Shown: piece by piece, positions 1-64,000 of the stretch | How the letters are laid out: every line of letters begins with the position of its first letter | Position numbering within the stretch: the first letter of the stretch is position 1 | Source: Antedon mediterranea | Lineage: Eukaryota; Echinodermata; Crinoidea; Comatulida; Antedonidae | Reading direction: 5' to 3' | Length of the DNA stretch: 64,000 bases | Assembly (NCBI RefSeq): GCF_964355755.1 | Contig: NC_092674.1 | Coordinates: 24,144,001 to 24,208,000 of the forward strand | Notes under the pieces: generated by a model | What the model saw: only the letters and a program-made list of their open reading frames with translations | Database searches by the model: none | Told to the model about the DNA's origin: nothing | Translations under genes and position numbers: made by a program

Positions 1-701
1 GTTTATTCAATATTCAATAAATAAATATTCAATAAATGTTCTAAAAAAAATACATAAAATAATAATTATATAAATACTTGTGATAATAACCAATAAAAAA
101 CATAGTATGTGTGGTGGAAGAAAACATATATAAGTTTAAAAACTTTACGCCTAGGCTTCCAGAAAAAAAAAATATAAAAAAGGAAGGGTTGACCTATCCT
201 ATCCTAGGGGGGATATCCTATACGTATACTGAAACATTAATGATATATTAAATATTAATTGATTTTAAATGTAGTACGGTACTAGGATTTCCAGTGTAGG
301 CCGCGCCTGGACATCCCGAATATGGCCTTGATTGTACGAATTCCGGTGCGGATCCTGAAGGATTAAGTTTGATCAATCAATACATCGTGAAAAACAATAA
401 TATGTACATTGCGTTATATGTAGATGATAAGTATAAAATGTTAAGGTTAGGTTTTGAAGAATTCGTCTACTTCAGAAAAGGGTCCGGGTTGTACCGCAAC
501 ATTCAAAATCATACTTTCTTTTTTTGCTATTGCTAATACTGTTTTATTTGCCTTGCAAACCTCTAAACAATAGTAATAGTAGTGCATACGACATATAGCA
601 AATACAGACTCGAAAGATACTCAATATCTTGAAATAATCGTCTTCCAAATAAAACTTCTTCAGCTCATTAGAGTAAAGATTATTCTGAATTTTTTTTACA
701 G
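1..701 (+). other. Upstream intron of the SLC6-type gene
   Basis: This AT-rich stretch ends in a T-rich tract and AG at 700-701, directly before the first recognisable exon. I found no coding segment in it. The exons for the N-terminus and the first six membrane segments must lie left of the window. Confidence 0.6.
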
Positions 702-826
702 AGATGCAATCATTGTTGCTATCGTCAATTGCGGAACGAGCATCTTTGCTGGATTTGTAATATTTGCTGTGATTGGGTTTATGGCATACGATGCAGGGGT
801 TGATGTGGAGACTGTTGTTGTTTCAG
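702..826 (+). CDS. SLC6-type exon a (membrane segment 7)
   Basis: It begins by completing an Arg codon and encodes the [18 protein letters not shown] helix. It ends in TTTCAG before GTACAT. Family position: segment 7. Confidence 0.9.
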
Positions 827-3800
827 GTACATAAAAAGCTAGCTACCTACTTGGATGAAAACACTGTCGCGACTGAGCTTAGGGTAGATACTGCATCGAT
901 GGCAATTCATCTCGATTCCCATTAGCTAGGCATGCGCAGATGACGCTTTTCATTATGGAGGACGTAAATGTGTTGCCACTTTGGAAGACAAAGAAGAGTC
1001 AAATGATAGCAAACACACTAAGCCAACATTGAACTGTTGACTATGTCAATAAAGAATTCCATAATTTTAGCATACTATTATCTTTGTCTATTTTGTTTGT
1101 TTAGGTCCAGGACTGGCATTCGTAGCCTATCCCGAAGCCATCGCCAGAATGCCCATTTCGCCAATGTGGTCCATCTTGTTTTTCTTCATGGTCTTGCTAC
1201 TCGGACTTGGAAGCATGGTTTGAAATATTTTTATTTCATTGACAAACATCAACTCGGATAATAATAATAATATATAAAAGTTGTCAATTACACATTTAAT
1301 TAATCTATTTCATATATCACGTGTCGTGCATAAATCTAAAATAAATACTACCATACGCTCAGCTTTGTAAACCATTTTGTGAAACGCTGTAGGCCGGCAT
1401 TTGCGCGATACACTGTCTATTAAACTGCTTTACTCTCCAAAATCTGTGATTAATCATTGAATACAACATTACATTTGGACAGTGTATTGCGTAATAATCA
1501 CATAAAGAGTTTCTAAGTCGCAGAATGTGACTGTTTCCATTGATTCGATTTTTACGATTAAATCTGTTTTTAATTTTCAGTTGTGCATGCTGGAAACAGT
1601 GATAACCGGTATTGTTGACGACCTCGAAGCTCGGTTTAAAAACATTCGGAAGTACAAATCTTATATAACCTTAGCGACTTCCATCCTCCTATGCATTTTG
1701 GGATTGCCTCTCATAACTCAGGTACGGTATGACCTTCTCAACATTTTATAAGATACTTTGCAGTCCCCAGTTTTCTGTACGGTACTTTACGACTATGTAA
1801 AGCTCTGTCTACACTATCAAGTTAACCCCATCTCTTTAAATTTAGTGCTACGATGTCTATGAATACACCAATATGCTATCTACGGGGCGCCATTTGGGAT
1901 TAAAATTATTTGTCAACGTCGCAAATTGCGCCCCGTACTATCGTTACAGTTGTAAAAATCTACAGCTAACATCGGCTATAACGTAATGATGATATACCGA
2001 TCGGATGTTATAGGAGAACAGCATTTTCAATCTGCAGAAATCTAGATATTCAGTTCTTGTTGTGTATGCAATGTTATCCCACGAGTATTTATCGGTAAAG
2101 CTAATTGTGTTTACATTATCATACTAATACGCCGCAGCGTGTCGGTTAACTAATTTAACGATTATGGCTATGTGTAAACAATCCTATAACTTACCGTAGC
2201 CTATATTGGAATAGTTCCAATAATGAATGTTATGCTTATTAGAACATTTACCTTAAGCTCTATCAAACTAGTGACAAAAAAAAAAGTGTGATGTGCTCAT
2301 ATATGGTAGTGATATGCCGAAATATGGTAGTGATATGACATCACCATGTCCATGCAGTATATGGGCACGTCAAATTTTTGTCACATAGTATTTGTAGACA
2401 GTGCTTTTAGAGCGGTATCATGTCTAGCGACAATAAACAGCATGCGGTATCGTATCTTCTGCAAACTTTATACCATGTTATACAGTATACCCTCTCCTGA
2501 CACTATACAGTCTCAATTCTTCGACGAACACTTTGAAGTATTAATGCATCTGATGTTTTCATGCACAATCCGATCCAAAATCGTAAATTCGAACTTGTAT
2601 TGCGGAAAGTTCCTTCTCCCTCACTAATATTTGGTTTCCACCAAAGACGCGCAAACACAACGACGTAACAGGGATTTGACCAATCACAAGCGATGGATTA
2701 TTCGAACTGTCACATGCTTGCGTTGCGTTACGTCCTTGCGTTGCGTCCTAGTCGGAACCCCTAGTGGGAACCAAGCATTAAGGCAAATGTACACAGTACA
2801 CGGTAATCTGTATCTATCCTGAACGAAAACCGCCCGTCTGCGTTCCGCCTTGTGTGTGAATTGTCATAAGAAATAACACAGATTCTATTATTGTTATTAC
2901 CACCGTTACCGCTCGTCTGTATAAATTGGCCTAAATGCCTCATTTATGTGTGCTGCTTGTGAAGATGGTCTAGGCCTACCGTATTTCTGTTCTATCAGTT
3001 GAGTCTTAACCATCCTACTGTGACTTCTATTAAAAACCTTTGTTTTCATTATTTAAGCAGTTGACAACAAAACAACACCACAAACAACGTCACAAGAACG
3101 ATAACGACGACGTTGATTTAATTAACTTCAGAATGACTGTACTTTACAGATAGCAAATACTGAACGCAAAAATGTCAATTCTACTAAAGCTCTGTCAACA
3201 CTATCAACCTTTATGTGACAAAAAAATACGATGTGCCCATGGAAATGATGATGTCATATCACTACCATATATGGGCATATTACTACTATATTTGGAAACA
3301 TCACACTTTTTGTCAAACTAGTTTGATAGTGTAGACAGAACTTGTCCAGTTTATGTCATTCTTTTATCCTTTTTTGTTACCCATTATTTATAATTGTTGT
3401 TTTTGTTACCCTAGGGTGGTATTTATCTTCTAACTCTCATGAACGCGTTTTCTGCTGGCCTGACATTACTCCTCTTTGGATTTATGGAATGTATTATTAT
3501 CGCATATATCTATGGTGAGTAGAGTATAAATGTATGCAGTATACTAAACACTAATCCACGCTGTTATGCAAAATTTGGTAAAATTATCTTTCTTAAAACC
3601 CTGCTTAAACCAAAACCGATTTACCTTACCTCGCCATTGTTGAACAAGTGTACTTCGAAAAAGATTTTCATCTGGTTTTATATTAACTATCTGTATACAA
3701 TTCCTTACGTTAAACCAGTAATAAATACGTACTTGTGCGACGTTTCTAAACAAATCTTACGTACTGTATCTATTTCTAAGCAACGCAAAAGCGTACGCTC

Positions 3801-5616
3801 AAGGCAAGTGCATGATCCATCGTTTGTGATTGGTCAAATCACTTACGTTGCCCTTACGTTCTTGCGTCTCTAGTGGGAACTTTATACTTCAAGATACTGT
3901 AGTATATAAAACGTGACATACTCTAGCAGTAACTCGTCCAAAACTATGAACTTACTGTTACTTATTCAGAATTAATTATTATTATCATTATATTTGACAA
4001 AAGAATGTTCGAAGATTTGAAATACGGGGCGCCGTTCGGGATATAGGTTAATTCATTCATTCCGCATAATATACTACTTTTTGAACATTTCTTGCAGGTG
4101 TTGAACGTTATTTACATGATATCACCGCTATGTTAGGATTTCGACCCAGTTTTTATTGGAAAATATGCTGGATGGTTGTAGCGCCTTCGCTTCTCATGGT
4201 AAAATGCATTACATTTTGCATGAAAGTACTGTAATATTTGACGAGTAGTAGGCCTACATGTTATATTTGTTAGGAATTGTAAGGATTAGGAATTCTACAC
4301 GTACAATGGCGTAACGTCTATGAGCGCTCACTGGCGAAACCCAGGGCATGGAGCGTATGAGACCCCTGAGTGCCCAGAAGAAAAAACGATCGAAAAAGCC
4401 TAAAAACGCACAAGGCCTCCAGAGGGCATCAGGTCTCTACGCTACTCCACTGTACACGTACTTTTTCATTTATTTAGTTTTAACAATTTAGTTTTCTCGC
4501 TTTTTTCTACGTAGTTTGTGATAATATTTACATTCGTCTCCTACAACCCAGCCAAATATGGTGAGGACTATGTTTTCCCTGCTTGGGCAGAAGCACTGGG
4601 CTGGCTGATGACCGCCAGTTCCATTTTACCAGTAATCATATATGCTGCTATCTACCTGTTTCAGGAAAAAGGACCTGTCATGGAGGTAAGGCTGAATATG
4701 AGTTTGAGATATGAAATAAAAAATCAAAGCATTTAGTAAAATACCTTGTTATTCCGTGTTCGTAATGGACAATAAAACAGATATCATGTGATACAATTCA
4801 ATTCAATTCACATTTATTTACTCATCGTTTATAAATACAGTTTCATAGCATAAATGATGGCAAGGATCCTGCATAGAGAAGATTACACTTCTGTTTTCGC
4901 AGGACCCTTTTACACATAAAACATAAACAATAAACACAACATAATAGATACAAAATAAAAAAAAAACATTTCCTATATACATTTTAGAGTTGTTCATCAT
5001 CAAAAAGCGATACTGTTTTTCTAACATGATTATTTATACATTTTGTCTTAAATACATATGTACATATGTGATACTGTGTATATAATTTCCCCATGATACT
5101 CTGGATAATTATAGATACAGTATCGATGATCGGCTAGAAAAAGGGTGAACAATCTTATACAGTATATTAGTCCTACTGTAATTTCTGTCGAGTGTAGGTT
5201 ATGGTTAGGCGTTAATTAATACTGTAAATGCAAAACGAGTATCTCTCCGACCAACAATATTACTAACACATTGCAATATCCATGTTTAATTTTAGCGCTT
5301 GAAAAATTCAATGAAGCATAAGTCATTGTGGGGACCAGCTCTTGCGCAACATCGCAAAGAAGCAGGCTATCACATCCTCGAACAAGAAGAAGCGGAAAAT
5401 CGTCTGAACGCATGCGCAGATGACAGCTACTCGTCGTCGATGAATTCAAACGATGATCCCGAACTGGCGCTCAATCTCAAAAGTCACTACGAAAGAACAC
5501 AAATAGATGGTAAAGAAGATCAGGGAGATGTCGGTGCATCGTTCCTTACGGACGATATTCACGCTCGTTACAAGCCAAAAGAACGCCTTTATCCAGATAT
5601 TGAAAGCGCTCTGTAG
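702..5616 (+). CDS. SLC6-family sodium/chloride-dependent transporter, 3' half of gene
   Basis: Seven exons (702-826, 1105-1217, 1581-1721, 3415-3514, 4098-4198, 4515-4685, 5296-5616) join in consistent phase, with GT-AG introns, into 356 C-terminal residues plus a stop. SLC6 proteins are plasma-membrane symporters that use the sodium gradient, usually with chloride, to take up neurotransmitters or amino acids. Recognisable parts are the segment-7 motif [12 protein letters not shown], the loop [13 protein letters not shown], the segment-9/10 border LITQGGIY, and SPA/NPAKYG-type and PAWAEALGW motifs before segment 12. A cytoplasmic tail of about 100 polar residues follows. About six membrane segments are present, matching the second half of the usual twelve. 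The glycine/neutral amino acid transporter branch looks closest, but the substrate cannot be fixed because the binding segments 1, 3 and 6 are outside the window. No frameshift or internal stop is seen. Confidence 0.93.
1105..1217 (+). CDS. SLC6-type exon b (extracellular loop 4 and segment 8)
   Basis: It encodes [17 protein letters not shown] followed by a hydrophobic helix. The acceptor is TTTAG at 1104 and the donor is ATG before GTTTGA. Confidence 0.9.
1581..1721 (+). CDS. SLC6-type exon c (segment 8 end to segment 9)
   Basis: It encodes the [10 protein letters not shown] motif, an intracellular basic stretch and helix 9 ending LPLITQ. Acceptor TTTTCAG, donor CAG before GTACGG. Confidence 0.9.
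1881..1937. repeat. Small hairpin repeat with TACGGGGCGC ends
   Basis: Arms TACGGGGCGCCATTTG (1881-1896) and CAAATTGCGCCCCGTA (1922-1937) are inverted with one mismatch. A single end of the same kind is seen again at about 4023-4034, so this is a small repeat family, probably a MITE remnant. Confidence 0.6.
2255..2407. mobile_element. MITE, TACACTATC family, copy 1
   Basis: An imperfect palindrome whose outer ends resemble AAAGCTCTGTCTACACTATC. Internal pieces are shared with four other copies in the window, for example GTGATGTGC and ATATGGTAGTGATATG. This copy is decayed at both ends. Confidence 0.6.
2631..2776. mobile_element. Palindromic MITE, GGTTCCCACTAG family, copy 1
   Basis: The right end reads CTAGTGGGAACCAAGC and the left end is its degenerate complement. 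The centre carries GACCAATCACAAGCGATGG, found in most other copies in the window. Confidence 0.65.
3186..3342. mobile_element. MITE, TACACTATC family, copy 2
   Basis: The left end reads AAAGCTCTGTCAACACTATC and the right end GATAGTGTAGACAGAACTT, which are inverted. The interior has GATGATGTCATATCACTACC as in copies 4 and 5. It is flanked by TA-containing sequence; no clear target duplication longer than TA is visible. Confidence 0.7.
3415..3514 (+). CDS. SLC6-type exon d (segment 10)
   Basis: It encodes [15 protein letters not shown] and the following helix through AYIYG. The donor is TATG before GTGAGT. Confidence 0.9.
3515..4097 (+). other. SLC6-type intron d/e
   Basis: It contains a truncated GGTTCCCACTAG-family MITE (3778-3880) and a lone TACGGGGCGCC end near 4023. 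Nothing coding is seen. Confidence 0.55.
3778..3880. mobile_element. Palindromic MITE, GGTTCCCACTAG family, copy 2 (short)
   Basis: The right end is CTTGCGTCTCTAGTGGGAAC and the centre has GTGATTGGTCAAATC, the complement of the shared core. The left terminus is missing. Confidence 0.55.
4098..4198 (+). CDS. SLC6-type exon e (loop and segment 11 start)
   Basis: It encodes [18 protein letters not shown], the family's intracellular loop with its R-x-x-x-D-I pattern, then a Trp-rich helix start. Acceptor TTGCAG, donor ATG before GTAAAA. Confidence 0.9.
4304..4452. mobile_element. hAT-type MITE with 8-bp target duplication
   Basis: A 149-bp element with inverted ends CAATGGCGTAACGTC and the complement of GCTACTCCACTG (reads CAGTGGAGTAGC). 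It is flanked by exact TACACGTA copies at 4296-4303 and 4453-4460. An 8-bp duplication and a CAGTGGCGTA-like end are typical of hAT transposons. No coding capacity. Confidence 0.8.
4515..4685 (+). CDS. SLC6-type exon f (segments 11-12)
   Basis: It encodes the end of helix 11, [20 protein letters not shown], and helix 12. The donor is ATGGAG before GTAAGG. Confidence 0.92.
4686..5295 (+). other. SLC6-type last intron
   Basis: AT-rich, with no recognised element or coding segment. Confidence 0.5.
5296..5616 (+). CDS. SLC6-type terminal exon (cytoplasmic tail)
   Basis: It continues from helix 12 with [16 protein letters not shown], a typical post-segment-12 SLC6 tail. About 80 acidic and polar residues follow, ending in a TAG stop at 5614-5616. 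Confidence 0.92.
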   Translation, partial: RLKNSMKHKSLWGPALAQHRKEAGYHILEQEEAENRLNACADDSYSSSMNSNDDPELALNLKSHYERTQIDGKEDQGDVGASFLTDDIHARYKPKERLYPDIESAL

Positions 5617-7873
5617 CTTTTATTTATCTTCCATCTTGCTGCTGACAGCACAAAAACATTTTCAAATTTATTAATACTTTTTCAAAGCAGCTGATGAAGG
5701 TAGTTAAGAGGCTCTAATTTCGTAAAACCCATATTTTCAAATGCAGCTGTTAAAGAAAACTTTAAAGAAAATTTGTTTTTCCGCCGTTTCTCTATCAAAC
5801 AAAATGGAGTTTTCGATTTGCGACGACTGAAACAAAATAGGTCAGGTCAATCGGTGTTTTTTGGTTGTCGTCTGGATACAGAAACAATATAATTTGTGTC
5901 GAGGTGACAGCGAAGATGATGCATACGTCGCAACTTCTGCGCATGCTCATAATGAATTTACCCTTTGTCGTCGCAAATCGACTCGCTTGCGAAAAATGTC
6001 TTAGGTTCAACAAACTTTGAACTGATACATTCGTTTTTGTCAATACATCGGTTTTCATTCGACCTTTTTAAAGAAGTGAAATTATTAGTTTATTATTATT
6101 ATGACAAGAATTTCCGTTTACTGTTATTTGTTTACCCAAGGTTAAAGGTTAAACATACGTCACGGAACATCTAAAATATTATAATGTATTCAGGTAAGAT
6201 AAATTGAATTTCAGGTAATTAAAACAAAAAGAACCATTTTATTTTATGTAAATCAAATATGTTTACAGCGTAATGCGTAAAATAAACAAAACATCAGTAC
6301 GGTTATCCAATGTTTACCAGTTGTTGTATTATCGTGGTTTCTATTTGAAATACCTGTTGTATCTCTTCCAATTTAGTTTTGAGTTTATTAATATCTTAGA
6401 TTACGCAAATTTGAACAAAAAATTATTGAAAAAATGTTCTGTTTTGTTGTCTAAAAGAAAAATAAACTTTCATTGCTGATTATAAATAGTTCTATTTTAA
6501 TTCTTAATCATCGGTAGCAACAAGCTTAGTTCTCACTAGGATGCAACGCAAGAACGTAAGCCGCAACGCAAACCAATTGACCAATCACAAGCAACAGTTG
6601 GAGTAGGCCTTTGATTGGTCAATTCGCTTGTTTGGAACGCTGGTTAGGGAAGTGAAGAGGTTGAACAAAAAGATAATTGGCAAGAATACTCGGATGTCTT
6701 ATTTTATAGAAACCCGTTGTACATATAATTAGTGATAAAATGCTGTAAGCCCACTACTAGAGATAGTGAAGAAGAAGATAAAACGACGTTGTCATCATAA
6801 GAAGGCCATCTAACAACAGAACACTTTGATCTTATGGCTGTGAAAAATACCAACAGTGCTGGCGCGCGGTGTCTGGGGGAGTGGAACTTATCTTGTGGCA
6901 GCCACAGATAAACCATTACTGCCTTCTCATAACAGATCTTGTTTTATATTAACAGCGGCAAATGTCCATTATCTAAATTGTTAATTGACAGTTGGAAAAC
7001 CTCGGCCGCGCCACACACGTACTACATCATCATTTTATAATGACCGTGGTAAACATTAATTTGCACCTATAAGGCGACCCCCTGTCACCCTTTCAACATT
7101 CTGATCATGTATGCAAGTGAAACTTAACTAATTTGAACTCATAGTATAATATTTCTTCTTGGAAATAATTTAGCATGGCCTACTTTACAAACTACCATTC
7201 TGTCTTCTTAAAAACCGTGGTTTGTAAAATAAAAAACATTTTGTATAGGCCTAAAAGACTGGGCCGTCCGACACACTACCTATTCTGTCCTATAACCCAT
7301 GGTTTGTAAAAGAAACCCATTTTTAAAATTAAAAAAGCCAAACATTCGTCTTTATTAAACTGACAAATTGTGGTTAAAACAACTATAATTGGTCTTTTTT
7401 TTTATCGATATTTTCATTTTTATTGTTTTTTTGAGATTTGATTTTTATGAGAGAATTCATTATTCAAAAACCTTTTTTTCAAACTGCTATAGTTTAATAT
7501 TTTGTCGGCCGCCCATACATAACATTGTAGTTTTATGCCGCCCTCAATTACAAAATTAGTTTGCGCGCGGATTACTTAGGCTTTTACACAGATGGTTTTC
7601 TTTGAACTGTACACAAAATGTTTAATTTCTATAGTACAAATACACTTAAAAGATACAGATATAGTTTTAAATATATTATTTGATAATACAAATGGTATAA
7701 TGTTTTGCTTTTAAATCTCAGACATTTATAATAGGATGCAATTAAATTAAAATATCACAATAACGTCTGGATTAGGTCAAGTGTTGGAAGCCGTCTTTTG
7801 TTAATGGGCAAATTTACAGAGAGTGTAGCGGTGAGCTTGCCTTTGTTTAGAAATATCATAAGCTATTGGTAAA
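5617..7873 (+). other. Intergenic region between SLC6-type gene and ISWI
   Basis: It should contain the transporter 3' UTR and the ISWI promoter. A possible polyadenylation signal AATAAA lies at 6461-6466. One GGTTCCCACTAG-family MITE occupies about 6522-6645. No open frame here looks like a real gene. Confidence 0.55.
6522..6645. mobile_element. Palindromic MITE, GGTTCCCACTAG family, copy 3
   Basis: It has a degenerate left end AAGCTTAGTTCTCACTAGG and the shared core TTGACCAATCACAAGC followed by its complement TTTGATTGGTCAATTCGC. The right end is lost. Confidence 0.6.
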
Positions 7874-25451
<17,578 letters not shown>

Positions 25452-26668
25452 ATGCATTTAAGAATGTCTGGACAAAAATGTGCTGTTTTAAAAATAAGTA
25501 CATATTATTTGGTAAAGGAAATTCCATATTCATAGTCTTGTGGTTATAAAATACTAAGTATTTCATTTCAAGTCAATATGCTTAGGAATTCCCCATTCAC
25601 ATAGATACAGTTGTTTTTTTTAATTTTAAGGCCGTTTTCCTAACTGTCGATTGTGAATACGGCCAATTGTGTCCTAAACGTTGGTTTACATTACGTTGAT
25701 TCGGTATCTGTCTCTAGTCTACATTTCGATTTAGGGAGTTAGCTATGCTTTAATAATTAAAATATGTGAGTTTACAATTACAAACGTCGTTATGTTTAGG
25801 GCGGAGCAGAAAATGTATATATTTCATTTTTTTTCTGCCCATTTCCTTCCCTAGGTATGTATGTGTCTAAAATTTGGTACAGTATTTATGTTTTCCCCCC
25901 TAAAAAAAATATGTATTTACTGTTCATGTTAATCGTATTTGTTTTTCAATATTACAGGCTTTTTAGTAATTTTTATAAAAGTATTATACTGTAGTATGTG
26001 GCTTTAATATTTCAAGTAATTAATAAATTAATACTTTTCAACATTTTTTTTGAGTCTGCATTAATTAGTCAAAAATATACATATCTCTTGATTAAAAATA
26101 TCTTTAGTTAATGAAACTACAGTAACAAAATACGTAACCAGACCACACCCTTCGACAGACCACGCCTATACTACACACTTTCCTTATTTTATACTTAGTT
26201 GAATATTTGTGTTATACTTACTTGTATACCACAATGTATTTTTATATAGAATATCAAATTTCACAATTCTTTAGTTATTGTCTCTTTTTACGTAGGAAAA
26301 CCAACATGCTTTTTCATTTTTTTAAACCAGGTTTCACCAGTTTCAAGTCAGTATAAGTTATGACACGCTATGTGTGCAAAATGGTTTATAAATTAGTATT
26401 AAATCGAATCGTCGTTACCTTGTTATTCACTCTTTAGAATAAATTAAAATCAAGGTTAAAACATCAACAATTAAATTATGTAAATAGAAACAGAATCTGA
26501 AAATTTAACTTTTTGTTTGCAAATCTTCTCAATATACCCTCTGTAATATCAGCATTCCATGTAAGCCTACTGTAATATTAAAATATATTTATCAAACTTT
26601 TCTTATACTGCGTTAAAAAAATGTAAATAATGCTAGGATTTGTTTAGGGATCATGTTAAAATTAATTC

Positions 26669-26935
26669 TACTGCAGTTACTGCAGTAAATATATTGTTAT
26701 TTCAATAACATATGATTATAGTTTGTTGAAAGGTAGATTTCCGTACGGCAGTCACTGCAGTAAACAAAACACTGTTTTATTACCAAAACAAGGATTGCTA
26801 AAAATAACCGGATAAAGAGTATGTCAAATACTGCAGTCACTGCAGTAAACACTGTGTATTATTACCAAAACAAGGATTGCTAAAAATAACCGGATAAAGA
26901 GTATGTAAAATTCTGCAGTAACTGCAGTACAATAA
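26669..26935. repeat. ~84-bp tandem repeat with CTGCAG palindromes
   Basis: Two full units starting at 26749 and 26834 share ACCAAAACAAGGATTGCTAA and AACCGGATAAAGAGTATGT. A partial unit starts at 26916. Each unit begins with a palindrome of the form CTGCAGTNACTGCAG, which also occurs near 26670. Confidence 0.8.
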
Positions 26936-27361
26936 TTTTGACAATTGTTGTATCGTAAATCAAGTTTGTTATTAAAAATGGAGAGGACTAAAAGTCGTGT
27001 TTCGGTTTTTTTACTTTCGAAAGCCAGGTCCAAATGCACTGATCAGTATTATATTTGTTAATCAGGTGTAAACCATTGACTAGCGAAAGCTATTTGTTTA
27101 TACCGTTTTGCCTTTGGTGAATAAAGAATTATGAAATATAATCGAAAAAGGTCGGGCGCGAACGGGTGTATTTTTTTATGCCATTTTACGCATGCGCAAA
27201 TTGATTTTTCTCGCTATATAGTTGAATTCAAACGGAACCATACCAGCATATTCATATTATTGTATAACAATGGACTTGAAGATTACTATACGGAACTTCA
27301 ACGGTATTTTAGCCTGGAATTTGTATTACTAAAATGAAATAGACTGGTAAAACAAACTGTT

Positions 27362-27600
27362 TGTTGAGCCGTGAAATGTGCAAAAAGTCACATTTGTGCA
27401 AACAACCACGTTTGAGAAAACATTTTGCCCTCAATTATGCAAACAACCACATTTGCGTAACATGGCAATTTCAAATGTGCAAATCTGTAAATATTCATAA
27501 TCACCAATGCAAACATCACGCCGTTAAATGTTTTGATGTTAAATGTCCAAAAGAAATCCTACAAATGACATTTTATTCAACCAAAATCAGTTTATTAACA
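27362..27600. mobile_element. TGTTGAGCCG element, truncated copy
   Basis: Left end TGTTGAGCCGTGAAATGTGC as in the complete copy at 28891-29437. The match extends weakly to the TTCAACCAAAATC segment, and no right end is present. Confidence 0.65.
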
Positions 27601-27920
27601 ATGACATTCTAATTCTAAATATCCACAATGTTTTCAATATAGCCATAGGCCTACAGTATTTCATTTTAGTAATACAAATTCCAGGCTGAAATAATCTGTG
27701 TTGTTACATTGACTGACAGGTTGTCGCTGCTTGCTGGAAATGGTAACTTCCTTACCGTTGCAATTTAGTTCCGTATAGTAATTGTAAAGAAAATTCCCAA
27801 AATATTACTTATATATAATATATCATTTGATTTTCTACATTTTCTTTAACATGTATTTGCGTTAGGGCCTATGCGCGATTTGAACAATGCGAGGAAATTG
27901 CGAGGATTTCCTAGAAAGTA

Positions 27921-28086
27921 GGTCCACAGAGAAACCGAATTTTGTTATTTTCCTCGCTGACGACATGGGCTTCGGTGATCTTCAATCTTATGGTAACGCA
28001 AACACCAAACATCGATGACTTAGAGAAACATGAAATTAAAAGTTTACACAATTCTATAGCGGGGCACCGATGTGTAGTCCAGCAAG
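27921..28086 (+). pseudogene. Arylsulfatase pseudogene block 1
   Basis: Matches the intact exon 1 from AGGTCC onward, including FVIFLADDMGFGDLQSYGN and MCSPA. It carries an 8-base deletion after GGTAACGCA and a 2-base insertion after the AAACATG site; a TGA arises between them. Confidence 0.88.
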
Positions 28087-29563
28087 GTAATACATTCTCT
28101 TGAAATTCATTTTTACCGTACCACTTTTTTAAATCGGTGAGGCACCGTTTTACACTAAATAACTCGCACAGCACACAACTTCATCTCTTCTTCAATGCAT
28201 TACCGGTGGTATGCAATGAACTTACTTCAAACATTATAGCACGTGCTGGTCTACTAAAACACTGCTGCCAATCAAACAAACACTCTTTTAATGCGGCCCT
28301 CTATAAAAAAAAATTCAAAACGTACAGTACCCATGCAGAAATCGTATGCGCAGTTTGATTGCTCTATTGACATGTCTGCATCAAGCATTAATTGACAACA
28401 AAAATATATTGCTGAACAACTATTTTAAATTTCATCATAATCGGGCTACTGTACGGGAAGTTTACTTTCTTACGACCGTAGTTTTAAGTAATTGATAATA
28501 TTAATAAAATATGCCATTGTTATATTTAACTTATTATATTGTTCCGGAAACCTCCGGAAATTAAAAATTACATTAATCTATAGACAAAGAAATAATGCAT
28601 TGACCCATGTATGTCATTGCCGTGTGCATGTATGTCATTACCGTAGGTAGCGGGTTTTTCATGAATCTCCATAATGTATCCATGGAGGTATAAACTCCCC
28701 CATGATTGTATCGATGTGAATTGGCTTGTGGTATGTCATCTATGTCATAGCCAATCACCGGGTCTAATCGAATCAAAACCGTGATCCCTGATCTGATTAG
28801 CACCGTTACCATCAGCCGAATATGTATTATCTTGACGAATAGCCTATACATTGCGGTTTAACGGCACATGCTCAGCAGCAAAAGAGACCTTGTTGAGCCG
28901 TGAAATGTGCAAAAAGTCACATTTGTGCAAACAACCACATTTGTGCAAACATGGCACCCACAAATGTGCACATTTGTAAAAATGTATAGTCCACTAATGT
29001 GCAAATATCACGCAGTTAAATGTAAAAACGATCAGTTTTGACGTTAAATGTGCAAATGAAATTTTACAAATGTGCAAATCGTTTTTTCAACCAAAATCTT
29101 TTATTAAAAATGATAACGTAATTTCTATAGTCACCGGTTTTTCAACAACAACTATAAAGGAATTCACTTCAACAGTATGGATTACCCTCTCCAGCAAGCA
29201 TCGTCAGTCCTACATCCCCAGACATGAGTGTGTTTTTTTAAACAGATTATTTATTAAATACATGGCTATACCTTGAAAACATTGTTGGTAAAACCCGTGA
29301 CTATTTATTTTTAATAAAGGATTTCGGTTGAAAAAAAGATTTGCACATTAACGTCAAAACCAGATTTGCACATTTGAGGGTGCCATGTTTGTTTTAATTG
29401 CACAAACGTGACTTTTTGCACATTTCACGGTTCAACAGACCTACATTGTGGCGTATCAACACGCGCTTGTCGACAAGAGAGATAGAATGATAATATGATT
29501 GATCTCACCCATTTCCAATGCAAAGTAAATTTTAATGAAGTTTATTTATGTTTTTATAAACAG
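28087..29563 (+). other. Pseudogene intron 1
   Basis: Contains the complete TGTTGAGCCG element (28891-29437). No similarity to the 9 kb intron at the same place in the intact gene was seen. Confidence 0.55.
28891..29437. mobile_element. TGTTGAGCCG inverted-repeat element, complete
   Basis: A 547-bp element with inverted ends of about 100 bp. The left end starts TGTTGAGCCGTGAAATGTGC; the complement of the right end starts TGTTGAACCGTGAAATGTGC. It is flanked by GACCT at 28886-28890 and 29438-29442, a 5-bp target duplication. The interior is rich in AATGTGCAAAT-type words. Non-coding, so moved by a transposase from elsewhere. Confidence 0.82.
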
Positions 29564-30205
29564 AGCTAGTCTTTTAACTGGAAGATATGCAGTTCGTTCA
29601 GGTGTATGGTCGCCAGGTGGTAATTATTCTGTATTTACGCAAGCATCAATTCCCGGATTACCTCATGACGAAGTCACAATACCAGATATGTTGGCTAAAC
29701 AAGGTTACAAGTCTGCTCTGATTGGTAAATGGCATCCTGGTGTTGGACGCCACAAAGAATATCTTCCTTTTTCCATGGGTTTGATGAGTATTTCGGGATA
29801 CCTAATTCACATATATGGATTGTCCATGTATCACGTGTTTTTATCCCAGTGACGACTGCAACTGCCAATCATGTCACGACTGGCGGGCACCATGGCAGTT
29901 ACTAAATGGAGACGAAATCATCGAACAACTAGTGGATTTTTAACAGTTTTAAGCAGAAGAATGACAAGAACAGCTCGTAGTGTGATTAAAAAATACTCTT
30001 GCACAGACACTCCATTTTTTCTTATGTATTCGTTTTACCATCCACATGTACCACATTTTGCTGGTAAAGAATTTACAAATTCTACAACAGGCATTTACAT
30101 GGATTCTTTGGCGGAAAAAGACTGGCAAGTAGGAGAGGTGATGGATGAACTAAAGAAAAGCGGAGTGATCGAAAATATGTTAGTCATTTTTACATCAGAC
30201 AATGG
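29564..30205 (+). pseudogene. Arylsulfatase pseudogene block 2
   Basis: Homologous to intact exon 2, with ASLLTGRYAVRSG and GYKSALIGKWH still readable. It is then shifted by a 1-base loss (CCTTTTTCCATGGG against CCTTTACATCATGGG) and by later 2-base gains. It ends at AATGG before GT, as in the intact gene. Confidence 0.9.
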
Positions 30206-31314
30206 GTACTGTATACTGTTTCTTGTACTACGGTACGGTATCTTTATTAGTTTTATTGGATTGACTGTATCGTATTTGTACGTATGTCCATCAATACCAA
30301 AATATTCATTATTAGTATTATCACGAGTATATAATTATTAATAAATAAATAAAATTAAGTCTTTAACAACACTGTCGAAAATAATTACCAAATGTTACAA
30401 AAGATTTTCTTGACATCAAAGCAGTAAAATAAATCATGATTCACATTATTTTTCTTATAACTTAAAAGATTATAATATTTTAACGTATTGTCATAATAGT
30501 TAAGAAAGCGATGCAAGTTAGTAGCTTTAACAATGTATCAAATGATACAAGTCGTTACACACATGGCGTTCCATACACATTAGTATGGTTTTTTGTAGGG
30601 TAAACACCACTTATTCACATTCATATTATCTTTCATGTCATCACATAAAAATCATATTATTTATCACATTTTTGTTAATTTCTAATGTAATTAATGAGTT
30701 TTCGGTCGTTTTGTTTGGCAGCCGTTTCGACAAGACTCTTACGAAATTTATATCTGGTCTGGTCAAGGCAAGCTCAGTGTGCTGTTGTTAGAAAGTTGGT
30801 CGTACCAGTATGAATATACATGTATTTGCATACTAAATTGTAGATTATAGACACATTATGGAGACTATCAAAAATAGTTAGTCAAAGTCATTCTTTATTC
30901 ATCAAACATAAAACATTGTGAAATACAACAATATAAGAAAACATAATGACAGATGAAAAGGAAACACATAAAAACTCAAAAGAGCTTGATAAGTTAGTTA
31001 TGAATTATCATTCAGTAAGAAAACGAAATTTGTGAAGGGAAGCTTAAAAGTTCTGTCTAATATTCCTGTTCGAATGGTGGAAAAATGATTAAGTTTATTT
31101 CGCTTTATTAAGCCTATTTATTTCAATCACCCTACTGTAAAAAAACATCAATCGAATTTTGCCAAATCTTGTACAGTATTTGACAATTTTAAGGGAAATT
31201 CATTTTTTCGTCGTGATTTATATTACAAATATTTGATTTATGTACAATTAACCAGGTATTATATTTAGAAATGCCTGTACCTGAGCTCTAAGACTAGACA
31301 ACAGACCTGACTAA
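30206..31314 (+). other. Pseudogene intron 2 and deleted exon 3 start
   Basis: AT-rich; no element recognised. The first ~97 bases of exon 3 should lie at the right edge but are absent. Confidence 0.45.
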
Positions 31315-31428
31315 TAGCCTAATTGAAACTTAAAATTTCTAGTGGAATTTCAACTATACTTTTTATTCAAATTAACACATCTGGCCAACACTGCGTACTT
31401 TCAGTGGTTCTTCACCAGGTGACTTTCT
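31315..31428 (+). pseudogene. Arylsulfatase pseudogene block 3 (internal fragment of exon 3)
   Basis: Matches the intact exon from TAGCTTATTGG through AAAATTTCTAGTGGAATTTC to the SSPDDF codons, then stops. Both exon edges are lost. Confidence 0.82.
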
Positions 31429-31499
31429 AGAATAAAACATAAAAGTTTAAACCTGAAGACCCCTTATTTATTGTTTTTTATTCATTTATTTGTTTTCAG

Positions 31500-31900
31500 T
31501 CTCATCGGCATTCTATGCTTTATTATCGATCAAACCAATTACCTGTTGCTATCCGAAATGTGATTTTGTAAGCGATAGTGTCATTCGAGTGTAGATCTAT
31601 GTGGGTCTGACTCTCTGGCAACTCCACTTTTGTTTGACCTTCTCTATGATCCAGGGGAGCGTAATAACTTGGTGGAATTTATCCGAATACAGGTCCATCA
31701 TACTGGAAATGGAAAAACTATGGATAATTGAAACTGAAAAATTTGAGATAAGAAAAAGCGTACCAGGTTCTGATGTTATAGTATTCAATTTTGTTGTGAT
31801 CCTGGATGTGAAACATACCCCGAATGCTGTAGCTGTCCATCAAATTACACAATTGAAATGTTTCCATTAAAGGAGAATTGTAACCTTTAACCCTTAGCGC
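31500..31900 (+). pseudogene. Arylsulfatase pseudogene block 4
   Basis: Starts after TTTTCAG as intact exon 4 does (CATCGGCATTCTATGCTTTA) and follows it to the TGTAACCTT site. In-frame stops and indels are present. The intron before it is only about 70 bp, against 882 bp in the intact gene. Confidence 0.87.
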
Positions 31901-32960
31901 TAAGCAAAATTGTGCAGGACAGAAGAAACACGTTGTTAATTATTATTTATTTTCTGATGAAAAAGTTAGTTTACAATTGTAAAATTTCCCCAATAAAACA
32001 CCAACAAAACATTGTGTAAATAGAAACGAGAATCTTTTATTAGTTTTACAAAAAAGGAAATTACATGGCTACTGTAAAATTAAATCATTTTATCAACATC
32101 AAAGGTCAATAAAGGTCCCAACATGGAAATTAAATATTGTAAGAATTAATTGGAACTTAGCTCCTGCTTCGATATAATACTGTCAAAATGTTTATTAGTC
32201 GCGTGCAAACTCGACTCTACAGCTCACTATGTCGGTCGGTCGGTTGGTTGGTCGGTCGGTCGGTTGATCGGTCGGTTGGTCGGTCGGTCGGTCGGTTGGT
32301 CAGTCGATCGATCGGTAAACACTAACTCATATGTTAGCACGCGACTGCAGCCACGTATATGGCATTGTTGTATTATGTATTATTATATAGGAACCGTATA
32401 TCTACCCGCATTTATATATTCACTTTGTATAACGTCTACCGGTTACCAGTTTATTTTATTATAATTATTTAATCAGAATTGGAAATACAATGGAGGTCGT
32501 ATGCAATTATTGTTATAGTATTATCGAGAGAGTGAAGGTATATGGTACTATCAATATTACGATATTATATTGAGTGCATGTCATTTATTATTATTATAAA
32601 GAGAACTTACAGCCGGTAAGAGGTGCTAAAATATTGTTGTTAGACCACTCTCTTAAGTGGTTAATTTTTGTTTACCTGTTCGGACAGAAAAAAAAAAGTT
32701 TGTGACGTTACTTTCAGAAACGCTGTTGTATAACCATGGTTGATATTTAGAACAACTATATTAGCGGTTTTTTAGAAGTACCAGGTAAGTCGATAAATTG
32801 AAATTAAGTATATTTTTAGTATTAAATTATTTTAGGTTTCTAAATGTATATAAAGTTTATGATGACAAAAATCTGGAATTCAAAATATAAGAAACAAATG
32901 TTCTCCGCTCTAAGTCGACAAAACATTAAACAATGTACACATTTTTCTGTAGGTGCAGCC
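31901..32960 (+). other. Intergenic DNA upstream of the intact arylsulfatase
   Basis: Contains a GGTC/GGTT microsatellite (about 32229-32312) and a likely 5' UTR exon boundary (TTTTTCTGTAG, ending at 32952) just before the start codon. No other coding segment is recognised. Confidence 0.5.
32229..32312 (+). repeat. GGTC/GGTT microsatellite
   Basis: Tetranucleotide run of CGGT and TGGT units, about 80 bp, ending in CAGTCGATCGATCGG. Confidence 0.9.
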
Positions 32961-33208
32961 ATGTTTGTAGTAAGAGAAAGTGAATTTGTCGCGTTTTATT
33001 TGCTTTTATTATGCTCAATTGGACTCTGTCACCAAAGGTCCATCAACAGACCGAATTTTGTTATTTTCCTCGCTGACGACATGGGCTTCGGTGATCTTCA
33101 ATCGTATGGTAACGCAATATCAACAACACCAAACATTGACGCCTTAGAAAAACATGGACTGAAGTTTACACAATTCTATAGCGGGGCACCGATGTGTAGT
33201 CCTGCAAG
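32961..33208 (+). CDS. Arylsulfatase exon 1
   Basis: Signal peptide, LADDMGFGDLQSYGN and MCSPA; the donor splits the Arg codon of the catalytic motif (AG before GTACCG). Confidence 0.9.
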
Positions 33209-36200
33209 GTACCGTATAACTTTGTTTTGAAATAGTCTAATCATTTTCAACTTTGATAAAAATGGCTATTAACTTATATTGATTCATACTTTTCATTCCT
33301 GTGTGTTGTTTTGTATCTGGAAACACAAAATTAATATTAAAAAAAGAGAGAAATTATGTACTAATTTGTGGAACATTTTTCAACTTTACTATTCATGACT
33401 TCACACACGTGATCTGAAAGACATCCATCTTCCCACGGACTTTGCAGTGTACACTCGTCGCCTGTATTTGAATTCAAAAGCCTTAGTCCTTGTTGTCTTC
33501 CTTAGGCCATGTTTTGTATTCAAACTTAGACCTTTTGAATCTGAAAAGCAATGATAATAATAATAATTCAACATTTATTAGTTGCTATTAATGGTAAAGC
33601 AATAGGACTACAATAAAAAGAGTGGTTATTTATAATAAGAATACAAAAATACCATTAATAGAGGATCTTGCAAGAAGAGATTTCTTGTCACGCATGACCC
33701 ATAAACGAAAAAAAACAAATACATTTGATATATATATATATATATGTATATATAAACAGAAGAGGCAAAGAACATTAATTCTAAACCGCCCGGTGATATA
33801 CTGAAATTTAATTAATTAATTTGAAACGATAAAGATATATATATATATAAATATATAAACAAATCAGGCAAAGAACATTAATTATATATATATTTAAAAA
33901 GGCAGGAGGTCAAATTTCTGTGCAATATATATATCCCAGTGGGCAAAAATTGGTTGAATTAACGTTAATTCAACGTTATCTGCAAACGTTGAAATAACGT
34001 TGAAAAAGTGGTTGAAAATGAAAGTTTGCCTCAACGTAAATGTCAACGTTGAATCAACATAGAAATTATCAACGTTGAAACAACATTAAACTAAGTAACG
34101 TTGAAATAACGTTGAAAAAATGGTTGAAAATGAAAGTTTGCCTCAACGTAAATGTCAACGTTGAATCAACATAGAAATTATCAACGTTGAAACAACGTTA
34201 AAATAGGTAACGTTGAAATAACGTTGAAAAAATGGTTGAAAATGAAAGTTTGCCTCAACGTAAATGTCAACGTTGAATCAACATAGAAATTATCAACGTT
34301 GAAACAACGTTAAAATAGGTAACGTTGAAATAACGTTGAAAAAATGGTTGAAAATGAAAGTTTGCCTCAACGTAAATGTCAACGTTGAATCAACATAGAA
34401 ATTATCAACGTTGAAACAACGTTAAAATAGGTAACGTTGAAATAACGTTGAAAATGAAAGTTTGCCTCAACGTAAATGTCAACGTTGAATCAACATAGAA
34501 ATTATCAACGTTGAAACAACGTTAAAATAAGTAACGTTGAAATAACGTTGAAAAAATGGTTGAAAATGAAAGTTTGCCTCAACAAAAATGTCAACGTTGA
34601 TTCAACATAGATTATCAACGTTGAAACAACGTAAACATGTCTACGTTGAAATTATCAATGTTGATTCAATGTTGAAATTATTAACGTTGAAACAACGTAA
34701 ATATTAAGTTGAAATGAAAATTTGCATCAATGTAAATTTAAACATAGATTTAACGTTGAAATTTGATTTGTTGAATTACTATATCCAATTTGAATCAACG
34801 GTTTTAAAGTAGTTAGTAGTAAAGTTACTGTTACGTCGCAGAATCCATCAATAGAGACATTTTATAAATACTGTATATCTTACTAATCTTTAATTTCTAT
34901 AAAAACATAAATAACATTTAATCAGGTGTTATCAAATCATCAGGCAAAATCCAAGCAACAATCAAATAATGTACATCCTCACTGACAGTTCTCAGGTACC
35001 AATGTTAGGTATAAAAAATATACTAATAACCAGTTTGTAATATGTTTGCCAACTAACATGATTGAATAACTATAAATATTGGCTGATTACAGTAAAACAC
35101 AATAAATAAAACACACGTCACAGGTGCCTTGTGCTAATGCTGCAGAAGTCCAAATGATGGCAATAACACAATACTGTAATTGCATTGTTCCGATTAGTCA
35201 ATAAACAGTTGCCTCGATTCCTGTGTTGACATTGTCCTATGCTTTCCAAAAGTGTGGCAATATTATTTTTCCAAACCTGAAACAAATTCAATCAAGTTAC
35301 TGTAGTTTTAAACAAAAATAATACAGTAAAAAATTAATTGTTGAAAGATTTATTGTCCCCAAAAAACATGAACAATGAAGATTAATACAATCATACTTTG
35401 AATACCTTGCCATTTTGCAATTTTAACAATTTAGATATTCACTTGCCGTAGAAAATAAACAAAAACAATAAAGATTTCACTTAACAAAAATACAAAATAA
35501 ACAGTACATTTAACCAAAAACCAATTGTTTGTTTAAATTGTCCCCCTTTTAAGGTACAAATGCATTTTTTAAAATCTAATTTTTGGTCAAACTGAACAAC
35601 TCTATAGTGACGGCATATTCAACAAAACATTTTAAAAAAAATTGTTCAGTTCAATTATATCTTTAACACATTGTTCAAAAATCATACTGTACATAAAAAA
35701 AAATTCAATTCAGAACATCATTTCACACTTACACGTAAAATATGCAATCAATTCAATTCATGTAAATAATATTGCAACACTGTATTAATATTTACGCCAT
35801 GGTTAGGATTCTGGCACCGAAACTCAACTGCCCAGCGTTAGGGAATCCGACACACTATTGCGCATGCCCAGAGCAAGGTAATCGGCGACTCTATTTTTGT
35901 CTACAACAGACCAAAGCGTGGTTCCCACTAGCGACGCAACACAAGGACGTAACGCAACGCAAGTAAATTGACCAATCACAAGCGATGGCTTATTCGCTTG
36001 TGATTGTTAACTGTCTATAACTTCGCTTGTCATTGGTTAAAACGCTTGCGTTGCGTTTACGTCCTTGCGTTACGTTCTAGTGGGAACCAAGCTTTACAGC
36101 GATGGATCATTTTAATAGCTGCGCCACGGCGAACTAGCCGGCCTACATGCCTACTAATACTAGTAGGCCTACAAGCTAGATGTGACCATTGGACCTATTT

Positions 36201-39200
36201 ATTTCGTAATTAAATTTGCTGCTTCATTCATATATAAACTTTATATATTTATGAATTATAATTGCATGACTAGTTTTAATTTTTATGATTTTTCAAGTAC
36301 AAAATAAAAGATTTCATATAATGCATTTATACTGTACATAACATCATTTGATTTGAAGTTGATTTGTTGACAGCAGCCGCCGTGCGGATGTGAAAAAAAA
36401 AAAAACAGAACTGTTCGGGAGAAGTCGGTGTCGCAACGCTACGCTATTCATTTTCGTACATTTCTTGAAATACGCAAGCTGATTCTTATCGATATCATAA
36501 TAATTATTTTAACGCTTGGCGTAATTATTAATTCATGTATGGCCTAGGCCAAGTTTCATCCATCGCTCTCTCCCCCGCGCGACGACTAACTAGGCCACAG
36601 CAAAGATATCTTTGGCTACACAGTACATCCCTAGTTAACACTCCGACTCTCGGGTAATGTGGTGCGCGGTCTGTGGCACTAGTGCAAGCTATAATTACTT
36701 CGCTCTGGGCATGCGCAATAGCGTGTCGGATTCCCTAACGATGGGAAGTTGAGTTGCGGTGCCGGAATCCTAATCACGGCGTAATATTTATTCAATTCAA
36801 TATTAAAGTTAAGAACTATAAATACCAACCTTTTGTATATAAAAATATTGATCATCCATTAGATTTTTCTCGTTTGATTCACATAGAAAAGATTATAGGC
36901 CTACATGTACTTCATTATTTTGTACTCTAGCTAGGCATAGGCCTAAGGGCCTTATTAGCTAGGCCTACAATCTGAAATAAAGAAAGCGAGTAAGTTTAAC
37001 AAATAGCCGTCCTAGGCTAGCAGCATGTGTTTTAGCAGCTACTGTAGACAGCCTAGCAGAAAGCTAGCTAGGCCAACTAATTATATATTATGTTATATTT
37101 ATGTATACTTTTGGATAAATAAAGAAAGTATTGAACTAAAAGGCCTAATTGTAATGGTTTACAGCCGAAACGGCCGCCGACTGAAACGGCCGCCAATTAA
37201 AAAACAATTGAATGTATGAAACTCTGCGTGTGCCGTTTGTCATACAACGTGTAATCAAAACGACGTGGGGTTTAATACAATTGTTTTACTTTTTTTTCCG
37301 ATTGAAATGACTTTAGACGTATGTGACTTAATAAATATTAACAGATAGGCCTAGATGTTTTTAATTATTATTTTTATTTTACATTACATTAAATATATTA
37401 ATTATTATTAAAAACGGCCGCCGACTGTTTTGCCTATTTCAACTTCAATAATTGATATAAGAGTAGGCCTATTTGTTTGAATACGTTAAATAAATTTAGA
37501 ATGGTGAATTATTATAATAAACATTATTTTAATAAAAACTTAACTAAAAAATATGTTTAACAGTTTATTCTTTGATTTTATTCTTAAACATATATTGGTT
37601 GGTTTCATTTATTTGTCCCTCCATCGTGGTTTCATAGGCTTTACTGTACGTTTATAATACTGCATTGGCTTGTTGAAGCTTCAGCGGTATTGATAGTTGA
37701 TAGTTGATAACTTTATTTCGTCCACATAGGAAAATATTTTGAGTGCTTTTCACAAAATTGTACAAAAATATATAAAAACGTTTCATATAAAAAAAAATTA
37801 ATTACAATATTTAAAAACACTATATATTATTTAACAATGTACAAGTATGAACATAAGACTACAATTAACTAAATAAAAAATAAAAAGCTGCAATACATCA
37901 AAAATTTCAAAAATTATGCAAAATCATTTAACAGTCTAATAGAATACGGAACAAAAGAATTAAAATATCGCATAACCCTACTATTGCACGATCTCAGCAC
38001 ATTTAGTCTTTTTGATCTCATTTTAACATAATGTTTATTTAAAGGGTGGTTTGAGTCGTCGCATATTTTCATAGCCTTATTTCTTATGATTTTGTTGCAA
38101 AGGTCATCCAAATTATGTCTAGATCCTGTGATCCTACCTACTTTATTTAATATTCGTTGTAATCTGGTTTTTTCTTCTGTTCTACATCCACAGAACCAGG
38201 CAACACAACAGAAAGTGAGCACACTCTCAACAATCGAAGAGTAAAATAAATTTAATACAGTTCTATCTACCCCATAATTTCTCAGTTTTCTGAGAAAGAA
38301 CAGTCGTGTATTTCCTTTTTTTATAGTATTTTTACAGTGTTTCTCCCAGCTAAATTTGTTATCAACAGTCACACCTAGGTATTTGTAGCTTTCAACAGAT
38401 TCAATTTCCTGATTATTAATTTTTAGGGGAGCCAGAGCAGTACATTTTTTTCGAAAATCAATTATTACTTCTTTGGTTTTCTTTTCATTTAGCAAGAGGC
38501 AATTTGCCTTACACCAATTCGAAAAAGCAACGATTTCATCATGATATTCAGTTTCACTAGCTCTGTTTTTTAATAGGCCAACAATGGCGGTTTCATCCGC
38601 GTATTTTAAATAATGTATGCTACTAGAAGTTGACTTACAGTCATTGGTATATAAAATAAATAGGAGGGGGCTTAACACACATCCTTGGGGTGATCCTATA
38701 TTTGTGTCTAAAACATGACCGAAAATGATCGTCCCATAGAAAATGTTGGCGGCCGTTTCAGTCGGCGGCCGTTTCGGTCACCATTGTAACGGGATATGAC
38801 CGGTTGGGCCGCCGACAAGTTGAGCCGTCGGTAATTTCTATGAAACGCCCAGTGCGTCTTTTACGACATTTCGCGTAGTGATAGAGGGGTGTCCTAGTAC
38901 ATAAGTTCATGGTCTTTAGGTTTATTGTGTCATGAAAATAAATAATAATTACATACTACAATTTTGTTGGTTTGAACAGCCATAACAACACAGCAAAGGA
39001 AAGTAGTCATATTTAATAATTTAATTGTTTTTAATCTTTCAAATCTTTCAAATTCTTTCAAGTGCAGTGCACTCCATAATATTTTTCTCGCGTAAAATCA
39101 TGTTGTCTCTCAGGACTAATAGAGTATTGATACTCTTCGAATGAGGTTAAATAATAATTATTTTTTATCTACTATCTTTTAATATCATATTTTATTGAAT

Positions 39201-42200
39201 TTTACAATGTTAATACACAAAATATTTTACTAAAAAACGGTGATTTTATGCAATTATTTTACCGAAAAATGGAGTAGGCCTAGTTCATACAACTGCCGCC
39301 TAAGGGGGCAACATGTTTACGTCATTTTTGGCTAAAAACGATCATTTTCGGTCATGTTTTAGGCCTTATATTTTGGAATCTACAAGTCAGATATTCATAA
39401 TTATTTCTCTTTAATTATAATATTTAATAATATATACTAAAAACCGTGATATATAAACTTTGGAATATACATCGTTATATCTAATAATTAATATAAATAG
39501 AACTTCTATTAAATAGAAACGAGCACCGGCGAAAGTAAGCATTTGGCGTTTCATAGAAAATAACGTTTTTCTGGCGGCGGCTCAACTTGTCGGCGGCTCA
39601 ACTTGGCCTAATCCATTGTAACTAATACATACCATTTTATAACCATAATAAGTACAGTACTGTAGTTATCCTTGGCAAGGCAAATGTTTGCCCTTGACAT
39701 GCATAATACCATAGAGATATTATAGTAATATCTCTATGATAATACTAAATGCTTCCACTAGGCCTAGTGAGTGAATTCAGTTCATCAGTTTGGCAGCCTG
39801 CCTAGCCTATTAGCCTAGCCTACCAGGCTAATAGCCTAGGCCTAGCTATGCATGTGTGGCCTACTAGACTAGAGGCTAGCTATTGATAAGGGTAAAATAG
39901 TCAAGCTCAAAGCTTATAAATTAGTAGATTACAAATAAAAAAGATTGTTTTCCTACCTCAAAACATACTTATTTGACAATTTCAATGATGAGCCTTTTTT
40001 TTCTACACACCACTGATGTCGAAGTAACTGAAATTACTGACACCAGTTTCAAAATTTTATCAAAACGAAACTAACCAATGACAAGCTCGTATCTTATGAA
40101 ATTTGATCTTGCAAAGGATCATTCAATTTTCAACACAACTTCTAGAACATTTTTGTATTATACAGAGACAATAATATTTGCCAATCTAAAATTCCTAAAT
40201 AACCAATAATCATTTGTTTTACAATAAATGATGATAAAATAAACCGCCAACTGAAATCTAATGTTAATTTAACGTTGAAACATCAATGGCACCGCACTTA
40301 AACACACATTATTTAATATTAAACGTTAAAAACATGTCATTTTAACCAAAGTATTAAATAGAATTTATCTTTAAATTAACGTTTGAAAAACAAAAATAAT
40401 AATTGTTTGAAAAAACAACATAATTTCAAGAGTTTTTCAACGTTGAAAACATGTCATTTGAAAATGACAACTGGATTTCAACGTTAAAATAACGTTGGAA
40501 TAACATTGAAAAACAAAAATAATAACTGTTTGAAAAAAAATACTAGTTAGAAATACAATGTTATTTCAACGTTGGATCAACATTGATAAATTAACGTAAA
40601 TTACTAGTTAGAAAGACAATGTTATTTCAACGTTGGATCAACATTGATAAATTAACATAAATTTCTAGTTAAAAATACAATGTTATTTCAACGTTGGATC
40701 AACATTGATAAATTAACGTAAATTTCTAGATATAAATACAATGTTATTTCAACGTTGTATCAACATTGATAAATTAACGTAAATTACTAGTTAGAAAGAC
40801 AATGTTATTTCAACGTTGGATCAACATTAATAAATTAACGTAAATTTCTAGTTAAAAATACAATGTTATTTCAACGTTGGAACAACATTAATAAATTCAC
40901 GTAATTTCTAGTTAAAAATACAATGTTATTTCAACGTTAGATCAACATTGATAAATTAACGTAAATTACTAGTTAAAAATACAATGTTATTTCAACGTTC
41001 GATCAACATTGATAAATTAACGTAAATTACTAGTTAAAAATACAATGTTATTTCAACGTTGGATCAACATTAATAAATTAACGTAAATTTCTAGTTAAAA
41101 ATACTATGTGATTTTAACGTTGGATCAACATTGATAAATTAACGTAAGTTTCTAGTTAAAAATACTATGTGATTTTAACGTTGGATCAACATTGATAAAT
41201 TAACGTAAATTACTAGTTAGAAAGACAATGTTATTTCAACGTTGGATCAACATTGATAATAAAACGAAAATTTCTAGTTAGAAATACAATGTTATTTCAA
41301 CGTTGGATCAACATTGATAAATTAACGTAAATTTCTAGTTAGAAAGACAATGTTATTTCAACGTTAAATCAACATTGATAAATTAACGTAAATTACTAGT
41401 TAGAAAGACAATGTTATTTCAACGTTGGATCAACATTGATAATAAAACGTAAATTTCTAGTTAGAAATACAAATGTTATTTCAACGTTGGATCAACATTG
41501 ACAAATTAACGTAAATTTCTAGTTAAAAATACAATGTTATTTCAACGTTGGATCAACATTGACAAATTAACGTAAATTACTAGTTAGAAAGACAATGTTA
41601 TTTCAATGTTAAATCAACATTGATAAATTAACGTAAATTACTAGTTAGAAGGACAATGTTATTTTAACGTTGGATCAACATTGATAAATTAACGTAAATT
41701 TCTAGTTAAAAATACAATGTTATCTCAATGTTGAATCAACATGAATAAATTAACGTAAAACATTTGTTTGAAAAACAATGTTATTTCAACGTTGGATCAA
41801 CATTGATAAATTAACGTAAAACATTTGTTAGAAAGACAATGTTATTTCAACGTTAAATCAACATTTATTAATTAACATAAATTACTAGTTTAAAAGAAAA
41901 TGTTATTTCAACGTTGATTCAATGTTTATTACTAAACGTAAAAAAAATAGTTAGGGAAAAAATGTTATTTCAACGTTGATTCAACGTTTGAAATACGCTG
42001 ACAACATGATTTCAACAAATCAACTATATTTCAACGTTGATTCAACGTTGAAATTATGTTCTGTGCCCACTGGGATAGCTACTACGCAGCAATTATGCAT
42101 AATTATTACAATAAGTATTATTATGCCGAAGAGAATAATAATACACAGAACATGGGATTGGTAACCTTTCCTTTAACATTACATTTTCGGATGAAGTGTC

Positions 42201-44716
42201 ATGTCGTGTACTATATTTCTCTTTTCGAGGTATAATTAACTCGCATTCAATTTGATATTTAACTATACATTTTGTTTTTAACAGAGCCAGTCTTCTAACT
42301 GGAAGGTATGCGATTCGCTCAGGTATCTGGGAACAGGGTAATTATTCTGTGTTTAATCAAGCATTGACGGGAGGATTACCTCATGACGAAGTGACAATAC
42401 CAGAGATGTTGGCTAAACAAGGTTACAAGTCTGCTCTGATTGGTAAATGGCATCTTGGTGTTGGACGCCACAAAGAATATCTTCCTTTACATCATGGGTT
42501 TGATGAGTATTTCGGGATACCTAATTCACATATGGATTGTCCATGTATCACGTGTTTTTATCCCAGTGACGACTGCAACTGCCAATCATGTCACGACTGG
42601 TTGGCACCATGCCAGTTAATGTATGGAGACGAAATCATCGAACAACCAGTGGATTTAACAGTTTTAAGCAGAAGAATGACAAGAACAGCTCGTAGTGTGA
42701 TTCAAAAATACTCTTGCACAGACACTCAATTTTTTCTTATATACTCGTTTTTCCATCCACATGTTCCACATTTTGCTGGTAAAACATACAGAAATTCTAC
42801 AACGGGCGGGGTTTATATGGATTCTTTAGCGGAACTAGATTGGCAAGTAGGGGAGGTGATGGATGAACTAAAGAAAAGCGGAGTGATCGAAAATACGCTT
42901 GTCATTTTCACATCAGATAATGGGTACCGTACCGTTTTACCCGTTACTTAGGTCTACTCTAATATCTTCGTTGTATTGGTTGTAATACATTTTAATAAAT
43001 ATTTATTTAAATCAACGGATACTTAATTACTTAATTTGTAGGCCTATTGTAAATTTCTCCCATATACAGATAGTTTGTTTTTGTAGACCTATGTGTATAT
43101 TTTGTAATTACAGACCGCTTTTAACCGAAATAGAAGAGGGTGGTTCCTCTGGCATCATGGCTTGTGGTAAAGGTTCTACATTTGAAGGTGGGACACGCGT
43201 TCCTACTATAGCTTATTGGAAAGACAAAATTTCTAGTGGAATTTCAACACAATTCTTCAGTCATCTCGACATCTGGCCAACACTTTGTACTCTCAGTGGT
43301 TCTTCACCAGATGACTTTGACGTCACATTGGATGGGTTTGACTTTTCTGATGCAATCCTAAATAATGGAAAAGTAAGATATATATCCTTTCGTCCGTTGG
43401 TTCCTTGTATTATTGAGGGCGTGTGGCGCAGTGTGTTGGACGCTGGACTACCGATCGTCAGACCTAGGTTCGAATCCAACTCTCGCCGCATTGCTTGTAT
43501 CCGTAGGCAAGATACTTTACTTACGTTGCCTCTCTCCACCCAGGTGTTTAAATGGGTACCCAGTTAGATCTAGACACAACTTTGCGCTGGTTACCGGCTG
43601 CATTATGGAAGTATGTTTCCATACGTGTTTGATCCCAAAAAATACTGGGGTAATAATGCTTGTAAAGCGCCTTTGAGCATGATTAATCATGAAAAGGGCG
43701 CTATATAAATGTGGTTTTATTATTATTATTATTATTGATGATGTCATACACAAATCTTCTAATTGTAACCCTGGGTTGTTATTTTTTGATTGTCTTATAG
43801 GGTGGGTCACTATTAGAAGGGGAATTACTATTAGAGTAGTGGGCTGTTATTATTACTAATTTTAAATAAGGCACCTGAAAATAGTAACCTATACCCCCAA
43901 CTTTTCTGGTCAGCAACTCATAACAAAATAATAAAACAGTACGAATAAACACACCCAACTCTAACTTTATTTTATGAACTCAAAAACTCTCAATCCTCCC
44001 CCACTCCCGATATCAACATGCATTATCTCCTTATTTTCAAAATACGGCTGCATCATATGTTTTTGTGACTCTGTTAGCAACCCCATGTGTTACTATTAAT
44101 GTAGTGGGGGTTATTATAGATTGACTTATAAGGTGGGTTACTATTAGAATGTGGGTTAGGCCTACTATTAGAAGATTTACGGTATCTATAAAATAAGCAA
44201 ATCATTATATTTCGTGGATCTAAAATAGCCTTTTATGTCTGTTTTTACTTTCAGACTCATCGTCATTCAATGCTTTATTATAACTCCATTCATCTACCAT
44301 ATGCTGTCCGAAATAAAAAATACAAAGCTCATATTTTAAATAATCGTGAAGTTACAGATGTAGACCTTTGTGTACCTGGTGATACAGTACATGTCAGTCC
44401 TCCATTTTTGTTTGATGTCCTTCTCGATTCCGGAGAGATTAACAACTTAGGAAATTTAACTGAATACAAGCATATCATACTGGAAATGGAAAACCTATGG
44501 AAAACTGAATTGGAAAAAGTTGAGGTTAGACCAAGTGTGTTGTTAGGTTATGATGAAAGTGCACAGCTTTGTTGTGATCCAGGGTGTGAACCATACCCCG
44601 AGTGCTGTAGCTGTCCCTCAAATTACACAATTGAAATGTTTCCATTAACGGAGAATTGTAACCTTCAACCGTTACCTCTGAGTGAAAATCACCAGAACAG
44701 AAAAAACGAGTGCTAA
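32961..44716 (+). CDS. Secreted or lysosomal arylsulfatase (ARSA/ARSB-like), complete
   Basis: Four exons (32961-33208, 42285-42923, 43114-43372, 44255-44716) join in phase to 535 codons plus TAA. Family members hydrolyse sulfate esters on glycolipids, glycosaminoglycans or matrix sugars. A hydrophobic N-terminus (FYLLLLCSIGLC) is a likely signal peptide. Calcium-site residues D39 and D40 lie in FLADDMGFGD. CSPARASLLTG (Cys79, the residue converted to formylglycine) fits sulfatase signature 1 and GYKSALIGKWH (129-139) fits signature 2; TSDNG (D294, N295) completes the metal site. GKGSTFEGGTRVP and THRHSMLYY resemble ARSA-type parts. Length is near the usual 500-550. The 9 kb first intron holds the foldback-like element. 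The exact substrate cannot be deduced. Start ATG 32961 lies eight bases after a probable acceptor. Confidence 0.93.
33209..33931 (+). other. Arylsulfatase intron 1, left part
   Basis: AT-rich with two AT dinucleotide runs (about 33729-33752 and 33836-33860). No coding segment. Confidence 0.5.
33946..34800 (+). repeat. 112-bp tandem array, left arm
   Basis: Units starting GTAACGTTGAAATAACGTTG at 34095, 34207, 34319, 34431 and 34531, spaced 112, 112, 112 and 100 bp. The short unit lost the AAATGGTTG segment. Less regular units flank the array. Each unit has several CAACGTTG palindromes. Confidence 0.95.
34801..35790. other. Interior of the foldback-like element, left
   Basis: About 35345-35560 resembles 62590-62800 (shared words such as ATGAAGATTAATA and ACTTTGAATA), an unnamed interspersed repeat. 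The rest is AT-rich without recognised features. Confidence 0.45.
35794..36782. mobile_element. DNA transposon remnant with 81-bp inverted ends
   Basis: Ends at 35794-35874 and 36702-36782 are inverted over 81 bp with about eight differences (outer bases ACGCC; inner GCATGCCCAGAGC). AATATTT flanks both ends (35787-35793, 36783-36789), a 7-bp target duplication. A GGTTCCCACTAG-family MITE is nested inside at 35913-36095. Non-autonomous. Confidence 0.82.
35913..36095. mobile_element. Palindromic MITE, GGTTCCCACTAG family, copy 5 (best preserved)
   Basis: Long inverted arms: left AAAGCGTGGTTCCCACTAGC, right CTAGTGGGAACCAAGCTTT. Arms of about 50 bp include repeated ACGCAACGCAAG words, and the centre has GACCAATCACAAGCGATGG with its inverted partner. 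Confidence 0.85.
37690..38700 (-). mobile_element. 5'-truncated LINE (Rex1/CR1-like) fragment
   Basis: The minus-strand reverse transcriptase C-terminal part (37914-38699) is followed by a 3' tail reading AAATAAAGTTATCAACTATC, a short direct-repeat tail like those of CR1-group LINEs. It is cut at about 38700, just inside the catalytic region. Confidence 0.85.
37914..38699 (-). pseudogene. LINE reverse transcriptase, C-terminal fragment
   Basis: An open reading frame of about 260 codons. It starts at GSPQGCVLSPLLFILYTND (motif 4), then the catalytic box reads YADET rather than the usual YADDT, followed by a LNEKKTKEVIIDFR segment and SYKYLGVTVDNKFSWEKH. The end PYSIRLLND is typical of Rex1/CR1-type LINEs. 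The 5' part of the protein, including endonuclease, is absent, so it is inactive. Confidence 0.87.
38807..39607. mobile_element. Sister inverted-repeat element with CCGCCGACAAGTTGAGCC ends
   Basis: The left end GGCCGCCGACAAGTTGAGCC and the right end GGCTCAACTTGTCGGCGG are inverted, with ATTTCTATGAAACGCC further inside both. ATTGTAAC lies just outside both sides (38783-38790, 39615-39622). It shares ACGATCATTTTCGGTCATG in inverse with the right side of the neighbour at 37153-38785. Confidence 0.72.
39710..39738. repeat. Perfect 13-bp hairpin
   Basis: Arms CATAGAGATATTA and TAATATCTCTATG around the loop TAG. No promoter or gene context; perhaps a MITE remnant. Confidence 0.75.
40255..42060 (+). 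repeat. 61-bp tandem array, right arm
   Basis: More than twenty units with spacing 61 bp (40561, 40622, 40683, 40744, 40805 and on), core GTTATTTCAACGTTGGATCA then ACATTGATAAATTAACGTAA. Edges are decayed (40255-40540, 41900-42060). Confidence 0.95.
42285..42923 (+). CDS. Arylsulfatase exon 2
   Basis: Completes Arg83, then ASLLTGRYAIRSG, GYKSALIGKWH, HHGFDEYFG, a Cys-rich loop (CPCITCFYPSDDCNCQSC) and FTSDN; donor GG before GTACCG. Confidence 0.93.
43114..43372 (+). CDS. Arylsulfatase exon 3
   Basis: Starts GPLLTEIEEGGSSGIMACGK, then STFEGGTRVPTIAYWKD and the HLDIWPTLCTLSG helix; ends NNGK before GTAAGA. The frame stays open into the intron but runs into a SINE, so the donor at 43373 is preferred. 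Confidence 0.9.
43373..44254 (+). other. Arylsulfatase intron 3
   Basis: Holds a tRNA-derived SINE (43415-43736). Two related segments at about 43791-43820 and 44123-44150 share GGTGGGT and ACTATTAGAA. Confidence 0.6.
43415..43736 (+). mobile_element. tRNA-derived SINE, second family
   Basis: Head with A-box-like GTGTGGCGCAGTGTGTTGG and B box GGTTCGAATCC (43467-43477). Body with GGTGTTTAAATGGGTACCCA, 3' part GTAAAGCGCCTTTGAGC and GGGCGCTATATAAATG, and an ATT-repeat tail. It differs from the GAGTGGCCGAGCGG family. Confidence 0.87.
44255..44716 (+). CDS. Arylsulfatase exon 4
   Basis: Starts THRHSMLYYNSIHLPYAVRN and KYKAHIL, continues to a Cys-rich tail (CCDPGCEPYPECCSC), stop TAA at 44714-44716. 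Confidence 0.92.
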   Translation, partial: THRHSMLYYNSIHLPYAVRNKKYKAHILNNREVTDVDLCVPGDTVHVSPPFLFDVLLDSGEINNLGNLTEYKHIILEMENLWKTELEKVEVRPSVLLGYDESAQLCCDPGCEPYPECCSCPSNYTIEMFPLTENCNLQPLPLSENHQNRKNEC

Positions 44717-45152
44717 AACTCATGCGTAACAATGAATGTTTAAAACATTTTTTTTAGGTTGGCCTACATTATTTATATATTGTTTGAAGGTTTGCATGAC
44801 GAAATCAAATGTTGATTTATATCTACATTATTTAGTTATAGTGATTGTCTATAGTATAAATATCATGTATAAAAGTTACTGCTTAATTCATATGTTATAG
44901 TTTTGCTGTCTAAAAGTCAGCACTAACATTTAGGTTTGGTGGTGGCAATGGGGAATATGTTAAAACATTCTCGGCGTGGTACGGCGGAACAGCACTAGTC
45001 CTCAGTTGTACGCACGCGCACCAGCGATCAAATTGATACGCCCTCATCTTACAGTATTTTTATTCACGAGGCGGGATCTCAGAAGAGATACTTTTATATA
45101 TATATGAGATCATGTTCCGAATATGAGCACTGTTTCTATAATTTACAGTATG
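44717..45152 (+). other. Arylsulfatase 3' flank
   Basis: Presumed 3' UTR and spacer. A 38-bp piece (about 44785-44822, TTGTTTGAAGGTTTGCATG) recurs from ISWI intron 1 near 8453. The right edge is the GTATG duplicated by the retrotransposon. Confidence 0.5.
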
Positions 45153-46417
45153 TGTAAAGTATTGAAATATAATAGAACGCCCTCTATAATTTTGTGGATG
45201 TTGCTCCTAGGTCTAATATATAGGGGTGTGACCAAATTCCAGGAGAGATGAATTTTGGGTTTGAACAGCGACACATCTCCAACTCGACACTTTTCTAATT
45301 TTTTGTTGTGACAAATTGTTTATTTGGAACTTGTTTGTAACTTTTACAACTTGTTTATAACTTTGAAAGCTTGGTTAATTGTATGAAACATTTATGTGTA
45401 ATTTGGCAACATTTGTGATTTCGACAACCTTGTTACTTTTTATATGTAAGTTGATTCCGATTTTTTCTTTATAGAATACTTTATGTTTATAATGTTGAAT
45501 AATCGATTATGACGTTATTGGGCTCGTGAGAGTCTGTATCATTATCGATATACAGTAGTTGTTTTAATCACATATATATTATCGTTCATACCGTAGGTAG
45601 GCTATAAACTATAACTATGCATTATATACCGTATATATATTTCTTGCCTTTGTTGATATTAGTGATTGTTTTAAATTCTCCAGTTGCGATAAGGATTTAA
45701 TATGTCTAATTAGGATGTTTTTTATGATATTATTGATACATTATAGCAGTTGTATGCTATTTAGAATAACCTACTGTAGTTTGGAAATCTATACATCATT
45801 TGTATTAAGGTATAACGATTATAAAGTGTAATGCCTGAGTGGTGCCTCATTTCGATTCATTGGAGGGCAATTTAAGTTTTTGGTTGCCAATAGCAACTGG
45901 ATAGTTGAGAGGGGATGGGTTATAAATTATAAACAAGGATCGCTTTATTTATATTGCAGCTGTTTTGAACTGGGAGTAGTTCAAGTGCATCTGTTTACTG
46001 TGATTGGTATATTTGAGGCGTCAAAGTCAAGTAGGTTTATATTTTGAACCCCATGGCTCGTTTTAACTTGTAGTGGTAATTGATAAGGAATACGTTTGTT
46101 ACTTGTTGCTTTAATGGTAACATTGTTGTGATCGCTATTCTATTGATATGTTTATATTAATTTTAATTGGTACACTTATACACCTTTTCATTTAACTCAT
46201 TATAATATCGCTGTAACTTCTTGAATAACGTTGTATTCTGTAACACATTATAGAAAGTAATGTAGTTTCCTTTATCTTCTTTTAGTCACCAGAACAGAAC
46301 GGAAGATCGGTCTATTGTAAATAAATTGTAGATATTGTATTTGCTGGATCAGTGTCTTTTGTTATCTGCGTCGATTGACCACACACGCCACCAAGCGAAC
46401 TCGCGTAGTACGCTACA
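45153..46417 (+). repeat. 5' LTR of BEL/Pao element
   Basis: Starts TGTAAAGTATTG and ends CGCTACA. It should hold the promoter and polyadenylation signals; AATAAA-like words are seen at its end (GTAAATAAATTG, near 46318). Confidence 0.97.
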
Positions 46418-46440
46418 GTGATTGACTAGCCTATACGAGT

Positions 46441-49400
46441 ATGGCAGAAGATAGGAAGACTACGCTGACTTTGCAGCGCCGAAACAGAAAGGGATTGGTA
46501 ACAAGAAGTTTGAACACTTTGAGCGCATTGTTAAAAACGGAAGGAGTTACTATTGTTGACATAGACGACCAATTAGAGCGGGTGGACGAGGCATTCAAAG
46601 TAGTAGAAAAGGCCCATCTCGCGTTGTTGGATGTCATTGATGACGATGACATATTTGAGCAAGAAGAGGAGTGGATGGCGAAAGTAGAAAAAGAATATAC
46701 AGATCAGAGGAGGAGCGCATTGGCTCATTCTTGCGAATTGAGGAAAGTAGACCATGGTAATGGAAAGGTCGACGCTGCCAACAACCAACAAGGAACTAAG
46801 GCGGTCGGTGAGCTAAAGACTAGTAGTAGTAATTTAAGTATGGATAGCCTAGTGAAGGCGATGTCTTTACCTAGGCCCGAATTACAAATGTATGATGGCA
46901 ATCCTTTAAGGTATTGGCCATTTATAAGAGCCTTTGATGTATTAATGTCGGAGGTATCTGACGACAATTTTAAACTGACTACCTTATTAAAATATTGTAG
47001 GGGTAGAGCAAGTGACGCCCTACAATGTTGCCTTATGCGGCCCCCAACTGAAGGGTACAAACTGGCAAGGGAAATCCTCTCAGAGAGGTTCGGAGATAAA
47101 GGGACGATCGTCCAGACCTGGGTAGATAAGATTGTAAATCGCCCTAAGATTGACGTTGCCGAGTTAAGGCAATTTACCGACGATTTATCATCCTGCAGGG
47201 AAACGCTAGATGCGATGGGTTTTCTTGGGGAATTAAATAACCAACGTAGCCTTAGGTCAATAATTGACAAGTTACCACGATACTTACAGATAAGGTGGGT
47301 TAAAGAATATCAAAGGATAAAGCTTAGAGGCAGTCCACCTACCATTGCACATGTTGTTGACTTTGTTAAATCGGCCTCTAAGGAGGCAAATGATCCTGTA
47401 TTTGGTAGCCTTGTCTCGGGTAGTGCAGGTAACAAGCCAGAGAGACAGACGACCAGCAACAGAGAACCCGAAAAACGCCGAAATAAGAATTTTGCCATCG
47501 GATCCCCGTCCTGTCAAATGTGTGAAGGTTCTCATTCTTTATTTGGTTGTCTACAGTTTAAAGAAAAGAATGTTGAAGAAAGGCTATCATTCGTAAAGAG
47601 GAACCGGCTATGCTTTAATTGCCTAAAACCTGGACATAACGCATCAAGATGTCTATTGAATAGGACATGCTCGGTAGCTGGATGTGGACAGAAACACACC
47701 AAGTTCCTTCATATAATTAAGCCAAAGGCGACACAACAACAACAACAACAACAACAAGCCCCCGCATCTAAAGCTCAGCCACATCAAGCAGAGCAGACAC
47801 CAGCTGCTAGTGTACCGCAGCAACCACAGACGCAGCCAGTTGGGCACGCCGACAAGATGAACACCTTCATCTCATTACCAATCTTGCCGGTCACAATACG
47901 ATCACCGGAAAGTGGGATAGAGGTAGACGCATACGCACTATTGGACAGTGGGAGTACAAGCTCATTTTGTACAGAGAGATTGGCAAAGACGTTGAAGGTG
48001 AGAGGTAGACCGGAGAACCTGATCATTAACACCATCGGTGATAATGAAAGCAGTGTACCCAGCAGAATAATCAGTCTGGAAGTGAGAGGCATGGGTGGAG
48101 GAGAACCTGTAGCACTCCCACTAGTATATTCCACACGAAAAATGACAATTCGCTCTTCGACAAGTCGAGCCTTGAAGTTGGATGAAGTGAACAAATGGCC
48201 TCATCTAAATGGAGTTAATCTCCCACGACTAGACAACTCAGAGGTGGACCTCCTAATTGGGCTAGATGTTCCAGATGCGTTACAACCGCTTGAAATAAGA
48301 GCCGGTGGAAAAGGGGAACCGTATGCCACACGAACATCCCTTGGGTGGTCCCTAAACGGTCCTGTTATGGGAAGAAATGAGAAGAGATCTTCCACGTTTG
48401 CTTGCGAGATTCAGAACAACGTGAGGCTTGATCAGATACTGGAGAGATTTTGGACAACTGATTGTGACGTACCTGCATTGGATGACGATGACAGAATGAT
48501 GTCTGTTAATGACAAAAGAGTAGTTAAACTATGGGATCAAAATGTACAGTTTAAGGATGGACATTACCATTTACCTATTCCCTTCAAGCAACGCCCGCCT
48601 ATTTTACCGGACAATAGACATACTGCTGAAGTCAGACTTGGCCATCTCCGACGGAAATTGGTGAAGGATGTAAGCCTTAAAGCCAAATATGCTGAGGTTA
48701 TTAAAACCCTAGTTGAAGAAAATCATGCAGAACCTGTAGGTAACCGCAATTCGACGTTCCCAAATTGGTATCTGCCACACCACGCTGTCCCCAAGAAGAA
48801 TGGTGACGTACGAGTAGTATTCGATTGCGCGGCAAAACATAGGGGTCTATCGCTAAATGACGTAGTCATGCAGGGACCAGATCTTGTCAACAGCCTGATG
48901 GGGGTCCTTCTGAGATTCCGCCGGCGACAATACGCCATCATGGGTGACATCAAGGCTATGTTTCATCAGGTTAGGGTGCCACCAAATGAAAGGGAGGTTC
49001 TTCGATTTCTTTGGTGGACAGACGACGAAATGACGGAAGTGAGTACCTACCGTATGTGTGTGCACCTGTTTGGTGGAACCTGGTGCCCAAGCGCGAGCAC
49101 TTATGCTCTAAGAAAGGCGGCACAAGATAACCGTGCTAAAGTTGATGTTAATATCACTGAGATTGTGAATGAAAATTTCTACGTGGACGACGCTCTAATC
49201 TCTGTTTCAACTGAAGAAGAAGGAGTTAGAGTTTTAAAGAATCTGACGGCCTTGTTATCCATGGGAGGGTTCAAGTTGACGAAATGGATAGCCAATAGCT
49301 CAGAAATCCTACGTCATGTTCCAGTGGAGGACAGGGCCACGACGGTTAAGGAGCTTGACCTAGAAGGTGCCATCCTACCATCCGAAAAGGCACTAGGGAT

Positions 49401-51726
49401 GAAGTGGAATGTCGAAGACGACACGTTTGGATTTAATGTAAACCACAAGGACACACCAAAAACTCGTAGAGGGGTGTTAAGTGCATTAAGCTCGGTGTTC
49501 GATCCCCATGGATTCGCAGCACCATTCACGTTGAGGGGCAAACTCATCGTGCAACAACTCGTGCGTCGGGGCGTTGATTGGGATGAGTCGGTTCCGGATG
49601 ACTTGTTGTCACGTTGGCAATCATGGCAGAACGATCTCCAGAACTTACAAAACCTAAAGATACCTAGATGTCTAGAAGACAACGTGTTCGGTACTGTGGT
49701 GGCACGAGAGTTACACCACTTCGCTGACGCTTCAGAAATAGCGTATGGGGTGACTACGTACCTACGTACGACAAATGAGGACAACTGCACTAGGAGTGCA
49801 CTTATACTAGCCAAGTCACGTCTATGCCCCATGAAAACTGTGACTATACCGCGATTAGAACTAATGGCGGCGACACTGGCAGTAAAGATTGACAAGACAC
49901 TGACTCGTGAAATTGGGCTGAAAATGGGGAAATCTTGTTTTTGGACTGACAGTATGATAGTTCTGCAGTACATCAAGAATGAAGAAAGGCGGTTTAAGAC
50001 GTTCGTTAGCAACAGGTTAGCGACTATACACGACGGCTCTAATCCGGAACAATGGAGACATATCGAGGGGATACATAACCCGGCAGATATTGTATCGAGA
50101 GGCCTCGAAGCGAGGCTGCTGGTAAACAACAAGTTTTGGTTGGAGGGTCCCACATTTTTAAGACAAGATACTGACAAAACCTGGCCTATGCAACCAGATG
50201 GGTATGGTGATGTAAGCGCTGATGATCTAGAGGTGAAGAAATCTGTGAATGTGTGTACCAACGTGCAAGATAACGTTGTTATTCAACACTATTTCGATCG
50301 ATATTCGTCTTGGGTTGGATTAAAGCGAAGTGTAGCTTGGATATTGCGATTCAAAAGTTATGTCGTCCTTAAGAAAAGGAATGACATTCAGAGCCTTATC
50401 TGTGACAAACTCACGGTGGATGAAACCAAACAAGCAGAGAGGGTGATTATTCAGTATACCCAATCCACACGCTATAAAGACATCACAAACATTAAGGGAT
50501 TGGGAGCCTTCCTGGCTGACGATGGTATTATTCGGATTGGTGGTCGAATAGAACTGCAGACAACCCTCACCACTGACCAACGACATCAAATTTTGTTGCC
50601 ATGCGATAACCACGTAACCAACCTCGTTATACGGCATTACCATCTTCAAACAGGACATGGGGGTATTGAACGCACGCTGGCTGATATAAGACAGAAGTTT
50701 TGGTTGGTGAAGGGTCGGAGGAGCGTGAGACGGGAACTGTCACAGTGTATCGTGTGTAAGAGGATGAAAGCTCGGCCAACTGATCAAATTATGGGTCTAC
50801 TACCGAAGTCAAGGATGCAGATTGGCGAACCGCCATTCTCCAGGGTGGGTGTGGACTATTTTGGACCACTCGTCATTAAGCGTGGACGCACAGAACATAA
50901 ACGCTACGGTTGCGTGTTTACTTGCATGACGACACGAGCTGTCCATATAGAAGTCGCCCATTCTATGACGACGGATTCATTTATAAATGTATTGCAGAGG
51001 TTTATCGCTCGACGAGGAGTACCTCAAGAGATGGTCTCCGATAATGGCACGAACTTCGTTGGGGCCAAGCAAGAGCTCAGACGGGCCATGACCGAATGGA
51101 ATCGTCAACATATCGACAACTTTATGTTGCAGAAGGAAATCAGCTGGTCATTCAACCCACCGAAGGCGTCTCACATGGGCGGAGTCTGGGAAAGACAAAT
51201 TCGCACTATAAGAACCATTATGTATAGTCTTGTGCGCCAACAGACACTTGATGATGAGAGTCTCACTACTCTGATGTGTGTCATCGAGAACATCGTTAAC
51301 AGCAGGCCTATTACGAAACTGTCCGACGATCCAAGTGATGATCAACCATTGACTCCTAACCATTTACTCCTGCTGAGGAGTGGACCATCCTTGCCTCCTG
51401 GACACTTTGCAGAGCAAGACATCTACAGGAGACGGTGGCGACAAGTCCAGTATCTCGCTGATATATTTTGGAGAAGGTGGGTGAAGGAATACCTTCCATT
51501 GCTACAACATCGGCAAAAATGGGGTATGGAGAAAAGAGATCTTAAAATTGGTGATCTCGTCCTTATTACCGATAACTCTACTCCGCGCTATCAATGGCCA
51601 CTGGGGTTGGTGGTGGATGTGAATGTAGGTAGTGACGGACATGTAAGATCTGTACATATTAGAACTAAGGGTGGTGTCTATGAGAGACCTATAACCAAGT
51701 TATGTATGCTCGAAAGAGCTAATTAA
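46441..51726 (+). CDS. BEL/Pao Gag-Pol polyprotein
   Basis: One frame of 1761 codons with no stop or frameshift. Order: Gag-like N-terminus; zinc-knuckle region with CFNCLKPGHNASRC (391-404); Gln-rich linker; aspartic protease LLDSGST (D502); reverse transcriptase with YVDD (914-917); Pao-type A17 domain with FDPHGF; RNase H-like segment with HFADAS; integrase with an HHCC-type zinc site, then core acids D1472, D1534 and E1584; and a C-terminal basic domain after integrase (KIGDLVLITDN). It makes particle proteins and the enzymes for copying RNA to DNA and inserting it. The start is the first ATG after the LTR (CGAGTATGG). Intact motifs and near-identical LTRs suggest the element may still be active. 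Confidence 0.96.
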   Translation: MAEDRKTTLTLQRRNRKGLVTRSLNTLSALLKTEGVTIVDIDDQLERVDEAFKVVEKAHLALLDVIDDDDIFEQEEEWMAKVEKEYTDQRRSALAHSCELRKVDHGNGKVDAANNQQGTKAVGELKTSSSNLSMDSLVKAMSLPRPELQMYDGNPLRYWPFIRAFDVLMSEVSDDNFKLTTLLKYCRGRASDALQCCLMRPPTEGYKLAREILSERFGDKGTIVQTWVDKIVNRPKIDVAELRQFTDDLSSCRETLDAMGFLGELNNQRSLRSIIDKLPRYLQIRWVKEYQRIKLRGSPPTIAHVVDFVKSASKEANDPVFGSLVSGSAGNKPERQTTSNREPEKRRNKNFAIGSPSCQMCEGSHSLFGCLQFKEKNVEERLSFVKRNRLCFNCLKPGHNASRCLLNRTCSVAGCGQKHTKFLHIIKPKATQQQQQQQQAPASKAQPHQAEQTPAASVPQQPQTQPVGHADKMNTFISLPILPVTIRSPESGIEVDAYALLDSGSTSSFCTERLAKTLKVRGRPENLIINTIGDNESSVPSRIISLEVRGMGGGEPVALPLVYSTRKMTIRSSTSRALKLDEVNKWPHLNGVNLPRLDNSEVDLLIGLDVPDALQPLEIRAGGKGEPYATRTSLGWSLNGPVMGRNEKRSSTFACEIQNNVRLDQILERFWTTDCDVPALDDDDRMMSVNDKRVVKLWDQNVQFKDGHYHLPIPFKQRPPILPDNRHTAEVRLGHLRRKLVKDVSLKAKYAEVIKTLVEENHAEPVGNRNSTFPNWYLPHHAVPKKNGDVRVVFDCAAKHRGLSLNDVVMQGPDLVNSLMGVLLRFRRRQYAIMGDIKAMFHQVRVPPNEREVLRFLWWTDDEMTEVSTYRMCVHLFGGTWCPSASTYALRKAAQDNRAKVDVNITEIVNENFYVDDALISVSTEEEGVRVLKNLTALLSMGGFKLTKWIANSSEILRHVPVEDRATTVKELDLEGAILPSEKALGMKWNVEDDTFGFNVNHKDTPKTRRGVLSALSSVFDPHGFAAPFTLRGKLIVQQLVRRGVDWDESVPDDLLSRWQSWQNDLQNLQNLKIPRCLEDNVFGTVVARELHHFADASEIAYGVTTYLRTTNEDNCTRSALILAKSRLCPMKTVTIPRLELMAATLAVKIDKTLTREIGLKMGKSCFWTDSMIVLQYIKNEERRFKTFVSNRLATIHDGSNPEQWRHIEGIHNPADIVSRGLEARLLVNNKFWLEGPTFLRQDTDKTWPMQPDGYGDVSADDLEVKKSVNVCTNVQDNVVIQHYFDRYSSWVGLKRSVAWILRFKSYVVLKKRNDIQSLICDKLTVDETKQAERVIIQYTQSTRYKDITNIKGLGAFLADDGIIRIGGRIELQTTLTTDQRHQILLPCDNHVTNLVIRHYHLQTGHGGIERTLADIRQKFWLVKGRRSVRRELSQCIVCKRMKARPTDQIMGLLPKSRMQIGEPPFSRVGVDYFGPLVIKRGRTEHKRYGCVFTCMTTRAVHIEVAHSMTTDSFINVLQRFIARRGVPQEMVSDNGTNFVGAKQELRRAMTEWNRQHIDNFMLQKEISWSFNPPKASHMGGVWERQIRTIRTIMYSLVRQQTLDDESLTTLMCVIENIVNSRPITKLSDDPSDDQPLTPNHLLLLRSGPSLPPGHFAEQDIYRRRWRQVQYLADIFWRRWVKEYLPLLQHRQKWGMEKRDLKIGDLVLITDNSTPRYQWPLGLVVDVNVGSDGHVRSVHIRTKGGVYERPITKLCMLERAN

Positions 51727-51832
51727 GACCCTATAGTCGTGTTTACTATGTACATATGTATTTAGTTTTTATAATATTTCATTTACCTTTTTATTAAGTG
51801 ATTGTTAAACCCGTTTGGTTTAAAGGGGGGAG

Positions 51833-53097
51833 TGTAAAGTATTGAAATATAATAGAACGCCCTCTATAATTTTGTGGATGTTGCTCCTAGGTCTAATATA
51901 TAGGGGTGTGACCAAATTCCAGGAGAGATGAATTTTGGGTTTGAACAGCGACACATCTCCAACTCGACACTTTTCTAATTTTTTGTTGTGACAAATTGTT
52001 TATTTGGAACTTGTTTGTAACTTTTACAACTTGTTTATAACTTTGAAAGCTTGGTTAATTGTATGAAACATTTATGTGTAATTTGGCAACATTTGTGATT
52101 TCGACAACCTTGTTACTTTTTATATGTAAGTTGATTCCGATTTTTTCTTTATAGAATACTTTATGTTTATAATGTTGAATAATCGATTATGACGTTATTG
52201 GGCTCGTGAGAGTCTGTATCATTATCGATATACAGTAGTTGTTTTAATCACATATATATTATCGTTCATACCGTAGGTAGGCTATAAACTATAACTATGC
52301 ATTATATACCGTATATATATTTCTTGCCTTTGTTGATATTAGTGATTGTTTTAAATTCTCCAGTTGCGATAAGGATTTAATATGTCTAATTAGGATGTTT
52401 TTTATGATATTATTGATACATTATAGCAGTTGTATGCTATTTAGAATAACCTACTGTAGTTTGGAAATCTATACATCATTTGTATTAAGGTATAACGATT
52501 ATAAAGTGTAATGCCTGAGTGGTGCCTCATTTCGATTCATTGGAGGGCAATTTAAGTTTTTGGTTGCCAATAGCAACTGGATAGTTGAGAGGGGATGGGT
52601 TATAAATTATAAACAAGGATCGATTTATTTATATTGCAGCTGTTTTGAACTGGGAGTAGTTCAAGTGCATCTGTTTACTGTGATTGGTATATTTGAGGCG
52701 TCAAAGTCAAGTAGGTTTATATTTTGAACCCCATGGCTCGTTTTAACTTGTAGTGGTAATTGATAAGGAATACGTTTGTTACTTGTTGCTTTAATGGTAA
52801 CATTGTTGTGATCGCTATTCTATTGATATGTTTATATTAATTTTAATTGGTACACTTATACACCTTTTCATTTAACTCATTATAATATCGCTGTAACTTC
52901 TTGAATAACGTTGTATTCTGTAACACATTATAGAAAGTAATGTAGTTTCCTTTATCTTCTTTTAGTCACCAGAACAGAACGGAAGATCGGTCTATTGTAA
53001 ATAAATTGTAGATATTGTATTTGCTGGATCAGTGTCTTTTGTTATCTGCGTCGATTGACCACACACGCCACCAAGCGAACTCGCGTAGTACGCTACA
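51833..53097 (+). repeat. 3' LTR of BEL/Pao element
   Basis: Matches the 5' LTR at all positions but one. The plus-strand primer tract lies immediately before it. Confidence 0.97.
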
Positions 53098-53703
53098 GTA
53101 TGATTTATATAAACATGGCTTCTAATCCATTCAATGTCGAAACTCTCTCTATAATGGCTCTGTATCGTTCAATTATATAGCGCCCTCTCTCGGCATTTCA
53201 CTTTTCCAAGTTGGTAAAGTGTCTCATCATGGATTATTGGATTATTGGTAAATCGGACAACTAGTGCAAGTTTCGTTGTTAAAAAAAGATTCTAACAGTT
53301 AGTCCAATTGGTTGTGTTTGCTACAATACTGTTCCTGATTACAATTAAAAAGTAAAACACAACAAGTACGATGCAATATTATAATTTAATTGAATCAAAA
53401 GGAGATAAGTGATAGTTTTAAAATTATCAAGAAAGATAATAATGATGTCTATATTGTTTTTTTAACTGTGAATATTAAGTACCCACGTTTAATAATGATA
53501 GAAATTCTGTTTTGAATATTTATATTTGATAAAGGCTACGGTAATCATCCATTTTCCGAATGTTAAAACAGTGTACCAAAAAATACCTATTTTTTAAATC
53601 TAAAAATTAGAGTCAAAAGATTCTAAAAAGTGATAAATGCCTACTGCATGCCTAATAAGCCTAGGCCTACTATATTTAATCGTGATTGGCGGCCACTTTC
53701 GAT
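53098..53703 (-). other. 3' flank of the C4-like gene
   Basis: Presumed 3' UTR and downstream DNA of the minus-strand gene; AT-rich, no further element. Confidence 0.45.
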
Positions 53704-54176
53704 CTACACCGTACATACAACACACGACAACTCGTAGCCGTTAATGTACGGAGATGGCAGTGGGCTTGTTTTCCCTTCGATTGGATACAGCAGGAAGCCA
53801 ATGTTGTTTCCTGTGGAACTCTGTCTCATTTCTGGATTCGCATCGACACAAATGTATTCGCTTCCATAATACGTGGATTTACTACCCATCAACAAACCTT
53901 CGTACTCTTTTGTCCAATCACTTGGGCAATTGCGTTTAGCCGGGATCATCAAGTTTGTCGACTTCCCACGTGCACGACACACCGCACATACTGCATCTCC
54001 GTTGTTTACTTGGGCAAACGCAGAGACATAACCGGCAGTTTCATATTCGGCACCGTATAGATAAGCCCGGGAGCCTGAACCTGACTGAAGTCTGTCACTT
54101 TTATCAGGCGTTGTAGGCATGCACTGTGCATTTTTACCTGCTCCTTTGTAGCAACCATTTCCTCCGGCAATATACC
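53704..54176 (-). CDS. C4-like gene exon 4
   Basis: Encodes most of the C4-like domain from GYIAGGNGCYKG to the stop TAG (53704-53706 on the plus strand). The acceptor is T-rich, TTTTTTAG. Confidence 0.9.
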
Positions 54177-57100
54177 CTAAAAAAAAAACAATAAGAGTAT
54201 CTATTCAATTCATTGTGTTTAAAGTATAATTAAAAGATAACAACGAATTAAAAAAAACACAAAGAAACAAAGAAAAATATATAAATATCCATAAATACCA
54301 CAACATTTCTACTAGTGAACTCTATTAATCCATAAACATTTACATAATCAATAAGCATTTGTAATGGATTATCTAGGTATCTCAGACGGAGATCCTATTC
54401 GTAAAAAGAAAATCATTTTGGCACACATGGCGGGTCATAACTGAATTTGAACTGTGGAAGAAAAATAATGAAAACTCCCATTTGTGGCAAGTCAATGATA
54501 CACACCTGTGAACACTAGATCTGACGTATCTGGACAGTCATTTCTACCCCAACGTGTATACACAGTGGAGGAGTTGTTTAGTAGCTCCAGAAGCTTATCT
54601 CGGATGCATTTATTAGATGGCACATTTCCTTTAAATGAAATATAGACAGTTAAATTGCATCATAAAAAATATAAAGCATACACGTACACAAAATGTATCA
54701 CCTCCTTTTTGTCTTTTATATAATATATTCAGAAAAGGCAAGACAAGACCCTTGGCTTGTAACATGCATGTGACACGTGCATATTTGTGATTATTTTTAA
54801 ATGCGTTCTTGCAAATTTTAAGTGACATATCATTAAACAAAATAATATATAGCATTTACAATGTATCATCGTGTTTATGCATTAATGGTGATGATATACA
54901 GTTAGTATTTTCCAAGAATATTTCATTTTTCCTATTTTGATAGCCATATACTTTTAAAATGATATTATCATGAGCTCACCAAATCCAGCACCAGGTGAAA
55001 TTATATTCCATACGTATTGCTCAACATTGCCGCCGTACTCTCCGTTATCTTCGATGTTAAACTACACTTAAAAAGATTAAAACATTGACGGTCATCGTGA
55101 TCAGGGAGTGTTATGGAAAACATGCTAAAGGCCAATTTACACAGACGAGCGGTAACAGTAAAGCTTGGTTCCCACTAGCGACGCAACGTAGCGCAACCTA
55201 TGCAACGTAAGAAAATGCCCTTTTAATAATTGTGTTTTCCTCCGCCTGCGTGAAATCAAACATGCGATGTTTGCAGCACTGTTTCGTCTTGTGATTACGT
55301 AATACAGCACTTTGCGTCAAAACGTCGCTGCGTTGCGTCGCTAGTGGGAACCACGCTTAATAAAGCGGAAAACCGCGTAGTTTGTCCCACGTACAATCTA
55401 AATGGTCATAATAACATAGATTGTATATTTTTAATACCGTTAGCGCTCGTTTGTGTAAATTGGCCTTAATGCTGTGTGTGCTGTCCGTTTGAGGAGTTTT
55501 ATTGATCGTAGCGCCCTCTGGGGTCAACTAAGGTTAGCTCTACCGCAAGGTTACTTTCTTTTTAACAAGTATCTTTGAAAGATGTATCATTAAGATGCAA
55601 AGTTGCCTGTGTTTATCACCGTTTTAATGTTTTCTGGTGAGTTTCGGAACCTATATATAGTAGTTATGTTTTTACCTTAGAATCTGATAGTTGTTATTTT
55701 GTTAGCTGTTACTTATTATATTAGAAGAATTTTATGGATCTTTGGTCCAACATGTTACCACGAGGATGGCAAGGTGTGGCTCGTCGTTGTTTCGACGGTA
55801 TTCCACGTTAAATGTGCTGTTAAAATGTTCACCAAATTTAGTAGATAATTGGTTATCCGCAACGAAGTTGCAGGATAACCTCTTGTGATTGTACGAAATC
55901 ATTCTGTATGATTTTTGTGTAACGCTTTTCTCTAAAACTCGCAAACATAACATTTCGGTAACTATCTTAACATATTGACATTTACGTAACGTCGTCAAGC
56001 GAAGCTTTTCATGACGTTTACAATTGCGCAACGTGACTTACGCGCGATTTAACGATTTTGTCGTATTTAACATACCGGTAGCTCAACAACCAAATAACAT
56101 TTCAACTTGAAACTTTGCAAAAGTTTAATTTATATCATGCGCTAACAATTGCGTGTTTTACACAAAGTTACGCGCGCACGCGCATTTAAAATTTCAAAAT
56201 GTGCAAAATTAATTTATAATCAACTTTCTACGCGTTTCATGTCGTTTTAAGCATGTCAAAAATTCCCACGCGTGCGCACATTTTTACGTGTGCGGTGCGC
56301 ACGTAGTATTGAAAACGTACTTTTTTCGCGTGATTTATATTTTTCCAGCCTTTTCTAGTAATTTTACCAAATTTTAAACAATTTCGACTTAAAGATACGT
56401 CATACGAGCACGTCGAATTGGACAATTTGCGCGCGTTTTTTATGAAAAGGTTAAAAAATTCGTTTAAAATATGCCTTTTTTTCAACAGTCGTAATTTCTA
56501 AACTAGACGGTCAACTTTTTATGGATGGCATATTCTGGAAGTAGATGAGTTGTAGATATCGGATCAGGTATTAATATGGCTAACCGGACATTATGACGTC
56601 ATCGTATGGCCATGCGAATATAAAATTTAGGATTTTTGTATCTTTCGTCATAGCTCATCACATTGAATAGAGCGCATCTCCACTTATCCGTTTTCCATTT
56701 TCACCCCGATTTTGATTTTGTCTAGGTCAATCAAGTATCTTTCGCATGAGTTAAAAATATTTAAATTTTTTTGACGTCATCATGCCTAAAAATTTAAATC
56801 ACGTGTGGCATTAATTTCATCTTTACAGTAAATTTTAATCTGTTATAGCTCGTAAGAATAAAATGTGATAATCACGATTAAAAATTTTTCTGGAAGCTAT
56901 TGGATTGTAGATACGAAATTATGTAAAAATGTTGCCAATCGGATGTTGTGACGTCATCATATGGCCAGTTAAATAAAAAAGGTCGTATTTTCATCTTTTG
57001 CGTCATAATTCATTACATTTAAAAGAGCGCGCATCAATATTTCACGTATTCAAATTTCTTCTACACGCTAATACGTTGTTGCTGAGATAATTTCCTTTCG

Positions 57101-60100
57101 GAATTGCTACCTTCGCGTTTCATTTTAAAACCGTCAACATGTTAAAAATTGCAATAAATAGCGGGTCCCTTAATTTCACCTATTCTACACTGTATGTGAT
57201 ATGGATACAGATTATACTGTGTATATACTATATATGAATTTAAATAATAAAATTCAGCAATAACAACATATCATATTCTTCAGTTCAGGTCATAATGCCA
57301 ACGTGAACACTTCCTTTTGTCCTCAACCTATCCCCTTAATGTTAATGTTGCACCACTTGCGCGGCGGATAACCAAACTCGTCAAAGTGACGAGTTACATG
57401 TCTAGTTGTGTTTTTTGTGTTGCTTATTTTAACCGATTTAGCGCTTAACATTAACTCATAATTTGGCAAAATGTAGCCTAGTTGTATCCTAATTGTACTT
57501 TTTTTTCAAATTTCCAAAGCAGATTTAAAAAAAATCAATAACTGAAGAAACTAACTTTTAAACAAGGTATCATCCTTTGATCAAATGTATTGGTTTAAAT
57601 TACGTTCGTTTTGACAATCCTGGGAATTTTGATTAGGTTTTTTTCTCTAATTATTGTTGTGTGCCGAATCGATTTAACCAAATGAAAATCAAACCGTACC
57701 ACGAATATTGTTAACATTTGCTTAAGTATTACGTAAAGTCACGTCACGTGTAAAATTTATTTACGAAACCGTTTACCAAAAATTAATTAAACTAAGCTTA
57801 AAGCAAACAACAAAAATAATTCGCCTATAGCATCACATTTTCGCATATACCCTACATCACTAACTAGGTTAATTTGATTGATTTAATGTAGTTATTACAA
57901 CCAGTATTTTAAAATTGCCAAAAATAAAATAAATTTAGCGCTCAGAAACTTAGCAAAACACCTTTTTGCTTTATATTACAGTTTTTCAGGTAAATAAGTT
58001 ATTATCGATCCAATTTTTAGTCAAAGGGGGAATAACTATTATGAAACATCAAAATGGCATATTAAAAAAAATGTACAAAATATGGTTTCAAGACAACATA
58101 TCTTTAACATTGTCGAGAATTGCAAGAAAAAAAGAAAATAAACAGTGGGAAAGCCACTTCGCGTTTTGACCGTTAAATCGTGTAAAATCGACTTACTTCC
58201 GCATTGACGATTTTGAAGCGCCACCTATCGTTGAAAACTGAAACCACGATTTTTCGTCGCCTAGCAAATAAGTGCTGTTTTATTTTAAGCTGTCATGAAT
58301 ATTTAAGAACCGCCCAACATTACCTATTATGGTAAAAGCATTTCCTAATAAGTATTATTGAATAACCAATTGGTTTCCTTCAAAGAAACCGAAGCTAATA
58401 CTGTACAATACATTCGGCGACTGAAGTCGGGACTCGTGAAATTTATAAATGTGGTACGATTTGACTACTGTTTTGTTGTCCATTTTCTGAATAGTCGGAG
58501 GTGCATCCCAACAAATTAAAAAGATTATAATCAATTGTTTTATCAAGAATAATATTAGTTTAATCGAGTATGATATATTTCTATCCTGTTCAAAATTTGT
58601 TGGTGTATTCTCAGGCCTCGAAAGGTACGTACATTTTCTAGCTGTGGGCGTGGTTTCGGCAACGCGAGACACGTGTGTCAGTATAGGCGATAGCGAGACG
58701 TGTGTTGTACTGTGTTGATGCTGATCCGATAGTCGTTAAGTTGTACTGATTACGAGTATCATTGGTCCTGGCCGGCCTAGCCTGGTGATCTGATCCCCGC
58801 AAAAAAAAATACTTTTTTTCAATCAGTATTAATATTATTATTTTATTTTTCATTTATTATTTGATTTATTAGGCTCAATAGATGCCTAGCAGGCTTCTAG
58901 TACTAGTAGGCCTAGATTATATAAATAATAATAGTAAATAAATACTGTAATTTAATTAATAAAATACAGCTTCCATTTGCCTTACTTTTATGTCATCATA
59001 TAATATTATAATTATATATACAACCAGACATTAACATTTTTTTTAAATAATATTTATTATTTTTTCTGACACTTTCAGGAATCGTTGATGATGCAGAGTT
59101 CTTTGTCTTTGTGACTTCAAACTGAGAGTGAAGTGGATAAAAAGATGACACCGGTACCTACTGACATTGTCATACCCAAACTATAATTTAATTATTTAAA
59201 ACAAAATGTTGAATTACAAATATTTATGTTGAATGCAAACCTACTACACTATACTCTGTAAATTATGTTATTGTCATGTGGTAGACCTTAAAAATTGAAT
59301 ATTTATTGTATGTTAGGCCTATTTTATATTTTATTAATACTGTATTAATTACTAATATTATAATTTATATTATACAGTACTAGTTTGTACATGTTTTTAC
59401 CCAAAAAAAATTAATAAATAATTTGTTATTCAATCTAATTGCTTGTTTGTTCATCAATAACAAAACAATTGTAAGCAAGTATATAACAGTTCTTGGTAGC
59501 CGCTTATTTCAGGTCATATTATTAATATTAGCTAGGCCCGACGCGCCCGATCACAACGTCACTAAGTGACTTTCCGCCCCTGGAACAATCGGTCGCTAAT
59601 AGGGCTAGGCCTCAGACTCGTATAAAAGCTATTATAATAGTTATGATAAATATTCTTCAACTAAAATGTATACTGTGATAAATAAACAAGTAATAATATA
59701 CGTTGTATTGGAATGTATTTATTTATATGAATTCTTATACGCGGACAATTATAAACATCGCGTATATCGTTCGATATAAATAAATTCATAAACACGATGA
59801 CGATGTGTTTACAAAATGGCGGTTTCGGTTAGTTTTCGATGGAACAAATAGTGGTACCTTTAGTTTGAATAGTCGGAGCTGCATCCCAACCACCGAATTT
59901 TGTATCTTAATATCGTATTCTGTAGATTATTAATTTTTCTAACAGGGATTTTAAATTCAGGACTGTTCAATTTTTCTAAATATTTTATTTTAATGATTTT
60001 CTAGGGTACAATTTCGAAAAAAAGACATTGGTTGATTTTGCCGTTAAATTACAGATTATCGTTTTGTTCAAATACATTTAATTTTACATGACAATATATT

Positions 60101-60737
60101 AAAACCATTTATGAATTTATTTCACTAACAATATTTTTCCGATAATCAGCTAAATTTACAAATATTATGTTTTTCCAACACCCTAAAATTTAGCAATTTT
60201 GAACTAAATTAGAAAAGTAGGGCGCCCTCTCCGAGTCGAAATTTGACACGATTTGTCGACTGGCTGTCCCACTGTAAATTGAGCGCTCAGAAAAATACAC
60301 AGACCATCAGAAGGCGTGCTATTTAATATTTTGGCTCACATTGAAGATACAGATAACCCGAGATTTGAATAAGTTTTGCAACGTCACAAGTATAGCGATT
60401 TTATGAAATACTGTATCTATTAATAAATACATTCATGACAAATACAGTATTACTTACACATACTTCGAACCAAAAGTCCTACTATATTTGGCAAATGTAT
60501 TGCAAACAAAAGGCCTATACTGTACTATATTTGGCAAATGTATTGCAAACAAAAGGCCTATACTATATTTGGCAAATGTATTGCAAACAAAAGGCCTATA
60601 CTATTATTTGGCAAATGTATTGCAAACATTTTTCCAAGTAACTGGGCCTATATGTGATTGTACATACTTACTTTTCCACCAGCGTCACTTAATGAAATCA
60701 GGCAGCAAATAAGGATGACCGTACTGAAGAAAGTCAT
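53704..60737 (-). CDS. Secreted protein with short-chain collagen C4-like domain
   Basis: Four minus-strand exons (60737-60672, 55061-54980, 54628-54506, 54176-53704) join in phase to 247 codons plus TAG. The first exon encodes a signal peptide (MTFFSTVILICCLISLSDA). The last two encode a domain resembling the C-terminal globular part of sponge-type short-chain collagen C4: VYTRWGRNDCP, then GYIAGGNGCYKGAG, YLYGAEYET, CAVCRARGKSTNLMIPAKRN, EYICVD and the final SCVVCTV. Cys pairs in that domain are well spaced for disulfides. No Gly-X-Y collagen repeats are seen, though one could hide in the 5.6 kb first intron. Its likely place is outside the cell; the function is unknown (matrix or recognition). 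A Helentron-like element and a MITE sit in the introns. Confidence 0.85.
54506..54628 (-). CDS. C4-like gene exon 3
   Basis: Encodes NVPSNKCIRDKLLELLNNSS and TVYTRWGRNDCPDTSDLVFT; phase fits exon 4 with a split Gly codon. Donor CACAG before GTGTGT. Confidence 0.85.
54980..55061 (-). CDS. C4-like gene exon 2
   Basis: Encodes FNIEDNGEYGGNVEQYVWNI and a Pro/Gly-containing end. Acceptor TGTAG, donor TTTG before GTGAGC. It is assigned from phase and splice sites; the sequence itself is not family-diagnostic. Confidence 0.7.
55160..55359. mobile_element. Palindromic MITE, GGTTCCCACTAG family, copy 6
   Basis: Left end AAGCTTGGTTCCCACTAGCG, right end CGCTAGTGGGAACCACGCTT, near-perfect inverted ends. 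The middle differs from the other copies. Confidence 0.85.
55851..57405 (+). mobile_element. Helentron-like element, third copy
   Basis: Starts GGTTATCCGCAACGAAGTTG after TT and ends GCGGATAACC, hairpin AACTCGTCA/TGACGAGTT, then CTAG (57402-57405) before TT. Its body matches the copies in ISWI intron 13 and includes both internal units (GCTCATCACATTGAATAGAG and TCATTACATTTAAAAGAGCG). Non-coding. Confidence 0.8.
60482..60632. repeat. 38-43 bp tandem repeat beside C4-like exon 1
   Basis: Four units of GGCAAATGTATTGCAAACAA with AAGGCCTATACT, starting at 60482, 60525, 60563 and 60601. The first unit is longer by a GTA-containing insertion; the last is partial. Confidence 0.9.
60672..60737 (-). 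CDS. C4-like gene exon 1 (signal peptide)
   Basis: ATG at 60737-60735 on the minus strand; encodes a hydrophobic 19-residue leader then GGK; donor GGAAAA before GTAAGT. Upstream context is GAACATGAC. Confidence 0.85.
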
Positions 60738-62589
60738 GTTCATTGAAGTTGGTTTTACACATTCAAAGCAGTGTGAATGTAGTCTAGTATATTTTCTAGT
60801 TTATATACACTGTTTAGAAAACAGGTGGTGATGTCTTATAATTAATGTTATTATTATTATTAATTATCATTATTGATTTTTCCAAAATAAACACAATCAA
60901 TGTTGTACTTTTGAAAAACAAATTAGCCAAAGTTAGTTTCTTTTATTGTTGAAAACAGGTGTACAGGCCATACTGTTTTGATAATTTATTATTTTCGCAC
61001 AATAAATAACTATAAATTGTTAATTAAATTGCAAAATCTGGTTTTGTATTTTGTTTATTCAAAAACTAACTTTATGTACTTTAACGCACACATATTGCTA
61101 TAAGTATCGATCAAAGACCAGTATTATTGTAACTTGTTCAATGTTTCCTACCATAGGGCCTACATTTATTTAGAATTTGGCCCATTAGCTCACTTCGGGT
61201 TACGTAAGGGACCAAAATAGGCTTACAATAAGATTTGCTGTTTAGTTTAAACCATGTTTAAGCATACACGATTCGATTATTTAAAAAAAGAGGCAATTTT
61301 ACCCTGAGGCTCTGACTTCAATCAAACTTGGGTCAATAGCTACATGCATTCATATAGTGTTGAACGGTTCGAATGTCACTCTGACTGGATTCATGTTATC
61401 TGAACATATTTTCTCTAGTTGTGTCTATTTTCGAAAAAAGTTATTTGTTTTGTTCTAAATACTTTGGTGTTGCCATACGAAGCCGAACCCGTATCGAAAT
61501 AAAGTTTTCTTTTACATGGGAAATCTTACTAGGTATTTCATAACTCTGTATGCCTCTATTAAACAGTAACTTTTAAACGGGAGCCGGCTCCATTGTTAGG
61601 TACCAATAGGCACCGTCATAGCATCAAACAAGTACATTTTTCAGATCTGGTGTGATATTGTACGTAGTATTTGCTTTCAATGAAACGGCTAACTTGCATA
61701 GACCTCTACAGGCTTTGTTTGGCAGTGTTCGTATTGCTGTTGACCAAATACCACGTGAGCTAATTGTAATGCCAGAACAGAACAACGTCATCACCATTGC
61801 ATGACGTAGTTCGATAACTTTTTTAATCCCGCCCATTCTTAATACAACAGCTTTGGGTTTCCCATGTAAACATTCAGGTCCCACATATGTCACAATTATT
61901 TGTTTAAAGCATCAAATTAACAGTTTCTGTAACTCAGGTGATTCAATACAATATAATCCATCTAAATACCTGTCCATTGATATTCGCAAATAAATAAAAT
62001 CATATTTTTAATTATATTATTGAAAACACCCAGATGGTATTACATTTTATTTATACATTTTGTTTATTCATATTTGAATCACTGTCATTGTTAGTGTTGT
62101 TTTTATATTTGCATACTTTTTATTTCAAAATTACGCATCTTCTTTAACCACTAATATCAATTATTTGTTTATTAATTTGCCAAAGTAATTTATTAAAATA
62201 TAATGTACCAGTGCATTGTGTTTATTCTCTGGTGAAATACTTTAATTAAAACTACGTCACTGTTTACTCTTATAACATAGCATACGCATGCAGTTTCAAT
62301 TTATTTGTTTGTTATTAATTGTTTACGCCTCATGTTGTGATTGTGACGTGCCAAAATACAGTATTAAATAAATACCATCTGAAAATGTTAATAATACGAG
62401 GTATAATACAAAGAATTACTTACGAAATGATATATATATATATATATATATATATAATACAATTCCTTCACAAACAAATGACACTCAGCCGTTGCCAATC
62501 TCTGGAAATATAATTGTCTCAGATTTAATTAATGTCTGTTTCTTGTGAAGCCTTTCTAAATGTTGTGTATTCTGGGATTTCGCTACTCT

Positions 62590-62800
62590 TAAAGATGTAA
62601 TGTCCCCCAAAAACATGAAAAATGAAGATTAATAAAATCAGACTTTGAATATGTTATTTTGTAGTTTTAATAAAGTTAATCACTTCCATAGAAAAAAAAA
62701 AACGAAAACAAACAATGTTTTCACTTGTAAAATGACAAAATAAATGATTAAATTCAACCAAAAATCCATTGGCTGGCAGCCAATTTGACAATTTTTTTGC
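62590..62800. repeat. Interspersed repeat shared with 35345-35560
   Basis: Aligned words include CCCAAAAACATGAA, ATGAAGATTAATA, ACTTTGAATA and ATTCAACCAAAAATCCATTG against CATTTAACCAAAAACCAATTG. The family is unknown; ends were not defined. Confidence 0.5.
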
Positions 62801-63557
62801 TTTAAACTACATTTTTTTTCAGGTAAATACATTTTTTTTCGACCATTAAAATGGAATATCTGTACAACAACATCTGTAAAGTATACCACAAAAGCGCTTA
62901 TTATAGGCTTGACCCACGTCTTGGTTATTGCCATTTTTTGTGAGGCAATTCCAGTCGGCGTTTGTGTACCAACATGTTTATCTTTACCAAATCAAATTGA
63001 ATGGCCGTAATGGCAGTACATATAGGCCTATGGTTCACAATTCCTTAATTCTAAAAGCAGATATCTTACTTTAAAAGATATCTTCGTTTTCAATAGAGAT
63101 ATCGTTTATTTTAGTACAGGTATCGATAAGGTAAAGGTATTTAATTTCTTCCCAGAGCTTAACTAACTGAAGAAACTCGGATTAGGCCCTCTATAGCATT
63201 GCAGCACCTACCCAGATCAGCACACCGGGGGCATAGGCATACGTTACCAACGGCTAGTAGTTTCAAAATAGAGATGTTTTAGTTCGACAAAATCCTCAAT
63301 ATTGTATTGAATAAAATAGAGATACTCGATTCTTTTTATAGAGGTCCTCTTGCTGTCGGTCTACTTCGGCTTTATGTAAACATTATCTTATCGTTTTTCC
63401 TAAAAATATCTTTTTTAATTGAAAATATTAATTTTAAATTGTGGAGATTCTTAACCCACATGGCTACATACAGGTTTGAAAATGAACCGTTGAGCCGACG
63501 TTTTTTGAGTTGAGCTGAATGTTTGGTCATGGTCATCATCGTTAATAAACAAATTAT

Positions 63558-63687
63558 AAAGCCCTGTCTACACCATCAAACTGTATTTGACAACAAAAAA
63601 AGTGATTTGTCCATATGGACGAAATGACTTTATATCACTACCATGTTTGAGCATATCACTATCATGTTTGATAGTGTAGACAGAGCT
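63558..63687. mobile_element. MITE, TACACTATC family, copy 5
   Basis: Left AAAGCCCTGTCTACACCATC, right GATAGTGTAGACAGAGCT; TA lies outside both ends. Confidence 0.78.
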
Positions 63688-64000
63688 GTATATACTAAAT
63701 ATTAAACCAACACAAAAATTATGATGCAATATAATTTAATTCAATCAAAAACAAGATTAAATGACATTTGATATTAATTACTTCTTCTAAATGATTTGTT
63801 GGTGTTCATCATTATGGTACGGTAATCGTTTCAGGATCATTGATTAAGAAAAGCAAAAACAAGAAAAATCAATTTTGTAAGATAAATATTCATGATTACA
63901 TGAAGGCCTATCTTCTCTCTCAATCAAATTGTATGTATTGCCCAAATTTCCGTATAAAACGGTGCATTGAAACTTGTTGTTAAAGTAAAATTAATTGTTT

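Follow-up and report, generated by a model that had tools for sequence, protein, structure and literature searches.

A probable non-autonomous animal CACTA transposon with unlike satellite arms in the crinoid Antedon mediterranea

The window analyzed here, a 64,000-nucleotide stretch of the Antedon mediterranea genome, contains an element spanning positions 33935-42074 that begins and ends with the inverted repeat CCCAGTGGGCA (33935-33945 on the plus strand, 42064-42074 on the minus strand). A sequence-only reading of the same DNA had described a perfect 12-bp inverted repeat flanked by TA; the inverted ends are as it reported, but they are 11 bp long, because what looked like a twelfth base pair (T...A), together with the flanking TA, comes from a 2-bp target-site duplication, AT, at 33933-33934 and 42075-42076. 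A left terminal module of 59 bp (33935-33993, plus strand) leads into the left arm, a 112-bp tandem array of 5.9 copies (33985-34632, plus strand). At the other end are the right arm, a 61-bp tandem array of 23.7 copies (40537-41985, minus strand), and a right terminal module of 53 bp (42022-42074, minus strand). Both arrays, described earlier as unlike, were recovered by tandem-repeat detection (TRF).

Between the arms lie two non-coding segments shared across the family, interior A (34800-37149) and interior B (39623-40536), as indicated by comparison of copies and by frame and Pfam checks. Interior A, including an older nested inverted-repeat insertion (35767-36805, with arms at 35767-35882 and 36694-36805 that are 85% complementary), was found in most copies compared. 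The two segments are separated by a 2,473-bp insertion (37150-39622) that is foreign to the element and was carried by the window copy alone among the copies compared. It starts with TGTAATGG, finishes with CCATTGTAAC beside TAAT, and is composed of GCCGCCGAC-type inverted-repeat blocks flanking a reverse-transcriptase fragment (Pfam domain RVT_1, 37914-38678, minus strand). The size of 8.1 kb first given to the element thus describes its present span but not its native size, since the 2,473 bp are a later insertion; without them the window copy is about 5.7 kb. Open frames of at least 110 aa were absent from 14 copies, and a Pfam search of interior frames read through stops, run on interior A and the forward frames of interior B, returned no credible domain, only a sub-threshold match to APP_Cu_bd. 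The earlier statement that no transposase lies inside therefore stands for the frames tested, and movement in trans, as that reading proposed, follows from it.

Collinear blocks of 79-89% identity flank the element (29546-31929 and 42270-44707), placing it between the two members of a tandem gene or segment duplication. Other repeats also occur in the window. Direct repeats of 1,268 bp at 45152-46419 and 51832-53099, 99.92% identical and 6.7 kb apart, look like the LTRs of a retrotransposon about 7.9 kb long (45152-53099) and very young. A 69-bp satellite of 14 copies with units 97% identical (13272-14240) is unlike the CAACGTTG arrays, and a compound satellite with periods of 39, 91 and 170 bp is found at 11393-12217. 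The 20-21 bp motif ATATCACTACCATATATGGG, at 2296, 2317, 3256, 15001, 15733, 15754 and 63632, is often paired and present in both orientations, and perhaps marks the ends of another element.

A genome-wide search for CCCAGTGGGCA with AACGTT in the next 30 bases gave 112 raw matches, compared to none with a reversed-pattern control. There are only two main end types in the genome, a left type, L (CCCAGTGGGCAAAAATTGGTTGAAT, 34 exact 25-bp ends), and a right type, R (CCCAGTGGGCACAGAACATAATTTCAA, 42 exact 27-bp ends). Matching by position and orientation assigned 31 of the 34 L-ends to an R-end in the right orientation 5.7-12.2 kb away, leaving 3 L-ends and 11 R-ends unpaired, and the genome-wide end lists contained no L-L or R-R pairs at these distances. 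This pairing is far beyond chance, and the genome holds about 31 complete copies of this gene-less transposon. Near-full-length copies of the interior stretch 34760-35240 number 33, at 96-99% identity. In a diverged subfamily, four R-ends (L015, L017, L020 and L024) have a common outer flank, TAAACTCTAACAAAATATAT, at 95-98% identity, and seem to have been copied inside a larger repeat.

All 15 copies inspected, the window copy and 14 others, are flanked by a 2-bp duplication, and in none of the 14 others does a third flank base match. The dinucleotides duplicated in those 14 are TC, TA, AT, CA, TT, AC, CT, GT and AA; with nine different dinucleotides among the 15 copies there is therefore no TA rule, the TA target duplication of Tc1/mariner elements does not apply, and the earlier idea of TA as the target gives way to AT at this locus. 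An empty site was also found: copy L006 is inserted in a dispersed repeat, and its flanks, when joined with a single CA, produce an unbroken alignment to three uninterrupted paralogues (L060, L053 and L052). The claim that a single element is bounded by the inverted repeat is thus borne out by the 31 L-R pairs, the shared flank duplication and the empty site.

The arms are rich in AACGTT, as first noted, with 32 sites on the left and 28 on the right where mononucleotide shuffling predicts 0.24 and 0.51. These counts correspond to 38.6 per kb in the left arm and 16.6 per kb in the right, versus 0.13 per kb elsewhere in the window; interior A has no AACGTT site. The consensus units of the two arms align over 32 bp at 84% around a 22-bp core, AACGTTGANNCAACGTTGAAAT, which has two exact matches in the right arm of the window copy and four with one mismatch in the left. 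Allowing up to two mismatches, the core points inward 16 times and outward 0 times in the left arm, inward 23 times and outward once in the right arm, and is absent from the interior and the remaining window. An 11-bp spacing between successive AACGTT-like sites was counted 48 times in the right arm and 13 in the left. Spacings of 11 and 22 bp are close to one and two helical turns, and suggest that a protein may bind on one face of the DNA. Across 427 units of the 61-bp repeat, the AACGTT positions are 98-100% conserved compared to a mean of 94.6%.

A single short core was amplified twice, once at each end, and the tandem repeats of the two arms are unlike because these amplifications took place separately. 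In 15 copies, TRF copy numbers ranged from 4.2 to 6.1 on the left and from 18.8 to 35.7 on the right and were uncorrelated (r = 0.03; the value for L008 is low, as TRF split its right array). Relatives carry arrays of 131 and 133 bp (L028 and L019) and 127 bp (L021), and in one relative on C11 (L036) the L terminus is followed almost at once by interior sequence that is 74% identical, with no left array. These observations agree with the sequence-only reading in its proposal that the arms expanded independently.

The terminal 59 bp on the left and 53 bp on the right showed no variation in 15 aligned copies. The unique interior, compared in nine copies, had a mean identity of 98.9%, and 24% of its 25-column windows were free of change. 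Invariance of the ends among copies, taken alone, is suggestive; the case is stronger because the R-ends of diverged relatives (L019, L028, L030 and others) retain the same 27 bp ahead of different arrays.

The animal relatives of CACTA elements described as TRC by DeMarco and colleagues have a CCC core, a 2-bp direct repeat and a Transposase_21 transposase (PMC1636069), and the terminal inverted repeat of the Aedes TRC is CCCAGTCAAC (PMC1636069). The part of the Hydra literature that deals with EnSpm-4N1 gives this 5.8-kb element the terminal inverted repeat CCCAGCCAACATTGAC and a 2-bp target-site duplication, and it is likewise classed as EnSpm (PMC4298943). In the window family we found terminal inverted repeats beginning with CCC (CCCAGTGGGCA at both ends of the 31 pairs), 2-bp duplications in 15 of 15 copies together with an empty site holding a single CA, and repeat-rich subterminal regions, which are also present in a transposase-bearing element of the same genome. 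That element, 15.5 kb long, was identified by a Transposase_21 search of the genome, which led to two places that proved to be two copies, 99.6% identical, on C4 (C4:23784644-23800143) and C8. It encodes a 684-aa frame with Transposase_21 followed by DUF4218, just under the Pfam cut-offs (24.8 versus 28.6; 21.8 versus 27), in which the animal TRC motif appears as IDFMHQTCLG. Its ends are CCCAGCTAACA, with target-site duplications of TA and AA in the two copies, and its arms are AACGTT-rich arrays of 212 bp on the left and 104 bp on the right; the commonest spacing of AACGTT-like sites in the left arm is 22 bp. Unlike AACGTT-rich arms therefore occur in a transposase-bearing TRC element too. 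Seven of 11 terminal bases are common to this element and the window family, and the 22-bp core is not found in it.

The 11-bp CCC-core terminal repeats, the 2-bp duplications, the empty site, the multicopy family and its lack of a coding frame are direct observations, as are the single inward-pointing core used by both arms, the independence of the arms, and the like-built TRC elements in the same genome. We place the family with animal CACTA/EnSpm because any dinucleotide can be duplicated, the ends have a CCC core, and TRC transposase elements have the same type of end and arm; the structure in the window is very probably a large, non-autonomous DNA transposon in the TRC/EnSpm group of the animal CACTA superfamily. 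A self-encoded Transposase_21-type transposase, as an autonomous member would have, was not found, and the family, being without a coding frame, can therefore only be a non-autonomous member of TRC/CACTA.

An intact element combining a transposase with CCCAGTGGGCA at each end was not found in the genome loci examined. Searching with the 684-aa protein brought up further TRC transposases. One of them, on C7, is broken into frames of 350 aa and 160 aa, has the motif LDYMHLVCLG, and matches the 684-aa protein at 33% identity across 355 aligned positions. About 3.2 kb from it is a long array of 81-bp units in which the core AACGTTGANNCAACGTTGAAAT has three exact copies; the element end adjoining this array has been lost. 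Arrays of the C7 type lie at C1:12457100-12461300, C2:20541900 and 20565900, C6:8625300 and C7:11655485. A related array at C11:15524914, with a 77% match over 255 bp, is capped by CCCAGTGGGCAAAA, and its units point outward, unlike the inward units of the window. By array type, the window-family ends may be tied in two steps to the C7 transposase lineage, but the two steps come from separate copies and the C11 units face outward, so this falls short of proof. We put the chance that C7 represents the partner transposase lineage at about even. Old relatives at C6:10511525-10543800 and C11:9491612 contained only retrotransposon insertions and no transposase, and CCCAGTGGGCA ends were absent from the stretches examined near transposase fragments on C3, C4, C5, C9:13938107 and C11. 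Further transposases lie on C2/C6, where the stretches read stop short of the element ends, and on C9, where CCCAGTGGG motifs near the gene are part of a folded repeat and did not prove to be its ends. At locus L059 (C9:13295000-13304500), an open 713-aa TRC transposase is immediately preceded by a palindromic block (positions 2543-3137 of the reverse complement) in which CCCAGTGGGT recurs in either orientation.

The element was first labeled foldback-like, a description that would align it with Drosophila FB/Galileo or sea-urchin TU types, which have long inverted tandem-repeat arms and their own transposase class. The arms are tandem arrays with the 22-bp core inward at both ends, as this would predict, but instead of long near-identical inverted arms there is a perfect inverted repeat of just 11 bp, and the arm units have different lengths and sequences, aligning at 84% over 32 bp. 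Target duplications of foldback and TU elements are longer, about 7-9 bp, and the 2-bp duplication contradicts a foldback origin; we abandoned the label and regard this origin as very unlikely. It is also very unlikely that the family is non-autonomous but belongs to some other superfamily that makes 2-bp duplications, such as ISL2EU/PHIS. PHIS relatives are able to make duplications of 0, 2 or 3 bp (PMC12730594), but Transposase_21-bearing TRC elements of the same genome have the CCC core and the subterminal repeat arms as well, and the 22-bp core occurs beside the TRC transposase on C7.

The few unpaired ends (3 L and 11 R) are what might be expected if two unrelated satellite-bearing elements were neighbors and each had a second end of its own, a finding that the sequence-only reading had named as one that would refute it. 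The partnering of 31 of 34 L-ends with a correctly oriented R-end 5.7-12.2 kb away and the same 2-bp duplication on the outer flanks argue against it, and the aligned empty site, which lacks both arms together, refutes it, so that we consider it extremely improbable. Almost no weight can be given to a Helentron-type carrier of satellite arrays like the oyster Cg_HINE: elements of that type are dispersed, non-autonomous and equipped with satellite-like arrays (PMC7492417), but the window family has terminal inverted repeats and target duplications, which contradict it, and its arrays are at both ends, not central.

A non-autonomous animal CACTA element is a kind already known, and with its long unlike satellite arms and lack of genes this family is a good example and not a new principle. 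Literature searches with the terminal and array sequences turned up no relevant paper. Animal TRC elements (SmTRC1, and those of Tribolium and Aedes; PMC1636069) resemble it in their CCC terminal core, 2-bp duplication, Transposase_21 relatives and internal tandem repeats, whereas the window family is non-coding with long unlike arrays at both ends and SmTRC1 has one 3' tandem-repeat region. The Hydra element Spongebob_HMa / EnSpm-4N1_HM is similar in its 5.8-kb size, multiple copies, CCCAG end, 2-bp duplication and lack of an identifiable transposase; its terminal sequence differs, and the portion of the source describing it does not report unlike satellite arms (PMC4298943). Among plant CACTA elements, Chenopodium Jozin has several hundred bases of dense direct and inverted subterminal repeats and sometimes carries satellite arrays near its 3' end, but it has a CACTA core, a 3-bp duplication and mirrored tandem zones, where the zones of the window family are unlike (PMC8978399).

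In the mechanism we propose, a TRC transposase supplied in trans would bind the invariant terminal modules, excise the element and reinsert it by cut-and-paste. The arrays would be multiplied putative binding sites, either for the transposase or for an accessory subterminal protein. Plant CACTA subterminal repeats are held to be binding sites of this kind, for transposase or accessory proteins. Unequal exchange or slippage may have enlarged each arm separately, with the two arms starting from different phases of their common core, and the periods and copy numbers would differ for that reason. A further idea, which we think doubtful, is that the unlike arrays serve to label the ends: binding arrays of different phase and helical spacing (11 or 22 bp) would let the transposase complex join only L with R. 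If so, long asymmetric end satellites would have been selected for in this animal CACTA lineage and would not be a product of neutral expansion.

Behind related ends in this one genome we found a graded series, from no left array to arrays of 61, 81, 104, 112, 127, 131-133 and 212 bp, and the birth of satellites in the putative binding regions of CACTA-type subterminal sequence can therefore be traced stepwise. The dispersed CAACGTTG satellites of the genome are explained as transposon arms, not independent satellites.
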